Shown here: in pieces, positions 1 through 64,000 of the stretch
Numbering within the stretch: the first letter of the stretch is position 1
How the letters are laid out: each line of letters begins with the position of its first letter
Assembly: GCA_018666775.1 (NCBI GenBank)
Contig: JABIXC010000017.1
Location: 496,001 to 560,000, forward strand
DNA: 64,000 nt
Reading direction: 5' to 3'
From: Rhodospirillales bacterium
GTDB taxonomy: Bacteria; Pseudomonadota; Alphaproteobacteria; SMXQ01
Position numbers and translations under genes: made by a program
Notes under the pieces: generated by a model
Told to the model about the DNA's origin: nothing
Databases searched by the model: none
What the model saw: only the letters and a program-made list of their open reading frames with translations

Positions 1-819
1 AACATGGGCCAAACCGGCCCCCGTGCAGCCACCGGTGGCTTTGGGTCACAATTATCGGCCCTTGCCGGGTTCTGTGGCCTGACCGGGGATGCAGATGGAT
101 CGCCGCAGTTGTTGTATGGCCCCTATATTGATTTTGTGGCGGCCCTTGTTGGCACGCCCCTTTTGCTGGCGGCCCTTGATCGTCGTCGTCGCACCGGAGA
201 AGGTGCCCATATTGACGTTTCCCAATATGAATGTGGCGCATTCTTCTTGGGTGGGGCTTTGCTGGATTATCACAAAAATGGCACCGTCATTGAACGCGAA
301 GCCAACAACGATGCTATCGCTGTCCCCCACAATGCCTATCCGTGTACCGATGATGGCTGGATTGCTGCATCGTGCTGGGATGATGATGAGTTTAAACGCC
401 TGTCACAGGTAGTTGGACAGCCGGGCTGGACAACAGACAAACGATTTGCCGATGCCGATGGCAGGCGCGCCAATGTATCCGATCTGGATCAGGGAATTGG
501 CGCATGGACCGCTGGGAAATCTGCCGATGTATGCGTTGATGCCCTGCAAAATGCCGGCGTTCATGCGTATAAAATCAACAGCTGCGCCGATCTGTTTACC
601 GACCCGCAGTTGGCCCACCGCAAGAACTGGCGCGTCCGCAAACATCCGGAAATCGATACCCAGGCCCATTATTTCCCGGGCTTTGATCTTTCAGAGCAAC
701 CGGGTGATGTTACCGCACCGGCACCTTTGTTGGGCCAGGACAATGAGATTGTATTCAAGGAATTTCTGGGTCTCTCAGATGATGAGTATAATGAACTGGA
801 AGAAAACGGCGTCTTCTAG
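1..819 (+). CDS. CoA-transferase family III (CaiB/BaiF), 3' part
   Basis: This is the C-terminal part of a family III acyl-CoA:carboxylate CoA-transferase; the gene begins before the window, so the first methionine visible is internal. Visible family features are the GEGAHIDVSQYECG stretch near residue 66, which is typical of CaiB-type enzymes, followed by the small domain that closes over the CoA site. The C-terminus ends in a lid-like stretch (LLGQDNEIVFKEFLGLSDDE), also family-typical. Family members move CoA between acyl-CoA thioesters and carboxylates. The next gene encodes a BamA/Oah hydrolase on the same strand 47 bp downstream, so a role in aromatic acyl-CoA activation is plausible. 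The substrate cannot be read from the sequence. Confidence 0.85.
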   Translation, partial: NMGQTGPRAATGGFGSQLSALAGFCGLTGDADGSPQLLYGPYIDFVAALVGTPLLLAALDRRRRTGEGAHIDVSQYECGAFFLGGALLDYHKNGTVIEREANNDAIAVPHNAYPCTDDGWIAASCWDDDEFKRLSQVVGQPGWTTDKRFADADGRRANVSDLDQGIGAWTAGKSADVCVDALQNAGVHAYKINSCADLFTDPQLAHRKNWRVRKHPEIDTQAHYFPGFDLSEQPGDVTAPAPLLGQDNEIVFKEFLGLSDDEYNELEENGVF

Positions 820-866
820 CCCTCCCATTTGGGACGCGCGCGACGCGAATAGGGATCGCTGCCATC

Positions 867-2000
867 ATGAGCAAACAAACTAAATCCATCACAGACTCCA
901 CCAGCCCCGAAACACTGGTTGATCACAACCTTGCCCCGGCTGGAAAAGATGCGGGCATCCTCTATGACCTGCGCCCAGCCCTTGGGGCTGATGGCGCGCC
1001 CGTTGATGGGTTGTTTAACGCCTGGATAACGCTGGATAACCCAACCCAGTTAAATGCCCTGACCACCGACATGATGCGCGGCGCAATCTTGGCATTGAAA
1101 CAAGCCTCCAATGCGCGGGACGTTGTCTGCATTGTCTTGACCGGCAGTGGCACAACCGGTTTTTGCACCGGCGGTGATGTCACTCAACTGGCCCGGTATT
1201 ACGCGGGAAACCCGCAGGAATTTCGCCAATACATGCGCCTGTTCATGGACATGGTGACAACCATCCTAAGCGTCGATAAACCAACCATTTGCCGGGTTAA
1301 CGGCATGCGCCTTGGCGGCGGTCAGGAAATTGGTCTTGCGTGTGATTTTACCATTGCACAGGATATGGCGCGCTTTGGCCAAGCTGGCCCGAAGCATGGA
1401 TCAGCGCCTATTGCCGGTGCCACAGACTTCTTGCCTGTGATGATCGGCGTCGAAAATGCCATGGCGCAGGGCATCTTGTGCCAACCCATTTCTGCCCACA
1501 AAGCCTACAGGCTTGGCATGATCACCGACATGGTCCCTGCCCTGAAGGTGAACGGCGAATTTATTCCCAATCCACTGGTGGTCACCGATCGTGCCGTTGA
1601 TGACACCGGGCATTTTGTTTTAGGCGAGCCTAAAGCCGGGGATGCCCTTAAAGCTGGCAAAAAAATGCTGGGCGAAGGCGAAATGGACCTTTCATTGCTG
1701 GATAAACGCGTCGATGAATTATGCACGTCTTTGATGCTCACCTTTCCTGAATGCACGCTGAAAGCCATTGAAGAATTGCGCAAGCCAAAGCTGAAACCGT
1801 GGAATGAGAACAAGGAAGGTTCCCGCGCATGGATGGCCTTGAACATGATGAATGAAGGCCGTGCCGGTTTTAGGGCCTTTGATGAAGGCAGTCGCGAAAT
1901 TGGGCGCGAAGTTGATTTCATTGCCCTGCGCCAGGCACTGGCCAAAGGCACGCCGTGGTCCGAAGACCTGATCGATAGCCTGATGCCGGGAAAAGACTAG
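867..2000 (+). CDS. bamA: 6-oxocyclohex-1-ene-1-carbonyl-CoA hydrolase (BamA/Oah type)
   Basis: The 377-residue product matches BamA/Oah, the ring-opening hydrolase of anaerobic benzoyl-CoA degradation, in length and in many family strings: DHNLAPAGK near residue 19, YNAWITLDNP-like FNAWITLDNP near 51, YYAGNPQEFRQYMRLF near 110, the oxyanion-hole region NGMRLGGGQEIGL near 145, and FGQAGPKHGSA near 170. The enzyme adds water to the dienoyl-CoA ring product and hydrolyses the ring to 3-hydroxypimelyl-CoA. It belongs to the crotonase superfamily and acts in the cytosol. Here it lies beside boxB and boxC of the aerobic hybrid pathway, and no benzoyl-CoA reductase gene is in the window. It could serve a reductase encoded elsewhere, or an alternative substrate. 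The family call is firm; the physiological role is open. Confidence 0.93.
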   Translation: MSKQTKSITDSTSPETLVDHNLAPAGKDAGILYDLRPALGADGAPVDGLFNAWITLDNPTQLNALTTDMMRGAILALKQASNARDVVCIVLTGSGTTGFCTGGDVTQLARYYAGNPQEFRQYMRLFMDMVTTILSVDKPTICRVNGMRLGGGQEIGLACDFTIAQDMARFGQAGPKHGSAPIAGATDFLPVMIGVENAMAQGILCQPISAHKAYRLGMITDMVPALKVNGEFIPNPLVVTDRAVDDTGHFVLGEPKAGDALKAGKKMLGEGEMDLSLLDKRVDELCTSLMLTFPECTLKAIEELRKPKLKPWNENKEGSRAWMALNMMNEGRAGFRAFDEGSREIGREVDFIALRQALAKGTPWSEDLIDSLMPGKD

Positions 2001-2091
2001 GTAAACATTTATTAGCCCAAGCCCTTTATCATTGCCCAAATTATGGTCTAACAAGAGACAGACCTATAAAATCGCAATAATTTGGTGGTAA

Positions 2092-2697
2092 ATGTCCAAT
2101 ATTTTTGCCCATTGGCGTGATTCCCTGCTTTCGCTTCTGACCCGGTTTGAAGCCTATCGGAAGGCGACGCCATTTTTCCTCGCCAAAGCCTATGGCTTTT
2201 TTGTGGTTCTCAATCTGGGGTGTTTCTGGTGGGCGCTTGTCACGGCTTATCCAGAAAAAATATTCGGGGTTGAAGGCTTGGAAATTTTTCTGATGCAATT
2301 TCCTGTCGGGCTTTTAGGGGGATTATTCGATTTTTTATCCCTGTTCATCACCCTGTTCATTGCCAAACGGGCCATCAAATCCAACAACAATTTTGCCTAT
2401 ATCGGCTATCTCAGCATTGATCTGGTGATTGCCGGGCTGGCGACCCTTTGGGTGTTGTTCGTCTTTACGATTTCGGGGTGGTTTGTAAATCTGGTTCTGT
2501 CGCTTCCCGAAACTTTCGTTGATCGAACGAATTTGTATAACGGACGGGTCCATCGGGCATTTTTCAATCCATTTGCCCCGGAAAATATAAGAAATATTTA
2601 TTTTGGCATCCTCATGGGGGCATCGGCCATGTTGCCAACCTTGATCCATGGCTTTCACGCATTAAAAGCCATTGGCCGAAAGCTAGGCCCAGCGTAG
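2092..2697 (+). CDS. Hypothetical integral membrane protein, about 4 TM segments
   Basis: A 201-residue protein with no family I recognise. Hydrophobic stretches suitable for membrane spans occur around residues 30-52 (FLAKAYGFFVVLNLGCFWWAL), 65-90, 103-130 and 165-185. The N-terminus is short and amphipathic (FAHWRDSLLSLLTRFEAYRK). The start is an ATG preceded by GGTGG. It follows bamA on the same strand after 91 bp and ends just before a strong bidirectional terminator shared with boxB. The open frame, membrane topology and terminator support a real gene. A channel, carrier accessory or sensor role would be a guess. Confidence 0.6.
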   Translation: MSNIFAHWRDSLLSLLTRFEAYRKATPFFLAKAYGFFVVLNLGCFWWALVTAYPEKIFGVEGLEIFLMQFPVGLLGGLFDFLSLFITLFIAKRAIKSNNNFAYIGYLSIDLVIAGLATLWVLFVFTISGWFVNLVLSLPETFVDRTNLYNGRVHRAFFNPFAPENIRNIYFGILMGASAMLPTLIHGFHALKAIGRKLGPA

Positions 2698-2700
2698 ACA

Positions 2701-2737
2701 AAAAAACGGCGCAGGATATCCTGCGCCGCTTCTTTTA
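2701..2737. terminator. Bidirectional rho-independent terminator
   Basis: A perfect 22-base palindrome (arms CGGCGCAGGAT / ATCCTGCGCCG, 2707-2728) has an A-run before it and a T-rich run (CTTCTTTT) after it. It lies between the convergent membrane-protein gene and boxB and can serve both strands. Confidence 0.85.
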
Positions 2738-2754
2738 ATCTATGACCGCTTGGC

Positions 2755-4182
2755 TTAGTGGATTTTCACGTATTCAAAATCCACGGGCTGGCGATTAATG
2801 CCACGCGAAGGCGGTGCGATGTAATTGGCAAACTTGCCAGGTTCCGTCACCGGCTTCATCAAGGATTCTACAAATTCCCGGTCAGCAGGTGTTGGCAACC
2901 ATTCGCCATGACGCGTGTCCCAATCGGCTTCCGTGATCAGCATGCCGTCTGGGCTTGCCTTAACGGCCGCGAAGGGGCCAATGTTGCGATGGAATGCACG
3001 GTTGGGAAGGACCAGCTGGAAGTCGACACCATGATCGATCATGATCTTGTTCCAGTTATCAACCCCACGCTGGCTATCGGTGTAATAGTCATCCCGAAGC
3101 CTCTGGTTGATGGCGTTCAGTGCGGGTTCTTCCACATCAACGATTGTGTTGTTCTTAATTTCAGGAACCTTGTACAGGTCATTGGTCAGAACGTGATCAT
3201 CATCGATTTTGGTTTCTTCGTAACGGCCCTTGATGCCCATGGTGTAATAAGTAGCGGCATTGGTGGACAGTTCTTGGCCAAACAGGTCAAGACAGATCGA
3301 GAAATGGAAGTTCAACCATTTCTGGATTGTCGGCAGATCAATGCCACCAAATTTACGAACATCCGCAGGATCGGTCAGGTTGTTTTCCTTCATGATCTCA
3401 CATGAGCGCTGGACGATGCGGGAAATACCGCTTTCACCAACAAACAGATGATGGGCTTCTTCCGTGAGCATGAACTGGCAACTGCGCGCCAAAGGATCAA
3501 AGCCCGATTCAGCCAGAGCCGACAGCTGGAACTTGCCATCACGGTCCTGGAAATAGGTGAAGAAGTGAAAGGACAACCAATCATTGGTCGGCTCATTAAA
3601 GGCTTCCAAAATACGCGGCTTGTCAGGATCACCAGCATGGCGTTGCAGCATCGCTTCTGCTTCTTCACGACCATCACGGCCGAAATAAGCCTGAAGCAAA
3701 TAGACCATGGCCCAAAGATGGCGGCCTTCTTCAACATTGACCTGATAAAGATTACGCAGGTCATAAAGCGACGGTGCCGTTGCACCAAGTTTATGCTGCT
3801 GTTCAACGGATGCGGGTTCCGTATCACCCTGGGTCACGATCAAGCGACGCAATTCTGAACGGTATTCACCGGGAACTTCCTGCCATGCATCTTCACCCTT
3901 GTGCTGCCCAAAACCAATTTTGCGGTCTTTAACAGCAGGTGCCAGAAAAATGCCCCAGCGATAATCAGGCATTTTCACATGGCCAAAATGGGCCCAACCC
4001 GAAGGTTCGACGCTGATGGCGGTGCGAAGATAGACATCATTCGCGAGACTGTTTTCCGGGCCCTGATCTTTCCACCAGTCCAGATATTTGGGCTGCCAGT
4101 CTTCAAGCGCACGCTGAAGACGTTGGTCCCCAACCAGATTAACGTTATTGGGAATTCTCTCGTCGTAGTCAATGTTAGCCAT
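2755..4182 (-). CDS. boxB: Benzoyl-CoA 2,3-epoxidase, oxygenase subunit BoxB
   Basis: The 475-residue product is a BoxB orthologue of normal length. BoxB is a diiron enzyme that, with the reductase BoxA, converts benzoyl-CoA plus O2 to 2,3-epoxybenzoyl-CoA. Diiron ligand motifs are visible: Glu-151/152 with His-155 in VNVEEGRHLW, and Glu-241/242 with His-244/245 in LTEEAHHLF. The N-terminal ANDVYLRTAISVEPSGWAHF and the C-terminal PPSRGINRQPVDFEYVKI blocks are also family-typical. It is the second gene after boxC, 55 bp downstream on the minus strand. No boxA reductase gene is in the window, so the electron donor must be encoded elsewhere or replaced. The start ATG follows AAAAAGGGAG. Confidence 0.96.
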   Translation of the reverse strand: MANIDYDERIPNNVNLVGDQRLQRALEDWQPKYLDWWKDQGPENSLANDVYLRTAISVEPSGWAHFGHVKMPDYRWGIFLAPAVKDRKIGFGQHKGEDAWQEVPGEYRSELRRLIVTQGDTEPASVEQQHKLGATAPSLYDLRNLYQVNVEEGRHLWAMVYLLQAYFGRDGREEAEAMLQRHAGDPDKPRILEAFNEPTNDWLSFHFFTYFQDRDGKFQLSALAESGFDPLARSCQFMLTEEAHHLFVGESGISRIVQRSCEIMKENNLTDPADVRKFGGIDLPTIQKWLNFHFSICLDLFGQELSTNAATYYTMGIKGRYEETKIDDDHVLTNDLYKVPEIKNNTIVDVEEPALNAINQRLRDDYYTDSQRGVDNWNKIMIDHGVDFQLVLPNRAFHRNIGPFAAVKASPDGMLITEADWDTRHGEWLPTPADREFVESLMKPVTEPGKFANYIAPPSRGINRQPVDFEYVKIH

Positions 4183-4237
4183 GTCACAACTCCCTTTTTA
4201 TTAAAAACCATGTTCTAAAAATGTGGATGTAATTCGT

Positions 4238-5884
4238 TTAAACCCTGTTCATGTCAAAGCCGGCACGCTTTCCGGAACCAAACAGCTTCAATGCACCTTC
4301 GGCGCCAACGGCGTTTGGACGCTGGAAGATCCAGTTCTGCCAAGCGGAAAGCCGGCCAAAGATTTTTGTTTCAAGTGTTTCCGGACCAGCAAAGCGAAGG
4401 CTTGCTTCCATGCCGGTCAGAGAATCTGGCGACATCGCAACCCGTTGTTCGATGGAAACACGCACTTCATCTTCCCAATCGATGTCATCGGGGATGAACG
4501 TCACCAAACCCAGTTCTTCAACACTTGCCGCATCCAGGTCTTTGCCAATGGCGGCCTTTGCCGCTTCAACACTGGCGTCATCGTCCAAGAAACGGGTCTG
4601 CAACCGGGTCAAATCATTGCACATCGGATAGTCGCCAAAATTGGCAGATGTCAGCCGCACCGTTGCAGGGGTATCGCCCTCTTTCATCACGCCATCAAGC
4701 ATGAAGCTGCGATCAGCGGCGAACAGAAGTTCAGCCAAGGTGCCCGTAAAACAACTGCCCGGTTCAACAAGGGTAATGATGGAACGCGAGGTCACATCAA
4801 TGCGCTTTAGGACCCGCTTTAAAAACAGGCTGACTTCACGCACTAGCCAATCATCGGCATTATCAGCCAGAACCTTGTCGGCTTCGGCAACCAAATCGGC
4901 GTCCCCTTGCGTGCGGAACACCCACAGGCCAAGTTCAGGCTCGTTGGTGCGCAGGTGCAAGATCAAGTCATCAAGTTCGCGGGCAAGGGCCAGAGGCCAG
5001 AAATCAACGCCCTGGGCATGAATGTCCACAGGATTGCTCGGCACGGATTGTTTCGGTGCATTGACGGTGATGTTCACCAGATTAAGCTTGCGATCAAATT
5101 CGGCACTGACATTGTCATAGGTGGCAGAACCATCTTCGATTTTGCGGTTGGGCGCGGTTAATTCGACACCCTTTGCGTCACCAGGGCGATCGGTCTTGGC
5201 GGCAAATTCCTTGGCCCGGATAGCGACGGTTTCATCCATTTTGGAACGCGGAACGATTTCATCCACAAGGTTCCATTTAACGGCGCGCTCGCCGCGAATG
5301 CCTTCGGTCAGGGTGCAGAAGAAGTCAGCGTGATCACGGCGCACCTTGCGCTTGTCCACCACACGGGTCAGGCCCCCGGTACCGGGCAACACCGCCAAAA
5401 GCGGCACTTCCGGCAAAGACACGGCGGAAGAATTATCATCAACCAGCATAATGTGATCGGTGGCCAGTGCCACTTCATAGCCACCACCCGCAGCGGTGCC
5501 GTTAATGGCACACAGGTAGGTTTGGCGCGAATTGCTGGTGGCATCTTCAAGACCATTGCGGGTTTCATTGGTGAATTTACAGAAATTAACTTTTTCCGCA
5601 TGGGCAGAAAGGCCAAGCATCTTAATATTGGCCCCGGCGCAGAACACGTTATCCTTGGCAGAGGTCAAGATGACCGCACCCACTTCGGGGTGTTCAAACC
5701 GCAAACGCTGGGTTGCGTCATACAATTCAATATCGACGCCAAGGTCATATGAATTCAGCTTCAACTGGTAGCCGGGTTTAAGGCCACCATCTTCATCAAC
5801 ATCCATGGCGATTGTTGCCACTGAACCATCGATGGTCAGTTTCCAGTGCTTGTATTGATCCGGGTGTGTCTGAAAGTCGATCAT
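4238..5884 (-). CDS. boxC: 2,3-epoxybenzoyl-CoA dihydrolase BoxC
   Basis: The 548-residue product is BoxC, a two-domain crotonase-superfamily enzyme that opens the epoxide ring of 2,3-epoxybenzoyl-CoA with two waters to give 3,4-dehydroadipyl-CoA semialdehyde and formate. The first crotonase domain shows FCAGANIKMLG near residue 81 and the oxyanion-hole segment NGTAAGGGYEVALATDHI near 128. The second domain covers roughly residues 260-545. Length and domain order match the family. It is the first gene of a boxCB unit on the minus strand and is transcribed away from a GNAT/Rrf2 gene pair. The missing downstream enzyme BoxD (aldehyde dehydrogenase) is not in the window, while beta-oxidation and thiolase genes for later steps are close by. 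Confidence 0.95.
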   Translation of the reverse strand: MIDFQTHPDQYKHWKLTIDGSVATIAMDVDEDGGLKPGYQLKLNSYDLGVDIELYDATQRLRFEHPEVGAVILTSAKDNVFCAGANIKMLGLSAHAEKVNFCKFTNETRNGLEDATSNSRQTYLCAINGTAAGGGYEVALATDHIMLVDDNSSAVSLPEVPLLAVLPGTGGLTRVVDKRKVRRDHADFFCTLTEGIRGERAVKWNLVDEIVPRSKMDETVAIRAKEFAAKTDRPGDAKGVELTAPNRKIEDGSATYDNVSAEFDRKLNLVNITVNAPKQSVPSNPVDIHAQGVDFWPLALARELDDLILHLRTNEPELGLWVFRTQGDADLVAEADKVLADNADDWLVREVSLFLKRVLKRIDVTSRSIITLVEPGSCFTGTLAELLFAADRSFMLDGVMKEGDTPATVRLTSANFGDYPMCNDLTRLQTRFLDDDASVEAAKAAIGKDLDAASVEELGLVTFIPDDIDWEDEVRVSIEQRVAMSPDSLTGMEASLRFAGPETLETKIFGRLSAWQNWIFQRPNAVGAEGALKLFGSGKRAGFDMNRV

Positions 5885-6113
5885 TGGGTCTCCACCTACT
5901 GCTTGTTTTGTGCTTGTTTGGGATTTTTGCGCGCTCCTATTGAGGCTTCGCGAGAAAAATCCGGGCTAAAAACTTAAATAAGTACCGTAATACCTGTTTA
6001 CAATTATCCTATTGGGGTCCAAGGTGTCAACCAACAAATTAACAACACTGAAAAAAGCATCATTTGTAAACCTTTTGATAACCATGTCGTAAAGAATAAG
6101 GGTATTAATTCAA
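5885..6113. promoter_or_regulatory. Divergent promoter region boxC / GNAT-Rrf2
   Basis: This 229-base AT-rich gap separates divergent operons and must hold both promoters. Short inverted elements are visible, such as GTA-N6-TAC at 5982-5993. The Rrf2-type regulator encoded just downstream is an obvious candidate to bind here. No single promoter can be assigned with confidence. Confidence 0.4.
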
Positions 6114-6602
6114 TTGGATAACGATCCTGACTGCAAAGTACATATCGCACGATCTGAAGACATGGATGCGGTCAGTGCATTGGATGCAAAGATCACTGGC
6201 GTGCCCAAACTGGCCTATTGGCAGCGGATGTTTAAACAATATGGCACCCGCACAGACCGATATTTTCTGGTTGCCGAGGTCGATGGAAAAGTAGCCGGTT
6301 TCATTATTGGAGAAATTCGCGCCTGGGAATTTGGCTCCCCCCCTGCTGGGTGGATTTTTGCCATCGGCGTTGATCCAGAATCCCGTCAAATTGGTATTGG
6401 CACGCATTTATTCAAAGCCATCAGCAAAGAAATTCGGGCCAGCGGCGTAAAAGTTGTCCGCACCATGCTGGCGCGCGATGACAATTTGAACATGTCATTT
6501 TTTAGAAGCCACGGCATGACAGGCGGCTCATTCATTCAGCTTGAAATGCCACTTGATCAAAACGGAGATGAAACCGAGGCCGAAAGGGCGGAGGCAACAT
6601 GA
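6114..6602 (+). CDS. GNAT-family N-acetyltransferase
   Basis: The 162-residue product has the GNAT fold signature. The acetyl-CoA-binding motif A is VDPESRQIGIGTHLFKAI near residue 86, with the R/Q-x-x-G-x-G/A pyrophosphate loop as QIGIGT, and motif B lies near DDNLNMSFFRSHGM. The likely start is TTG, preceded by AAGGG; an ATG 48 bases further in is the alternative. It overlaps the next gene (Rrf2-type) by ATGA, so the two are translationally coupled. The acyl acceptor is unknown. Placed between boxC and CoA-ester genes and paired with a regulator, it may modify an acyl-CoA synthetase or the regulator itself; this is inference only. Confidence 0.85.
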   Translation: MDNDPDCKVHIARSEDMDAVSALDAKITGVPKLAYWQRMFKQYGTRTDRYFLVAEVDGKVAGFIIGEIRAWEFGSPPAGWIFAIGVDPESRQIGIGTHLFKAISKEIRASGVKVVRTMLARDDNLNMSFFRSHGMTGGSFIQLEMPLDQNGDETEAERAEAT

Positions 6603-7042
6603 AGCTTCAAAAAGCCACCCTGTTTGGCCTTTTTGCCATCCTGGAACTCGCCCGGGAACCGGGACGAAAGGTATCAACCGGGGAAATTGCAGAAATTTAC
6701 GGCATTTCCGTCAACCATCTGGCCAAGGTCATGCGTGATCTGGGCCGCGCAGGTCTGGTCGAAGCCGTGCGCGGCGTTGGTGGTGGCTATCGCTTTTCCG
6801 GGAATGCCAAACGCACATCGCTGTTTGATGTGATTGATCTGTTCGGGGACATCGTCACGGAAGGCGGTGAATTGCCATCCCCTTCTGATGAAACGGATAT
6901 TGGTCTGGCCCTTGGCCGGGTGCTTCATGAAATCGATGAAATTGCCATCGCAACGCTGAAATCCATCACCCTTGCCACCCTGATCAAGTCCATCGACTGG
7001 CAACAAGCCCACGAAACTGCGCAAAGCCAAGCCGGCGTTTAG
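6599..7042 (+). CDS. Rrf2-family transcriptional regulator without Fe-S cysteines
   Basis: The 147-residue product has the Rrf2 winged-helix N-terminus: tandem segments GEIAEIYGISVNHLAKVMRD and LVEAVRGVGGGYRFSGN around residues 27-70 resemble IscR, NsrR and RsrR. Those sensors carry three cysteines between residues 90 and 110. Here that loop (FGDIVTEGGELPSPSDETD) contains none, and the whole protein has no cysteine. It should therefore not bind an Fe-S cluster and may sense something else or rely on the coupled GNAT protein. It starts inside the stop of the GNAT gene, and its own stop overlaps the stop of the convergent CoA-transferase gene. It is a candidate regulator of boxCB. Confidence 0.85.
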   Translation: MKLQKATLFGLFAILELAREPGRKVSTGEIAEIYGISVNHLAKVMRDLGRAGLVEAVRGVGGGYRFSGNAKRTSLFDVIDLFGDIVTEGGELPSPSDETDIGLALGRVLHEIDEIAIATLKSITLATLIKSIDWQQAHETAQSQAGV

Positions 7043-7794
7043 CTCCAGAATCCATCCCGGTCAACCTCGGCCAACGCCGCCAGTTCTGCAGCACTGGGCG
7101 GCGCAATTTCGGCAATTTCCGGGGATGCCTTCACATCCCAACCGGTATTCTCATGGATATCTTCGAACCGATTGCCCCGATGAAGGCCAACCACATGCAA
7201 TTCGTGATCCGGACCATAGGGGCGCATGATACACCGGTCCGTAATGACCGCCGCCGTTCCACCCTGTGAAAGCCCTGCTTTAGCGCGCCCATCCCCACCA
7301 TCCAGATACCCGGGCGATGTGACATAGGATACTTTTTCCACCAAACGGCGCTTTTCATGGGTCATGATCACCAACAATTTCTTGGCCATGGCCGCAATAT
7401 CGGCACCGCCACCGGAACCGGGCAATTTAACCGCAGGGTTTTTGAAATCCCCAATATAAGACGTGTTGATGTTGCCAAAGCGATCGACCTCAGCGCCGCC
7501 AATAAAACCGGTATCAACCCGGCCTTTCTGTAATTGCCCCATCACCTGAATTAAACCGGTCGTCCACGCTGCCCCCTTTTGATTGCCGGGATCGCCCATG
7601 GTGTAGAGCATCTCATCAGCCGGAGCATTGCGAACAATGCCACATTCAAAAATTCCCGCCGCTTGGGGCGCATGGGTCAGCCGTGCCACGCCAAAGGCAA
7701 TGATCGGCAGGCGCATGCCAACAAACACCACATCACCGTCTGAAATTTCGCGGGCGGCCGCGATGATCAAGCGCTGTTGGGTGGAATTTTCCAT
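7039..7794 (-). CDS. Class I CoA-transferase-like beta subunit (GctB/CatJ family)
   Basis: A 251-residue protein of the glutaconate-type CoA-transferase small-subunit family. The catalytic glutamate region appears as GIFECGIVRNAP near residue 49, equivalent to the YESGPIG of CatJ-like proteins. GSGGGADIAAMAKKLLVIMTHEKR and TSPGYLDGGDGRAKAGL are also family-like. Its natural partner, a GctA-like alpha subunit, is not adjacent but lies about 4.9 kb away on the opposite strand. The family includes true CoA-transferases and ring-cleaving acyl-CoA hydrolases such as IpdAB, so it could transfer CoA to a dicarboxylate or hydrolyse a cyclic acyl-CoA. It lies 21 bp downstream of the DUF4863 gene in a two-gene minus-strand unit. 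Confidence 0.8.
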   Translation of the reverse strand: MENSTQQRLIIAAAREISDGDVVFVGMRLPIIAFGVARLTHAPQAAGIFECGIVRNAPADEMLYTMGDPGNQKGAAWTTGLIQVMGQLQKGRVDTGFIGGAEVDRFGNINTSYIGDFKNPAVKLPGSGGGADIAAMAKKLLVIMTHEKRRLVEKVSYVTSPGYLDGGDGRAKAGLSQGGTAAVITDRCIMRPYGPDHELHVVGLHRGNRFEDIHENTGWDVKASPEIAEIAPPSAAELAALAEVDRDGFWS

Positions 7795-7815
7795 GAAAGC
7801 TGTGGGGATAGCCCT

Positions 7816-8283
7816 TTATTTGCCGGTAAATTCGATGGCGCCATCGGGCAACAGATACAAAACATAGGCATCGCCACCTTCGACCGTTGGCCAATGGTCG
7901 CTGCCTGCGGGGTCTGCATACCAGCCCCGTCCCTTTCCATCGAGTTTCGGGTCGCCGGAAACCGGCATAATCATGCCAATTTCTCCGGTGGGATGGACAT
8001 GATGGGGGCCTTTGACGTTTTCCATACGCACCACATCGACGCTGAATTTCCCGGCCACGGTGTCTTGCTTGATCACCCGACCAAACTTAATCCCGCCCAT
8101 TTCACGCTCACAAATCCAGCCTTCGGCCTCGCCCGATGCGCACAAAGCCTCAACGCCTGTAAACACGTCCCCATCTGCGGGGAAGGTCTCGTTCAGAAAA
8201 ACCACAAGGGAATCATCGACGGGCTTCTCTGAAATCTTGTCTGCAATGGTTGCCATCAAACCCTCAAACGTTGCCTTGCTCAT
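7816..8283 (-). CDS. DUF4863 / 4-hydroxylaminobenzoate-lyase-like small cupin-type protein
   Basis: The 155-residue product has a beta-rich cupin-like C-terminal half with HHVHPTGEIGMIMPV near residue 93, GWYADPAGSDHWPTV near 119 and ALYLLPDGAIEF-like VLYLLPDGAIEF at the end. I recognise this as the DUF4863 family, which to my knowledge includes PnbB, the lyase that turns 4-hydroxylaminobenzoate into protocatechuate in 4-nitrobenzoate degradation; I am less sure of that assignment than of the family. Potential metal-binding histidines are His-93, His-94, His-96 and His-120. It is the first gene of a minus-strand pair with the CoA-transferase-like beta subunit and is divergent from the beta-oxidation fusion gene. 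Function in this benzoyl-CoA context is unproven. Confidence 0.7.
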   Translation of the reverse strand: MSKATFEGLMATIADKISEKPVDDSLVVFLNETFPADGDVFTGVEALCASGEAEGWICEREMGGIKFGRVIKQDTVAGKFSVDVVRMENVKGPHHVHPTGEIGMIMPVSGDPKLDGKGRGWYADPAGSDHWPTVEGGDAYVLYLLPDGAIEFTGK

Positions 8284-8444
8284 GGTATTCCCTCATTTCC
8301 AAATGGTGATCTGTTTAAAAACCGGATTATAGAACATCCATTGCAAGGGTACAGCGGCTTGCACGGTGGGCTTCAAATATATATAGATATTGGCCTCCAA
8401 ATAGCCCAATCGGGGCCAGGTGCTCGCAAAATTCAGGAACAAAA

Positions 8445-10541
8445 ATGACCCAGCAAGAAGATGCCGTCATCACGGTCGAGATTGAAGATGGCGTTGCCAT
8501 CATCACCATCAACAATCCACCGGTTAATGCCATTTCTCAGGCCGTCCGCCAGGGACTGAAAGAAGCCATTGAGGCCATCAATGACGATGACACCGTCAAG
8601 GCTGCGGTCATTGCCGCCCATGGGCGCACGTTTATAGCCGGGGCCGATGTCCGTGAATTTGGCAAGCCGCCCCAGACCCCCAGCCTGCCAGAAACCATTT
8701 CAGCCATTGAAAATTCTGAAAAGCCGGTGGTTGCCGCCATTAATGGCGTCGCACTTGGCGGTGGATTGGAAATTGCCCTTGGCTGTCATTACCGGATTGC
8801 CGGGCCTAAAGCCCGGGTTGGCCTTCCCGAAGTGACTTTGGGCCTTATTCCCGGTGCTGGCGGCACGCAACGTTTGCCCCGGTTAGCAGGCGTTGAAGCG
8901 GCCCTTGATCTGATTTCAAGCGGCCGCCATGCAGGCGTCAAAGAAGGTTTTAAATTGGGCATTATCGATGGCGTCACCGATGGCGAAAACGATGATATCA
9001 AGGATTTCGCCATTAATTTTGCGGGCAAAGCCGTTGGCGATCCCCTGCCCCGGATTTCCGCCATGGAAACCGCAAAACCGGCGGATGATTTCTTTGAAAC
9101 CCAACAAAAAAAGCTGGCGGGCAAGGCCCGGGGCCAACTCAGCCCGTTGATGGCCCTTGATGCGGTCAAAGCCGCCGTGGAACTGCCCTTTGAGGACGGC
9201 ATAAAGAAAGAACGGGAAATTTTCCAGAAACTGCGCGATTCTGATCAGGCCAAAGCCCTTCGCCATGCCTTTTTTGCAGAACGCGCCGTATCCAAAGTGC
9301 CGGGTTTAGAGAATGCAAAACCCAGAACCCTTGAAACCATCGCCATCATTGGCGGGGGCACCATGGGCGCTGGCATCACCGTCGCCGTCCTGCGATCAGG
9401 CTTTGACGTCATCATGATCGAATGTGACGCAGATGCCGTGGCCCGGGGCCAAGCCAATGTTGCCAAAAATCTGGATGGTTACGTCAGCCGTGGCCGCATG
9501 ACAGAAGATCAAAAAACTGATTTATTAAAAAGATTTAGAGTAACAACTGAATATTCTGAATTAAGCGATACAGACGTTGTCATCGAAGCGGTCTTTGAAG
9601 ATTTAGACGTTAAGAAAGACGTGTTCCAAAAGCTGGATGCGGCCATGAAACCGGGGGCTGTTCTGGCCAGCAACACGTCATATCTGGACCTCAATCAAAT
9701 CGCTGCATTCACCAAACGCCCCGAAGACGTGGTTGGATTGCATTTCTTCTCCCCCGCCCACGTCATGCGATTGCTGGAAATTGTCCGTGGCGACAAAACC
9801 AGCGACGATGTTTTAGCAACTGGGTTTGCATTTGCCAAAAAGCTCGGCAAGGTTGGCGTGTTATCCGGTGTCTGTGATGGGTTCATCGGCAATCGCATCC
9901 TCGCCCAAATGCGCAAACAGGCCGATTACATGATCGAAGACGGCGCCATGCCGTCAGATGTGGACAAAGCCGTCGAAGGATTGGGCCTGCCCATGGGGCC
10001 GTTCCGGGTCATGGATATGGCGGGACTTGATATCAGTTGGGCTGCGCGCAAGCGCCAAGCACCCGATCGCGATCCCAATGAACGCTACGTTGCCATTGCT
10101 GACCGCATCTGTGAAACGGGCTGTTTCGGCCAGAAAACTGGCAGCGGCTGGTATGTCTATGACAATGGCAAATATGAACCCAATCCCGATGCCGAAAAGA
10201 TCATTTTAGAAGAATCGAGCAAAAAGAACATCACGCGCCGTGAATTCGACCCCCAGGAAATTCAGGATCGCATCCTTTATGCCATGATCAATGAAGGGGC
10301 CAAAATACTGGCCGAAGGCATTGCCAAACGGCCGCTAGACATCGATATGGTTGAAGTTTTTGGCTATGGCTTCCCACGCTGGCGGGGCGGGCCTATGTGC
10401 ACGGCAGATTTGATTGGGTTGCCCAAGGTTCTCGATGCCATCAAGACCTTCGAAAAAGAAGACCCGGCATTTTGGAAGCCCGCTTCGCTGCTTGTAAACC
10501 TTGTCGAAACCGGCAAGGATTTCGCCAGCCTTAACGCCTGA
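8445..10541 (+). CDS. Bifunctional enoyl-CoA hydratase / 3-hydroxyacyl-CoA dehydrogenase
   Basis: The 698-residue product is a fused beta-oxidation enzyme. Residues 1-190 form a crotonase domain with FIAGADVREFG near 64, NGVALGGGLEIALGCHYRIA near 101 and the catalytic-glutamate segment GLPEVTLGLIPGAGGTQRLP near 125. Residues 295-480 hold the Rossmann NAD-binding domain starting IIGGGTMGAGITVAVL, with the HFFSPAHVMRLLEIVRG motif. The C-terminal helical domain ends with FGYGFPRWRGGPM. The enzyme hydrates an enoyl-CoA and oxidises the 3-hydroxyacyl-CoA, here probably for C6-C7 dicarboxyl-CoA intermediates after ring opening. The next hydratase gene follows by 20 bp, and the thiolase is convergent just beyond it, giving a full beta-oxidation set. 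Confidence 0.93.
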   Translation: MTQQEDAVITVEIEDGVAIITINNPPVNAISQAVRQGLKEAIEAINDDDTVKAAVIAAHGRTFIAGADVREFGKPPQTPSLPETISAIENSEKPVVAAINGVALGGGLEIALGCHYRIAGPKARVGLPEVTLGLIPGAGGTQRLPRLAGVEAALDLISSGRHAGVKEGFKLGIIDGVTDGENDDIKDFAINFAGKAVGDPLPRISAMETAKPADDFFETQQKKLAGKARGQLSPLMALDAVKAAVELPFEDGIKKEREIFQKLRDSDQAKALRHAFFAERAVSKVPGLENAKPRTLETIAIIGGGTMGAGITVAVLRSGFDVIMIECDADAVARGQANVAKNLDGYVSRGRMTEDQKTDLLKRFRVTTEYSELSDTDVVIEAVFEDLDVKKDVFQKLDAAMKPGAVLASNTSYLDLNQIAAFTKRPEDVVGLHFFSPAHVMRLLEIVRGDKTSDDVLATGFAFAKKLGKVGVLSGVCDGFIGNRILAQMRKQADYMIEDGAMPSDVDKAVEGLGLPMGPFRVMDMAGLDISWAARKRQAPDRDPNERYVAIADRICETGCFGQKTGSGWYVYDNGKYEPNPDAEKIILEESSKKNITRREFDPQEIQDRILYAMINEGAKILAEGIAKRPLDIDMVEVFGYGFPRWRGGPMCTADLIGLPKVLDAIKTFEKEDPAFWKPASLLVNLVETGKDFASLNA

Positions 10542-10561
10542 TTACCGGGACCATCAAGACC

Positions 10562-11335
10562 ATGCCCATCACGACTGCTTTTCCCAGTGACGGCGTGGCC
10601 GTTTTAACCCTTGATAATCCAAAGCTGCGCAATGCGTTGACGGCGGATGCCAGGGGCCAATTGCGCGATGCCCTTGAAACGCTTCGCAGCGATATATCCG
10701 TCAAAGCCGTTGTAATCACGGGGGCTGGCGGGCATTTTTGTGCCGGCGGTGATATCCGAACCATGGGTGAGACCGACCTTGATGTCATTGATGAACGCAT
10801 GGGGGATGTTGCCAAAACCGCCACTTTGATCGCCCAATTCCCAAAACCCTTGATTGCTGCCGTTTCTGGCCATGCCGCAGGGGCCGGTGTCAGCCTGGCA
10901 TGTCTTTGTGATGTGGTGGTGGCCGATGAAAGCGCACAGTTCACATTTTCCTTTCTGCGCCTGGCCCTTGGGCCCGATTGGGGCTTGAGCTTTACCCTTG
11001 CCCAACGCATTGGGGCCACAAAAGCACGAGGTTTAATCCTGTCTCGCGGGAGCATTGATGGGGGGCAAGCCCATCGCATTGGCCTGGTTGATACGATATC
11101 CGAAGATGGAAAAGCGCTGGAAACCGCAGTGGATCAAGCCGCCCGGTTCAATGACGGCCCAGTCGAGGCCACAAAAGCGGTTAAATCAATGCTGCAAGAC
11201 TTGAATGGCCTGAAAGCTGCCCTTGAGGCCGAAGCCAAAATGCAGCGCACGCGTTTCCCGGCATGGGAACACCAAGAAGGCGCAAAGGCTTTTTCTGAAA
11301 AACGCAGCCCGGATTATACAAAAAAGTCTGATTAA
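10562..11335 (+). CDS. Enoyl-CoA hydratase/isomerase family protein
   Basis: The 257-residue product is a single-domain crotonase. It shows FCAGGDIRTMG near residue 59 and the oxyanion-hole segment SGHAAGAGVSLACLCDVVVA near 99. The position that holds the second catalytic Glu in hydratases reads FLRLALGPDWGLSFTLAQ, without Glu, so it resembles isomerase- or PaaG-like members more than classical hydratases. It follows the fusion gene closely in the same operon and ends two bases before the convergent thiolase. A double-bond shift in dehydroadipyl-CoA would suit the route from BoxC to 3-oxoadipyl-CoA, but the substrate is inferred. Confidence 0.88.
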   Translation: MPITTAFPSDGVAVLTLDNPKLRNALTADARGQLRDALETLRSDISVKAVVITGAGGHFCAGGDIRTMGETDLDVIDERMGDVAKTATLIAQFPKPLIAAVSGHAAGAGVSLACLCDVVVADESAQFTFSFLRLALGPDWGLSFTLAQRIGATKARGLILSRGSIDGGQAHRIGLVDTISEDGKALETAVDQAARFNDGPVEATKAVKSMLQDLNGLKAALEAEAKMQRTRFPAWEHQEGAKAFSEKRSPDYTKKSD

Positions 11336-11337
11336 GT

Positions 11338-12540
11338 TCAGACCCTTTCCAGTAACAACGCAATGCCCTGTCCAACGCCGATGCACATAGTGCAAATGGC
11401 GCGATTAACGCCGCGTTCGTGCAGTTCTTGCGTGGCCGTCAAGGCAATGCGTGCCCCCGACATCCCCAAAGGATGGCCAAGCGCGATGGCCCCGCCATTG
11501 GGATTAACGTGTTCCGCATCATCGGCAAGGCCAAGTTGGCGCATAACCGCCAGACCCTGACTGGCAAAAGCCTCGTTCAGCTCGATGATATCGATGTCTT
11601 TGATGCCAAGCCCGGTGCGTGCAAGCAGCTTTTCTGTCGCAGGTGCCGGGCCGATGCCCATGATCCGGGGCGGAACACCCGCCGCCGCCATGGCAACAAT
11701 GCGGGCACGCGGGGTAAGCCCGTGCTTTTTAGCGGCATCTTCCGATGCCACAATCAGGGCCGCCGCCCCATCATTGACACCACTGGCATTGCCCGCCGTA
11801 ACGGTGCCGCCTTCTCTAAAAGGCGTGCCCAGTTTGGCAAGCACTTCCAGGGTTGTATCGGGGCGGGGATGTTCGTCTTGATCAACAATTTTGGGGTCAC
11901 CGCGCCGTTGTGGAATGGAAACCGGCACGATTTCTTTGGCAAATCGCCCGGACTTCATGGCCGCGCCACAGCGTTGCTGGGACCGATGCGCAAAGGCATC
12001 CTGGTCTTCGCGGCTGATGTTGAAATCTTCGGCAACATTTTCTCCAGTTTCTGGCATAGAATCAACACCATACTGGCTTTTCATAATCCTATTGACGAAC
12101 CGCCAGCCAAGGGTGGTATCGTGCATTTCCGCTGCCCGGGAATACGCCGTTTCGGCCTTTCCCATCACGAACGGGGCGCGCGACATGCTTTCAACACCGC
12201 CTGCAATCATCAAATCTGTGTCGCCTGAACGGATGCTGCGTGCCGCCAGCCCCAAGGCATCAAGACCAGAACCGCATAACCGGTTCACGGTTGAGCCCGA
12301 TACTGTTTCAGGCAGGCCTGCCAAAAGTCCGGCCATTCTGGCAACGTTGCGATTGTCTTCACCCGCCTGATTGGCACAGCCCAGAATCACGTCATCAATG
12401 GCTGCTGGATCAAGGGATGGGTTGCGTTCCATCAGGGCTTTAATGACATGGGCCGCAAGATCATCAGGGCGAACCTGGGCAAGCCCCCCACCATAACGGC
12501 CAACGGGGGTACGAATGGCATCACAAATAAAAGCGTCCAC
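11338..12540 (-). CDS. pcaF: 3-oxoadipyl-CoA thiolase (PcaF type)
   Basis: A 400-residue thiolase, the normal length of PcaF. The nucleophilic cysteine is in [17 protein letters not shown] near residue 90, and the C-terminal active-site motifs [16 protein letters not shown] and [14 protein letters not shown] are intact. Strings such as [17 protein letters not shown] and [15 protein letters not shown] are typical of the PcaF/PaaJ branch. It cleaves 3-oxoadipyl-CoA to succinyl-CoA and acetyl-CoA. The start is taken as the GTG at 12540, which has GGAG eight bases upstream and gives the family N-terminus [19 protein letters not shown]; a longer in-frame extension upstream is not family-like. It can serve both the box route and the protocatechuate route encoded near 60 kb. 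Confidence 0.93.
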
Positions 12541-12664
12541 GATCAATCTCCAAAGCTTATGGGCTGCTGTACAGCACGAAGCGTGCGCTATATTACATTC
12601 ACAACCAAGATAGAAGCCCTTATAGAAGAACTTGCCACCAATTCGAAGGCTCAGTTGGAAAAAA

Positions 12665-13588
12665 ATGATGGCCCAAAAGCTTTGCCCCCTACCCGATGCC
12701 ATCGATCGCATCGTCAAAAACGGCAGTTCCGTTGTCATTGGGGCGGGGCTAGAGCCTGATATTCCCTTTTGCGCGGTCTATGAAATTATTCGCCAAGCAA
12801 AGCGCGACCTGAGGGTGATTGCGCCTATTTCCGATGCGGCGTCCGATATGTTGATCGGTGCGGGCTGTGTGGGCGGCATCATCGGTGCCTGGGTTGGCAA
12901 TATGCTGGGCGGGCTTGGCTATAATTACCGCCGCGCCGTCGAACAATCTGTCCCCAATGCCATCACCATCAGCGATTATTCCAACCTGTCTCTGGGCATG
13001 GCCCTGTTTGCCGGGGCCAACGGCCTGCCTTATGTGCCCATGCGATCGCTTTTGGGGTCTGATATTGTTCAATCAAACGATGATCTGAAAATGGGAAAAA
13101 ATCCCTTTAACCCCGATGAGCCGGTGGTTCTGGTGCCGCCCCTGATACCCGATGTTGCCATAATCGCCGTGCAACGCGCAGATGAGGCGGGTAATTGCCA
13201 CCATTGGGGCAGTCGTGGATTGGCGGAAGAAGCCGCCCTTGGGGCTGAGACGGTCATTATCATTGCCGATGAAATCGTCGATGGCGATGTCATTGCCTCT
13301 GATCCATCTCGGGTTTTGGTGCCGGGCCATCTGGTTAGTGCCGTTTGTCATGTGCCTGCAGGGATACACCCCGCCCCCATGACCGGGCGTTGGCAGCGCG
13401 ATAATGATTTCTTTGATGCGTATCGGCTGGCATCCCGGGATCGGGACGGGTTCCTCAAATGGCTGGATGAATGGGTGCTCAACCTTGCTGGCCATGATGC
13501 CTATTTGGAAAAACTGGGCGACCGGATTGATGCGTTAAAAATAAAAGGCCAAAGCCCGTCAGCGCCCGCCAATTATGCTGCCACCTGA
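12665..13588 (+). CDS. Class I CoA-transferase-like alpha subunit (GctA/CatI family)
   Basis: About 307 residues, related to the large subunit of glutaconate-type CoA-transferases. It has the usual order: an N-terminal glycine-rich segment (IGAGLEPDIPFCAVYEII), a Gly-rich loop around GGIIGAWVGNMLGGLGYNYRRA, and PLIPDVAIIAVQRADEAGNCHHWG near residue 155. It is divergent from pcaF, and its likely beta partner is encoded at 7.0-7.8 kb on the other strand. Two adjacent ATGs compete as start; an upstream in-frame extension is unlikely because it overlaps the pcaF promoter. It may be a CoA-transferase or, like IpdA, a cyclic acyl-CoA hydrolase subunit. Confidence 0.78.
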   Translation: MMAQKLCPLPDAIDRIVKNGSSVVIGAGLEPDIPFCAVYEIIRQAKRDLRVIAPISDAASDMLIGAGCVGGIIGAWVGNMLGGLGYNYRRAVEQSVPNAITISDYSNLSLGMALFAGANGLPYVPMRSLLGSDIVQSNDDLKMGKNPFNPDEPVVLVPPLIPDVAIIAVQRADEAGNCHHWGSRGLAEEAALGAETVIIIADEIVDGDVIASDPSRVLVPGHLVSAVCHVPAGIHPAPMTGRWQRDNDFFDAYRLASRDRDGFLKWLDEWVLNLAGHDAYLEKLGDRIDALKIKGQSPSAPANYAAT

Positions 13589-13634
13589 GATGGCTATACC
13601 AAAAAGAGATAGATGCTATTCCTTTTTTGTGTTT

Positions 13635-13661
13635 GTGATATAGCGCTCTGCGTTCTATCAC
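13635..13661. promoter_or_regulatory. Inverted repeat upstream of first HDO gene
   Basis: Arms GTGATA and TATCAC are separated by 15 bases, about 55 bases before the HDO start codon. It may be an operator; no matching copy was found upstream of the second HDO gene, so support is weak. Confidence 0.3.
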
Positions 13662-13715
13662 TTGAAGATCGTCCAATCGTTTGACGCCCCATTTTAGATA
13701 AGGATATTTCCCACC

Positions 13716-14501
13716 ATGCCCCGCGATACAAAAGCCAAAGGATTTATCCGAGATCTGGACAACATCCTCGATAATTTCTGCAACCGGGTACGCTACATCA
13801 ATGAGCCCTACAATCAGGGCCGCGCCTATATGTTCTGCGAACAGCATCGCCTGAACACGCGCCAGCGCAATTCAGTGCTGAAGCTCAAGGTAGCGACCAA
13901 CACACCGGATTGGGAAACCCGCATGCGCATTCTTGGGGCGTGCACCGAAGAATTAATTGCCGATGACGAATTTGGCGACGGCCTGCCCCATTGGCTGATG
14001 CTGGAGAATGTTGGCGTGAAAGCCGGCATGTCCCGCGCCAAGCTGCGCAACGCCAAACCGTTGCCGACCACCCAGTTGGCGTGGAATGCCTGGATGGGAG
14101 TCATGGGCAATTGCCATTGGCTGGAAGGCCTTTTGGCCAATGTCGTGTCTGAACGCACCAATTTGAAGGGCTATGGCAAGGGCACCTTCAAAAATCATGG
14201 CTGGTTGGGCATTGAACGGCTGCGTTGGAAAAAGCTGTTCCCGCATATGACCGACGCAGACCTGAAATTCTTTAAAATTCATAACGAAGCCGATGAAATC
14301 CATTCCGATCTTGGCTGGAAAAATCTGGCCAAACACGCCAAATCACTCCACATGGAAGACCGGCTTTTGGAACTGGCAGAGCAGAATCTAGCCATCTGGG
14401 AGGTTTATCTCAATGGCATTGGTGATGCAGGGGATATGCTGAATAAAACCCTGAAAAAGCGCAAACCCGCCCGTAAAGCCAAAACAGCCAAGAAAAAGTA
14501 A
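13716..14501 (+). CDS. Haem-oxygenase-fold (PqqC/TenA-like) putative diiron oxidase, HDO-1
   Basis: The 261-residue helical protein resembles the PqqC/TenA superfamily that includes haem-oxygenase-like diiron oxidases (CADD, UndA, BesC, SznF). The ligand pattern can be traced: Glu-85 and His-92 in DDEFGDGLPHW, a helix Glu near 146 (LLANVVSE), then His-189, Asp-193 and His-196 in IHNEADEIHSD, an H-x3-D-x2-H motif as in CADD. The last 15 residues are a Lys/Arg/Ala-rich basic tail. It starts at an ATG with AAGGAT upstream and leads a + strand run of three two-cupin genes. A second protein with the same motif leads the second cupin triad near 46.9 kb. Known family members oxidise amino or fatty acids with O2; the substrate here is unknown. 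Confidence 0.75.
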   Translation: MPRDTKAKGFIRDLDNILDNFCNRVRYINEPYNQGRAYMFCEQHRLNTRQRNSVLKLKVATNTPDWETRMRILGACTEELIADDEFGDGLPHWLMLENVGVKAGMSRAKLRNAKPLPTTQLAWNAWMGVMGNCHWLEGLLANVVSERTNLKGYGKGTFKNHGWLGIERLRWKKLFPHMTDADLKFFKIHNEADEIHSDLGWKNLAKHAKSLHMEDRLLELAEQNLAIWEVYLNGIGDAGDMLNKTLKKRKPARKAKTAKKK

Positions 14502-14612
14502 AATTAACACCCGTTAACGGCGTTTTTTACCCTTCTATCTCTTCTATCCTTGTGGCCCGGTGTGCTACAATGCCGCCGCAGAGTGCGCATGATTGTTCAA
14601 AGCAAGGATTAG

Positions 14613-15752
14613 ATGAAAATGGCGGAAATGCTACAGACTGACAAAGACAAAAAATTCCTGCTCGATCCCTTCCGGGATTGGGTGGATAACGAAGGTATCC
14701 CCTCGACAACGTCGCTTGGGCTTGACCTCAAAAAAGTTGAAACCACCCGTTGGGACCGCATTGATGCCAAGGGTGCATCGGTTGAACTGGTTGGGCGTGG
14801 TGATTTCATTTCCATCTTCGTCATTGATCTGGAACCCGGCGGAAAAACCTCCCCCCAGCAGCATCTTTACGAAGAAGTGGTCTATGTCATTTCTGGTCAT
14901 GGCTCGACCACGGTCGAAGATGCATCGGGTAAAAAGCACACATTCGAATGGGGACCAAAAAGCCTGTTCGCCCTGCCCCTGAACTGCAAATACCAGCATT
15001 TCAATGGTTCCGGCACCGAAGAAGCCCGGCTGTCGACAACCAACAGCCTGTGCATCATGTTGAACCTGTTCCACAATGATGAATTTATTTTCAACAATCC
15101 CTACCGTTTCCCGGAACGCGAAGGTGAAGCCAGCCATTTCTCCGGTGAAGGCGAATTCATCCCCATCAAGCCCGGTCGCAACATGTGGGAAACCAACTTC
15201 GTTCCCGATCTTGGCGCCTTTGAACTGAAAGCCTGGGAGGCACGCGGCGCGGGTTCTTCCAACATGAAGTTCATTCTGGCCGATGGCACCATGCATACCC
15301 ATTCATCGGAAATGCCTGTGGGCACATATAAAAAGGGCCATCGTCACGGCGCTGATTTCCACGTGTTCTGCGTCAAGGGCACGGGGTATTCCCTGCTGTG
15401 GTACGACATGGACGATAAAATCGAACGCGTTGACTGGGAACACGGCGTTGTTTTCGCCCCGCCAGACGGCATGTTCCACCAGCATTTCAACACCTCAGCT
15501 GAACCTGCCCGTTATCTGGCCATTGCCTTGGGTTCCATGCGCTATCCGTTTGTAGATTCCAAACGCAAACTATTTGGCGGTGGCGTTGACACCAGTGTTG
15601 ATGACGGCGGCAACCAGATTGAATACACCAGCCAGGATGCCCGCATCCATGGCATTTATCTGGAAGCACTTGCCAAGACCGGCGTTAAATCAAATATGGG
15701 CGACACCTTTGATGAAGCGCCGTATCTGGAAAAAATGAAAGCGTCCGTCTAA
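14613..15752 (+). CDS. Two-cupin protein, paralogue 1 of 6
   Basis: A 379-residue cytosolic protein with two cupin domains. The N-terminal cupin (about residues 60-155) keeps His-84 and Glu-88 (QHLYEE) but lacks the first His of the HxH pair and the late His, so its metal site looks degenerate. The C-terminal cupin (about 215-310) has His-243 and His-245 (KKGHRHG), a His-250 where cupins usually have Glu, and His-289 in FHQHFN: a possible four-histidine metal site. Shared blocks in all six paralogues are FEWGPKSLFALP, FNGSG, MWETNFVPD, RGAGSSN and the C-terminal GGNQIEY. It resembles paralogue 6 most. An oxygenase, isomerase or lyase role is possible; no function is known to me. Confidence 0.8.
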   Translation: MKMAEMLQTDKDKKFLLDPFRDWVDNEGIPSTTSLGLDLKKVETTRWDRIDAKGASVELVGRGDFISIFVIDLEPGGKTSPQQHLYEEVVYVISGHGSTTVEDASGKKHTFEWGPKSLFALPLNCKYQHFNGSGTEEARLSTTNSLCIMLNLFHNDEFIFNNPYRFPEREGEASHFSGEGEFIPIKPGRNMWETNFVPDLGAFELKAWEARGAGSSNMKFILADGTMHTHSSEMPVGTYKKGHRHGADFHVFCVKGTGYSLLWYDMDDKIERVDWEHGVVFAPPDGMFHQHFNTSAEPARYLAIALGSMRYPFVDSKRKLFGGGVDTSVDDGGNQIEYTSQDARIHGIYLEALAKTGVKSNMGDTFDEAPYLEKMKASV

Positions 15753-15770
15753 GGGCGTGGTTTTGTAAAG

Positions 15771-15810
15771 AACGGGCCCCGGAGCCTTCATTGGCCCCCG
15801 GTGGCCCGTT
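15771..15810 (+). terminator. Hairpin between cupin genes 1 and 2
   Basis: Arms AACGGGCC / GGCCCGTT with further GC pairing inside, followed by TTCTTATC. It sits between two genes of one apparent operon and may be a partial terminator or an mRNA-stabilising 3' end that changes the ratio of upstream to downstream products. Confidence 0.6.
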
Positions 15811-15870
15811 TCTTATCAACACATTTTGAATGCCACGGCCCAGCCTTGGGCTGCGCAAAGGAGAACATGG

Positions 15871-16983
15871 ATGTCCGAAACTACGGGCGACTATTATCTG
15901 CACGACACGTATCTGGCCTGGTGCAAAAATCAGGGCGTCCCCTTCGTCGAGGGGTTTGGCATTGATCTTCCCAGCCTTGAATTAAAGCCTTGGGATCAAT
16001 TCGGCATGGATGGGGCCATCTGTGAACTGGTTGGCGGCGATGATTTCATCTCCACCTTCTGTTTTGAAATCCCCCCCGGCGGAAAATCCAACCAATTGCA
16101 CCATGTCTACGAAGAGGTGATTTTTGTCCTTTCCGGCCATGGCTCCACCAGTGTTGAATTGCCCGATGGCACCAAGCGCACCTTCGAATGGGGGCCAAAT
16201 TCCCTGTTCCAGGTGCCGCTTAACGTCAAATATCAGCATTTCAATGGCTCCGGCCAAGAACCCGCGCGGCTAGCCAGCAACAACAATTTGCGCTTTTTGC
16301 TGAACCTGTTTCGCAATGAAACCTTCATCTTTGAAAACCCGATCCCGTTTGATGCCCGTTTGGGCGAAGACGGTTACTTCACGGGCGAAGGTGAATTAAT
16401 ACCGATCAAGCCGGGCCGCCACCAATGGGAAACAAATTTCGTTCCCGACATTTCAAATTTCGAATTGAAATCCTGGGATGCGCGCGGCGCGGGCAGTTCC
16501 AACCTGCGCTGGATTCTGGCCGATGGCACCATTGGTTGCCACACATCAGAAATGCCTGTGGGCACCTATAAAAAAGGCCATGCCCACACCAAGGGCACCA
16601 ATGTTTTCTGTGTATCGGGCACCGGCTACAGCCTGTTTTGGTACAATGACGACGATGAATATGAACGGGTAGATTGGAAGCACGGTGTGCTCTACACCCC
16701 GCCAGAAGACATGTTCCACCAACATTTCAACACCGCATCAGAACCTGCGCGTTATCTGGCGGTACAGTTTGGCTCTACCCGCTATCCCCTGTTTGAGGTC
16801 AAACGCCAAATTTGGGACAAGGGTGTCGATACGTCATTAAAAGACGGCGGTAATCAAATGGAATACGAAGACCAAAACCCGCGCATCCACAAAATTTGGT
16901 TGGATGAAATTGACAAAAATGGCGTGAAGTCTCAAATGGGCAAAATTTTTGACGAAGAAAAAATTCGCAAGGGCAACACGTAA
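15871..16983 (+). CDS. Two-cupin protein, paralogue 2 of 6
   Basis: A 370-residue two-cupin protein. The start is the ATG of MSETTGDYY, which has AAAGGAG upstream; an earlier in-frame ATG lies in the preceding hairpin region and lacks such a site. In the N-terminal cupin the ligand segment reads LHHVYEEV, so this is the only paralogue with two adjacent histidines before the Glu. The C-terminal cupin has KKGHAHTKGTNVF: the first two His remain but the third, His in the other copies, is Asn. The final FHQHFN His is present. These changes suggest a different metal site or substrate from its neighbours. It is flanked by the hairpin upstream and by paralogue 3 about 70 bp downstream. Confidence 0.8.
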   Translation: MSETTGDYYLHDTYLAWCKNQGVPFVEGFGIDLPSLELKPWDQFGMDGAICELVGGDDFISTFCFEIPPGGKSNQLHHVYEEVIFVLSGHGSTSVELPDGTKRTFEWGPNSLFQVPLNVKYQHFNGSGQEPARLASNNNLRFLLNLFRNETFIFENPIPFDARLGEDGYFTGEGELIPIKPGRHQWETNFVPDISNFELKSWDARGAGSSNLRWILADGTIGCHTSEMPVGTYKKGHAHTKGTNVFCVSGTGYSLFWYNDDDEYERVDWKHGVLYTPPEDMFHQHFNTASEPARYLAVQFGSTRYPLFEVKRQIWDKGVDTSLKDGGNQMEYEDQNPRIHKIWLDEIDKNGVKSQMGKIFDEEKIRKGNT

Positions 16984-17051
16984 TTTTTACGAAGTAAAAA
17001 TGCGCAAAAATAACACGTAATCAAGACGTTGATGAAAGGGGGGATTGAGAA

Positions 17052-18164
17052 ATGGTAGAAATACTGGAAACCGATCACGAGAAGAAATTTCTTCTCGACC
17101 CTTACCTCGACTTTGTCAAAAACGAAGGCCCGCCAATCCATGAAGATTTCGGCATTGATGTTTTAAGTGCTGAAATGGGGGATTGGCCCCGCTTTGATGC
17201 CCGTGGTGCATTTATTCATGTCAAGGGCCGGGGCGATTTCTGTTCCTGCTATGCGCTCGAAATCGAAGCCGGCAAAAAAACGGCGCCGATCAAACATCTT
17301 TATGAATGTTTCGTCTATGTCCTGGAGGGCCACGGTTCCACCACGATTGAGCTTCCCAATGGGGAACGCCATTCCTTTGAATGGGGGCCAAAAAGCCTGT
17401 TCGCCCTGCCCCTTAATTCTGGCTACCAAATCTTCAATGGGTCGGGTTCAGAGCGTGCATTATTTGCCTGTACCCATTTTCTGCCGCTGACCATGAACCT
17501 GTTCCACAATGAAAACTTCATTTTTGACAATAATTTTTCATTCGCAGACCGGTTGGGTGATCCCAAATATTACGAAGGCGATGGTGACTTCACTGCCATC
17601 AAACCGGGCCGACACATGTGGGAAACCACCTTCGTTCCTAATCTCACCAATTTTGAACTGATTACGTGGAAAGAACGCGGCGCGGGCGGCTCTAATATCA
17701 CCTTTATTCTGGCCGATGGCACCTTGCACGCCCACACATCAGAAATCCCCACGGCACGGTATAAAAAAGGCCACCGTCATGGTGATGGCATTCATATTTT
17801 TGCCGTCACGGGTGAGGGCTATTCCATGCTTTGGTACGACGAGGAAGAAGAACCTGTGGAAATCCCATGGCGTCATGGGGTCATGTATGCCCCGCCATTG
17901 TGGATGTTCCACCAACATTTCAATATCGCGCCAGAACCCGCACGCTATCTCGCCATCGGCATGGGATCGAGACGGTATCCATTCAGCCAAATCCGGCGCG
18001 AAGGCGTTCAGGGCAAGTCCGACTCCTCCATCAAGGAAGGCGGCCGTCAAATCGAATACGAAGACCAAAACCCGCGCATGCACAAAAAATGGCTGGAAGC
18101 GATTGCGAAAACCGGCGTGACTTCCGACATGGGCGAATTTATCGACGAAACACCGTTTCAATAG
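17052..18164 (+). CDS. Two-cupin protein, paralogue 3 of 6
   Basis: A 370-residue two-cupin protein beginning MVEILETDHEKKFLLDPY, nearly the same opening as paralogue 4 of the second cluster, with which it also shares high similarity at DNA level over the first 45 bases. The N-terminal cupin segment is IKHLYECF (His present, the usual second Glu is Cys). The C-terminal cupin has KKGHRHGDGIHIF and FHQHFN, the full four-histidine set. Preceded by AAAGGGGGG about a dozen bases from the ATG. It ends the first cupin triad and is followed after 75 bp by the EutA-like gene on the same strand. Confidence 0.8.
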   Translation: MVEILETDHEKKFLLDPYLDFVKNEGPPIHEDFGIDVLSAEMGDWPRFDARGAFIHVKGRGDFCSCYALEIEAGKKTAPIKHLYECFVYVLEGHGSTTIELPNGERHSFEWGPKSLFALPLNSGYQIFNGSGSERALFACTHFLPLTMNLFHNENFIFDNNFSFADRLGDPKYYEGDGDFTAIKPGRHMWETTFVPNLTNFELITWKERGAGGSNITFILADGTLHAHTSEIPTARYKKGHRHGDGIHIFAVTGEGYSMLWYDEEEEPVEIPWRHGVMYAPPLWMFHQHFNIAPEPARYLAIGMGSRRYPFSQIRREGVQGKSDSSIKEGGRQIEYEDQNPRMHKKWLEAIAKTGVTSDMGEFIDETPFQ

Positions 18165-18239
18165 GCCCACTCTTGCGGGCACACAGTTTCAAATAGGCAC
18201 ACCCCTCAAGGGATGCCGGCACAAGGAGAATAGTTAGGT

Positions 18240-19757
18240 ATGCATGATTTAGATTTTGATCACGGCCATATGTCACCAGAAGATCAGCAGGCAGTTGCCG
18301 ATGTGATCTGGGCTGCGGATAATGTTGAACTGATTACGGTCGGTGTCGATGTCGGGTCCTCCACATCTCACCTGATGTTTGCAAAAGTTCATATGCAACG
18401 CCTGACCACGGCACTTAGCTCGCGGTTTGTGGTGGTTAATCGCGAAGTGCTTTGGCGCTCGCCTATTCTTTTGACACCGTATCTGTCTGACAACACAATT
18501 GATGTGGGAAGTTTGTCGTCATTTATTGATGGTGGGTACAAGGAAGCCGATCTAACCCGTGACCAGATCGATTCTGGTGCGGTTATTTTGACCGGTGAAG
18601 CATTGAAGCGAAACAACGCTGAGGCCATCACCCATTTGTTTGCCGCAGAATCCGGAAAATTTGTTTGTGCATCTGCAGGCCATCATCTGGAAAGCGCCAT
18701 GGCTGCCCATGGATCAGGGGCCATCGCCCTATCGCGCAAGGATCATTCAACGGTTCTAAACATTGATATTGGTGGCGGCACCACAAAACTGGGCCTGTGC
18801 CATGGCGGCGAATTACGTGCCACGGCTGCGGTTGAAGTTGGTGGTCGCCTGATTGCCTTTGATGATGACGGAAAATTAGTGCGCATTGAAGGCCCGGCAC
18901 TGGCCCATGCCAAAAGCGCCGGTGTTGAACTGGCCATGGGCAAGAAATTGTCGGAAGAAGAAATTCAGGCCGTGGTTGATTCCATGATCGACGTTCTGGT
19001 TCCTGCTGTCATGCAGCTTGACCCAACCGGTCTCACCAAGGAATTGATGGTTACCGATCCGCTGCCAAAACGGCCAGTGCCCGATCTGGTCACCTTCTCC
19101 GGTGGGGTTTCAGAATTCATCTATGGTCGCGAAAAAGGTGACCACAATGACATCGGGAAATATCTTGGCACGTCCATGACCAAGGCTTTAGAAGACAAGC
19201 GTATCCCATACAAAGTCATGGATCCAGGACAGGGCATTCGTGCCACGGTGATCGGTGCATCCCAGTTTTCGGTCCAGGTATCGGGCAACACCATTCACGT
19301 TTCCAATCCAGACATTCTCCCCGTTCGCAACATTCCTGTGCTGCGCCCCAACGTCAAACTGGACGGCGACATTGACACCGCAAAAATCACGGCAGAAATC
19401 ACTGAAGCCTTGTCTCGCAATGATCATGAAGAAGGTGTCGCACCACTGGCGCTGGCCTTTCATTGGGAAGGGGATCCCCTTCACGCCCGGCTTAAAGCAT
19501 TGGCAGATGGCATTTGTGCTGGTTGCCCAAAAACCATCAAGGGCGGTCAACCCATCATCTTGATGCTGGATGGCGATATCGGAAAGACGCTGGGCAATAT
19601 CCTGACACGAGAATGTGATGTTTCATCCGAAATCATCTCCGTTGATGGCGTCAGCCTGAAAGAATTTGACTTCGTTGACATCGGTGAAGTGATCCAACCC
19701 ACCAACGTGGTGCCGCTGGTGATCAAGTCACTGCTGTTCTCTACACCGGGGACTTGA
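18240..19757 (+). CDS. eutA: EutA-like ATPase (ethanolamine ammonia-lyase reactivase family)
   Basis: The 505-residue product matches EutA, an actin/HSP70-fold ATPase that releases damaged cobalamin from ethanolamine ammonia-lyase EutBC. Visible family features are the phosphate-1 loop VGVDVGSSTSHLMF near residue 38, SSRFVVVNREVLWRSPILLT near 60, GAVILTGEALKRNNA near 118, the phosphate-2 loop LNIDIGGGTTKLGL near 176 and FSGGVSEFIYGR near 286. The start ATG has AAGGAG ten bases upstream. No eutB, eutC or other ethanolamine gene is in the window; the gene directly follows the cupin triad and precedes MFS carriers. It may serve a EutBC encoded elsewhere or have been recruited for another enzyme of this cluster. 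Confidence 0.88.
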   Translation: MHDLDFDHGHMSPEDQQAVADVIWAADNVELITVGVDVGSSTSHLMFAKVHMQRLTTALSSRFVVVNREVLWRSPILLTPYLSDNTIDVGSLSSFIDGGYKEADLTRDQIDSGAVILTGEALKRNNAEAITHLFAAESGKFVCASAGHHLESAMAAHGSGAIALSRKDHSTVLNIDIGGGTTKLGLCHGGELRATAAVEVGGRLIAFDDDGKLVRIEGPALAHAKSAGVELAMGKKLSEEEIQAVVDSMIDVLVPAVMQLDPTGLTKELMVTDPLPKRPVPDLVTFSGGVSEFIYGREKGDHNDIGKYLGTSMTKALEDKRIPYKVMDPGQGIRATVIGASQFSVQVSGNTIHVSNPDILPVRNIPVLRPNVKLDGDIDTAKITAEITEALSRNDHEEGVAPLALAFHWEGDPLHARLKALADGICAGCPKTIKGGQPIILMLDGDIGKTLGNILTRECDVSSEIISVDGVSLKEFDFVDIGEVIQPTNVVPLVIKSLLFSTPGT

Positions 19758-19853
19758 TAACGGAGGCATTTGACGGCAAATCCTTTCAGGGTTTAACGTG
19801 ATAACAATTCGCAGAAAATAGAGATTAAATCATCAATTGGGGAATTTCAGAAG

Positions 19854-21128
19854 ATGACAGCCACCGCCGAAGCCAGTGATTTTCGACAGGATGCCAAGGT
19901 TCTCAGCCTTATCAGCACCGGTCATTTCCTTAGCCATTTCTATTATCTGACCCTACCCCCGTTGTTCCTGTTTATCCGACAAGACATGGACCTAAGCTTT
20001 ACCGAGCTTGGCATCATGATGACAACGCTCTACGCAGTGGCTGGCGTGGTGCAGGTGCCTATCGGATTTATGGTGGATCGGATCGGCGCACGGCTAATTT
20101 TAACCGTTGGCCTGATCATCATGTCCGTCAGCTTCGGAGCAATCGGCATGGCCCCTGCTGCGGGTGAGGCTTTGATGGGCGCCCTGAGTTTATCTTTTAA
20201 TCCCACCTACGGCATTATCCTCGCGTTACTTGCCATTGCAGCGCTCGGCCACAGTGTCTTTCACCCAGCCGATTACGCCATCCTTAATTCTTCCATCAAT
20301 CCCAAACGTATGGGCCGGGCCTTTTCCATCCATACCTTTTGTGGGCATCTGGGTTCAGCCTTGGCACCCGCAACCATCTTGTTGCTCGCCGCATGGACAG
20401 ACTGGAAAATGGCATTGGTGATTGCAGGTTCTTTTGGTGTCATCACCATGTTTGCCATGACCACCCAATGGAACAGCCTCCAAGATGATGCCATCAAGAA
20501 AAGTGATGAAAAAAAGGAAGAACCAAAAGACAAAGCAGCCGATGCCCCCAAAGAGGGCATTGCCTTATTGCTTTCAGGCCCAATGTTGTTGTTCTTCTTG
20601 TTCTTCATGTCTCTAACCATGATGTCGTCGGGGGTTCATTCCTTTCTGGTTGTCGGTCTTGGCGGTCTTGATATTGCCACCACAAAAATTGCTGGCTACG
20701 CCCTGTCTGCCTATCTGTTCGCATCGGCCTTTGGCATTTTGATCGGCGGGGAAATTGCCGATCGCACCGGACGCCATGATCTGGTGGCCTTGGCAGCCTT
20801 CGTCATCAGCGGCGTCATCATGCTGCTTCTGCCCTTGCTGCATCCGGGCACCATCTTGCTGATTGCCATGATGGTTGTTGCGGGTCTGGTCCAGGGAATC
20901 ATTCGCCCGGCACGGGACATGATGGTCCGCGCTGCCAGCCCCAAGGGTTCAACCGGCAAGGTCTTTGGTTTTGTATCCGCTGGTATTGCCGCGGGCGGTG
21001 CCGTTGCCCCGGCCATCTTTGGCCTGATCATGGATGCCAACCAACCCGCATGGGTCTTCTATCTCATGGCCATCTTTATGGGCCTTGCCATGTTCTCTGT
21101 GATAATGCCAAAGCCGAAACATCAATAG
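19854..21128 (+). CDS. MFS transporter, paralogue A
   Basis: A 424-residue 12-TM major facilitator. Residues 15-50 contain the block shared by all three MFS copies here (LISTGHFLSHFYYLTLPPLF), then the loop 2-3 motif FMVDRIGARLI, FHPADYAIL near 140 and the C-terminal RPARDMMVRAASPKGSTGKVFGF. A charged Lys/Glu/Asp-rich loop (KKSDEKKEEPKDKAAD) between TM6 and TM7 fits the usual topology. It is the first gene after eutA in the same direction and is followed by a strong hairpin. Substrates are probably organic acids, judging from the cluster, but the protein does not reveal them. Confidence 0.88.
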   Translation: MTATAEASDFRQDAKVLSLISTGHFLSHFYYLTLPPLFLFIRQDMDLSFTELGIMMTTLYAVAGVVQVPIGFMVDRIGARLILTVGLIIMSVSFGAIGMAPAAGEALMGALSLSFNPTYGIILALLAIAALGHSVFHPADYAILNSSINPKRMGRAFSIHTFCGHLGSALAPATILLLAAWTDWKMALVIAGSFGVITMFAMTTQWNSLQDDAIKKSDEKKEEPKDKAADAPKEGIALLLSGPMLLFFLFFMSLTMMSSGVHSFLVVGLGGLDIATTKIAGYALSAYLFASAFGILIGGEIADRTGRHDLVALAAFVISGVIMLLLPLLHPGTILLIAMMVVAGLVQGIIRPARDMMVRAASPKGSTGKVFGFVSAGIAAGGAVAPAIFGLIMDANQPAWVFYLMAIFMGLAMFSVIMPKPKHQ

Positions 21129-21132
21129 CTTG

Positions 21133-21168
21133 TAAATGAGGCGCGAAATAATTTGCGCCTCATTTACT
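21133..21168 (+). terminator. Rho-independent terminator-like hairpin
   Basis: A 13-bp perfect stem GTAAATGAGGCGC / GCGCCTCATTTAC with a 10-base loop lies five bases after the MFS stop codon. Only a modest T run follows, so read-through into the decarboxylase-like gene is possible. Confidence 0.7.
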
Positions 21169-21214
21169 ATCCCTAAAATAGACCAAGGGCCAAAATGCCC
21201 AAGTAGAGGAAAAT

Positions 21215-22207
21215 ATGACCGATAAGCTGAAACTGACCTTTGCCACTTCCGATTACGATCACTTTCGGGACATCCCCCTTGGCCGCGTGCCTGTTGAAGG
21301 CATTGACCTGAATGTTCTTGATTTGGAAATCGAAGAAATCTTTTACCGGTTTACGCTGCACCGGGAATGGGACGTGTCTGAGATGTCTCTGGCCAAGTTT
21401 GTGGCTCAGGTTGGCGGTGATCGCCCCGACATTATCGGTTTGCCGGTCTTTCCATCGCGCGTGTTTCGGCTTTCCAACATCTATATCAACACCGATTCTG
21501 GCATTGAAAAGCCGGAAGACCTTCGCGGCAAGCGGATCGGCACCCCGGAATGGGCACAGACCGCATCAGTTTATACCCGTGGCTGGCTGACCGATCATGT
21601 TGGCATTCCTTTGCAAGATGTTGATTGGCATCAGGCCGGTGTGAACCAGCCCGGAAGAGTCGAAAAAGTAACGCTTAATCTGCCAAAGGGTGTGAAGCTG
21701 ACACCGCAACCGGAACGCTCCATTGGCGACATGCTGGCCACCGGCGATCTGGATGCAGCATTTTCTGCCCATGCCCCCGATACGTTTGTTGCAGGACACC
21801 CAAAAATCAAACGTCTGTTCCCCGATTATCAGGCCGCCGAACAGGCCTATTACGAAGAGACCAAGGTCTTCCCCATCATGCACATCATTGCCATCCAACA
21901 GCATATTTTGAATGATAATCCCTGGGTTGCGGGTAACCTGTATACGGCCTTTCTAAAGGCCCGCGAACGGGCCATTGAACGCCTGCATGAAATCACAGCA
22001 TCGCGCATTACCATTCCATGGATTACGGATGTTGCGGAAAAATCAGAAAAACTTCTGGGCGAAGACTTTTTCCCATATGGAATAGAGCCAAACCGCCGCA
22101 CGCTGGAGGCCTTCCTTAAATGGCATTATGAACAAGGCATTACAAAACGCCTTTTGAAGATCGAGGAATTGTTTCCAGAAAGCCTTCAGGGACAGTTCAA
22201 AATCTGA
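21215..22207 (+). CDS. 4,5-dihydroxyphthalate decarboxylase-like protein (NMT1/SBP fold), copy 1
   Basis: The 330-residue product lacks a signal peptide and belongs to the periplasmic-binding-protein-fold family that includes the cytosolic 4,5-dihydroxyphthalate decarboxylase. Family blocks are GLPVFPSRVFRLSNIYIN near residue 76, EDLRGKRIGTPEWAQTASVY near 100, the motif SIGDMLATGDLDAAF near 170 and the C-terminal FFPYGIEPNRRTLEAFLKWH. It closely parallels the gene near 61 kb. In phthalate catabolism this enzyme makes protocatechuate. Here it sits between MFS genes, so it could decarboxylate the imported acid; alternatively it is a non-secreted ligand-binding protein. The start ATG has AGAGGA upstream. 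Confidence 0.75.
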   Translation: MTDKLKLTFATSDYDHFRDIPLGRVPVEGIDLNVLDLEIEEIFYRFTLHREWDVSEMSLAKFVAQVGGDRPDIIGLPVFPSRVFRLSNIYINTDSGIEKPEDLRGKRIGTPEWAQTASVYTRGWLTDHVGIPLQDVDWHQAGVNQPGRVEKVTLNLPKGVKLTPQPERSIGDMLATGDLDAAFSAHAPDTFVAGHPKIKRLFPDYQAAEQAYYEETKVFPIMHIIAIQQHILNDNPWVAGNLYTAFLKARERAIERLHEITASRITIPWITDVAEKSEKLLGEDFFPYGIEPNRRTLEAFLKWHYEQGITKRLLKIEELFPESLQGQFKI

Positions 22208-22244
22208 TCCAGTCGGTTCAAACCCCATTTAGAGGCAACATTGC

Positions 22245-23537
22245 ATGGTCGATGTCACAGCAGGAACACTTCAAAAAGATGTTAAAGTAGTCGGCATCGT
22301 GTCCGGTGGCCATTTTATGAGCCACTACTATTCCATGATGTTGCCGCCGTTGATCCCGCTGTTGCACAACGAAATGAACGTTTCCTACACCGCACTGGGT
22401 CTGCTGCTTAGCCTCAAAAGCCTGAGTGCCGGGAGCATGCAGTTGCCCGCCGGTATTTTGGTGGACCGTTATGGGGCACGGCTGATTTTAGTCTTTGGCT
22501 TTGCCATCATGCTGGCAAGCTACTTCATAATATCGGTCACCCATTCGTTCGTGGCACTGGGTGCCTTGTTCCTGATTGCCGGGGTTGGCAATTCTGTTTT
22601 CCACCCCGCTGATTATTCCATCATGAACGGAACCGTCGATAGTCGCCGCATCGGGCGATCCTTCAGCGCCCATACGTTTTGCGGGCATATGGGCACCGCA
22701 TTGGCGCCTGTCATGATCCTGTTCATGGTCGGCACCTTGGGGTGGAACTGGCGCGAAGCGGTGCTGGCATCCGTGGTGGTTGGTGCAGTGATTGTTGTTG
22801 GCCTGTTAAGCCAGTGGCGCCATATCAAGGAAGGCGATTTATCGCGGAAAGACAAAGTCCAAACCACCGTCGATACCAATACGGCCGAAGACGCCATTGG
22901 TGAGGTTGAAAAAGAACTGACAACCTGGCAGGCAGTGCGCCAAATATTGAAATCCACCCCGATGCTGTTTTTGTTCATGTTCTTTGCACTCCAGGCACTG
23001 GGATCGGGCGCATTCAAGAATTTTGCTGTGGCCGGTCTTATCAACCTGCATGGCACATCCCTTTCGGCCGCCGGTGGCGCGCTGACCGGGTTTCTGTTCG
23101 CATCCGCCTTTGGGGTGCTGGCCGGCGGAGTTTTGGCTGATTTTGATAAACGCCACGCGCTTACAGCATCAATTGCACTGTTCCTGACGGCATTGGTTGC
23201 CATTCTTGTTGGCACCATAGACCTGCACTACACAGTTCTGGTCTTCGTCTTTACCTTCGCTGGCTTAATCCAGGGGATCATCCGCCCGGCACGGGATATG
23301 ATGATCCGGGCCGCCAGCCCCAAAGGGTCCATCGGCAAAGCGTTCGGCTTTGTCTTTTCAGGCCAAGCCATCGGCGGCACCATAGCCCCGATTGTTTTTG
23401 GAGCGATGCTTGATCTCAATATGCCGCAATGGGTGTTCTACTCATCGGCGATCTTTATGATTATCTGCATGTTGGCGGTTTTGGGTTCTGCCCGTGAAGC
23501 GCGAAAAGAACAAGAAAAACTGGAGGCAGCTCAGTAA
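22245..23537 (+). CDS. MFS transporter, paralogue B
   Basis: A 430-residue 12-TM carrier closely related to the MFS genes on both sides. It shares VSGGHFMSHYYSMMLPPLIP near residue 20, ILVDRYGARLILVFGF near 72, FHPADYSIMNG near 125 and RPARDMMIRAASPKGSIGKAFGF near 350. The central cytoplasmic loop (residues about 195-225) is rich in charged residues. It begins 37 bp after the decarboxylase-like gene, with AGAGGCAAC upstream, suggesting one transcript with it. Confidence 0.88.
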   Translation: MVDVTAGTLQKDVKVVGIVSGGHFMSHYYSMMLPPLIPLLHNEMNVSYTALGLLLSLKSLSAGSMQLPAGILVDRYGARLILVFGFAIMLASYFIISVTHSFVALGALFLIAGVGNSVFHPADYSIMNGTVDSRRIGRSFSAHTFCGHMGTALAPVMILFMVGTLGWNWREAVLASVVVGAVIVVGLLSQWRHIKEGDLSRKDKVQTTVDTNTAEDAIGEVEKELTTWQAVRQILKSTPMLFLFMFFALQALGSGAFKNFAVAGLINLHGTSLSAAGGALTGFLFASAFGVLAGGVLADFDKRHALTASIALFLTALVAILVGTIDLHYTVLVFVFTFAGLIQGIIRPARDMMIRAASPKGSIGKAFGFVFSGQAIGGTIAPIVFGAMLDLNMPQWVFYSSAIFMIICMLAVLGSAREARKEQEKLEAAQ

Positions 23538-23541
23538 TTTT

Positions 23542-24795
23542 ATGACAGACAGCACCATTGAAGACCCACAGGCAACGCGCAGTGACGTAAAGGTTCTTAC
23601 CCTGATCTCAGCGGGGCATTTCCTCAGCCATTATTTCATGCTGGCCTTGCCAGCACTGTTCATTTTCTTCAACGAAGATTTGGGCATCAGCTACACACTT
23701 CTGGGGGTCATGCTGACCACACGATATGTCGGCACCGGGGTTGCACAGATTGCAGCCGGTTTCATGGTTGATCGCTTTGGTGCCAAGATGATTCTGATGG
23801 CCGGAATCATCTTGATGGTCACTGCTATGGGATTAATGGCCTTTGCCAGTAATTATTATGTCTTGATGCTTCTGGTCATTTTGGCGGGCGTGGGCGATGC
23901 CGTCTTTCACCCCGCCGATTACGCCATTTTAAGTTCTTCAATCAGCGAAAAGCGCATGGGCAGATCATTTTCTGTTCACACCTTTGCGGGCCATTTGGGG
24001 TTCGCAGCCGCCCCTGCTGTGATTGTCTTTGTTTCAACCGTTTGGGACTGGCGCACGGCCTTGCTAATTTCAGCGGGCGTGGGCTTTGCCATCATTTTTA
24101 TAATGCTGACCCAATGGTCAAGCCTGAACGACAGTGCCACCAAGGCTAGAAAGAAAGACCCTTCTGAAAATTCAGAAGAAGATGCCACGACCAAAGAGCT
24201 TCTGACATCACGGCCTGTATTGTTACTGTTTGCCTTTTTTGTCATGACCAGCCTGGCTGGCAGTGGCCTGCACAGCTTCTCTATTCCCGCACTCCATGCG
24301 CTCCATGGGACGTCCGTGGTTGATGCAGGCTTTGCCGTTGGTGGCTATATGCTAATCAGCTCATTTGCCGTTCTATGTGGCGGGTGGATTGCTGATAACA
24401 TTGAACGACAAGACCGGTTTGCGGCCATGGCTTATGCGGCTTCAATCTTTGTTGTCGGCATGATTGTGTGGATGCCCATGCATTATGCCTTGCTCGTCTT
24501 CCTGTTTGGGCTGGCCGGTTTCTGCCATGGCGTGGTTCGCCCCGCACGGGACATGATGGTTCGGGAAGTTGCGCCAAAGGGCAGCACGGGCCGTGTTTTT
24601 GGATTTATCTTCACCGGCCAAAACGTTGGCGGTGGGTTGGCCCCGATCCTTTTGGGCGGGTTGATGGACCATTATCCACCACAATATATTTTCTATTTCT
24701 GCATCGGATTTATGATCCTTTGCATCCTGACCATTCTTGCTCCACGCGGCCCAATGAAGAAAACATCTGTCGCACCAACGGGTGCCGGTGAATGA
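23542..24795 (+). CDS. MFS transporter, paralogue C
   Basis: A 417-residue 12-TM carrier, the third member of the MFS set. The shared blocks are TLISAGHFLSHYFMLALPAL, GFMVDRFGAKMI, FHPADYAILSSS and RPARDMMVREVAPKGSTGRVFGF. The preferred start is the ATG of MTDSTIED at 23542, which gives the same N-terminal register as the paralogues; an earlier ATG at 23494 would overlap the preceding gene by 44 bases. The downstream TonB-like gene overlaps its stop by ATGA, so the two are likely co-translated. Confidence 0.86.
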   Translation: MTDSTIEDPQATRSDVKVLTLISAGHFLSHYFMLALPALFIFFNEDLGISYTLLGVMLTTRYVGTGVAQIAAGFMVDRFGAKMILMAGIILMVTAMGLMAFASNYYVLMLLVILAGVGDAVFHPADYAILSSSISEKRMGRSFSVHTFAGHLGFAAAPAVIVFVSTVWDWRTALLISAGVGFAIIFIMLTQWSSLNDSATKARKKDPSENSEEDATTKELLTSRPVLLLFAFFVMTSLAGSGLHSFSIPALHALHGTSVVDAGFAVGGYMLISSFAVLCGGWIADNIERQDRFAAMAYAASIFVVGMIVWMPMHYALLVFLFGLAGFCHGVVRPARDMMVREVAPKGSTGRVFGFIFTGQNVGGGLAPILLGGLMDHYPPQYIFYFCIGFMILCILTILAPRGPMKKTSVAPTGAGE

Positions 24796-25613
24796 CGACC
24801 CCAGCCCGAAATTTTTCTCGCTATAGAGGAAATTCCGGGCGCACGCTTGTCATCGCCGCTGGTATCTCACTTCTCTTGCATGGCAGCGTGCTGGCATTTA
24901 CAGAAGGGTTTTGGAAATCTACCCCACCAGAACTGCCGACCGTGATGGCAGTATCGCTGGTCGCTGCCCCCAAAACGCCTGGGCCGGTAACAGACACCGC
25001 CAAACAAACGGCATCGATCAAACCCATACAGCCAAAAAAAGGGGCTAAAAAAGCAGCCGTTAAACCGGTTTCTAGAAACAAGGTTTTGACCAAAGTCACA
25101 AAAAAGAAAGCGGTCATTAAAAAAGCGGCCAAAGGTAATGTTGCTAAGAAGACAACCTTGAAAACATTGCCGGCTTCGTTAAAACCCATTGAAAAAATCG
25201 CTATTATGCTACAAAGCCCAGAACACGTTGCAAAACCCCAGCTGGCTGCTTATTCATCGAATTCTTTAAGTGTTTCGCCCGGGCTTGATCAGGCCCAAAA
25301 ACCAAATCGGGCCATCATCAGCGATCAAGAAACGGTTCCTCTTTTTTCTGGCGCTTCACTTTCGAATGCCCCCCCGCAATACCCGTGGCTTTCACGCCGC
25401 CAGGGTGAAGAAGGCCGGGTGCTACTGGATGTCCACGTCTCCAAGGACGGTCGTGCAAAAAAAATCCGCATCAAACAATCAAGCGGCCATGACCGTCTTG
25501 ATGAAGCCGCCCGCAATGCGGTTCAAGGATGGCGGTTTATCCCCGCACAAACCGCAGGCACGGCCCGCCCGGGACGCACAGAAGTGCCGATTGTCTTCAG
25601 GCTGACCGATTAA
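24792..25613 (+). CDS. TonB-like energy transducer
   Basis: A 273-residue protein with a single N-terminal membrane anchor (about residues 16-36, TLVIAAGISLLLHGSVLAFT), a long periplasmic linker rich in Lys, Ala and Pro (residues 60-140), and a C-terminal TonB domain (about 185-270) including QYPWLSRRQGEEGRVLLDVHV and LDEAARNAVQGWRFIPA. TonB proteins transmit proton-motive force to outer-membrane receptors; the usual partners ExbB and ExbD and any TonB-dependent receptor are absent here. Coupling by ATGA to an MFS gene is unusual and suggests that an outer-membrane receptor elsewhere delivers the same substrate as the MFS carriers. Confidence 0.82.
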   Translation: MTTPARNFSRYRGNSGRTLVIAAGISLLLHGSVLAFTEGFWKSTPPELPTVMAVSLVAAPKTPGPVTDTAKQTASIKPIQPKKGAKKAAVKPVSRNKVLTKVTKKKAVIKKAAKGNVAKKTTLKTLPASLKPIEKIAIMLQSPEHVAKPQLAAYSSNSLSVSPGLDQAQKPNRAIISDQETVPLFSGASLSNAPPQYPWLSRRQGEEGRVLLDVHVSKDGRAKKIRIKQSSGHDRLDEAARNAVQGWRFIPAQTAGTARPGRTEVPIVFRLTD

Positions 25614-25629
25614 GGCTTACACTTAAAAT

Positions 25630-26136
25630 TTAGAGGATAATGCTGATTTTACCATGAGGCCTAAGGGCATCATGGTCCAAAACCGCGCGGCGGCGGCGGA
25701 ATAGAAAATTCCCACGCTCCCCCACTTCCAGAACATGTTCATACCGCCCGATATAGGTATCAATGGTGCCCTTGCGCATCCGGACCACCATAAAATTGGC
25801 AACAATTTCTACACAATCATCATCACAGCCAACAACACGCACATTGGAAATCATGCGACGTGTGTTTGATCGCGGGCTTTCAACAAATGCATCCACGCTT
25901 TGAAGACGCTTAACCCGGCCCTCTAGAACTTCTCTGTTATCTGCAACGATATACAGCGTCTCTTCCGGGCGACCATCTGGATTGTCTGTTGCCGGAATTT
26001 CATAAACTGCATCTTCGGTAAATAATTTCAGCCAGTCATCAAGCAACCAATTGTCTAGAAGGTCTGCTTCTAAATAGAGAAAGTCTTCAATATCGGCACG
26101 CTCAACCTGCCCGCCACCTTTGGAATGCGTGTTCAT
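25630..26136 (-). CDS. Aromatic-ring-hydroxylating dioxygenase, beta subunit
   Basis: A 168-residue protein of the SnoaL-like fold used by Rieske dioxygenase small subunits: the N-terminal EDFLYLEADLLDNWLLDDWLKL helix, the strand FTEDAVYEIPATDN near residue 41, and TRRMISNVRVVG near 92. The C-terminal RYEHVLEVGERGNFLFRRRR-type block is also family-like. It follows the alpha subunit with a 4-base overlap, as expected for an alpha/beta pair. It has a structural role in the hexamer and no catalytic metal. It ends 16 bp from the convergent TonB-like gene. Confidence 0.9.
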   Translation of the reverse strand: MNTHSKGGGQVERADIEDFLYLEADLLDNWLLDDWLKLFTEDAVYEIPATDNPDGRPEETLYIVADNREVLEGRVKRLQSVDAFVESPRSNTRRMISNVRVVGCDDDCVEIVANFMVVRMRKGTIDTYIGRYEHVLEVGERGNFLFRRRRAVLDHDALRPHGKISIIL

Positions 26137-27458
26137 GATGCGCCACCAAGCGGGGAAATGTTTTCGCCCCCGGCCATCAATTCACCCCACCGCCTGTAAA
26201 AAGACCGGATCTGGGTTTCATGGCTCGATAGCTTGTCTTCTTCGGCCCGGGTCTCTTCACCAAAATAACCCCGAGAATAATCAGACCAATTGGTTTCACG
26301 CCAGGCATGGAACCCACGCTGGCATCCTTCAAAGGCTTCGATGTCGTCGGGCGTTGCAAACCCGCCCGGGCCCAAAAATGTATTAAATGCATGCAGCCGT
26401 CGTCTGCGGGCCTCGGCCGGCTCACCGATGGGGGCCAGCGCCCATTGGGTTACTTCCATATAATCAGGCGCCACCGGGTTCACTTGCCGGATCACTGTTG
26501 CCATGATGTCGTTGATCAACAGATTAGGAAACAACATCAGGTTTCGGTCTGTGTCCCCGACCATCGCCGCCGCTTCTGAGCTAAGGCGTTTTTCAAGGCC
26601 AGCGCGCAAAGCATCAATCCTAATTTTCTCCGCCTCTCCCCAGGCCGGTTCCCACCGCGCTACGGGCCGGCCCCAGCCCGCCTTAAAGCAAACAACCCCA
26701 TGGCCATTGCCAAGGTCATAGCCCGTTCCCCCAACACCACCAGAAATATCAGCCCCGATATCTTCCAGATATTGGAAATAGGTCTTGTGCAGGGGGACGG
26801 TGTGATAAAAATCGATGGAATTTTCCACCAAAAGCTTCCAATTGGCCCGGGCTGAATAAAGCTGGGTCCCCTGGATCACCTCCATCCCGTCTTCGCCTTG
26901 ATCAGCGACATAATCAAGATAGGTCTTCGCACGCCCCAGATAGGTTTCAAGGTCCACCGCATCTTTATCAAAGCAGATAAACACAAAGCCTCTGTAATTG
27001 GTGACCCGGGGCACGGCTGTCAGATCGAAATTACAGTTCGATGATTCACCGCCATAAGATTCTTTATCTGGGATATTCAGCACCGCACCGGTATTGGCGA
27101 AGGTCCAGGCGTGATAGAGGCAGCGAAAGGCCTTCGCATTGCCTTTGGGTTCCCGGCATACCTCTGCTCCCCGGTGAGGGCAAGAATTGATGAAGGCCCG
27201 AATCACACCATCATCACCATGAACCAAGATCAGGGGCCTACCCACCAGCGTCCTTGTCCGAAAATCACCGGGGCTGGGCACTTCGGATTCATGGCCAAAA
27301 TAAACCCAGACCTTGTCAAAGACCCTGCGTTGTTCCGCATCAAAAATTGAAGGTTCAATCATGGCGGCCCGGTTGACCTGAAACACGCCTTCGGCGGCGT
27401 TATCAATGATCAACGATCCGTTGCCATCAAGCGATGTGGTCACTACCGGGCTTGGCAT
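26133..27458 (-). CDS. Rieske non-haem iron dioxygenase, alpha subunit
   Basis: A 441-residue large subunit. The Rieske [2Fe-2S] centre is Cys-93, His-95, Cys-113 and His-116 (CPHRGAEV ... CLYHAW). The mononuclear iron site is visible as Asp-216, His-219 and His-224 in ENSIDFYHTVPLH. The start is set at the ATG at 27458 because GGGGAGAG lies just before it and the family N-terminus begins there; an upstream in-frame extension overlaps the dioxygenase gene before it. The enzyme would cis-dihydroxylate or oxidise an aromatic acid, with its reductase and ferredoxin encoded elsewhere. The next gene upstream encodes a gentisate-dioxygenase-type cupin, so a hydroxybenzoate such as salicylate is a reasonable substrate guess. 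Confidence 0.92.
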   Translation of the reverse strand: MPSPVVTTSLDGNGSLIIDNAAEGVFQVNRAAMIEPSIFDAEQRRVFDKVWVYFGHESEVPSPGDFRTRTLVGRPLILVHGDDGVIRAFINSCPHRGAEVCREPKGNAKAFRCLYHAWTFANTGAVLNIPDKESYGGESSNCNFDLTAVPRVTNYRGFVFICFDKDAVDLETYLGRAKTYLDYVADQGEDGMEVIQGTQLYSARANWKLLVENSIDFYHTVPLHKTYFQYLEDIGADISGGVGGTGYDLGNGHGVVCFKAGWGRPVARWEPAWGEAEKIRIDALRAGLEKRLSSEAAAMVGDTDRNLMLFPNLLINDIMATVIRQVNPVAPDYMEVTQWALAPIGEPAEARRRRLHAFNTFLGPGGFATPDDIEAFEGCQRGFHAWRETNWSDYSRGYFGEETRAEEDKLSSHETQIRSFYRRWGELMAGGENISPLGGAS

Positions 27459-27486
27459 TTTTCTCTCCCCAATTTTTTGTCCCGCA

Positions 27487-28536
27487 TTACGTGGCGGGAA
27501 ATTCCTCATAAAAAGCCAGTTTTCGTTGCAAGGGCGCATCATCCACGACAAACACAAAGGCCGGGGTTTTGGATGATCCATTGGCAATTTTGACGGTAGC
27601 ATGGGTGGGAATGGCAAACGTGTCATTTTCAGCAAAGCCCAAGGTGATGCCATCAACTTCGGCTTCGCCTACCCCTTCGATGATGTGCATCACGGCGGAT
27701 GCAGACCGCCGGGTCAAATTCAGGGTTTCACCGGGACGGAGCATTAGGGCAGAAAAGCCAAGGATCGGCAGACATTCCTTGCCGGTTTCTGGATTAACGT
27801 AAGCCAACCAAACCGGGTCACTGGCTGCGGTGTCTGTGGCCAATGCCAGCAAGGATTCGCGAACCTCCACCCAGGGGTAGCGGTAAAGCGGATAAGCTGC
27901 CCGGTCCCGGCCCAAGGACTGGTATGGCACCAGACCGGCCCGGCGATAGCGGGTCTGGGAGGAATCCGGCGCATTGCGCAACGGCTGGGATGGGCCTTCG
28001 ATGGCATAAGATGCCTCAAGATAATAAACCAGCGGCAAATCAAGCGCGTCCATCCAGATCACCGGGCCTGATCCTTCATGACCATGTTCATGCCAGGTAT
28101 CGGCTGGGGTCAGGATCAGGTCACCCTTTTCCATCGGACATTTTTCACCCTCTACCGTGGTGAAACCACCAGAACCTTCGACCACACAGCGGATGGCGCT
28201 GGGCGTGTGTTTATGACACGGGGCCGTTTCACCCGGTTGGATCAATTGCATGCCGATATAAATGCTGGGCGTCGCCATCATATTTTCAAGGCCAAGGCCC
28301 GGATTGCTGAGCGCCAGAACCCTGCGCTCAGCCTTTTCAATGGGGGTCAGCTCACCGGCTTGTAACAACAAGGGGCGAATATCATCATAGCGCCACAAAA
28401 CAGGCTCGGACTTTCGGGCAGGCTTGCCATGGGGCAGCAAGGCCCGAAGATTGGGCCATAATGCCTGCAGATTTTTGCCGTTCAGGTTTTTACGATATTC
28501 AACGGGCAATTCTTCCAGTGTTCCAAGTTCCGCCAT
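27487..28536 (-). CDS. Gentisate 1,2-dioxygenase-type bicupin
   Basis: The 349-residue product has the two-cupin layout of gentisate 1,2-dioxygenase and its relatives (salicylate and 1-hydroxy-2-naphthoate dioxygenases). The N-terminal cupin iron site is visible in [18 protein letters not shown] near residue 108 (H-x-H), with the later His in [10 protein letters not shown] near 148. The C-terminal cupin covers about 250-340 ([20 protein letters not shown]). Members cleave the ring of 1,2- or 1,4-diols using Fe(II). It lies in a minus-strand run aldolase, this gene, Rieske alpha, Rieske beta, 28-42 bp apart, which looks like one catabolic operon. Confidence 0.87.
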
Positions 28537-28578
28537 TGGGCTTCCTTATAGGGTTAAGTCGTTATTTAATTTCGGACA

Positions 28579-29388
28579 TTATGACCGCGGCCCACCTTCA
28601 GCGCCATGGCGTTCAAACCAGGGTGCGATTCGGTCATCGGCCGAAACAGGTGCTAGATCACGGCCATTTTCAAACCGGTCCAGTTTTCGGTTATAAAAAC
28701 GCCAACACGCATCCAGAATTTCTGGTTTCAGCCACAGCTTTTTCTTTTCGATTTCTTCGCCTTCAACCCAATCCCATTTGAACCCGGAAGACTGCATCAA
28801 CAGTTGATGACGACAGGCTTTTTCCAAAAAAATGCCCATCAGCATGGCATGTTTGATGGTGTTACCGCAAAAGGTCACCCCGTGATTGGCAACAAACAAT
28901 GCATAAGCGTCCCCCATGGTCGCCGCACAATCGGCACCTAACTGCGGGGTTTTGATCAGGTCTGATGTATCTTTGTAATGGGGGACATTTTCCCCAAAGA
29001 ATGCGCCTTCATGGGCGACGGCGCGCAAGGTTTCATGGGTAGATGAAAACGCCGATGCATAAAATGGGTGGGTGTGCCCTGCCGCTTCAATGTCTGGACG
29101 GGCGCGCAAAAGTTCCGCATGAATGGGCCATTCGGCGTGGACCCAGCGGCCATCGCCTTCCAAAACATTGCCATCGAAATCCATCAGCACCAGATCTTCT
29201 TGGGTACGCACTTCGCCTAGGCTGATGCCTTGCAGTTTCATCCAGAAACCGCGTCCCCCCGGGTCGCGCCACGACATGTGGCCAAGGGTCAGGTCTTCGT
29301 GCCCTTCCATCTCCAGAACCCGGTGGGCACGGATCAATTCCCCAATGCCTTCGTCCAAGATATTACTGCCGGTATTTTTATCGTCCAT
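28579..29388 (-). CDS. Class II aldolase/adducin-family protein
   Basis: About 269 residues. The Zn-binding pattern of class II aldolases is present as HTHPFYASAF (two His) near residue 104 and a later His in FVANHGVTFCG near 182; a Glu/His region follows. The family contains aldolases, phosphate-free sugar epimerases and decarboxylases of aromatic or pyridine acids. As the first gene of a Rieske/gentisate-type operon, either a retro-aldol step on a ring-cleavage product or a decarboxylation is plausible. Three in-frame ATGs compete as start; the one at 29388 is preferred because AGGA lies about ten bases upstream. Confidence 0.82.
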   Translation of the reverse strand: MDDKNTGSNILDEGIGELIRAHRVLEMEGHEDLTLGHMSWRDPGGRGFWMKLQGISLGEVRTQEDLVLMDFDGNVLEGDGRWVHAEWPIHAELLRARPDIEAAGHTHPFYASAFSSTHETLRAVAHEGAFFGENVPHYKDTSDLIKTPQLGADCAATMGDAYALFVANHGVTFCGNTIKHAMLMGIFLEKACRHQLLMQSSGFKWDWVEGEEIEKKKLWLKPEILDACWRFYNRKLDRFENGRDLAPVSADDRIAPWFERHGAEGGPRS

Positions 29389-29447
29389 GGTCATCCGTTC
29401 CTGCCCTGTTATAGCAAGCATTATAACCGGATTTTGATCAGAAACAG

Positions 29448-29478
29448 ATAAATGGGGGTGAAAAACACCCCCATTTAT
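29448..29478 (-). terminator. Terminator after the hydroxylase gene
   Basis: A perfect 13-bp stem ATAAATGGGGGTG / CACCCCCATTTAT with a five-base loop directly follows the stop codon of the minus-strand sterol-desaturase-type gene and separates it from the aldolase operon downstream. Confidence 0.8.
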
Positions 29479-30291
29479 TTAAGCAGATTTTTGTAAGTGT
29501 ATAAGGTCAGGACTTTTGGAATATTCCCTGATTTCGCCGTTTTGTTGATCAATGTCTTTAAACAAAAGCATATCGACCACCTGTTCTGAAGCACCTGGAT
29601 AAAACCCGGTTTCCGCCATGAAGGTATCGGGGTTCCTGAACGTTCCAAAAATCATGTCAAAGACTGCAAAATTCGAGAAATTATAGTTATGAATGCCCCG
29701 ACCATGATGGATTGAATGGGATTCTGGCCTTTGAACGAAATAACCCAGCCAACGCGGTGTTTTAATATTTGCGTGCTGAAAAATTCCGGTAAACGTTGTG
29801 GTTAGCATCACGATGGTGGCAGCCTCAGGCGTAATGCCCACAACAAGCACCAGCGCAACACTTCCGACAAAAACCCAGCCGACCATGTCTTGGGGGCTGA
29901 AATAAAAGGCACCGAATGTATCAAGGCGTTCGGCACTGTGATGCATCTGATGGATGCCCCGCCATAAAGTTGTAGATCGGTGCATGCTCCGATGCCACAG
30001 ATATACGGTTAAATCATAGACCACCAGCCCAATAATTGCTCCACCAACCGTGCCAAGGGAGGATAAATCAAAAAGCTGGTATTGAGACAAATAGGTGTCC
30101 CACGCGATTGGCAAATAAGAAGCAAGTGAGAAATAGACAGCAAAGGCAACAGCCCCTCGCCCCAGCCAAGCCTTAGACTTTGGCAGGTCCTTGCGTCCAG
30201 GGAATGCAAATTCCCATACAATAAGCGCACCATAAATACCAAAAACAGCCAAAGAAACAGGATGCGTTATTACTTCAAAGGGTGTTGGCAT
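29479..30291 (-). CDS. Sterol desaturase / fatty acid hydroxylase family protein
   Basis: A 270-residue membrane protein with several hydrophobic spans and the histidine clusters of the diiron fatty-acid hydroxylase superfamily: LWHRSMHRSTTLWRGIHQMH near residues 98-117 (several H-x3-H and H-x2-HH elements) and SHSIHHGRGIHNYNF near 190. The family oxidises C-H bonds in lipids or sterols using O2. It lies downstream of the AurF-like gene on the same strand, separated by about 90 bp that hold a complex hairpin, so the two may be expressed together. The substrate is unknown. Confidence 0.85.
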   Translation of the reverse strand: MPTPFEVITHPVSLAVFGIYGALIVWEFAFPGRKDLPKSKAWLGRGAVAFAVYFSLASYLPIAWDTYLSQYQLFDLSSLGTVGGAIIGLVVYDLTVYLWHRSMHRSTTLWRGIHQMHHSAERLDTFGAFYFSPQDMVGWVFVGSVALVLVVGITPEAATIVMLTTTFTGIFQHANIKTPRWLGYFVQRPESHSIHHGRGIHNYNFSNFAVFDMIFGTFRNPDTFMAETGFYPGASEQVVDMLLFKDIDQQNGEIREYSKSPDLIHLQKSA

Positions 30292-30319
30292 TATAACCTC
30301 CTATGTCGTTTTAATTCCG

Positions 30320-30366
30320 GGAGCATCAGGGAGGACCGGAAAATTTCCAGCCCGTCCCGATGCTCC
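30320..30366 (-). terminator. Compound hairpin between AurF-like and desaturase genes
   Basis: An outer stem GGAGCATC / GATGCTCC with extra GGGA/TCCC pairing encloses an inner GGAAA-A-TTTCC hairpin. On the minus strand it follows the AurF-like gene and precedes the desaturase-type gene. It could be a terminator or an attenuator; the trailing T run is weak. Confidence 0.55.
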
Positions 30367-30384
30367 GTTTCAAAGTGGATTTTT

Positions 30385-31374
30385 CTACATCAGTGTCGAC
30401 AAAGCAGCCTTGATACGGTTTTGCTGCGCGTCGGTTGTGAATTCCCCCAGAACCTTGAGGAAATGCGGATGTCCGGCACCGGACAAAATATATTGCCAGC
30501 GGTATGCCTTCAAAAGACCATCGGCAACACTTTGATGGATTCCATCACTGAGAACGCGTTGCCCGGTTTCGACAAAATATTTGGCATCATTCACGGCCTG
30601 GCCCTGAAGAATGCCATCCACGGCAACCACCAAATCGATGAGTTCATCAACAGCCGTATCGCGCTCGGCCGGGGTCACATCTGCATTGCAGCGGCGCCAT
30701 TCAAGCTCATCCAGAATTGCGTGCTGGCGTTCTTCCTGCCAATGGTAAAGAAAGACATCCTTGAACAAGGGCGACAGGTTATCGTCCGATGCGATGCTTT
30801 CCTGATAGTGGCTCTGGGTGAACAGTTCAATGTGCAGGGTCAGGCCCAATACAGCCCAATTACCCTTCCCCAACACCACGCCTGCCACTGCATCGGGGTC
30901 CGGGGCCGCAAATTGGTAGCCAGCGGGCATGACCGCACCGGCCAGAGCATCAACCCGGCGAAACAGTTCCTGATGCTTCACCTCTTCGATGGAAAAACGA
31001 TTGAGCGCCTCTTGGGCTACGGAATTTCCGAGCTGATCATCATAGAGTTCAGCCACTTTGGTATCGATGAACCGTTCCACCAATCCAAATATATTGGCAT
31101 ACGTCCGGCCCTGAATTTGGCTCAGATAGCGTTTTTCAGATTCTGTCAAATAGCTGAATTCTGAAATCAGGCTGAGCCCGTCTGGCAAAAATTTATGCCC
31201 GAGATCAAATGAACGGCCCTGAATGACATCTTTATCGATGTCCCAAGACACTTTTTTTGATGCTGCAATGCATCCTGCATATCGGGCGGTGACATCCCTG
31301 CCCTGACTGCGTGTTCCGGCATTGGCAAAGACTGGATTAATTTCTTTCACTTGTGTGTCGATTGAAATGGTCAT
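30385..31374 (-). CDS. AurF-like diiron oxygenase (ferritin-like)
   Basis: A 329-residue helical protein. Starting at the ATG at 31374 (GGAG nine bases upstream), the metal ligands fall in the AurF pattern: Glu-100, Glu-131 with His-134 (E-x2-H in EEVKHQE), Glu-183, then His-211, Glu-215 and His-218 (H-x3-E-x2-H in YHWQEERQH). AurF itself has the same order and almost the same spacings. AurF oxidises 4-aminobenzoate to 4-nitrobenzoate in steps through the hydroxylamine. An N-oxygenase or hydroxylase role is likely, but substrate is unknown. It is divergent from a TetR gene with palindromes in between, so that regulator probably controls it. Upstream in-frame codons beyond 31374 lack a ribosome site. 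Confidence 0.78.
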   Translation of the reverse strand: MTISIDTQVKEINPVFANAGTRSQGRDVTARYAGCIAASKKVSWDIDKDVIQGRSFDLGHKFLPDGLSLISEFSYLTESEKRYLSQIQGRTYANIFGLVERFIDTKVAELYDDQLGNSVAQEALNRFSIEEVKHQELFRRVDALAGAVMPAGYQFAAPDPDAVAGVVLGKGNWAVLGLTLHIELFTQSHYQESIASDDNLSPLFKDVFLYHWQEERQHAILDELEWRRCNADVTPAERDTAVDELIDLVVAVDGILQGQAVNDAKYFVETGQRVLSDGIHQSVADGLLKAYRWQYILSGAGHPHFLKVLGEFTTDAQQNRIKAALSTLM

Positions 31375-31416
31375 TTTTTGTCTCCTATTGAATTTATTAA
31401 AAGCACCAAACAAACT

Positions 31417-31434
31417 GTATGGTACGTAACATAC
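31417..31434. promoter_or_regulatory. Putative TetR operator 1
   Basis: Inverted repeat GTATG-N8-CATAC, 43 bases upstream of the AurF-like start codon, in the gap shared with the TetR gene. Flanking CAAAC and GTTTG add outer dyad symmetry. Confidence 0.5.
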
Positions 31435-31566
31435 TATTTGGTTTGTTTTTGGCAAGGTAAAATATAAAAAAATTGAAATTTCTATTATCTATCTGTAATA
31501 AATAGATAATTTAGGGTGGTTGGCGGCCTTTACGGGGTTTGCACTTGACACAACGGCCCTAACTAC

Positions 31567-31584
31567 ATACCTATTGGTTGGTAT
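31567..31584. promoter_or_regulatory. Putative TetR operator 2
   Basis: Inverted repeat ATACC-N8-GGTAT, 23 bases upstream of the TetR start codon. It has the same 18-base length and 5-8-5 layout as operator 1, which supports both as sites for the adjacent regulator. Confidence 0.5.
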
Positions 31585-31606
31585 TTAGAGAAAAAACGAG
31601 GGTAAA

Positions 31607-32218
31607 ATGGCGATAAAAGGCGAAGAAACCAAAACCAAAATTCTGGATGCAGCCAAGCAACTGGTGATGGACCGGGGTTTTGCAGGCACCTCTATTGATG
31701 AAATCATCAAAGGCACAGACGTAACCAAAGGCGCCTTTTTTCACCACTTTTCATCCAAATCTGATCTGGCAGAGGCCCTTTTGAACCGATACGCAGAAGA
31801 TGATGTGAACTTATTTCTTCACTATTCAGAAAAGGCCAAAACGCTCAGCGATGATCCCTTGAAACAAGCCCTTTTGTTCATCGGGATGTTCGAAACCTTT
31901 CTGGAAGAATTGGAAGAACCATTTCCCGGCTGCATGTTTGCCAGTTACATCTATGAAGGGGAACAATTTGACCCAACGGTCCACGCATTCATAGAAACAT
32001 CCCTGAAGGCCTGGGAACAGATTTATGAAGAACGGTTCGATGCCGTTCTTGCCATGTACAAGCCAAAATTAAGAATAACTGCAAAGCAGTTGGCGGAAAC
32101 CTTCGTCTGCTTACTTGAAGGTGCCTTTCTGGTGGCACGATCGCGCAATGATACCGGACTGATCATTCGCCAATCGCGCCAATTCAGAAAATATCTGGAA
32201 TTTTTGTTTTATGACTAG
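31607..32218 (+). CDS. TetR-family transcriptional regulator
   Basis: A 203-residue repressor-type protein. The N-terminal helix-turn-helix is typical: TKTKILDAAKQLVMDRGFAG (residues 6-25), TSIDEIIKGTDVTKGAFFHHF (25-46) and SKSDLAEALLNRY. The C-terminal ligand domain (about 60-200) has no recognisable ligand signature. The ATG has GAGGG seven bases upstream. It is divergent from the AurF-like/desaturase genes and has a palindrome of matching layout before each gene, so autoregulation and control of the oxygenase genes are likely. It ends six bases from the convergent aldo/keto reductase. Confidence 0.93.
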   Translation: MAIKGEETKTKILDAAKQLVMDRGFAGTSIDEIIKGTDVTKGAFFHHFSSKSDLAEALLNRYAEDDVNLFLHYSEKAKTLSDDPLKQALLFIGMFETFLEELEEPFPGCMFASYIYEGEQFDPTVHAFIETSLKAWEQIYEERFDAVLAMYKPKLRITAKQLAETFVCLLEGAFLVARSRNDTGLIIRQSRQFRKYLEFLFYD

Positions 32219-32224
32219 CCTTGA

Positions 32225-33199
32225 TCAAACCGCGATAAAATCCGTTTCGTAAAGATCTTCCAGCCGCTTTAAAACATCCGTCGGCAATGGCCCCATTTCA
32301 ACTGCTTTCAGTGCCGCATCCACATGTTCGGGCGCCCCAATCCCGACCAAAGCCAGTGACAAATGGGGACATGAAATCGCAAACCGGACACCGGCCTGGG
32401 CGCGCGTGCCGCAAGTGTCCCCAATGGCTTCCACAACTGATGCCACCTTTCTGATTTCCGTTTCTTTATCTGTTTCCTTGGTCATCATGGAAACCCGGCG
32501 ATCGCCAACATCCTGGGCGATAATCCCCGCATCCAGAATCCGAATACCCAGCACCCCCATGTCGTGGCGTTTACACGCATCAACAATTCCATCAAGGCGC
32601 TGGCCGGTCCAGCTGTCTGGCATGGTCCGGGCCGCACTGGGATTGACCATATTGTAAAACACCTGTGCAGAATCAAAGCGATCACTTTCGATCACTTGGT
32701 GCAGGGATGGCACATCGCCAAGGGCCGTGAAACCCACGAAATCACAGCGCCCTGCCTGTTTCATTTTTTCCATGCCTTCCAAAATGCCGCCGGGGCCGAG
32801 AATATCTTCGGGCGTAATGGCACGGGCATCATCGAGACCGGGATCAATGCGGTTGTGAAGCTGTAATAAATCGACCTTGTCTCGTCTTAGGCGCGACAAA
32901 CACCCATCAAGATGTTCTTCGACCTGGCCTATAAAATCACCCTGATCGGGCTCTAAGGTCAGCTTGGTGGAAATATGCGCATCCCCCGCCTCTGCCTCTT
33001 CCAGCAATTCGCCAAGGGCAGATTCAGAACCATAAGCCTCTGCCGTATCAAACCAGTTGATCCCACCCTTTAACGCCGCATCAATGGCACGGCGGCGGTC
33101 TTCTATGGTGCCATTGATCAAAAGGCCGCCGACTTTGCCGCAGCCAAAACCAATTTCTGACACCTTCAATCCAGTTTTTCCAAACGTCCGGTATTTCAT
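32225..33199 (-). CDS. Aldo/keto reductase family oxidoreductase
   Basis: The 324-residue product has the AKR barrel start MKYRTFGKTGLKVSEIGFGC, catalytic Asp and Tyr in NWFDTAEAYGSE near residue 49, the Lys in HISTKLTL near 79 and a His in LLQLHNRIDP near 116. These make up the Asp-Tyr-Lys-His tetrad. It would reduce an aldehyde or ketone with NADPH. It is followed upstream by the M20-type and M29-type genes on the same strand (28 and 12 bp gaps), so it may reduce a product of those enzymes. Confidence 0.9.
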   Translation of the reverse strand: MKYRTFGKTGLKVSEIGFGCGKVGGLLINGTIEDRRRAIDAALKGGINWFDTAEAYGSESALGELLEEAEAGDAHISTKLTLEPDQGDFIGQVEEHLDGCLSRLRRDKVDLLQLHNRIDPGLDDARAITPEDILGPGGILEGMEKMKQAGRCDFVGFTALGDVPSLHQVIESDRFDSAQVFYNMVNPSAARTMPDSWTGQRLDGIVDACKRHDMGVLGIRILDAGIIAQDVGDRRVSMMTKETDKETEIRKVASVVEAIGDTCGTRAQAGVRFAISCPHLSLALVGIGAPEHVDAALKAVEMGPLPTDVLKRLEDLYETDFIAV

Positions 33200-33227
33200 G
33201 ACGGCCCCCCCATTGGCTTTTATGGCA

Positions 33228-34685
33228 TCAAACGAATTCTGGTTTTTCTTTTAAATAATGCTCGCGCATTTGCGGGCGGAACGTTTCCATCATGGCCCGG
33301 TTCAGGTCTGCGGGTGGGTCTTGGCCCACCGGCAACAAGGGCCGGTATTCGGCACCGGCCAATTCATCGCGAAAGCTGTCCCATGCGGTTTCCACCAATT
33401 CCGGTTTCATCAGGAAATCAAGTGCCGATGCGGCCAACGTCCCTGCCCCGGCCAAGGCCCCCTTATGGGCAATGGATGTGGCCAACGCCACCCCTGCGGC
33501 CCAGTGGTGATAGCTGATATTGGGGATATTACCGGGATAATAGAATTTCGATGTTGGCACCTTCCACGAAACATCCCCCGCATCATTGGCAGAAAAACGC
33601 TGCTCGGCTGGCCCATCAAGGCTGTTCACGGTGTGATGAAGGCCATCGACAGCCACGCCTGCACTTTTCTGTAAGGAACGGGCCAGTTCTTCTTCTGCCT
33701 TGTCCCATTCGGGCATGCCGACACATTCGATATTGCGCTGCACCACTTCGGCGACCGTTTGATTGCCACGCACGGGCCACACCGCTGATAACACGGTGTA
33801 TTCCCATTCAGTATTTGTCATCAACGCCGCCCCTTCGGCGACTTTCTTGGCGTGTTCAAACAGTTTTTCAGCACCCTCAGCCGTTGCATCCCGAAAGTAC
33901 CACCAGATTTTTGTGCATTTGGGAATGACATTGGGCTGATGGCCACCTTCCAGAACCACCCGATGGATACGCGATGTTGGCGGCATGTGTTCGCGGTACT
34001 GGGCCAGCCCCGCATCCATCATCATCAAACCATCAAGGGCATCCCGTGCCTTCCACGGGGCTGTTCCCGCATGGGCGCTTTCACCGTTAAAGGTAAAAAT
34101 GGCGGAGACAAGGGCCGATTGTAACATCCCATAACCAACCCGCAGGTCCGCCCCGATATGGGGATGCAACGCAATATCCACATCATCGAAATAGCCGTCG
34201 CGAACAAAATAAGGGCGCGATAAAACCTGTTCTTCTGCTGGTGCGCCTAAAATTCGGAGGGTGCCAGGGATGTTGAATTGCTCCATCACCCGCTTAACGG
34301 CGATGGCGGCACCGATCATGACCGCGCCATTCACGTTGTGGCCTTCACAATGTCCGGGCGCGCCTTCGGTGATGGGCGTTTGTTCTGTGACACCCGACTT
34401 TTGGCTGTTATCAGGGTTGGCATCAAATTCTGTGTGGATCGTAATAACGGGTTTACCAGAACCAAATTCACCCAGAAAGGCCGTGGGGAATCCGGAAAGG
34501 CCGCGCTTCATCTTGAAGCCCTCCTTTTCCAAAAGACCGCTCATCAAGGCGGCACTTTCGTATTCCTGATTGCCCAGTTCCCCAAAATAAAAAATGTTAT
34601 CGCCCACTAGGCTAATGGCCTTCGCATTGGCCGCTATACAATCAAACGCCGCACGTTTTTCAGGCGACAAATTATCCATATTCAT
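33228..34685 (-). CDS. M20-family amidohydrolase (AbgB-like)
   Basis: A 485-residue metal-dependent amidohydrolase of the M20D group, most like the p-aminobenzoyl-glutamate hydrolase subunit AbgB. Metal and catalytic positions seen are GAPAEEQVL (paired Glu), ALHPHIG (His) and the late SYHHWAAG (His). The first metal motif is changed: the usual GHGCGHN of relatives reads GHCEGHN here, so a Glu occupies the normal Cys ligand position. FTFNGESAHAGTAPWKARDAL is the dimerisation-domain signature. Relatives remove acyl groups from aromatic amines, and one related enzyme (NaaA) deaminates a nitroanthranilate. The substrate here is unknown; it is in a group with NicX-like and AKR genes. Confidence 0.83.
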   Translation of the reverse strand: MNMDNLSPEKRAAFDCIAANAKAISLVGDNIFYFGELGNQEYESAALMSGLLEKEGFKMKRGLSGFPTAFLGEFGSGKPVITIHTEFDANPDNSQKSGVTEQTPITEGAPGHCEGHNVNGAVMIGAAIAVKRVMEQFNIPGTLRILGAPAEEQVLSRPYFVRDGYFDDVDIALHPHIGADLRVGYGMLQSALVSAIFTFNGESAHAGTAPWKARDALDGLMMMDAGLAQYREHMPPTSRIHRVVLEGGHQPNVIPKCTKIWWYFRDATAEGAEKLFEHAKKVAEGAALMTNTEWEYTVLSAVWPVRGNQTVAEVVQRNIECVGMPEWDKAEEELARSLQKSAGVAVDGLHHTVNSLDGPAEQRFSANDAGDVSWKVPTSKFYYPGNIPNISYHHWAAGVALATSIAHKGALAGAGTLAASALDFLMKPELVETAWDSFRDELAGAEYRPLLPVGQDPPADLNRAMMETFRPQMREHYLKEKPEFV

Positions 34686-34697
34686 AAAGACACAGTC

Positions 34698-35885
34698 CTA
34701 TTCATCATAAGATTCGAGTAATTCAACCGGGTCGCCGAATTTTTCGGCAGCGGCAATCACCTGTTCATCGCGCAGCGACATCAAAAAGCCCTTGTCCAAA
34801 ATGGTCGTGTTCCCCGCCTTCACCGTTGTGTCGAAGGTCACCAGGTCCATATGGATATGGGGTTCTTCCCAATGTGGGATGGCGCGTCGCAGGTACGCGC
34901 TTTCTTTCAATGCATTAATCCCGAAATGCAGCCCGCCCGGTGAATTGGGCCCGGCCGGATAAATGCCATAACGCGGCGCTTTTGGATTATGGCCACAGCC
35001 CAGTTCCTGAAGCCTGCCGCCGATCAAATATTCTCTCATTTGCTCGGCCTGCAGGGATTTACCATGCACCTTTGACACGAAATCATCTTTAAATTCGACG
35101 CCAATTTTTTCATCAAATGGTTTTGGAAAGCCAACGGCCCATTGTGGGAAAATTACCCCGTTCATTTTGGCAAATGCTTTGGGGTCCCGTGCATGGGCAG
35201 TTTGGCCATAAAGGTTGGGCCCGTGGGTCGGCAGGTAATGGATATAACACCCGGGCTCTGTTGCCGTGTTGAGCCCACGCCAGCGGCTAATCCCCAAAAG
35301 GGTTTCCGTCATTTTTGGCGTAAATTCGATTGTCAGGTCTGACCCACGGTCATCGGTGAACTGCATATCGAAATTCACATCTCTGGGGTACAGCCTTGCC
35401 GTGGCCCGAATGATTTCCCCCACCAATTCAACCGGGAACCGCGCATGGGGCGTTTCCAGCACATCCAGATTGCGAAAATAGGTAATCTTCACCCAACGTT
35501 GCCCCGTTTCCTTCCGCATTTTGTTGGCAAAGGGGCACCCCGTAGAAGCAAACCAGGATGACACCACGAAATCACTTTGTTCCAACAAGGGCCGGACGAC
35601 TTCGGGGATTTCCGTAATTCGCGTCGATGGCCACATAAATTCCCTGCATTCTGCCCCATTGGCTCGGGCAATACCGGAAATGGCATCCACAACACGGCGG
35701 TCCAGACGTGGATCGGTCAAAAAGGCAACCCGATCACCCGGCTTGATGGCAAACACCTTGTTCATATTCGCGTATGCCTGAAACCGGTTGCGAATGGTGG
35801 TGGATTCGGTCTCTTTTGCAGGCGGCATGGCCGTTGCGGTGTAAGATTCCCGAATATCATCAAGGGTTGGTGGCGTATGGCTCAT
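34698..35885 (-). CDS. M29 aminopeptidase / NicX-like metalloprotein
   Basis: About 395 residues, related to the M29 aminopeptidase fold that also contains NicX, the Fe(II) 2,5-dihydroxypyridine 5,6-dioxygenase. Near the C-terminus there is a His in GGLHFGINAL and an H-x-D pair in PHIHMDLVTFD, matching the His, His, Asp triad of NicX. I do not see the N-P-x-G-E segment that supplies a metal Glu to true M29 peptidases, which favours a non-peptidase role. The start is the ATG at 35885, with GGGGAG seven bases upstream. It leads a minus-strand group with the M20 and AKR genes. An N-heterocycle or amino-aromatic pathway is suggested, not shown. Confidence 0.65.
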   Translation of the reverse strand: MSHTPPTLDDIRESYTATAMPPAKETESTTIRNRFQAYANMNKVFAIKPGDRVAFLTDPRLDRRVVDAISGIARANGAECREFMWPSTRITEIPEVVRPLLEQSDFVVSSWFASTGCPFANKMRKETGQRWVKITYFRNLDVLETPHARFPVELVGEIIRATARLYPRDVNFDMQFTDDRGSDLTIEFTPKMTETLLGISRWRGLNTATEPGCYIHYLPTHGPNLYGQTAHARDPKAFAKMNGVIFPQWAVGFPKPFDEKIGVEFKDDFVSKVHGKSLQAEQMREYLIGGRLQELGCGHNPKAPRYGIYPAGPNSPGGLHFGINALKESAYLRRAIPHWEEPHIHMDLVTFDTTVKAGNTTILDKGFLMSLRDEQVIAAAEKFGDPVELLESYDE

Positions 35886-36115
35886 AATTACTCCCCGTTT
35901 TTTTATTGCTGCGCCCAAACAGGCGTCATAATTGGCTTAAGAATAACACTTTTTACGGCCAGATCACGCCCGCAAACCGCAAAGCGACCTTTGCGTCATT
36001 TTTTCATCATAAATTGCCAAAAAAATTATCAAAAACTCTAGACGAACCGTCCCGGAATGAACCATTATGCGGGCCTTAAGATGCGAAGATATCGCAACCA
36101 CATAGAGTTCACATA

Positions 36116-37930
36116 ATGAAACCAACCGATACGTCTGATTCGGATTTCTTTCACCGAGTCGTTGACTGCCAATGGGCCTGCCCTGCCCATACCGCAGTAC
36201 CCGAATACATTCGCCTGATCGCTCAGGGAAAGTTTACCGACGCCTATATGGTCAACCGGGCATCCAACATATTTCCAGGAATCCTGGGCCGTGTATGTGA
36301 CCGGCCCTGTGAACCGGCTTGTCGGCGCGGACGCCTTGATGATGCAGAACCTGTCGCCATTTGTCGGCTGAAACGGGTAGCAGCAGACCATCGCGATGAC
36401 ATCACCGATCAATTGCCAAAGGCACCAAAGAAAAAGAATGGCAAACGCATTGCCATCATCGGTGCGGGACCCGTGTCGTTGAGCGTTGCCAATGACCTGA
36501 TGCCCCTTGGGTATGACTGCACCATGTTTGAATCCCTTTCCCGCCCGGGCGGATTGATGCGTTCCAATATTCCATCCTTTCGCCTGCCCACCAAGGTTCT
36601 GGATGAAGAAATTTCATACATCACCGATATGGGGGTGGACCTTCGCCTGAACACACGGGTGGAAAGCATGACGGGGCTTTTGGATGATGGCTATGACGCT
36701 ATCTTTGTTGGCACCGGCGCGCCCAAGGGCAAAGATCTGGTCTTGCCCGGCCGCGATGAAAGCGACCATATCCATATCGGTATTCAGTGGCTGGAATCTG
36801 TCGCGTTTGAACATATTGAATCCATTGGTAAACGGGTGTTGATCATCGGCGTTGGCAACACAGCCATGGATTGCTGCCGCACATCGCTGCGGTTGGGCGC
36901 CACAAATGTCAAAGTCATGGCCCGCAAACCCCGCGAATTCTTTAAGGCATCAGATTGGGAACTGGAAGATGCCGAAGAAGAAAATGTCGATATCATGGTC
37001 AATCATTCGCCCAAGAATTTTGTTATAGAAAACGGCAAGCTCAAGGGCATGACCTTTGAAAAAATGGATTACACGCTGGATGAAAAAGGCGAAATAACCG
37101 ATAGCACCGTTTCGGAAGAAGTCTTTATCCCATGCGATGATGTTGTTCTGGCCATCGGCCAAGACAATTCATTCCCCTGGATTGAACGCGATATCGGGAT
37201 CGAATTCGGCAAATGGGATATGCCGGTGGTAGACCCCGTCACCTTTGCATCAACACGAGAAAATGTGTTCTTTGGCGGCGACGCTGCATTTGGCCCCAAA
37301 AACATTATCTGGGCGGTTGAACATGGGCATCAAGCCGCCATTTCCATTCACAAACATTGCGAAGGCACCCCCGTTACCGACCGACTTCCCGATGGGGTAA
37401 ATCTTCAATCCACCAAAATGGGCATCCATGAATGGCGCTATTCCAATAACTATGACCCCGCCGCGCGGGGTGAAATGCCCCATGTCGACCTGAAGGAACG
37501 GTTCAAAAAACTGGATATCGAAGTGGAACTGGGCTTTACCGTTGATCAGGTCGTAACAGAGGTTGAACGGTGCCTTAACTGTGATATTCAAACTGTTTTC
37601 ACGCCGAAGCTCTGCACCGAATGCGATGCATGCATTGATATTTGTCCCGTTGATTGCCTGACCATTGTTGAGAACACGGACGAAGATGAATTACGCCAAA
37701 ACCTGACGACCCCGGCACAAGACCCGGACCAGCCCATGTTTGTGTCTGATCCCCTGAATTATACAAAACGGGCCATGGTCAAGGATGAAAATTTCTGCGT
37801 CCATTGTGGGCTTTGTGCAGAACGCTGCCCAACGGCTGCTTGGGATATGGAACAATCGACGATCACCTTTGCCTATGCGGGTGATGAAAACGGAGGAAGT
37901 GCGTCGTGCCACAAACGAAAAGTCGGCTAA
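36116..37930 (+). CDS. korC: FAD/Fe-S NAD(P)H oxidoreductase subunit of 2-oxoacid oxidoreductase (KorC/GltD-like)
   Basis: The 604-residue product combines a GltD-like N-terminal Fe-S segment (CQWACPAH near residue 18, then CDRPCEPACRRG near 61), an FAD-binding start IIGAGPVSLSVANDL near 115, an NAD(P) domain IIGVGNTAMDCCR near 243, the FFGGDAAFGPKNIIWAVEHG block near 382, and a C-terminal pair of [4Fe-4S] ferredoxin motifs (CTECDACIDICPVDC and CVHCGLCAERCP). Such proteins pass electrons between NAD(P)H and ferredoxin or a partner oxidoreductase. It overlaps the alpha-subunit gene by 25 bases, matching the third subunit of 2-oxoglutarate:NAD(P)+ oxidoreductase from aromatic degraders; PadF of phenylglyoxylate dehydrogenase is an alternative relative. 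Confidence 0.82.
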   Translation: MKPTDTSDSDFFHRVVDCQWACPAHTAVPEYIRLIAQGKFTDAYMVNRASNIFPGILGRVCDRPCEPACRRGRLDDAEPVAICRLKRVAADHRDDITDQLPKAPKKKNGKRIAIIGAGPVSLSVANDLMPLGYDCTMFESLSRPGGLMRSNIPSFRLPTKVLDEEISYITDMGVDLRLNTRVESMTGLLDDGYDAIFVGTGAPKGKDLVLPGRDESDHIHIGIQWLESVAFEHIESIGKRVLIIGVGNTAMDCCRTSLRLGATNVKVMARKPREFFKASDWELEDAEEENVDIMVNHSPKNFVIENGKLKGMTFEKMDYTLDEKGEITDSTVSEEVFIPCDDVVLAIGQDNSFPWIERDIGIEFGKWDMPVVDPVTFASTRENVFFGGDAAFGPKNIIWAVEHGHQAAISIHKHCEGTPVTDRLPDGVNLQSTKMGIHEWRYSNNYDPAARGEMPHVDLKERFKKLDIEVELGFTVDQVVTEVERCLNCDIQTVFTPKLCTECDACIDICPVDCLTIVENTDEDELRQNLTTPAQDPDQPMFVSDPLNYTKRAMVKDENFCVHCGLCAERCPTAAWDMEQSTITFAYAGDENGGSASCHKRKVG

Positions 37931-39723
37931 ACGACTTCGTCGTCAAAATTGCCAATGTCAATGGCACCGGATCGGCCAGCGCCAATGCACTTCTGATGAA
38001 GGCATTCTTTCGCATGGGCATTCCCGTGGTGGGCAAGAATTTCTTTCCATCCAACATTCAGGGCATGCCGACCTGGTACGAAATCCGGGTCACCAAAAAG
38101 GGCTACAAGGGCCGTTCTGGCAACATCGATATCATGCTGGCCATGAATGCAGAAACCTATGCCGATGACATCAAAGAAGTCACCGCTGGCGGTTACCTTA
38201 TCTATGATTCATCCTGGCCACGGGACAAACTTCTATCACGCAGTGATATTACAGTGATGGGCATTCCCCTTGCAGACATGTGCAACGAAGCCTTTGCCAA
38301 TCCCCGCATTCGCATCCTGATGAAAAACATGGCCTATGTTGGTGCCATGGCCGCATTGGTTGGCATTGAAATGTCAGTCATCAAAACATTGATCGAAGAA
38401 ATGTTTGCAGGCAAACCCAAACTTGTTCCAGCAAACATGCAGGCGATTGAGCTTGGTTATGATTATGTCAGCAGCCATTTTGATTGCCCCTTGCCACTTC
38501 GGGTCAAAGCCTTGGACAAAACCAAGGGCCACATCATGATTGATGGCAATACGGCCGCCGGGCTTGGCTGTGTATATGCAGGGGCCACCGTCGGGGCCTG
38601 GTATCCTATTACACCGTCAACGTCGCTCATGGATGCCTTCACATCATTTTGCAATCGTTTCCGCGTTGATAAAGAAACCGGGGAAAAGCGCTTTGCCATC
38701 ATTCAGGCCGAAGATGAATTGTCTTCTGCCGGTGTTGTTGTTGGCGCTGGCTGGACCGGTGCGCGCGCCTTTACCACAACATCGGGACCCGGAATTTCAT
38801 TGATGGGTGAGCTGATCGGGCTTGCCTATTACGCCGAAGTCCCCATGGTGCTTTTCAATGTACAGCGTGTTGGGCCGTCCACAGGCATGCCAACCAGAAC
38901 CCAGCAAGGCGACATCATAAGCTGCGCCTACGCCTCTCATGGTGATACCAAACATGTTTTACTGTTCCCCAGTGATCCCGGGGAATGTTTTGATATGGCC
39001 GTTAATGCGTTCGATTTATCAGAACGCCTTCAAACGCCGATCTTTGTTCTGTCCGATCTTGATATCGGCATGAATGACTGGATGTGCAAAGAATTGAAAT
39101 GGAATGATAAATACCGCCCAGACCGTGGCAAGGTTCTCAACGATGCTGAACTGGCCAAGATCAAAGATTTCCACCGCTATCTTGATGTAGACGGGGATGG
39201 CATTCCTTACCGGACATTGCCCGGCTCAAAACCCAAAGGCGCTTATTTCTTCCGGGGTGCCGGGCATAACAAGTACGGTGGCAGGACAGAGGTCGGGGAC
39301 GAATACCAAGACGTCATGGATCGCTTGTTGGTTAAATGGGAAACCGCAAAAAATCTGGTTCCACCCCCGGTTGTCAGGCGTTCCAAAAAAGAGACCCGCA
39401 CGGCCATCCTGTCCATTGGCTCTTGTGATGGTGCGATACGCGAAGCCATCGATGGCCTGAACGCACAAGGCATCTCCGTTAATTACATGCGCGTGCGGGC
39501 CTTCCCGTTCAGTGAAAAGGTCGAAGCTTTTCTTGAAAACCATGATCGCATTTTCGTTATTGAACAAAACCGCGATGCCCAGTTAAAAAGCCTTCTGATC
39601 AATGAAACCCGGGTGGAAAAGAAACAACTGGTATCCATCCTGAATTATGATGGCATGCCGATGTCACCGGATATCATTGAAAAAACCATCTCGGAAACCG
39701 TTGCCAAGGAGAATGCCGCATGA
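37906..39723 (+). CDS. korA: 2-oxoacid:acceptor oxidoreductase, fused gamma-alpha subunit (KorA-like)
   Basis: A 605-residue subunit. Residues about 8-195 are the gamma domain (KIANVNGTGSASANALLMKA) and about 215-600 the alpha pyrimidine/transketolase domain, with YPITPSTSLMDAF near 229, EDELSSAGVVVGAGWTGARA near 272 and VGPSTGMPTRTQQGD near 327. It uses a GTG start with CGGAGGAAG upstream, inside the end of the preceding gene. The gamma-alpha fusion with a separate beta subunit is the KorAB arrangement. The complex oxidatively decarboxylates a 2-oxoacid to an acyl-CoA. 2-Oxoglutarate is the best guess because in Azoarcus and Thauera such enzymes feed low-potential electrons to aromatic metabolism. 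Confidence 0.85.
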   Translation: MPQTKSRLNDFVVKIANVNGTGSASANALLMKAFFRMGIPVVGKNFFPSNIQGMPTWYEIRVTKKGYKGRSGNIDIMLAMNAETYADDIKEVTAGGYLIYDSSWPRDKLLSRSDITVMGIPLADMCNEAFANPRIRILMKNMAYVGAMAALVGIEMSVIKTLIEEMFAGKPKLVPANMQAIELGYDYVSSHFDCPLPLRVKALDKTKGHIMIDGNTAAGLGCVYAGATVGAWYPITPSTSLMDAFTSFCNRFRVDKETGEKRFAIIQAEDELSSAGVVVGAGWTGARAFTTTSGPGISLMGELIGLAYYAEVPMVLFNVQRVGPSTGMPTRTQQGDIISCAYASHGDTKHVLLFPSDPGECFDMAVNAFDLSERLQTPIFVLSDLDIGMNDWMCKELKWNDKYRPDRGKVLNDAELAKIKDFHRYLDVDGDGIPYRTLPGSKPKGAYFFRGAGHNKYGGRTEVGDEYQDVMDRLLVKWETAKNLVPPPVVRRSKKETRTAILSIGSCDGAIREAIDGLNAQGISVNYMRVRAFPFSEKVEAFLENHDRIFVIEQNRDAQLKSLLINETRVEKKQLVSILNYDGMPMSPDIIEKTISETVAKENAA

Positions 39724-40775
39724 GCTTCATTCGCAAACCAAAGGTTTCCCATAAAGGAAGCACCCGGAATGATTTGGGCCTGACCCGGAATGAATATGAC
39801 GGGGCCATGTCTACGCTCTGTGCCGGGTGTGGCCATGATTCAGTTACCGCTGCCATGACCCGGGCATTTTTTGAACTTTCCATCCCACCCCATCGCGCCG
39901 TTAAAATCAGCGGCATCGGTTGTTCATCTAAAACAACCGCCTATTTCATGGGGCAATCCCACGGGGCCAACACCGTTCATGGGCGCATGCCTTCCATTGC
40001 CACCGGTGCATCGGCGGCCAATCGTGAACTGTATTGCATTGGCGTCAGCGGGGATGGCGATAGCCTTTCTATTGGATTGGGCCAATTTGCCCATGCCATG
40101 CGACGCAATTTAAATATGCTCTATATTATTGATAACAATGGCGTCTATGGCCTGACCAAAGGGCAGTTTTCAGCATCTGCCGCCCTGGGTGCCAAGGCCA
40201 AAAAAGGTGAGCAAAACACCCAGGCACCCATTGATCCCGTTAAAACAGCATTGGCACTTGGGGCCAGCTTTATTGCCCGCAGTTTTTCGGGTGATAAAGC
40301 CCAGTTGGTGCCCCTGATCAAGGCTGGATTGAAACATCAAGGGTTTGCCTTGATCGATATCCTGTCGCCTTGCGTCACCTTCAACGACCACGAAGATTCT
40401 GCCATGTCATATGCGCACGCGTATCAGAATCTACACCCCGCAGCCCATGCCGATCTTATCGATGCCAAATCAGAAATCAGCGCCTCTTATAACGAAGGCC
40501 AATCAATTTCTGTAACCCTGCACGATGGCAGCACCATCATGCTGAAAAAGACCGATGAAGACTATGATCCCCGTGACAGGGCCAAGGCCTTTAACTATGT
40601 CATGAGCCATCAGGAACGCGGCGAAATCGTTACCGGGCTTTTATATATCGATGAAAACAGGCCAGACATGCATGGGGTGAATGGCACAGTGGCCGCCCCA
40701 TTGGCAACATTCCCGTATGAAGACCTTAATCCGGGGTCAAAAGCCTTGGAATCCCTCCAAGAACGGTATCGCTAG
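39720..40775 (+). CDS. korB: 2-oxoacid:acceptor oxidoreductase, beta subunit (KorB-like)
   Basis: A 351-residue subunit. The thiamine diphosphate site is GVSGDGDSLSIGLGQFAHAM with the later NN of YIIDNNGVYGLTKGQ; an Fe-S cluster is expected from CAGCGHDS near residue 32 and the Cys of GIGCSSK near 68, with a further Cys in SPCVTFND near 219. It follows the alpha subunit with an ATGA overlap and completes the complex. No terminator is visible after it; an imperfect palindrome and a receiver gene follow within 90 bp. Confidence 0.87.
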   Translation: MSFIRKPKVSHKGSTRNDLGLTRNEYDGAMSTLCAGCGHDSVTAAMTRAFFELSIPPHRAVKISGIGCSSKTTAYFMGQSHGANTVHGRMPSIATGASAANRELYCIGVSGDGDSLSIGLGQFAHAMRRNLNMLYIIDNNGVYGLTKGQFSASAALGAKAKKGEQNTQAPIDPVKTALALGASFIARSFSGDKAQLVPLIKAGLKHQGFALIDILSPCVTFNDHEDSAMSYAHAYQNLHPAAHADLIDAKSEISASYNEGQSISVTLHDGSTIMLKKTDEDYDPRDRAKAFNYVMSHQERGEIVTGLLYIDENRPDMHGVNGTVAAPLATFPYEDLNPGSKALESLQERYR

Positions 40776-40823
40776 GGTTAAATTTTCAATCCCTAGAAAC
40801 CTTATGTTTACCTATCTATGTAA

Positions 40824-40845
40824 ACATACTACTTTAGTAGCATGT
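40824..40845. promoter_or_regulatory. 22-base imperfect palindrome upstream of receiver gene
   Basis: ACATACTACTT / TAGTAGCATGT are mirror arms with one mismatch, centred 28 bases before the receiver ATG, between korB and the receiver. It could be an operator or a small terminator stem; no long T run follows. Confidence 0.45.
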
Positions 40846-40862
40846 AAAGGAAAGATAACGCG

Positions 40863-41231
40863 ATGAAGCGACTTCTTGTCGTTGATGATGAAGTTGAATT
40901 TGCCAATTTCGTAAAAGGGGCCAGTTCAACCCTTGATTTCGAAGTGGCGCTTTGTCACGACTGCAAATCAGCACGGAAGAAAATTCGCGACTTCAAACCG
41001 GATATTTTGGTCCTTGATATTGTCATGCCCGGTGAAGACGGCATTGAATTTTTGCAATGGTTTTCGTCTGAAGAGGGGAAAGAAAAGACCAAGGTCATCC
41101 TTGTGACCGGGTTTAACCCCCACTACATGGAAATGGCTGAAAAGCTGAGTTCGCTCTCAGGCATTGATATTGTCACCACATTGCAAAAACCGGTGCATCT
41201 ATCTGATCTGCGGGCGGCACTTACCAGCTAG
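40863..41231 (+). CDS. Single-domain response regulator (receiver only)
   Basis: A 122-residue CheY-like receiver without output domain. Acidic residues in LLVVDDEVEF (residues 4-13), the phospho-acceptor Asp in ILVLDIVMPGEDG near 57, the Thr in VILVTGFN and the Lys in LQKPVHLSDL are all present. A cognate kinase is not nearby. It lies downstream of the Kor genes with its own possible promoter or operator. It may act in a phosphorelay or bind a partner protein directly. Confidence 0.9.
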   Translation: MKRLLVVDDEVEFANFVKGASSTLDFEVALCHDCKSARKKIRDFKPDILVLDIVMPGEDGIEFLQWFSSEEGKEKTKVILVTGFNPHYMEMAEKLSSLSGIDIVTTLQKPVHLSDLRAALTS

Positions 41232-41239
41232 ACACGCCA

Positions 41240-41650
41240 TCAAGCCTGTAATTCAACCATCAAGCGGTTTTTGAAGTCTGAAAGGGCTTGAGCATCATAA
41301 GGCTCAGCTTTTCCACAGCCCCAAACCGGCCCCGGCCATGCCGCATCCTTTGATGTCCGTGCAATAACATGAATATGAAGCTGCGGCACAATATTGCCAA
41401 GGGCTCCAACATTCATTTTATCAGGCTTGAACATGCCATTCAGTATCTTGGAAATCAGGGTAATTTCCTCCATCAAAATAGCCCGATCCTCAATCGACAA
41501 ATCATGAATTTCTTGCACGCCAGCGCGTTCAGGTACCAAAATCACCCATGGAAACCGCCGGTCATTCATTAGCAATATGCGGCTTAGCCCCAGTTTGGTT
41601 ATCAAATGCGTATCTTGATCCAGGCGTGGGTCCAGCTTGAATGTCGTCAT
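41240..41650 (-). CDS. HIT-family protein
   Basis: The 136-residue product has the histidine-triad fold: RFPWVILVPERAGVQEIHDL near residue 33 and the active-site strand PQLHIHVIARTSKDAAWPGP near 110. In the H-x-H-x-H signature the first His is Gln here; the nucleophilic middle His and the following His are kept. Relatives hydrolyse nucleotide phosphoramidates or dinucleoside polyphosphates. It is convergent with the receiver gene (8-bp gap) and shows no link to the catabolic genes. Confidence 0.85.
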   Translation of the reverse strand: MTTFKLDPRLDQDTHLITKLGLSRILLMNDRRFPWVILVPERAGVQEIHDLSIEDRAILMEEITLISKILNGMFKPDKMNVGALGNIVPQLHIHVIARTSKDAAWPGPVWGCGKAEPYDAQALSDFKNRLMVELQA

Positions 41651-41730
41651 AAAGGGATGCCAATCATCTTTATTTGGGGTATCTGCATCTGATAGCCTGT
41701 AGATGCTGTAAAAATAAAATGGGAAGAATT

Positions 41731-42099
41731 ATGTTTCATGCTGACCATACGTCCCTGCAAATCATTGCTCATCTCCTGATCGCATCGCTGTTTGTTATCG
41801 TCGGCATTCGCAATCTCTTGAATTGGGGTAACACGACCCGCCGCATGGCAGAACTTAATGTTCCGGTTCCAGGTTTTTCATTTGGCCTAGCATTAATCCT
41901 GCAATTTAGCGGTGCATTCATGGTAGCGGCTGATTATTTCGCCAGTATCGGCGCCCTAATTTTAATCGGGTTCACCATCGTCGTGTCTGCCTTTTACCAT
42001 CGGTTCTGGGAATACGAAGAACCCCGCGCCCGCCAGGTCCATTTCCAGTTCGTCTGCAACAATCTTGCCGTGATTGGCGGGTTGATGCTGATTGTCTAA
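41731..42099 (+). CDS. DoxX-family membrane protein
   Basis: A 122-residue protein with four hydrophobic spans in the DoxX/SURF4 layout: LLIASLFVIVGIRNLLNWGN near residue 14, FSFGLALILQFSGAFMVAAD, IGALILIGFTIVVSAFY and the C-terminal LAVIGGLMLIV. The start at 41731 has GGGAAG upstream; longer in-frame starts add a Cys-rich segment not typical of the family. Members associate with membrane redox proteins; the role here is not evident. The gene is convergent with the molybdenum hydroxylase gene, 7 bp apart. Confidence 0.78.
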   Translation: MFHADHTSLQIIAHLLIASLFVIVGIRNLLNWGNTTRRMAELNVPVPGFSFGLALILQFSGAFMVAADYFASIGALILIGFTIVVSAFYHRFWEYEEPRARQVHFQFVCNNLAVIGGLMLIV

Positions 42100-42106
42100 C
42101 CGCCAA

Positions 42107-44422
42107 TCAAGATTGGCCGGAAATCACCCGCCAAATCCGTTCAGATGTCATCGGCATGGGAATTTCCCGAATGCCATAATCAGACAGGGCATCGATCACC
42201 GCGTTGCCCACAGCAGGCAGCGCCCCAACATTGCCGGCTTCACCCGCACCCTTGACGCCCAAAGGATTGGTCTTGGTCGGCACCGCATTGCTTTTGACAT
42301 GAATGTTGCTGAAATCAGCGGCATGGGGCATGGCATAATCAAGAAAGGACCCCGTTTGGAGCTGTCCATTGTCGGGATCAAACCGAATATCTTCCATTAA
42401 GACTTGGCCTAACCCTTGGGCAACACCGCCCTGAATTTGCCCGTGCAGCAAAAGCGGGTTCATCACAACGCCAACGTCATCCACCACGTTATAAGCAACG
42501 ACGTCGACGGTGCCGGTTTCCATATCAATTTCCAGCTCACACGCATGGCAGCCATTGGGGTAATTCACTTCCTTATTTTCAAACACTGCTTGGACCACCA
42601 GCCCCGGTTCCATCCCATCGGGCAGGCTTTTGGGGTTGGCGGCCGCTTTGCCAATTTCCTTGATGGTCAGGGACTTGTTTGATCCAGTGCTGGAAAACAC
42701 GCCGACTTCGAAGGACACGTCATCAATGCTGGCATCCATCAAATGGGCCGCAATGGCTGTTGCTTTGACGATAACTTTTTCTGATGCCATCAACAAAGCA
42801 GACCCACCAATGGTCGCAGAACGCGATCCACCTGAACCCTCTCCCATGAACACTGTCTCGGTATCGCCGCTGATGTAATGAACATCTTCTGGATCAAGGC
42901 CCAATTTGTCACAAACAAGTTGTTTGAAGACCGTTTCGTGACCTTGGCCCTGATTGACGGCACCTGAGAAAATGGTCACAGACCCGGAACGATCAAAGCG
43001 AATTTCACCCCCTTCTGTGCTGGGGGCGGCGGCACGTTCAATGGTGTTGGAAAAACCAAAGCCGCGCAGTTTCCCACGCTTTTTCGATTCTGCACGCCTG
43101 GCATCAAACCCTTTGTAATCAGCCATTTCCAAGGCGATATCCATGCCCTTTTCAAATTCACCACAGTCATAGGTAAAGGTCAGGCCTGTCTTGAAGGGCA
43201 TGTCATCGGGAGAGATCAAATTACGGCGGCGAAGATCAACCGGGTCCACCGATAATTCATCCGCCGCAATATCAACAATACGCTCAATAATATAGGCAGC
43301 CTCTGGCCTGCCATTGCCACGGTAGGGGCGCACGGGATTGGTGTTGGTCAACACAGACGTGACATCGGCATGGATGGCAGGGGTTTTATAAACACCGGCC
43401 AATGTCCCTAAATTACCAATGTAGGCCTCTCCGCCTGATTGAAGATAGGCACCTGCGTTGCTGATGGTATTTACCCGAAGGGCCAGAAATTTATAATCGG
43501 AATCAAGGGCCAATGCGGCCTTTGTAACGTTATCACGACCCTGTCCATCACTGAGGAAGGCTTCGGATCGGGTGCTGGTCCATTTAACCGGGCGACCAAT
43601 AAGTTTCGATGCCAAAAGCACCAGCGGCACTTCGTTATAGACCGCAGACTTCATCCCGAAACTACCGCCAACATCACCGGCGATACAGCGCAGTTTGTTT
43701 TCTGATACCCGCAACACTTCGGCCAATTGGGTGCGAAATGCATGGGCACGCTGCAAGGTCGTATAAATGGTATAGTGGCCTTCGGCAGAATCATAATCCC
43801 CGACACACCCGCGTGGCTCTGTTGGGGCTGCGGTTACACGGTTGATGGTAAATTCATGCTCGACCACGTGGGCCGCCGTTTTAAAGGCCGCATCCACGGC
43901 TTCTTTATCGCCGCCCAAATGAACAAAGCAGATGTTGTTGGGACAATCATCCCAAACCAACGGCGCATCGTCTTTCGATGCTTCATTTGTGGCCGTCACC
44001 GAAGGCAGCACGACATAATCAACATCAATCATTTCCATGGCATCCAAGGCCTGTTCGCGGGTTTCCGCAACGACAAAGGCAACATAATCGCCAACCCAAC
44101 GCACCCGGTTTGTCACCAGGGCGGGATAATCAGGCAAATATAATGGTGATCCATCACGCCGCTTGCGGCTGTGGCCTTTGGGCAAATCATCATAGCCCGA
44201 TGCCATCCAATCGGCCCCGGTCAATACTGCCAAAACACCCGGTGCTGACTGGGCCGTGGAAATATCAATGGAACGAATTTTTGCGTGGGCATGGGGAGAG
44301 CGTAAAACAACGCCGTGCGCCATACGCGGCAAAACAACATCATCAACAAAGTTGCCATGCCCCCGTAAAAGCCTTTGATCCTCAAACCGTGATACCGGTT
44401 GACCCAGAGCGAATTTACCCAT
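42107..44422 (-). CDS. Xanthine dehydrogenase/CO dehydrogenase-family large (molybdopterin) subunit
   Basis: A 771-residue molybdenum hydroxylase large subunit. Visible: the N-terminal VSRFEDQRLLRGHGNFVDDV, the Mo-domain entry GDVGGSFGMKSAVYNEVPL near residue 248, PYRGNGRPEAAYIIERIVD near 366, GQGHETVFKQLVCDKLGLD near 494 and the C-terminal GVKGAGEAGNVGALPAVGNA. The PYRGNGRPEA segment is the general-hydroxylase form, not the AYxCSFR of true CO dehydrogenase, so it probably hydroxylates an aromatic or N-heterocyclic substrate. The FAD and [2Fe-2S] partner subunits are not adjacent. It is followed upstream by a creatinase-like M24 gene on the same strand. Confidence 0.9.
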   Translation of the reverse strand: MGKFALGQPVSRFEDQRLLRGHGNFVDDVVLPRMAHGVVLRSPHAHAKIRSIDISTAQSAPGVLAVLTGADWMASGYDDLPKGHSRKRRDGSPLYLPDYPALVTNRVRWVGDYVAFVVAETREQALDAMEMIDVDYVVLPSVTATNEASKDDAPLVWDDCPNNICFVHLGGDKEAVDAAFKTAAHVVEHEFTINRVTAAPTEPRGCVGDYDSAEGHYTIYTTLQRAHAFRTQLAEVLRVSENKLRCIAGDVGGSFGMKSAVYNEVPLVLLASKLIGRPVKWTSTRSEAFLSDGQGRDNVTKAALALDSDYKFLALRVNTISNAGAYLQSGGEAYIGNLGTLAGVYKTPAIHADVTSVLTNTNPVRPYRGNGRPEAAYIIERIVDIAADELSVDPVDLRRRNLISPDDMPFKTGLTFTYDCGEFEKGMDIALEMADYKGFDARRAESKKRGKLRGFGFSNTIERAAAPSTEGGEIRFDRSGSVTIFSGAVNQGQGHETVFKQLVCDKLGLDPEDVHYISGDTETVFMGEGSGGSRSATIGGSALLMASEKVIVKATAIAAHLMDASIDDVSFEVGVFSSTGSNKSLTIKEIGKAAANPKSLPDGMEPGLVVQAVFENKEVNYPNGCHACELEIDMETGTVDVVAYNVVDDVGVVMNPLLLHGQIQGGVAQGLGQVLMEDIRFDPDNGQLQTGSFLDYAMPHAADFSNIHVKSNAVPTKTNPLGVKGAGEAGNVGALPAVGNAVIDALSDYGIREIPMPMTSERIWRVISGQS

Positions 44423-44477
44423 TTTTTTCTGTCCTTTTAGATTCTTTACTGTTTATCCAAAAATTACCCCGAAATCA

Positions 44478-45629
44478 TCAGGGACACACAACCCATTCAC
44501 GGGGATAGGCATTCAGGCTTTTACAGCCATCTTTCCCCACCACCAGCGTTTCACCAAATTGCAGGCCCATTTTTTCATCCATCGTAATCACGTTGGGCTG
44601 GATGGTAACCACCATATTTTCCTGAAAGGTAACCGATGGGCTTTCGTGACGCTTTCCGATCGCCGTCTGGATGATGGGAGGGGACTGGCTGACCCCATGC
44701 AACAGATCGTCATAGGTGCGGTATCCCCTGTCATGGACCAGATTGGCTGCTTCTTCGACTTCCTCACTGGTGACCCCCGGTTTTATCATGCCCGCCAGGG
44801 TTTCAAAGGTTTCAAGCGCAACATCATGGAGTTTTTCCCATGCCGGTGTCGGGCCGGTGCCAATCGAAAACGTCCGATGAATCTGTCCGCTAACACCCCA
44901 ATAGGCGCCGCTGATCTCGGTAATCAGGCAATCGCCTTTTTGCAGCCTCCGGCTGGATTGGTATTGGGCCGGCACCGGAAAATGCGGATCATCCATGGGC
45001 ATAGAGGTCATGAAGTGAATACCCGCATAACCGCCTGCGTTTAAATACACGGGCTCGATGATGGCCGGAATTTCAGATTCCATCATTCCTTCGTGCAAGC
45101 CTTCTGCAACGGCGACAATAGAATCGTCGGTCAATTTGGAAGCAATGGCCAATCGTGCGATTTGTTCATCGCTTCGGATGGTTCGCATCATACGAAAAGC
45201 ACCACTGGCATCAATCAGATCGGCATCGGGGTTCACTTCGGCAATTTTCAAATACTGTCGATAAGGAATGGAACCAACCAACCCAATCCGGCTGTCCCCC
45301 AGCCCACGTTCATTGATCAGGCCGGCAATTGAATTGCCTGTATTGGCCCCGGCCCAGCGGACATCAGACAGAACAGACAACACCCGGGCCATAGGCACGT
45401 GGTTGTACAGCTGGAGCATGACCACGGGATCACAGCCCTTTTGGAACAAAACATAGGCCTCACGGCTGCCCGGCCAATCGGTTAACCAATAGATTTCCGA
45501 AGCAAACCGCCCGGACCCAAACACCAGCAAGGCATCAACGCCTTGATCATCCATCAGCTTGTCGACCAATGCATGGCGCGCGGACATTTCTTTATCAGAA
45601 TATCTTGGGAAATCGCTTGCTTCGCGCAT
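44478..45629 (-). CDS. M24-family (creatinase/Xaa-Pro-like) hydrolase lacking metal ligands
   Basis: About 383 residues with an N-terminal creatinase domain (LLVFGSGRFASEIYWLTDWP near 30) and a pita-bread C-terminal domain. In metallo-peptidases the metal site needs two Asp in the segment that here reads ITEISGAYWGVSGQIHRTFSIG-like; those positions are not Asp, while the later His (LLHGVSQ) and Glu residues (QENMVVTIQP, LQFGETLVV) remain. This matches non-metal members such as creatinase or ectoine hydrolase rather than peptidases. The start at 45629 has GAGG five bases upstream. It probably hydrolyses a C-N bond in a small substrate. It is in one group with the molybdenum hydroxylase and is divergent from the second cupin cluster. 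Confidence 0.8.
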   Translation of the reverse strand: MREASDFPRYSDKEMSARHALVDKLMDDQGVDALLVFGSGRFASEIYWLTDWPGSREAYVLFQKGCDPVVMLQLYNHVPMARVLSVLSDVRWAGANTGNSIAGLINERGLGDSRIGLVGSIPYRQYLKIAEVNPDADLIDASGAFRMMRTIRSDEQIARLAIASKLTDDSIVAVAEGLHEGMMESEIPAIIEPVYLNAGGYAGIHFMTSMPMDDPHFPVPAQYQSSRRLQKGDCLITEISGAYWGVSGQIHRTFSIGTGPTPAWEKLHDVALETFETLAGMIKPGVTSEEVEEAANLVHDRGYRTYDDLLHGVSQSPPIIQTAIGKRHESPSVTFQENMVVTIQPNVITMDEKMGLQFGETLVVGKDGCKSLNAYPREWVVCP

Positions 45630-45808
45630 TATGGCCTCTGTTTTCTTGTTTTTTGAGCGCAAAGCCCGGTGTCCCGAAGGTAATCCCTAGCCCACTTTCT
45701 TGCAAGCCGGTGGATGGCAAAAAAAATCAGTTAATTTTAGACGAACGGCGCGCAACCTATTATAATGAAAAGAAAAAGAAACATTATACATTGGGGAATG
45801 GAAACAAA

Positions 45809-46810
45809 ATGTCCTATGAAAAGGGCGACGACCTAGAGTCTTTCAATGACGAATTAGCGGCACTGAACATGCGTGGCCAATGGCTGTCGGATGACCGCCG
45901 CGATCATGGGACGGGCGGTGCCTGGAAGGGTGACGTTTGGGAATCTACCCCCCGTGGGGATGCCCATATTTGGTCCTGGAAAGACACAGAACCATTGCTG
46001 GAAAAATCCTGTGATGCCATCCCGGAAAGCTTTACCGCAAGGCGTTCTCTGGTGTTTTCCAACCCGGGTCTCGAACGCTCTACCACCCACACCATGAATG
46101 TTGGCATTCAGCTGATTAAACCGGGTGAACTGGCCTGGGCCCACCGCCACACCATATCAGCGCTACGCTTCGTGATTGAGGGCCACAAGGACCTTTATAC
46201 CGTCGTCGATGGTGCGGTTTGCCCCATGGCAGATAATGATCTGATTTTGACCCCCAATTGGCAGTGGCATGATCACCACAATCAATCCGATGGCCGCGCC
46301 CTTTGGCTTGATGTTCTGGATGGGCCGCTGATCGGGGCATTGAACCAGACGCTTTTTGAAAATTTTGGCCAAGACCAACAGGCCATTCGCAACGAACTGT
46401 TACCCGCACGCCTGCATTACCCATGGGCAGAGATTGAAGCATCGCTTAATGCGTTGGGTGAAAGCGACATTTCCCCCAATGATGGCTATATGATCACCTA
46501 TCGTGATCCCGAAACCGGTGGCCCAGTGGTTAAAACCATGGAGCCCGCCATCCAGAAATTGCCCGCAGGCTTCAAGGGTGCCCCCCACCGTCATTCATCC
46601 AGCACCATTTATTTTGTTATCCGGGGGTCTGGGCAATCAGATGTCGATGGCAAGACCATCAAATGGGGGGCCAGAGATTGCTTCACCATCCCCGCTTGGG
46701 CCGGTCACACCCATCAAAATGGCTCTGGGGATGAAGATGCATTACTTTTTGCCGCCACCGATGGCGCAGCGCTTCGGGCCCTTGGGCTTTATCGTGAAGA
46801 ACAGATTTAA
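45809..46810 (+). CDS. Gentisate/salicylate dioxygenase-type bicupin
   Basis: A 333-residue two-cupin ring-cleavage dioxygenase of the gentisate 1,2-dioxygenase family. The N-terminal site is in AWAHRHTISALRFVIEGH near residue 113 (H-x-H) with a His in WQWHDHHN near 153. The C-terminal cupin has APHRHSSSTIYFVIRGSG near 264 and WAGHTHQNGS near 298, so both domains keep metal-type His. The start is the ATG at 45809 (GGGGAA upstream); a much longer frame upstream overlaps the divergent gene and is not family-like. It is distinct in sequence from the six paralogues that follow the HDO, and lies directly before the second HDO gene on the same strand. Confidence 0.85.
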   Translation: MSYEKGDDLESFNDELAALNMRGQWLSDDRRDHGTGGAWKGDVWESTPRGDAHIWSWKDTEPLLEKSCDAIPESFTARRSLVFSNPGLERSTTHTMNVGIQLIKPGELAWAHRHTISALRFVIEGHKDLYTVVDGAVCPMADNDLILTPNWQWHDHHNQSDGRALWLDVLDGPLIGALNQTLFENFGQDQQAIRNELLPARLHYPWAEIEASLNALGESDISPNDGYMITYRDPETGGPVVKTMEPAIQKLPAGFKGAPHRHSSSTIYFVIRGSGQSDVDGKTIKWGARDCFTIPAWAGHTHQNGSGDEDALLFAATDGAALRALGLYREEQI

Positions 46811-46824
46811 TTTCCACGCAAACA

Positions 46825-46842
46825 TGTTAAACTGACTTAACA
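46825..46842. promoter_or_regulatory. Inverted repeat before second HDO gene
   Basis: Perfect 6-bp arms TGTTAA-N6-TTAACA, followed by a CCGGA/TCCGG hairpin. Both lie in the 73-base gap after the gentisate-type gene and may be an operator or the stem of a weak terminator. Confidence 0.4.
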
Positions 46843-46883
46843 ACCGGAAAATCCGGATACATATGCAAATAGGGAGAATGACC

Positions 46884-47618
46884 ATGGCAACAGCAATTGA
46901 CTTAGAATCTTATCGCAAATCTTTCGTTGAAGAGGTGCGTGCCCGCGCCAATGCTCAGTTTGAAACGCCGCAATACCAGCGGGTATTGACCATGCCGCTG
47001 ACCGAAAAACGAGCACAGGTCTATACGCTGCAAAAAGCTTTCTGGAACCTTAATCGCCGTGATTGCTGGGCTTTCGCACAAGGATTGGCCCCAATGGACG
47101 TCAAGGCAATGATCTGGGATCACGAACTTGATGAACTGGTTGGCAATAAAGAACGCGCTGGCGACCCTCATTATGAGCTTCAGGTAAAACAATCAGCATT
47201 AATTGGCTTGAATGCCGATGATTTCAAAAATGAAATCCAGCGCGAAGGCACACGCACCTGCAATTATGCATGGCTGCATCTGGTTAAAGATAGCCATTGG
47301 ATGAAGTCTCTGGCTGCCTGTGCTGCACTTGAAGTCAGCAATTCATCGGATTGGCTTGATCATGGCGGCATGAGCTATCGCATGGGCAAGCGCATGGAAT
47401 CAGAACTGGGTATTCCATTCGACAAACAGATCAACGCCAAGGAACATGCCGAGGTTGATGTTGAACACGGTAATATGTTGATGGATGTTGCGAACATTCA
47501 TGCGGATGCACCCTACAAATTCGACATGTTGATGGAAGGCCTGAAAGAAAGCTGGCAGTTAGACCAGGCATGGAAGGGCATTCTTGCGGACCTGATGGAA
47601 GAACATCCCGCACCGTAA
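46884..47618 (+). CDS. Haem-oxygenase-fold (PqqC/TenA-like) putative diiron oxidase, HDO-2
   Basis: About 244 residues, the second member of the HDO family here. The H-x3-D-x2-H motif is His-188, Asp-192 and His-195 (EHAEVDVEHGNML). Upstream are a helix Glu-150 (ACAALEVSN), His-96 and candidate Glu ligands at 84 or 90 in DELVGNKERAGDPHYE. The start at ATG 46884 has AGGGAG seven bases upstream. Position and partners are the same as for HDO-1: it precedes three two-cupin paralogues on the same strand, 21 bp from the first. It differs strongly in sequence from HDO-1 outside the motifs, so this is an old duplication or two separate recruitments. Confidence 0.77.
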   Translation: MATAIDLESYRKSFVEEVRARANAQFETPQYQRVLTMPLTEKRAQVYTLQKAFWNLNRRDCWAFAQGLAPMDVKAMIWDHELDELVGNKERAGDPHYELQVKQSALIGLNADDFKNEIQREGTRTCNYAWLHLVKDSHWMKSLAACAALEVSNSSDWLDHGGMSYRMGKRMESELGIPFDKQINAKEHAEVDVEHGNMLMDVANIHADAPYKFDMLMEGLKESWQLDQAWKGILADLMEEHPAP

Positions 47619-47639
47619 GTCGGTGAGTATCCCCAGTTC

Positions 47640-48761
47640 ATGGTAATGGAAACCGATCACGCGAAGAAATTTCTGCTCGATCCCTATATGGATTGGGCAA
47701 AAGGGGAAGGCGTGCCCATTATCGATGATTTTGCCGTCGATATGCTGGCGATTGAAACAAAGCCATGGGATCGGTTCGGAATGAACGGGGCCTTTGTGCA
47801 CCTGAAAGGCCGGGGTGATTTTGTTGCCATCCAGTGCCTTGAAATCGCCCCGGGCGAAAGCAGCGCACCAATGCGCCATCTCTATGACGAGGTTTTCTAC
47901 GTCCTAGAAGGCCATGGTAACGCGACCATTCAAGGCCCCGACGGCATTGAACACAGTTTTGAATGGGGGCCGCGATCTGTATTCGCTCCCCCACTCAATT
48001 CTGAATATAGATTATTCAATGGTTCTGGCAGTGAACGCGCCAGACTGGCATCGGGCAATAACCTGCCCATGATGATGAATTTGATCCACAACGAAGACTT
48101 CATTTTTAAAAATGATTATTCCTTCACCGATCGTGCCGGGAAAGAATCCTGGTTCACCGGAGAAGGTGAAATGATCGAGATTAAATCTGGCAGCCACATG
48201 TGGGAAACCAATTTCATTCCCGACCTTGCAGGCTTTGCCCTGAAGGAATGGGAAGAACGCGGGGCCGGGTCTTCTAATCTTAAACTGATCCTGGCCGACA
48301 GTGTCATGCATGCCCATTCATCAGAAATGTCTGTGGGCACGTATAAAAAAGGCCACCGCCACGGGCCGGGCGCCCATGTTTTTGCCGTGAACGGTGAAGG
48401 GTACAGCCTGTTATGGTTTGATGGGGATAAAGAATTTATTCGCCATGAATGGCGCCATGGCTGGGTGTTCACCCCACCCGATGGCATGTTCCACCAGCAT
48501 TTCAACACCTGCGATCACCCCGCGCGGTATTTGGCCGTATCATTGGGCAGCCATCGCTATCCTGTAACAGCCCAGAAACGATCCCGTAAAACATCGGCGC
48601 TGGCCAATGTTGATGAGGGCGGCTGGCAAATTGAATACGAACAACAAGACCCACGCATTCATCCCATATTTCTTGAAGAACTTGCCAAACATGGCCTGAA
48701 ATCAGGCATGGGAAAATATTTTGATGAAACCAACAATCAAATAAAAGCGGCAGCGGATTAA
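47640..48761 (+). CDS. Two-cupin protein, paralogue 4 of 6
   Basis: A 373-residue two-cupin protein that begins almost like paralogue 3 (ETDHAKKFLLDPYMDW). The N-terminal cupin segment is MRHLYDEVFYVLEGHG (His, Asp/Glu retained). The C-terminal cupin has KKGHRHGPGAHVF and FHQHFN, giving the full four-histidine set. GSGSERARLASGNNLP and GGWQIEYEQQDPRIHP are variants of family blocks. It starts 21 bp after the HDO-2 gene; the ribosome site is weak, so translational coupling is likely. A second ATG two codons in is an alternative start. Confidence 0.8.
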   Translation: MVMETDHAKKFLLDPYMDWAKGEGVPIIDDFAVDMLAIETKPWDRFGMNGAFVHLKGRGDFVAIQCLEIAPGESSAPMRHLYDEVFYVLEGHGNATIQGPDGIEHSFEWGPRSVFAPPLNSEYRLFNGSGSERARLASGNNLPMMMNLIHNEDFIFKNDYSFTDRAGKESWFTGEGEMIEIKSGSHMWETNFIPDLAGFALKEWEERGAGSSNLKLILADSVMHAHSSEMSVGTYKKGHRHGPGAHVFAVNGEGYSLLWFDGDKEFIRHEWRHGWVFTPPDGMFHQHFNTCDHPARYLAVSLGSHRYPVTAQKRSRKTSALANVDEGGWQIEYEQQDPRIHPIFLEELAKHGLKSGMGKYFDETNNQIKAAAD

Positions 48762-48800
48762 CATCCACTGGCACCACCGGTAAAGCCACAAGGAGACCCA

Positions 48801-49955
48801 ATGGCCGAAGCAAGCAAAGAAGAACTGGCGGCATATAGCAAAAACCGCGTTTTGGTCGATCCCTATCTGGATTGGAGCGAAGGCGAAGGTGTGCCCATTT
48901 ATGAAGATTTCGGGATTGACCTTCTGGACATCGAAACTGCGCCATGGGATCGATTTGGCTGCAAAGGGGCCATGGCCCACCTAAAGGGCCGGGGCAGTTA
49001 TTGCTCTACCTTTTTGTTCGAAATTGAACCCGGGCAAAAAACTGCCCCCATGCGCCATCTATACGAAGACACCTATTATGTTCTGGAAGGCCATGGTTCA
49101 ACCCAGGTCGAAACCCATGACGGGAAAACCCATTCTTTTGAATGGGGACCACAAAGCATGTTTGCCCTGCCCGTCAATGCACCCCACCAGATGTTCAATG
49201 GTTCCGGCACGGAACGCGTCCGCATTGCAACTACCTCCAATGCCCCCATGGTCATGAACCTTTATCATTCAACGGATTTTGTATTCGACAATGATCATTG
49301 GTTTAAAAACCGCGAAGGGGTACAGGGCCGTTTTAATGGTGATGGTGAAATGACCCCAATCCGCCCCGGGCGGGTTTTGTGGGACACAAATTTTGTGCCA
49401 GATCTCGCCAATTTTGAATTGAAACCATGGGAAGCGCGCGGTGCGGGCAGTGCGAACATGCAGTTCATTCTGGCCGATGGCATCATGGGCGCACATTGTT
49501 CCGGCATGCCGGTTGGCACTTATAAAAAAGGCCATAGCCATGGGCCCGGGCTGCATATCTTCACCGTCAGCGGCAGCGGCTATACGCTGTTGTGGTACAA
49601 GGGCGATAAAGACTTCGTTCGCGTTAATTGGCGTCACGGAATGTTGTTCGCCCCACCCGACAAGATGTTCCACCAGCATTTCGACACGTCCCAGGAACCA
49701 GCGCGTTACCTGGCCATTGGGTTGGGATCGAAACGCTATCCGGTCGTCTATGAACGCCGTGCGGGTTCAGAAAACAACCGTTCCGATGTTTCCGTCAAAA
49801 AAGGCGGTCGCCAAATTGAATATGAAGATCAGGATGAACGTATCCATCCCCTATATCTTCGTGAACTGAAGAAAACCGGCGTCGAATCGGAAATGGGCAA
49901 GTTCTTCGATGAAGAAGCGATCCTTAAAGACATCAACTCTAGCGTTGCGGAGTAG
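48801..49955 (+). CDS. Two-cupin protein, paralogue 5 of 6
   Basis: A 384-residue two-cupin protein. The N-terminal cupin segment reads MRHLYEDTYYVLEGHG. The C-terminal cupin has KKGHSHGPGLHIF and FHQHFD: all four His remain, though the conserved Asn after the last is Asp. A difference from the other copies is the segment AHCSGMPVG, where most have H-x-H/T-S-E-M; the Glu is Gly here. It has AAGGAG before the ATG and follows paralogue 4 by 39 bp. It ends 6 bp from paralogue 6. Confidence 0.8.
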   Translation: MAEASKEELAAYSKNRVLVDPYLDWSEGEGVPIYEDFGIDLLDIETAPWDRFGCKGAMAHLKGRGSYCSTFLFEIEPGQKTAPMRHLYEDTYYVLEGHGSTQVETHDGKTHSFEWGPQSMFALPVNAPHQMFNGSGTERVRIATTSNAPMVMNLYHSTDFVFDNDHWFKNREGVQGRFNGDGEMTPIRPGRVLWDTNFVPDLANFELKPWEARGAGSANMQFILADGIMGAHCSGMPVGTYKKGHSHGPGLHIFTVSGSGYTLLWYKGDKDFVRVNWRHGMLFAPPDKMFHQHFDTSQEPARYLAIGLGSKRYPVVYERRAGSENNRSDVSVKKGGRQIEYEDQDERIHPLYLRELKKTGVESEMGKFFDEEAILKDINSSVAE

Positions 49956-49961
49956 GCCCTC

Positions 49962-51125
49962 ATGAACACAACAGCGAATACAAAAATGATTGATATCGAG
50001 GGCAAGTCCAACGACGAGCTTCGCTATTTAATGGACCCCTATCTGGGCTGGTGCAAAGGTGAAGGCATCCCCATCCATGAAGAGTTCTGTGTTGATCTAC
50101 ATACACTGGAAACCAAACCATGGGATCGCCTCGGCATCAATGGTGCCTTTGTCCATATGGAGGGACGCGGTGATTTTATCTCGCTGTTTCTCTATGACAT
50201 CCCACCCGGTGGGCAAAGCATCCCGCAACAACACCTGTTCGAAGAATTGATTCTGGTTGTCGAAGGCCATGGCAGCGCCAAGATTGAGGCCACAGACGGA
50301 TCAAGCTATTCATTCGAATGGGGGCCCAACAGCCTGTTTGCCATTCCGATTAATGCCAAATACCAACTGTTCAATGGTTCCGGGACAGAACCCGCAAGGC
50401 TGGCATCCACCAACACCATGTGCATCACCATGAACGTGTTTCATGATTATGATTTCATCTTCAACACACCGGGCGGCATTCCCGGCCGTGAAGTGCCGGG
50501 CCATCCTGATTGGTATTCCGGTGAAGGCGCGTTCGTGCCATCCACGGCGCGGCGTGAAATGTGGGAAACCAGCTTCGTGCCCGATGTCACCGCCTTTGAA
50601 CTGCGGGCATTTTCAACCCGGGGGGCAGGCAGCACCAATATTCAGTTCTGTATGGGGGATGGTGTGATCCACGCCCATACATCGGAAATGATTTCGGGCA
50701 CCTATAAAAAGGGACACCGCCATCCACCTGATTATCACGTACATATCGTATCGGGTTCTGGCTATTCCCTGTTCTGGCATGAAGGAGACACCGACTATCA
50801 GCGCTATGACTGGAGCCATGGATCGATCTTTGCCCCAACGAACATGATCTTTCACCAGCATTTCAATACATCAAAAGAACCCGTGCGCTATTACGCAACG
50901 GCCATGGGGTCAACGCGCTATCCTTTCACAAAAGAAAAGCGCGATGCCAAACTAGGCGTTGATGTCAGTGTTGATGATGGCGGATATCAGATCGAATATG
51001 AAGACCAAGACCCCTATATCCACAAATTATATCTAGAAGAGCTTGCCAAGAACGGCCTTGAATGCACCCTTGGCGATCACATGGATTATTCTGTGTTGAT
51101 GGACCCGCTGAAAAAGAACAGCTGA
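49962..51125 (+). CDS. Two-cupin protein, paralogue 6 of 6
   Basis: A 387-residue two-cupin protein, most like paralogue 1 (PGG-x4-PQQHL-F/Y-EE in the first cupin; VDDGG-x-QIEY near the end). The C-terminal cupin has KKGHRHPPDYHVHIV with a fifth His near the third, and FHQHFN. Its N-terminus has an extra 15 residues relative to the others. It is the last gene of the second triad, 6 bp after paralogue 5, with GGAG ten bases before the ATG, and is followed by a strong terminator. Confidence 0.8.
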   Translation: MNTTANTKMIDIEGKSNDELRYLMDPYLGWCKGEGIPIHEEFCVDLHTLETKPWDRLGINGAFVHMEGRGDFISLFLYDIPPGGQSIPQQHLFEELILVVEGHGSAKIEATDGSSYSFEWGPNSLFAIPINAKYQLFNGSGTEPARLASTNTMCITMNVFHDYDFIFNTPGGIPGREVPGHPDWYSGEGAFVPSTARREMWETSFVPDVTAFELRAFSTRGAGSTNIQFCMGDGVIHAHTSEMISGTYKKGHRHPPDYHVHIVSGSGYSLFWHEGDTDYQRYDWSHGSIFAPTNMIFHQHFNTSKEPVRYYATAMGSTRYPFTKEKRDAKLGVDVSVDDGGYQIEYEDQDPYIHKLYLEELAKNGLECTLGDHMDYSVLMDPLKKNS

Positions 51126-51150
51126 TCAAGCTTCATTACAGTTAAAAAAA

Positions 51151-51175
51151 AGGCGGGCAATTAGCCCGCCTTTTT
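51151..51175. terminator. Bidirectional rho-independent terminator
   Basis: Stem AGGCGGGC / GCCCGCCT with a five-base loop, an A run before and TTTTT after. It separates the second cupin operon from the convergent NMT1-fold gene. Confidence 0.9.
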
Positions 51176-51192
51176 AATGTCTGCAGTCAGAA

Positions 51193-52185
51193 TTAGCCGC
51201 CGTGGTTTTCCAGCAGTTCTTTGTGATCTTTATAAAGATTATCAATAAACCCAGAATTATCAATTTCACGAATGAAGTGGAAATCCCAAAGCGCCAATGG
51301 ATGGATGCGCGCGGCATCTCCATTCTTTTCGTCCTGCTTCAGGGCTTCTTGATAAACATTGCTGATAGCGTTCAGGTTCGGGAACAGTCTAGGCTCCAAT
51401 GTCGGGGCCAGATCGTCATAGAGCTTTTCAGCCATATCCCGATCAAGATCGCCTTCTTTTTTGTGCTTATCCATCAAGATTTTGATGGTTTCTTCCCGGT
51501 TGATCTTGAAATAGGCAATCCCTTCAAGCACGCCACGCAGCATCCGATCAATGATGTCTGGCTTTGTTTCGACCATGATCTTACTGGTGGAAACGGTCAT
51601 GAAATAGACCATGGGCTGAGGAGGAATTTCAATGACTTTCAATCCCATGCGCTTGGCAAATTCAAGCCGGGGTTGGCCCATAAAACAGGCATCACACTCA
51701 CCATCATTGACCATATCCAACAAGCTTTTACGGTTCAGCTGTTTGGTGCCATCGGGCAATTCAACGCGGTCTTCCTTGATGATTTCAACCTGATCGGTAT
51801 CCGGATTAAGGCCAGCTTGTTTCAAAGCCAGCCAAGTGTTCAGACCCGGATGACGACCACGAGAGCCAAATTTCTTACCCCGCACATCTTCCATCGTGTT
51901 GATGCCGGCATCTTCGCGAGTAATCAGCTGAACATTATTGAAGCTGACGCTCTGGCCAAGATACGCCCAGGTATCACCTTGAGCACGTCGGGCATAGGTT
52001 GACACGTGGTTGCCAGACACGAATTCGACTTCGCCCGTAGGCACCAAATCATGCGCATCTTCGCGGTTGATGATTTTATCAAAATCAACATCCAGATTTT
52101 GCCGTTCCCAGCCACCACTTTCATTGATGACATGCATCAATGCTAAATGACTATCAGACCGATAGGGGAAATTTACGTGGTCCAA
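51193..52185 (-). CDS. NMT1/THI5-fold (SBP-like) protein without signal peptide
   Basis: A 330-residue protein of the NMT1/SsuA-like binding fold. TTG is the start codon, with AAGGAG eight bases upstream; the encoded N-terminus (MDHVNFPYRSDSHLALMHVI) has no signal sequence, so the protein is probably cytosolic. Segments TYARRAQGDTWAYLGQSVSF, EDVRGKKFGSRGRHPGLNTW and CDACFMGQPRLEFAKRMG mark the ligand-binding domains. Cytosolic members of this fold include the 4,5-dihydroxyphthalate decarboxylase group and HMP precursor synthases; this one is more distant from the decarboxylases than the two other copies in the window. It lies 30 bp downstream of the TctC-like gene. Confidence 0.72.
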   Translation of the reverse strand: MDHVNFPYRSDSHLALMHVINESGGWERQNLDVDFDKIINREDAHDLVPTGEVEFVSGNHVSTYARRAQGDTWAYLGQSVSFNNVQLITREDAGINTMEDVRGKKFGSRGRHPGLNTWLALKQAGLNPDTDQVEIIKEDRVELPDGTKQLNRKSLLDMVNDGECDACFMGQPRLEFAKRMGLKVIEIPPQPMVYFMTVSTSKIMVETKPDIIDRMLRGVLEGIAYFKINREETIKILMDKHKKEGDLDRDMAEKLYDDLAPTLEPRLFPNLNAISNVYQEALKQDEKNGDAARIHPLALWDFHFIREIDNSGFIDNLYKDHKELLENHGG

Positions 52186-52215
52186 AGCGTTTCTCCTTAC
52201 TTTTTTATAGTTGGT

Positions 52216-53559
52216 TTAATTACAGCTGACGGATCTGACTTCACCGCCATTTTTGGAATAATCTATGTCGCATTTCAAGCCGGGCTTTAACTTTTTACGC
52301 GCGGCCTTCTTCCCAGCGATTTTTATCTTTGTACGGCTAGAGCTAACTTTGGCCTTATGGGTTGCCCCACCTTTAACCTTGAAAAACAAAAACCGCCCGC
52401 CGCGTTTGACGGCATCAAGCGTGACGCCTTTGACCTTGAACCCACCGGCATCAAACTTTTTGGCAAGCTTTGCCATTTCAGCATCCGACAACCTATCAGC
52501 AGGAAGCCCCTGATTGATGCGGATTTGACGAAGGAAATTGCTGATTGCCGGGTCTGGATAAGACGTGCTGTTTACAAGGTCAGCGATGTCGGCATGGGTC
52601 ATCGGATTAAAATCTGCGCTAAACTGGAAACGACCGAACTTGATAAATTCAGGGTCCACCACCACCTTTTTATAGGCCGCGCGATAAACATCGACAATTT
52701 CTTTCGGGGTCTTTGGTGGCAAGGCGTACCATTTATCGATCTGGTTTGTTTTGGACCAGAAATTGAAGGTTTTCTTGGCAAGACCAGACGTTTTACCCTT
52801 CATCAAGGCAGGCATGGTCGGCACATCCTGAAAGGAAATACGGCGCACAACTTTGCCATTGCTCAGCTCACCCAATTGGGAAAGCCCCCTGAATTTTCCC
52901 GTTTTTGACAGGCCTTTATGCATGGAGAGGGTTGAGGTGCCAAAAGCATCAATTTCACCGCGGCGAAGGGCCAACGCCAAAGCTGATGATCCCGGATAAC
53001 CCACCACAAATTTCACATTCCAGTTCAGGTATTCCGCACCCCAGACAACCATCTGGCCCCAACTACGGCTGCCATCAATGGTGCCGATGATGACGGGCTT
53101 TTGTGACTTGTCATTCAGGGCCGCAAATTTTGTTTTGCGCATGATGATGACAGAACCACCACGGGAAATAGCCCCGATATAGTTGTAATGGGTCGGGTTA
53201 TATTTCACGACCTTTTTGCGCAGGTTGTTTGGATCAAGATAGGAACTGCTGCCGCCCATCCACACCGTGCCATCACGTTTGGCCAGATTGTAGAAATAAT
53301 TGCTGGCCCGTACCCCGTGGCCTGCTGGCATGTTCCGATAAACAATCCGTGCATCGCCCGGCAAATATTTTTCTAAAAACCGCCCCACCAATCGCGTGGT
53401 GCCATCGGTGCCGCCACCTGGCGACGACCCAATAACCGCATTGATCCGGCCTTTGAATTTCACTTCGGCACTGGCCGTACTGTCGATGGAAACCAGTCCG
53501 GCGGCAAGAACACCACCAATGGCAATACTGGCAAGCTTTGTCATGGTTACTTTAGGCAT
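52216..53559 (-). CDS. TctC/Bug-type binding protein with basic C-terminal domain
   Basis: The 447-residue product has a signal peptide (residues about 1-31, hydrophobic core SIAIGGVLAAGLVSI, cleavage near ASA-EV) and the Bug/TctC fold: INAVIGSSPGGGTDGTTRLVG near 38, NMPAGHGVRASNYFYN near 81, and KTPKEIVDVYRAAYKKVVVD near 284. Normal TctC proteins end near residue 330. Here about 75 extra residues follow, with GGRFLFFKVKG near 385, a Lys-rich middle and two Cys near the end (LKCDIDY, VSCN). The same extra domain ends the partial gene at the right edge of the window. As the binding protein of a TTT system it would capture a carboxylate for the adjacent TctAB permease. Confidence 0.83.
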   Translation of the reverse strand: MPKVTMTKLASIAIGGVLAAGLVSIDSTASAEVKFKGRINAVIGSSPGGGTDGTTRLVGRFLEKYLPGDARIVYRNMPAGHGVRASNYFYNLAKRDGTVWMGGSSSYLDPNNLRKKVVKYNPTHYNYIGAISRGGSVIIMRKTKFAALNDKSQKPVIIGTIDGSRSWGQMVVWGAEYLNWNVKFVVGYPGSSALALALRRGEIDAFGTSTLSMHKGLSKTGKFRGLSQLGELSNGKVVRRISFQDVPTMPALMKGKTSGLAKKTFNFWSKTNQIDKWYALPPKTPKEIVDVYRAAYKKVVVDPEFIKFGRFQFSADFNPMTHADIADLVNSTSYPDPAISNFLRQIRINQGLPADRLSDAEMAKLAKKFDAGGFKVKGVTLDAVKRGGRFLFFKVKGGATHKAKVSSSRTKIKIAGKKAARKKLKPGLKCDIDYSKNGGEVRSVSCN

Positions 53560-53687
53560 CAGAACCTCCCTGATATCAAAATTAGTAAAGACGGGGTTGT
53601 TTTTATTATTGGGCCCTTTGCCCTTATTTCCCCATTAAAAAAATCATAGGCTAATTCGCCATTATCTCAAGTTTTCTGCCCAATCGC

Positions 53688-55658
53688 CTACCAATCATAG
53701 AGAAATGGCAGAAGAATTGGCTTTTGCCAGACCACAGAAATCACCGTATCGAACAGCCCGATCAAGATGCCTTCGGCCATCAGGCCCAGGATGAGCGCCA
53801 AACGCCAACTTCCGCCATAAACCCGGACATAAAGGATGGGCACAAGGAAGAAGCTGATGTGAAAACCGATCAGGAAAATACCTGCCAGAATTCCGGCAAT
53901 CCAGCCCGCCGCTTCCAGATAAAGCCGCGTCAGATTGCTGCTTTGGACCGGTGGCGCAAAGGCCCCGGGGTCACGTCTGTAGCGCACAAAATCAAGCGTC
54001 AGCTGCAATCCAGCCAGACAAATACCGATGCCCGTTATGAAATAGACATCCATAGCTGCCCTGATCGGCCATTTAACGGCTTCGGTCACGCCATAGACCA
54101 AAACCCCAAGAAAGATCAGGGTGAAGACAACCCCGCCAACGGACTGGGCCCTTGGCTGGTCTTCTTCCATATAATAATCCATGTCGACCTTGGCTTTTTT
54201 GCGGTTTCGCCACATCGGGAAAAACACGGTCATAACGATGATTACCGCAATAATCATCACGCCCGGCGTCAGCATCCAGTCGAATGAATACCGGTCCATG
54301 GACAGCCATAAATAGGTTTGGATTTGTGGCCCCAACACCACCGCCACCAAAACCGGCGGTCGCGGCCAGCCATAGCGGCGCATGTAAAACCCGATAAAGG
54401 CAAACACCACCAGTGTGGCCAAATCCTGATAGGTCGATTTGACGCCATAGGCGGCGGCAATGGTGAAAATCAGGGTCATGGGGACAACCACGTAGAACGG
54501 CATGACCGAAACCTTGGCAAAGGTACCGGCCAAGCCCATGGAAAGCCCGGTCGCCAGGAAATTCGCCAGCACAATCACCGTCAACATGGAATAAATCAGA
54601 TGCTTATTCGTGGTGATCATCGCTTCGCCGGGCGAAATGCCCACGGCAGCAAAGGTCACCAGTACCAGTGCCATTGACGTAGACCCCGGAATTCCGAAGA
54701 ACATGGTGGGAATTAATGCACCGCCTTCTTTGGCATTGTTGGAGCTTTCGGGTGCGATCACACCGCGCACGTCCCCCTTGCCAAAGTTTTCGGTATTTTT
54801 TTCGGTCTGCGCCGCATGGGCATAGGCAAACCAATCAGCAACGGAACTGCCAAGCCCCGGCAAAATGCCAATCCAGACTCCAACGATGGAACACCGCGTC
54901 ACCAGCCACCAGTTTTTCCAGGCATCCCGGACGCCCTGCATCAAACCGCTGCCCAGTTTGCCGGTGTCCGAAATGGTGGATCGGCGAACGGATAGATCAA
55001 TTAATTCTGGCACCGCAAACAGGCCAAGGCCCACAAGGGCGATATGAACCCCATCCCACAGGTAATAGCCTTCAAAGGTAAAGCGCTCAACCCCGGTTCG
55101 GGCTTCGGTGCCAATCAATGAAACGGCAAGGCCAAAGGCTGCGGCCATCAAGCCCTTTACCGGTGCATTGCCACTCAGGATGCCAACGGCGCTCAAGCCC
55201 CAAAGCACCAGCATCAATAGCTCTGGTGATCCCAACAGAAGGACAAGGGGGGAAACAATGGGTAAAGACAGAAAGAACACTACACCACCGATTAACCCAC
55301 CCATCAACGATGCCATGTAGGCAGCACCAAAGGCGCGTTTTGCTTCGCCTTTGCGCGCCATGGGGTGGCCATCAATGATGGTGGCTTGTGATCCCGATCC
55401 CCCCGGTACAGCAATCAGCACGGACGGAAAGGTATTGGCCGTATTGGAAATAATGGTAATGCCAAACAAAAGAGCAATCACTTCATAGGGCTGCATGGTC
55501 ATGGCAATGGGAAGTGACATTGCCAACAGGGTAGAAGACCCAACGCCCGGGAGGGCTGCAAAAATGCTACTGGCGACAACCGCAATAATCATTAATAGCA
55601 AAGGCTTGGTCTGCAAAATGCCGCCAATGCCTTTGGAAATCAGACTCCAGTCATCCAT
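53688..55658 (-). CDS. Tripartite tricarboxylate transporter, fused TctA-TctB permease, copy 1
   Basis: A 656-residue membrane protein. Residues about 1-495 are TctA-like, with FAALPGVGSSTLLAMSLPIA near 34, the GGSGSQATIIDGHPMARKGE block near 86, GILPGLGSSVADWFAYAHAA near 263 and APESSNNAKEGGALIPTMFF near 303. Residues about 515-655 hold four further spans that match TctB in size and place. TctA and TctB are usually separate; here they are one chain. It is followed by the TctC-like gene 128 bp downstream on the same strand, so the whole carrier is encoded together. TTT systems take up citrate, tartrate, terephthalate and similar carboxylates. It is divergent from a second copy. Confidence 0.9.
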   Translation of the reverse strand: MDDWSLISKGIGGILQTKPLLLMIIAVVASSIFAALPGVGSSTLLAMSLPIAMTMQPYEVIALLFGITIISNTANTFPSVLIAVPGGSGSQATIIDGHPMARKGEAKRAFGAAYMASLMGGLIGGVVFFLSLPIVSPLVLLLGSPELLMLVLWGLSAVGILSGNAPVKGLMAAAFGLAVSLIGTEARTGVERFTFEGYYLWDGVHIALVGLGLFAVPELIDLSVRRSTISDTGKLGSGLMQGVRDAWKNWWLVTRCSIVGVWIGILPGLGSSVADWFAYAHAAQTEKNTENFGKGDVRGVIAPESSNNAKEGGALIPTMFFGIPGSTSMALVLVTFAAVGISPGEAMITTNKHLIYSMLTVIVLANFLATGLSMGLAGTFAKVSVMPFYVVVPMTLIFTIAAAYGVKSTYQDLATLVVFAFIGFYMRRYGWPRPPVLVAVVLGPQIQTYLWLSMDRYSFDWMLTPGVMIIAVIIVMTVFFPMWRNRKKAKVDMDYYMEEDQPRAQSVGGVVFTLIFLGVLVYGVTEAVKWPIRAAMDVYFITGIGICLAGLQLTLDFVRYRRDPGAFAPPVQSSNLTRLYLEAAGWIAGILAGIFLIGFHISFFLVPILYVRVYGGSWRLALILGLMAEGILIGLFDTVISVVWQKPILLPFLYDW

Positions 55659-55870
55659 GACTTAAATTCCACCCATATGTTTTTTTATCATTATATTATA
55701 AGGCCATACTAGCAGAATGCTATTGCGAGTACAGAGCGATCCACCGGCTCTTGCGGGTTTTCCAAAATATCGTCACAATGCGCAGCATGGCCGGTTAACT
55801 GGCGAGGGGAATGGTCATGGAAATGGCCAAAATAATAATAATCTATAAACAGTAAGCACCGGCGGTCATC

Positions 55871-57853
55871 ATGGAACTTTACGATTTAGACGCGATTCTG
55901 GCGGGGCTCGCTGGGGTAACCGCACCAAAGGCCCTGACCTTGATGGCCTTTGGGGTCATCGCATCCAGCTTTTTTGCGGCTATGCCGGGGATCGGGTCTT
56001 TATTATTCCTATCAATGACCATCCCCTATGCCATGACGCTTGATCCCTTTTCCTGTATCGCACTGTTGTTAGGGATCGGGGTCGTTTCCAACACGGCCAA
56101 TACCTTTTCATCTGTGCTGATTGCCGTCCCTGGTAGTGCCGGGTCCCAAGCCACCATTGTTGATGGCCACCCCATGGCGCGCAAAGGCGAAGCGCGGCGC
56201 GCATTTGGTGCAGCCTTTACCGCATCTGCCCTTGGCGGATTGTTCGGCGGTGTTGTTTTTGTCCTCTCCCTTCCCATCATGAAGCCCATGGTGCTGGCCT
56301 TTGGATCGCCTGATTTCCTGATGCTGGTCCTTTGGGGGTTAAGCGCGGTTGCTATTTTATCAGGCAATGCACCCATCAAAGGATTGATGGCCGCATTTTT
56401 AGGACTGGGCATTTCGCTGATCGGCACCGATGCACGCACGGGGATTGAGCGTTTCACCTTCGAAGACTATTACCTGTGGGATGGGGTTCATATTGTACTG
56501 GTTGCCCTTGGGGTATTCGCCATTCCTGAACTGGTTGATCTTTCCATCAGGCGCACCAGCGTGTCCGACAGCGGCAAGCTGGGCAGCGGGTTATGGCAAG
56601 GCGTCAAGGATGTGTTCATCCATTGGTGGTTGATGATCCGGTGTTCCATCGTTGGGGTTTGGGTTGGCATGTTGCCGGGGCTGGGCAGTTCCGTTGCCGA
56701 CTGGTTCGCCTATGCCCATGCGGTGCAGACCGAAAAAAATACCGAGAATTTTGGCAAGGGCGACGTGCGCGGGGTGATCGCGCCGGAAAGTTCTAACAAT
56801 GCCAAAGAAGGCGGTGCATTAATTCCCACCACCATCTTTGGCGTTCCCGGTTCCACGTCTTATGCGTTGATGCTGGTGGCCTTTATTGCTGTTGGCATTA
56901 AACCCGGCGAGACCATGTTAACAACCCAATTGCCGTACTTGTACGGCATGATCTGGGTTTTGGTCATTGCCAACCTGTTTGCAACGGGGCTGGCCATTGG
57001 GTTTTCAAATATTTTTGCCAAAGCTTCCGTGATGCCATTCCAGATTATTGTACCCATGGCTTTGGTGCTGTGCACCGTTGCGGCCTTCAGCGCCAGTTTT
57101 TCCCATGCCGACCTTTTGATGTTGCTTATTTTTTCCATTATTGGGCTGGTCATGAAACGACTGGGCTGGCCGCGCCCACCCCTGTTGGTGGCCGTTGTTC
57201 TGGGCCCGCAATTACAGAATTACCTGTGGCTGTCCATTGATCGCTATGGCTTTGAATGGCTGGGGCGCCCTGCCGTGTTGGTGCTTCTGGCCTTGATCAT
57301 CGTCACCGTGTTTTATCCGCTTTACAAACAATGGCGGTCTAAAAAAGAATCCATGCATATGGACATTACATCTGATGGCCGTGTTTCCCATGGCCGCAAT
57401 ATTGTTGCCGTATGTGGCTATATCGGGCTTGCGGTTGGCGCTGCCATGATGGCGCTGGATTGGCCCATGAAGGCCGCCCTTGGGGTTTATTTTGTTTCAG
57501 GGTTTGTTGTCTTTCTTGGCTTGACCCAGATTGCCCTTGATTGCAGGACCCTGAAAAAGGAACGCGCCAGCAGTGAGGTGCTGGAACCGGTTCGCTGGAT
57601 CGGTGAGAGAGAAAAGGAAATTGCCTATTGGATCGCGGGTCTTGGGGCCAGCGTCTTGATCCTGGGCTTTCACATCACCTTTTTTGTCTTCCCGCTGCTC
57701 TATTCAAGACGCTACGGATCAAGCTGGCGCACCGCCCTGTTCCTTGGGGTTTTGGCAGAATGCTTGTTGATCGGGCTGTTTGATACCCTGATCCACATCG
57801 TCTGGCCGGAGACTTATCTTAATATTCTAACCGGGATTGAATTCATCAAATAA
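55871..57853 (+). CDS. Tripartite tricarboxylate transporter, fused TctA-TctB permease, copy 2
   Basis: A 660-residue paralogue of the divergent TctAB gene, with the same fusion layout. TctA blocks are FFAAMPGIGSLLFLSMTIPY near 36, GSAGSQATIVDGHPMARKGE near 90, GMLPGLGSSVADWFAYAHAV near 266 and APESSNNAKEGGALIPTTIF near 305; the TctB part covers about 500-655. Long stretches around the conserved loops are nearly identical to copy 1, others differ, so the two probably have different substrates. No binding-protein gene follows it: the next gene is convergent 11 bp away. It may share the TctC-like protein of copy 1 or use one encoded elsewhere. Confidence 0.89.
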   Translation: MELYDLDAILAGLAGVTAPKALTLMAFGVIASSFFAAMPGIGSLLFLSMTIPYAMTLDPFSCIALLLGIGVVSNTANTFSSVLIAVPGSAGSQATIVDGHPMARKGEARRAFGAAFTASALGGLFGGVVFVLSLPIMKPMVLAFGSPDFLMLVLWGLSAVAILSGNAPIKGLMAAFLGLGISLIGTDARTGIERFTFEDYYLWDGVHIVLVALGVFAIPELVDLSIRRTSVSDSGKLGSGLWQGVKDVFIHWWLMIRCSIVGVWVGMLPGLGSSVADWFAYAHAVQTEKNTENFGKGDVRGVIAPESSNNAKEGGALIPTTIFGVPGSTSYALMLVAFIAVGIKPGETMLTTQLPYLYGMIWVLVIANLFATGLAIGFSNIFAKASVMPFQIIVPMALVLCTVAAFSASFSHADLLMLLIFSIIGLVMKRLGWPRPPLLVAVVLGPQLQNYLWLSIDRYGFEWLGRPAVLVLLALIIVTVFYPLYKQWRSKKESMHMDITSDGRVSHGRNIVAVCGYIGLAVGAAMMALDWPMKAALGVYFVSGFVVFLGLTQIALDCRTLKKERASSEVLEPVRWIGEREKEIAYWIAGLGASVLILGFHITFFVFPLLYSRRYGSSWRTALFLGVLAECLLIGLFDTLIHIVWPETYLNILTGIEFIK

Positions 57854-57864
57854 GATCAGCGTAA

Positions 57865-58638
57865 CTATTCGCCTTTATGGGCCTTTTCGGTGCGCTGCAA
57901 TAAATCACGCAACACGGCCAGTTCAGAATCTTTGGGCGGTTCGGTTTCCGCCAAATCATCAGAAAACCGGATATCCCAACCCGTTGCTTCGCGCACACAA
58001 TCGCGGGTAACGCCTTGATGAAGATGGGTCATCATCAGTTCACGGGTTTGGGGATCTGGTTGCAAAACCCCAAGATCGGTCACAATCTGGGTTGGGCCAT
58101 CGCCGCGAAGCCCCGCACGCGCACGCGCATTACCCCCGTCAAGGAACCCGGCCGTTGTCACAAAATCGATCTTTTTAACAAAAGTTCTGGGGTTCTGGGT
58201 GGTCACCACCATCACCGATTTTGAATGATCCGCAATTTCCGGCGCACCACCGGCACCGGGCAGGCGCACCTTTGGGTTATCATAATCGCCGATCACGGTC
58301 GTGTTCAGATTTCCAAACCGGTCAATCTGGGCGCACCCCAAAAAACCAATATCAATATGGCCACCCTGGAGCCAATAGCGAAAAATTTCAGCCGTGGACA
58401 CAACCGTATCCGCATTGATCGCCAAATCACCATCGCCAATTGAAAGGGGCAACACATCAGGCTTCGCCCCGATAGGACCAGATTCGTAAATCAACACGAC
58501 ATCGGGCGCATGGGTAAGCCTAGCAAGATTGGCCGCGGTTGACGGAAGCCCGATACCGACAAAACACACCGTGCCGTTTTTCAAAACCCGCGATGCGGCA
58601 ACGGTCATCATTTCACTGGTAGTGAAATCCCCAGCCAT
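57865..58638 (-). CDS. catJ: 3-oxoadipate CoA-transferase, beta subunit (CatJ type)
   Basis: A 257-residue subunit of a class I (glutaconate-type) CoA-transferase. The catalytic glutamate is expected in LIYESGPIGAKP near residue 50; the GAGGAPEIADHSKSVMVV and DFVTTAGFLDGGNARARAGL blocks match CatJ-like proteins. The start overlaps the stop of the alpha subunit as TGATG. With PcaHG encoded directly upstream, the likely reaction is succinyl-CoA + 3-oxoadipate to succinate + 3-oxoadipyl-CoA, and PcaF near 11.3 kb would finish the route. Confidence 0.83.
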   Translation of the reverse strand: MAGDFTTSEMMTVAASRVLKNGTVCFVGIGLPSTAANLARLTHAPDVVLIYESGPIGAKPDVLPLSIGDGDLAINADTVVSTAEIFRYWLQGGHIDIGFLGCAQIDRFGNLNTTVIGDYDNPKVRLPGAGGAPEIADHSKSVMVVTTQNPRTFVKKIDFVTTAGFLDGGNARARAGLRGDGPTQIVTDLGVLQPDPQTRELMMTHLHQGVTRDCVREATGWDIRFSDDLAETEPPKDSELAVLRDLLQRTEKAHKGE

Positions 58639-59495
58639 CAAGTCGATGCCCCCAAATGGGTTTTTCCGAGAACATTTTTAAATTCTGAAAAATCATTGGT
58701 GTCCAAAACGTGGCGCTTCATCCAATCGGTAAACCTGTCGCGGTCCTGGGCAATCGCGTCCCATGCCATGTAAAAGCTGTTATCGCGATCATAATAGCCT
58801 TGCGCATAAGACGGGAAAGACCCACCCGGCTCCACACACACAGCAGCAACAGACCAGTGCGGCAAAATACAGGCATTGGGCGGCGCATCCAGATCATCAA
58901 CAATTTCCTCGACTGTGACGATGGCGCGATCGGCCGCCAATGCCGCTTCTTTTTGCAATCCAATAATGCCGTAAATCAGAACATTGCCCTTTCGGTCCGC
59001 GCGCTGGGCATGGATCATGGTCACGTCTGGGCGAAGTGCCGGCACCGCCATCAATTCTTCACCGGTAAACGGGCAGGTCACCGTTTTGATGCGATCGTTA
59101 TGGGCCACAAGATCAGTCTGTTGGGATCCCCGCAACACTGCAAATGGCAGGTTGGATGCCCCAGCGACAAAGGCATTGGCCATGCAGGAATGTGAATATT
59201 CCTCAATTTCCAGCGCACAGGGCCAATTGTGTTCCACCGCATCGCGCAACCGGTGCAACGACCCAACGCCGGGGTTCCCCCCCCATGCAAATACCAACTT
59301 TGAGGCGCACCCCATACCGATCATCTGATCATAAATCAGATCAGGGGTCATGCGGATCAAAGTCAGGTCCGTGATGGATTGGCGAATAACCTCATGGGCC
59401 ACCGCCAAGGGGATAAGGTGGGTAAACCCCTCTAATGCGACCGTATCCCCATCATGGATATGCGCTTTGACCGCTTCTTTCAGGGTGCAAATCAT
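58638..59495 (-). CDS. catI: 3-oxoadipate CoA-transferase, alpha subunit (CatI type)
   Basis: A 285-residue alpha subunit with the family order: MICTLKEAVKAHIHDGDTVA at the start, EGFTHLIPLAVAHEVIRQ, the Gly-rich FAWGGNPGVGSLHRLRDAVE near 70 and VPALRPDVTMIHAQRADRKG near 152. It resembles CatI of the beta-ketoadipate pathway more than the GctA-like subunit near 13 kb. It lies 15 bp downstream of pcaG and is followed by catJ with overlapping codons, giving a pcaHG-catIJ operon on the minus strand. Confidence 0.83.
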   Translation of the reverse strand: MICTLKEAVKAHIHDGDTVALEGFTHLIPLAVAHEVIRQSITDLTLIRMTPDLIYDQMIGMGCASKLVFAWGGNPGVGSLHRLRDAVEHNWPCALEIEEYSHSCMANAFVAGASNLPFAVLRGSQQTDLVAHNDRIKTVTCPFTGEELMAVPALRPDVTMIHAQRADRKGNVLIYGIIGLQKEAALAADRAIVTVEEIVDDLDAPPNACILPHWSVAAVCVEPGGSFPSYAQGYYDRDNSFYMAWDAIAQDRDRFTDWMKRHVLDTNDFSEFKNVLGKTHLGAST

Positions 59496-59510
59496 TTAAC
59501 CAGCCCCATA

Positions 59511-60089
59511 TCAGGCATCAAAGAAGACAGTTTCATGGTCACCTTGCAGATGAATGTCAAAACGATAAACCCCGTCTGACAGTTCCGCAATCAAGGTCGG
59601 TCGCCTTTTGGCATCGATGCTTTCCAGCACCGGGTCTTCGCTATTAGAGGGTTCATCGGAAAAATAGAGCCGGGTAAAAACGTGGGCTTGCATGCCACGG
59701 GAAAAAACAATGATCCCAATGTGCGGTGCTTGTAACTGGTTTCCCGGCCCCGGAACCCGGCCCGGTTTAAGGGTTTCAAACCAGAACCCCCCATTAGTAT
59801 CGGTCATGGCCCGGCCAAACCCGGTAAACCCGTCGGTCAATGGCAAATCATCGCGCCCATCAACAGGATGAGCATAGCGCCCTGCCCCATTGGCCTGCCA
59901 AATCTCCACCATGGCATCATTGACGGCATCACCAACGCCATCAAATACCCGGCCTTCAATGCGGATACAATCAGATTGCCCAAGACCCGCCAAGCGGTTG
60001 CTGGCAATGCCTTTCCGCCCGTAATCCTCCGGGGTCAGGGAATAGGCAAAATAGGGTCCAACGGTCTGCGATGGGCTTTGTTTGGTCAT
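59511..60089 (-). CDS. pcaG: Protocatechuate 3,4-dioxygenase, alpha subunit
   Basis: A 192-residue intradiol dioxygenase alpha subunit of normal length: SQTVGPYFAYSL near residue 7, the IEGRVFDGVGDAVNDAMVEI strand near 44, QANGAGRYAHPVDGRDD, GFGRAMTDTNGGFWFETL and the C-terminal YRFDIHLQGDHETVFFD. The alpha subunit forms part of the active site but lacks the Fe ligands found in beta. It follows pcaH by 11 bp. Confidence 0.94.
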   Translation of the reverse strand: MTKQSPSQTVGPYFAYSLTPEDYGRKGIASNRLAGLGQSDCIRIEGRVFDGVGDAVNDAMVEIWQANGAGRYAHPVDGRDDLPLTDGFTGFGRAMTDTNGGFWFETLKPGRVPGPGNQLQAPHIGIIVFSRGMQAHVFTRLYFSDEPSNSEDPVLESIDAKRRPTLIAELSDGVYRFDIHLQGDHETVFFDA

Positions 60090-60100
60090 GATGCGCGCCC

Positions 60101-60805
60101 CTATTCCATAGGCGTGGCATTGTTGCCACGCAAGATGATGTCAAATTCATAGCCCAAAGCCCATTCCTGCACCGTGACATCCTGGGAATATTTCGCAATC
60201 AACCGTTCACGGGCTTCGGCATCAGGGATGGCCATAAACACCGGATCAAGGGCCAACAAGGGATCGCCCGGGAAATACATCTGGGTAATCAAGCGGGTCA
60301 CGAAGGCCGGGCCAAACAATGAAAAATGAATATGGGCAGGGCGGAACCCCTTGGGATGGTTTAGCCATGGATAACACCCGGGCCTAATTGAGGTAAACCG
60401 ATAGCATCCGTTTTCATCGGTGATGCACCGCCCGGAGCCGAAAAAATTGGGGTCAAGGGGGGCATCGTGCTGATCGGCGGTATGCACATAACGCCCCGTT
60501 GAATTTGCTTGCCAGATTTCCATCACGGTATGGGGAACAGGGTTGTCATTTTCATCGAGAACCCGTCCTTCAACCACAATGCGTTCGCCCAAAGGCGGGC
60601 CATCAACGACCGCATTTTTGGTCAGATCATCATCCAGATCATCCACGACCTCTGCCCCATAAACCGGGCCGGTTAATTCAGACAGGGTTTCTGGCAATGC
60701 CACCAGCGGCTTTGAAGGTGAGCGCAAGGTGGTCGATTTATATTCTGGGTATAAATACGGCGGCTGCTGCGTCCAATCCCTTGGCGCATATTTTTTATCG
60801 CTCAT
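60101..60805 (-). CDS. pcaH: Protocatechuate 3,4-dioxygenase, beta subunit
   Basis: A 234-residue catalytic subunit. It opens protocatechuate to 3-carboxy-cis,cis-muconate with O2. The Fe(III) ligands are visible in the usual order: Tyr in NSTGRYVHTADQ, Tyr in GCYPWLNHP and two His in RPAHIHFSLFG; the conserved Arg precedes them. The N-terminal RDWTQQPPYLYPEYKSTTLRSP is family-typical. It is the first gene of the pcaHG-catIJ operon and is divergent from a 4,5-dihydroxyphthalate-decarboxylase-like gene across a 105-bp gap. The following pathway genes pcaB, pcaC and pcaD are not in the window. Confidence 0.96.
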   Translation of the reverse strand: MSDKKYAPRDWTQQPPYLYPEYKSTTLRSPSKPLVALPETLSELTGPVYGAEVVDDLDDDLTKNAVVDGPPLGERIVVEGRVLDENDNPVPHTVMEIWQANSTGRYVHTADQHDAPLDPNFFGSGRCITDENGCYRFTSIRPGCYPWLNHPKGFRPAHIHFSLFGPAFVTRLITQMYFPGDPLLALDPVFMAIPDAEARERLIAKYSQDVTVQEWALGYEFDIILRGNNATPME

Positions 60806-60910
60806 CCTCTGTTCCCCATTTCATGCCAACAGCCTAAATATAGCTTGCCTCTGAGCCTTGGTACATGGTTCTGATGGTCTATTGTAATCTAATAAATACG
60901 GTAAGAAATC

Positions 60911-61900
60911 ATGCGCCAACCCATAACCATCGCAAGCTGGAGCTATGACCGGATCAAGCCCATGGAAACGGGGCTGGTAAAGATCGAAGGGTGTGACCCC
61001 ACCTTTTTTGATCTGGAACCCGAAGAAATGTTCCACCGATCCCTGCATTTCCAGCAATTTGACGTCACAGAGCTTTCCTTTTCCAACTACCTGACCCTAA
61101 CCGCCCTTGGGACCTGTCCCTATGTGGCCATCCCGGTCTTTCCCGGAAGACGGTTTCGCCACAACGGCATCTATATTGGCCCCAAAAGTGGCATCAAAAA
61201 ACCAGAGGACCTGAAAGGCCGCATTGTCGGGTCCCCTGAATATCAGGTCACGGCTTCGGTCTGGATACGGGGCATTCTAGAAGATGAATATGGTGTCAAA
61301 ACATCAGACATCCGTTGGCGCGCAGGCGGATTGCGGGAACCAAGCCGTTTGGAAAAGGTTGATTACAAAGCGCCTCCGGGCGTGGAACTGGAGCGCATTG
61401 GGCCGGATCAAACCTTGTCTCAAATGCTGGCCGATGGCGAAATTGATGCCGTCATTGGCCCCCGGGCCCCCAACGGGTTTGGCGATGAAAATTCCGGCAT
61501 CACCCGCCTGTTCCCAGATTTCATTGAACGGGAAAAAGAATATTTTAAGCGCACGGGTATTTTTCCCATCATGCATCTTCTGACCATCCGCAAAGACCGG
61601 GTGGCACAATGGCCGTGGCTTCCAGACAGCCTGTTCAAGGCGTTTGAAACATCCAAAGACATGGCCATAGAAAGATTGCTGGAAGAAAATGAACCCATGG
61701 CCACCTATCCATGGATTGATGGCGTGGTTCGTGAGGCCCAAGCCTTCATGGGCAAGGATTACTGGCCCTATGGCATGGAAGAAAACCGCACGGCCTTGGA
61801 GGCCATCCTGCGCTATCACTATGATCAGGGGCTGGCTGTCAGGAAACTGTCGTTGGAAGAAATCTTCGTCCCATCAACGCTGGAACGCTCCCGCATCTGA
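60911..61900 (+). CDS. 4,5-dihydroxyphthalate decarboxylase-like protein, copy 2
   Basis: A 329-residue protein without signal peptide, close to 4,5-dihydroxyphthalate decarboxylase (Pht5) in length and in blocks: DLEPEEMFHRSLHFQQFDVT near residue 35, VAIPVFPGRRFRHNGIYIGP near 76, EYQVTASVWIRGILEDEYGV near 115, GPDQTLSQMLADGEIDAVIG near 167 and YWPYGMEENRTALEAILRYH near 283. The reaction yields protocatechuate, the substrate of the divergently encoded PcaHG, which strengthens the assignment. It shares the shape of the copy near 21.2 kb. A phthalate dioxygenase gene set is not in the window, so the source of the diol is unknown. Confidence 0.83.
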   Translation: MRQPITIASWSYDRIKPMETGLVKIEGCDPTFFDLEPEEMFHRSLHFQQFDVTELSFSNYLTLTALGTCPYVAIPVFPGRRFRHNGIYIGPKSGIKKPEDLKGRIVGSPEYQVTASVWIRGILEDEYGVKTSDIRWRAGGLREPSRLEKVDYKAPPGVELERIGPDQTLSQMLADGEIDAVIGPRAPNGFGDENSGITRLFPDFIEREKEYFKRTGIFPIMHLLTIRKDRVAQWPWLPDSLFKAFETSKDMAIERLLEENEPMATYPWIDGVVREAQAFMGKDYWPYGMEENRTALEAILRYHYDQGLAVRKLSLEEIFVPSTLERSRI

Positions 61901-61909
61901 GACAAAAAA

Positions 61910-61935
61910 GGGGATGGGTTCAATGCCCCATCCCC
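61910..61935. terminator. Terminator between convergent genes
   Basis: Stem GGGGATGGG / CCCATCCCC with a seven- or eight-base loop and an A run before it, between the decarboxylase-like gene and the ABC permease. Confidence 0.75.
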
Positions 61936-61956
61936 TGTAAATGTAGCGTTCAGGCT

Positions 61957-63717
61957 TTAGCTCTTTTGCACTTTGGCACCACGGCCAAAGCCCATCATGC
62001 GAAGACCAACGGTGATGATCAAAAGACTACCCATTAACAAGGTACCAATGGCCGCAACGGCTTCGATATAGCCTTCATCCCACATGTTCCAGATCAGAAT
62101 GGCCAAAACCTGATTTTCCTGGCCTTCATAAAGGATCAATGGCTTACCAGCGATGCGGATGGCATGAAGCATCACCCAAATCCAGACGCCCACAAAAGTC
62201 GGCATCATTAATGGGAAGAACACCCGCCACATGGTCCGCCAGCGCATTGCCCCACTAACATGGGCCGCCTCTTCCAGATCTTTGTGAATTTGCAAAATAG
62301 CCGCATTCATGGATCGCGTACCATAGGCCATGAAGCCAACGGTAAAGGCGATGGTCATGGCCGTGATGCCACCGTGAATGGGAATGCCCAATTTGTCGAT
62401 CTGCAAAAAGGCCCACAAGAATGCCAGCCCCATAACGATCCCCGGAATGGCATGGGGGATAAATGACAACTGATCCAATATCCGCCGCCCAACAAATTTG
62501 GAACGAACAATCACCATTGAAACAACGAAAGAACATATGACCGTCGCCGTTGATGTTGCCACCACAAGGATCAGGGTATTTTTCATCACCGTGCCGATCA
62601 GCTCGGTTTCAAACAGTTGCATATAATTCGACCAGGTAAAGCCATTAAGTGCCTTCATGCTTGGGGCCTGCAGATACGGCAAAAATGACGTAAACAGGAA
62701 CACCAGGAAGGGGAGCAACATGGACAAGGTCAGATACAAAAAAGCGATGCAGAGTGCAGGATAGCGCCATTTACCCAAGGCAAATTCCCGGGGACGATAC
62801 CCCTTACCCGTAATAATGGTGAACCGTTCTGAACGCGAGATAACCCGGGCGTAAAAGTACGTTCCGACAATGGCAATCAACAGGTAAACCATGGCCAAGG
62901 CATTGGCTTGACCATAATTGGGCAGGTACGTCACCGAATGCAGGATTGAATAGATTTTTGTCGAAAAGACATAAATGCCTGACGGCAGCCCCAAAATACC
63001 CGGCACCTCGAACACTTCTAGTGCCGTCATGGCTTGATAGATAATAACCGCGATCAAACCCGGCAGCATCAAACGGGCTGTCACCTTGCGCATGGTTGTT
63101 GATGGTTTAGCCCCTGACATCGCAGCAGCTTCTTCAAGGGTTGGGTCCATGGACCGCAACAGTGGGACCAACATCAAAAAGGCCGTTGGCACCAGCCGCA
63201 ATCCTTCGATAAAGATCATCCCACCAAGGGAATAAATATTAATGGGTCCAAGGTCGAACAAATCTTTGAGATAGGTATTCAAAAACCCGATGCGCGGGGA
63301 AAGCAGCAAAACCCAAGCCATGGCCTGCAACATGGATGGCACGGCCAACGTCATGGGAATGCCCGCATAAATCCACATTTTTCCGGGTATGTCTGTGCGT
63401 TCCACCAACCACGCCAGCGTCACGGCCGTTAAGATTCCGAACACCGTGGCACCAACCACATAGATCATGGTGTTGTAAAAGACTGAATAGGTAGACGGAT
63501 CGAACCAAACTTCTTCGTAGTTCTCCAGGCTCATTTTATCGAATGAGAACTCAGTCGGCAGGGAAGCCGTGCTGAAACTACCCAGAACCAGAAACACCAG
63601 CGGTGTGATCACCAAAGTCGCAACTGTCAGGAACACCATCCATTGCCATAGACCGAACCGCGTAGCCCACGTTGTGAACGCCACATGGGGCGATCTGATA
63701 ATTTCCATGGCTGTCAT
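61957..63717 (-). CDS. ABC transporter permease, fused double domain (iron(III)/thiamine/2-aminoethylphosphonate type)
   Basis: A 586-residue inner-membrane protein with two six-span halves of the BPD permease family. The EAA-type loops that contact the ATPase are visible: LEEAAAMSGAKPSTTMRKVT near residue 197 and LEEAAHVSGAMRWRTMWRVF near 492. Fused permeases of this size occur in iron(III), thiamine and aminophosphonate importers. A gene for a secreted protein ends 49 bp upstream on the same strand, consistent with a binding protein followed by its permease; the ATPase is presumably outside the window. The substrate cannot be assigned. Confidence 0.9.
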   Translation of the reverse strand: MTAMEIIRSPHVAFTTWATRFGLWQWMVFLTVATLVITPLVFLVLGSFSTASLPTEFSFDKMSLENYEEVWFDPSTYSVFYNTMIYVVGATVFGILTAVTLAWLVERTDIPGKMWIYAGIPMTLAVPSMLQAMAWVLLLSPRIGFLNTYLKDLFDLGPINIYSLGGMIFIEGLRLVPTAFLMLVPLLRSMDPTLEEAAAMSGAKPSTTMRKVTARLMLPGLIAVIIYQAMTALEVFEVPGILGLPSGIYVFSTKIYSILHSVTYLPNYGQANALAMVYLLIAIVGTYFYARVISRSERFTIITGKGYRPREFALGKWRYPALCIAFLYLTLSMLLPFLVFLFTSFLPYLQAPSMKALNGFTWSNYMQLFETELIGTVMKNTLILVVATSTATVICSFVVSMVIVRSKFVGRRILDQLSFIPHAIPGIVMGLAFLWAFLQIDKLGIPIHGGITAMTIAFTVGFMAYGTRSMNAAILQIHKDLEEAAHVSGAMRWRTMWRVFFPLMMPTFVGVWIWVMLHAIRIAGKPLILYEGQENQVLAILIWNMWDEGYIEAVAAIGTLLMGSLLIITVGLRMMGFGRGAKVQKS

Positions 63718-63766
63718 TTGTTCTAATTCCCTATTCTATGAATTTTACGCAAAACCTTATATTTTA

Positions 63767-64000
63767 CTATTTTTTGCAAGCAACTGATTTAGCTTCTTTC
63801 TTGCCCGTAGGGTGGCTCACCTTACAGCGCATCCCAATCTTCAGGATGGAACGGTCTGCTTCCTGACCATTGATGCTAAGCACCGTCCGCCGACCACTGA
63901 TTTTAATGGTTTTATCTTTGCCCTTCACCTTGAAAGTCAAAAACCGTCCGCCCCGTTTGATTTTGGTAATTTTGGATGAAAACGACAGCAGCGCAAGTTT
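63767..64000 (-). CDS. C-terminal end of a protein carrying the GGRFL/two-Cys domain (partial)
   Basis: This is an open frame entering from the right edge, 77 codons before a TAG stop; its start is outside the window. The visible end has GGRFLTFKVKG, SGRRTVLSINGQEADR, LKIGMRCKVSH and a final SVACKK. It matches the extra C-terminal domain of the TctC-like protein near 52.2 kb position by position, including both cysteines. Because it directly precedes an ABC permease gene on the same strand, the missing part is probably a periplasmic substrate-binding protein of an ABC system; this is inference. Confidence 0.7.
   Translation of the reverse strand, partial: KLALLSFSSKITKIKRGGRFLTFKVKGKDKTIKISGRRTVLSINGQEADRSILKIGMRCKVSHPTGKKEAKSVACKK

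Follow-up and report, generated by a model that had tools for sequence, protein, structure and literature searches.

Heme-oxygenase-like diiron oxidases/oxygenases (HDOs) are defined by a 3-His/3-carboxylate (3H/3C) ligand motif, and the characterised representatives serve mainly in natural-product pathways (PMC13108848). HDO1, encoded at the locus analysed here, shares the seven-helix fold and the 3H/3C ligands with CtCADD and other members of this superfamily (UndA, HrmI, BesC, FlcD, SznF), but it is only about 15% identical to them and its gene sits in an apparently catabolic operon together with bicupin genes. The bicupins, in turn, have the bicupin fold (Z 20-21, covering 240-266 residues), the three His ligands and the conserved outer-shell His in common with the type III gentisate and salicylate 1,2-dioxygenases; they differ from these enzymes in a predicted metal site that lies in the C-terminal rather than the N-terminal cupin, in the loss of the residues equivalent to Arg127 and Gln108, and in a sequence identity of only 10-15%.

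Two further systems need to be considered. EutA is the reactivating factor of ethanolamine ammonia-lyase, and its substrate enzyme is a B12 enzyme. The locus encodes a EutA-like protein that shares with EutA a full-length match to PF06277 and the ASKHA ATPase motifs, but it scores below the EutA equivalogs, carries a His/Asp-rich N-terminal extension, occurs in an order in which EutB is not found, and pairs with bicupins. The UbiD clusters of aromatic-acid catabolism resemble the locus in that, in several phyla, bicupin and EutA-like genes have a UbiD gene as their neighbour, while the operon described here has no UbiD gene within it. The parts of the operon are known folds, and their combination is new: we found no publication that describes such a layout in the open-access literature, nor, in keeping with the original prediction, any characterised system with the HDO-bicupin arrangement.

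Gene content and conservation of the operon

The original prediction had singled out an HDO gene and three two-cupin genes as a unit within the window (the whole stretch of 64,000 nucleotides that was analysed). All four open reading frames are present; they lie on one strand and are separated by gaps of 68-111 bp. Directly downstream of bc3 follows a gene for a EutA-like ATPase that had been overlooked and that is part of the same unit. "HDO plus bicupin" is too narrow a description of a single module. The operon consists of the following genes:

13716-14501, + strand: HDO1, heme-oxygenase-like diiron oxidase/oxygenase, 261 aa (PF14518 match, invariant ligands, structural model)
14613-15752, + strand: bicupin slot 1 (bc1), candidate three-His ring-cleaving dioxygenase, 379 aa (Cupin_2 match, own clade, structural model)
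15826-16983, + strand: bicupin slot 2 (bc2), 385 aa, TTG start (Cupin_2 match, own clade)
17052-18164, + strand: bicupin slot 3 (bc3), 370 aa (Cupin_2 match below the cut-off, own clade)
18240-19757, + strand: EutA-like ASKHA ATPase with the N-terminal extension MHDLDFDHGH (PF06277, 399 bits)
19854-21128, + strand: MFS transporter 1 (MFS_1 match, kept in the syntenic block)
21215-22207, + strand: substrate-binding-protein-like protein (weak NMT1 match, kept beside the EutA-like and MFS genes)
22245-23537, + strand: MFS transporter 2 (MFS_1 match, syntenic)
23494-24795, + strand: MFS transporter 3, GTG start, overlapping the preceding open reading frame (matched within the syntenic block)

The true start of bc2 may lie slightly 3' of the TTG codon, and MFS transporter 1 is likely to function in uptake. 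The protein encoded at 21215-22207, which may resemble the 4,5-dihydroxyphthalate decarboxylase (Pht5) family, matches NMT1 alone, and weakly; its plasmid relatives are annotated as "ABC transporter substrate-binding protein". Scans for promoters (14 promoter-like sites versus 10.6 expected) and terminators were uninformative. The operon is set among genes for two gentisate-dioxygenase-like cupins, Rieske subunits, protocatechuate-type dioxygenases, CoA transferases, beta-oxidation enzymes and uptake-type transporters. The host genome (2.41 Mb, 98% complete) encodes 15 bicupins and five HDOs. Three of these HDOs are grouped on a different contig, where genes for UbiD decarboxylases, gentisate-like cupins and a single bicupin surround them.

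The gene order bc1-(bc2)-bc3, EutA-like ATPase, MFS transporter and substrate-binding-protein-like protein is kept in all five genera of the family to which the window belongs. HDO1 is the first gene of the operon in the window's own genome and in five others, six in all, from four genera: in three of these (G005, G009, G010) the complete block is syntenic, in G002 it lacks bc2, and in G001 a contig end cuts the operon after bc1. HDO1 was not found in five of the 11 genomes of the order. In G003, G004, G007 and G008 the bicupins and the EutA-like gene are followed by the MFS genes and, on contigs long enough to show it, by the substrate-binding-protein-like gene; no HDO1 precedes bc1 in G003, G004 and G008, while in G007 the contig ends before bc1 and a search of the genome gave no HDO1 match. 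An open reading frame in the G008 operon (L226:7257-7994) was considered as an HDO-like replacement and rejected, as it has no Pfam match and no resemblance to HDO1. In the phylogenetic tree the bicupins of each slot, in this operon and in the second unit described below, group across genera in a supported clade of their own, with orthologues of bc1 in G001, G002, G005, G009 and G010, of bc2 in G005, G009 and G010, and of bc3 in G002, G005, G009 and G010. Furthermore, of the 57 HDO genes in the order, 22 have a bicupin gene no more than 4 kb away, where uniform placement would give at most 3.7. Because synteny extends to sister genera and the proximity of HDOs to bicupins exceeds expectation to this degree, the operon is not a chance assembly in a random neighbourhood, and the view of it as a dedicated, conserved operon in a setting of aromatic catabolism is supported.

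A parallel unit lies further along the window:

45569-46810, + strand: gentisate-dioxygenase-like cupin (TIGR02272, 230 bits against a cut-off of 442; PDB gentisate dioxygenases, E 4e-54)
46863-47618, + strand: HDO2, of a different HDO subfamily (PF14518)
47640-48761, + strand: bicupin bc4 (own slot clade)
48801-49955, + strand: bicupin bc5 (own slot clade)
49962-51125, + strand: bicupin bc6 (own slot clade)

The real start of the first of these genes is probably further in. The unit is syntenic in G002, G003, L066 and L067, and partly so in G004, G007 and G008. Although HDO2 has the same ligand set as HDO1, the two proteins are only 17-20% identical, and in the bicupin tree no pairing is seen between the slot clades of one unit and those of the other. 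The terms "copy 1" and "copy 2" of the original prediction are consequently misleading, and a recent duplication of one unit into the other is rejected; since the slot clades cross genera without pairing, the two units share an architecture but have separate histories.

Folds and active-site residues of HDO1 and the bicupins

HDO1 passes the Haem_oxygenas_2 profile (PF14518) narrowly, with 29.2 bits against a cut-off of 28.9. Its AlphaFold2 model (pLDDT 86.5) is CADD-like and has the seven-helix fold of the heme-oxygenase-like proteins, the best match among solved structures being CtCADD (Z 22.0, rmsd 2.2, 208 aligned residues), and comparisons with HrmI, UndA, BesC and FlcD give Z values of 17-19. 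In HDO alignments E79, H92, E146, H189 and H196 are invariant and D193 is nearly so (Glu in one paralogue); together these residues make up the full 3H/3C set. The diiron-type ligands proposed earlier were correct for His-92, His-189, Asp-193 and His-196; Glu-85 is not conserved and is rejected as a ligand, the invariant residue being E79, and Glu-146 had been missed.

The three bicupins are homologous, as had been proposed, with bc2 being 58% identical to bc1 and 51% to bc3. The model of bc1 (pLDDT 94.4) is nearest to gentisate 1,2-dioxygenase (3bu7; Z 21.3, 266 aligned residues, rmsd 3.6) and then to salicylate 1,2-dioxygenase when compared with VIA-align, and these dioxygenases are also the best match in sequence profile comparison. 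Four His residues of the C-terminal cupin (H243, H245, H289 and H291 in bc1 numbering) are invariant in 138 homologues and align with H119, H121, H160 and the base H162 of gentisate dioxygenase; H230, S232, Y239, K240, Q290, R300 and Y301 are likewise invariant. The His residues of the C-terminal cupin are kept in bc3 and in bc2, in which H250 is replaced by Asn. The N-terminal cupin retains H84 and E87, and the His of its second motif is mostly a Tyr (Tyr127), whereas the C-terminal cupin keeps the full set; from this pattern the metal site is predicted to reside in the C-terminal cupin.

The carboxylate-binding Arg127 of the gentisate and salicylate dioxygenases corresponds to Val251 in the bicupin alignment and Gln108 to Ser232, and because these equivalents are not kept, the substrate of the bicupins, and even the reaction, may differ. 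Against the gentisate/salicylate equivalog NF049978 the bicupins score 21-26 bits (cut-off 650), they do not match TIGR02272, and none of the database models searched names the family. They are an uncharacterised family that has the fold of the gentisate/salicylate dioxygenases and whose C-terminal cupin contains a fully conserved three-His site. By the features tested they are not members of the gentisate/salicylate family; they are dioxygenase-like in the three-His pattern but stand outside the family since Arg127 and Gln108 are lost and the predicted metal site lies in the other cupin. We infer that they work like a three-His ring-cleaving dioxygenase.

It is doubtful, in our view, that the bicupins are instead metal-dependent decarboxylases, hydrolases or isomerases that follow UbiD or HDO steps. 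Oxalate decarboxylases rank first for the bc1 model by Foldseek and high by VIA-align, UbiD genes are frequent neighbours, and the missing Arg127 and Gln108 would fit such an activity. However, the best VIA-align and profile matches are the gentisate/salicylate dioxygenases, the arrangement of three His residues with an outer His agrees with theirs, and the Glu that is typical of oxalate decarboxylase is absent.

Genomic association of the EutA-like ATPase and HDO1 with the bicupins

The PF06277 match of the EutA-like protein covers its full length (residues 30-500), and its 346 bits against the EutA equivalogs remain below every one of their cut-offs, the lowest of which is 598. The ASKHA ATPase motifs are invariant in the EutA-like subfamily, whose marker is an N-terminal stretch similar to MHD-x-DFDH-x-H that contains at least three His residues in 21 of 24 proteins and is found across phyla; as to a role of this His-rich tail in metal handling, the sequence is only suggestive. 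A profile of the subfamily gives 815 bits here and 179-352 bits for the ordinary EutA proteins elsewhere in the phylum. Both the long EutA-like protein and the bicupins are rare in the phylum, each being detected in one of 398 genomes, figures that are rough because the best three to four candidates per genome were scored. EutB (PF06751) was not found in any of the 11 genomes of the order, with E. coli as a positive control, and a true ethanolamine system is therefore rejected.

Eighty named bicupin loci were examined, about 70 of them outside the window's family. HDO relatives occur in nine of the named loci, all from genomes of that family, and none was detectable in the approximately 70 outside loci. 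A long EutA-like protein is encoded in 28 of these outside loci, in almost all cases no more than two genes away from the bicupin, and the loci concerned span Alpha-, Beta- and Gammaproteobacteria, a deltaproteobacterium (Myxococcota), Actinobacteria and Chloroflexi. About 40 of the 70 show no EutA-like gene in the stretch examined, so that this gene is not obligatory for bicupins. Since these loci were retrieved by their bicupin, the set is biased; two tests that start from EutA agree with the pairing. Within the order, 21 of the 26 long EutA-like genes have a bicupin-family gene as direct neighbour; of the other five, three lie near contig ends. Among 72,556 plasmids, the long EutA-like protein (about 49% identical) and the bicupin are found in the identical four records, where their genes are adjacent; the remaining EutA records among the matches listed are ordinary, about 32% identical and without the first 29 residues. 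A search of the plasmids with HDO1 found none. It is thus the EutA-like ATPase, and not the HDO, that is the most widely conserved partner of the bicupins.

By analogy with EutA and its own enzyme, the EutA-like ATPase may reactivate the bicupins or load them with metal. That its client is a different protein, either a UbiD decarboxylase or a B12 enzyme that has escaped recognition, and that it adjoins the bicupins merely through a shared pathway, appears rather improbable to us. The B12 substrate of EutA proper speaks for such a client, as do the UbiD genes beside the bicupin-EutA-like pair in Sterolibacterium, a deltaproteobacterium, two Chloroflexi and three genomes of the order (G005, G008, G009); yet many pairs have no UbiD gene nearby, including that of Phyllobacterium, EutB is absent from the order, and the direct adjacency to bicupins recurs in several phyla.

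Unlikely as well is the view of the original prediction, by which the HDO and its three bicupin neighbours are an obligate oxidative unit whose chemistry is coupled and which may be a complex. It draws on two unrelated HDO subfamilies in which the HDO gene immediately precedes fixed bicupin slots, and on the excess of HDO-bicupin neighbourhoods reported above for the order. The HDO as part of a defining unit is not supported, given the approximately 70 outside loci without a detectable HDO and the operons of G003, G004 and G008 that lack HDO1. In addition, 23 of the 57 HDOs of the order are near none of a bicupin, UbiD, gentisate-like cupin or EutA gene, a count that includes some short contigs, and Pfam scans of the genes beside bicupin-free HDOs revealed no common theme.

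A proposed role in aromatic-acid degradation

Our tentative explanation is that the operon serves to import and degrade one or more aromatic acids, with the bicupins cleaving rings, the HDO acting as an accessory oxidase and the EutA-like ATPase as a reactivase or metal loader. The MFS proteins would bring the substrate into the cell, where HDO1 might use a predicted dimetal site and O2 for a ring hydroxylation or an oxidative decarboxylation that yields a compound resembling gentisate, a salicylate or an aminophenol. As Fe(II)-dependent dioxygenases of the gentisate/salicylate type, the three bicupins would then cleave the ring, the enzyme of each slot being adapted to a different one, with the metal held by H243, H245 and H289 of the C-terminal cupin and H291 as the outer-shell base (bc1 numbering). 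Their putative servicing by the EutA-like ATPase would consist of ATP-driven metal loading or of reactivation after oxidation, and the His/Asp-rich N-terminus of the ATPase might handle the metal. In this scheme the proteins with their folds and conserved residues, the order of the genes and the pairing are observed, whereas the reactions and their sequence, the substrate and the part played by the ATPase are inferred. The bicupins are without a close characterised relative, the folds of oxalate decarboxylases are close to theirs, and HDO1 is dispensable in sister genera; these observations weigh against this explanation. The alternative of biosynthetic units that make a small metabolite, suggested by the natural-product pathways of most characterised HDOs, is very improbable given the neighbouring uptake-type transporters, beta-oxidation, CoA-transferase and ring-cleavage genes and the lack of synthetase-type genes among the neighbours scanned. 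The host probably lives on aromatic organic matter.

More broadly, it is conceivable, albeit with greater reservation, that the bicupins and the ATPase constitute a two-part system in Proteobacteria, Actinobacteria, Chloroflexi and Myxococcota, in which the metal centre of a bicupin is loaded or repaired by its partner, an ASKHA ATPase that derives from EutA and has a His-rich N-terminus, and to which HDOs were added in one alphaproteobacterial family, widening the substrate range. To our knowledge, dedicated ATP-driven repair or metallation factors exist for B12 and radical enzymes, and we know of none for cupins. Should the pairing prove functional, such a factor would exist for non-heme cupin oxygenases, a role could be assigned to a gene that pipelines annotate as an ethanolamine factor even where EutB is absent, and a bicupin family with 15 copies in a single 2.4 Mb genome would acquire a function. 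The bicupin-EutA-like pair is amenable to testing because it is also present in culturable rhizobia. A bicupin gene adjoins the long EutA-like gene in Phyllobacterium zundukense (on a plasmid, at about 469.8-472.6 kb), Sinorhizobium mexicanum and Sinorhizobium chiapasense. The presence of UbiD genes nearby in several phyla is in keeping with pathways that also decarboxylate aromatic acids.

Further oxygenase-like and oxidoreductase-type genes in the window

Window 25630-27656 (-): Rieske oxygenase alpha and beta subunits
Window 27487-28536 (-): a further gentisate-dioxygenase-like bicupin
Window 30385-31455 (-): AurF-like (diiron N-oxygenase) protein
Window 36116-40775 (+): genes of the pyruvate:ferredoxin-oxidoreductase type, with POR domains and a TPP domain

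The further bicupin matches TIGR02272 with 267 bits, a score that does not reach the cut-off of 442, and adjoins the Rieske genes; this block (25630-28536) is conserved in locus L066. The AurF-like protein, whose weak match (23 bits) lies under the cut-off, is possibly a further diiron oxygenase, and its neighbour is a fatty-acid-hydroxylase family protein. The POR-type genes are accompanied by an Fe-S/pyridine-nucleotide oxidoreductase and occur in a genome rich in O2-dependent enzymes.

Related clusters elsewhere in the same genome

G000:C17:588664-594892 (L012): three divergent bicupins, all on the same strand
G000:C7:323800-334600 (L015:7813-18561): HDO/UbiD/cupin cluster, outside the window

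The L012 bicupins are intermingled with genes for distant relatives of the transporter-receptor-like protein at window 52216-53559. In the second cluster, about 11 kb long, three HDOs and as many UbiD-family genes are packed together with one bicupin and a pair of gentisate-dioxygenase-like cupins. Its HDO at L015:16194-16943 represents a third subfamily and is flanked on both sides by UbiD genes, a sandwich that recurs in L088, L106 and L111.

HDO multiplicity in other genomes

L163 (G008:C201) 7844-8593, 9930-10724, 10764-11510: three HDO genes
L035 (G010) 9463-10248, 10489-11256: tandem HDO1 pair

Genomes G005 and G008 carry up to 10-11 HDOs each. The L163 trio spans less than 4 kb, with no bicupin nearby. 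The G010 operon starts with the two tandem HDO1 copies.
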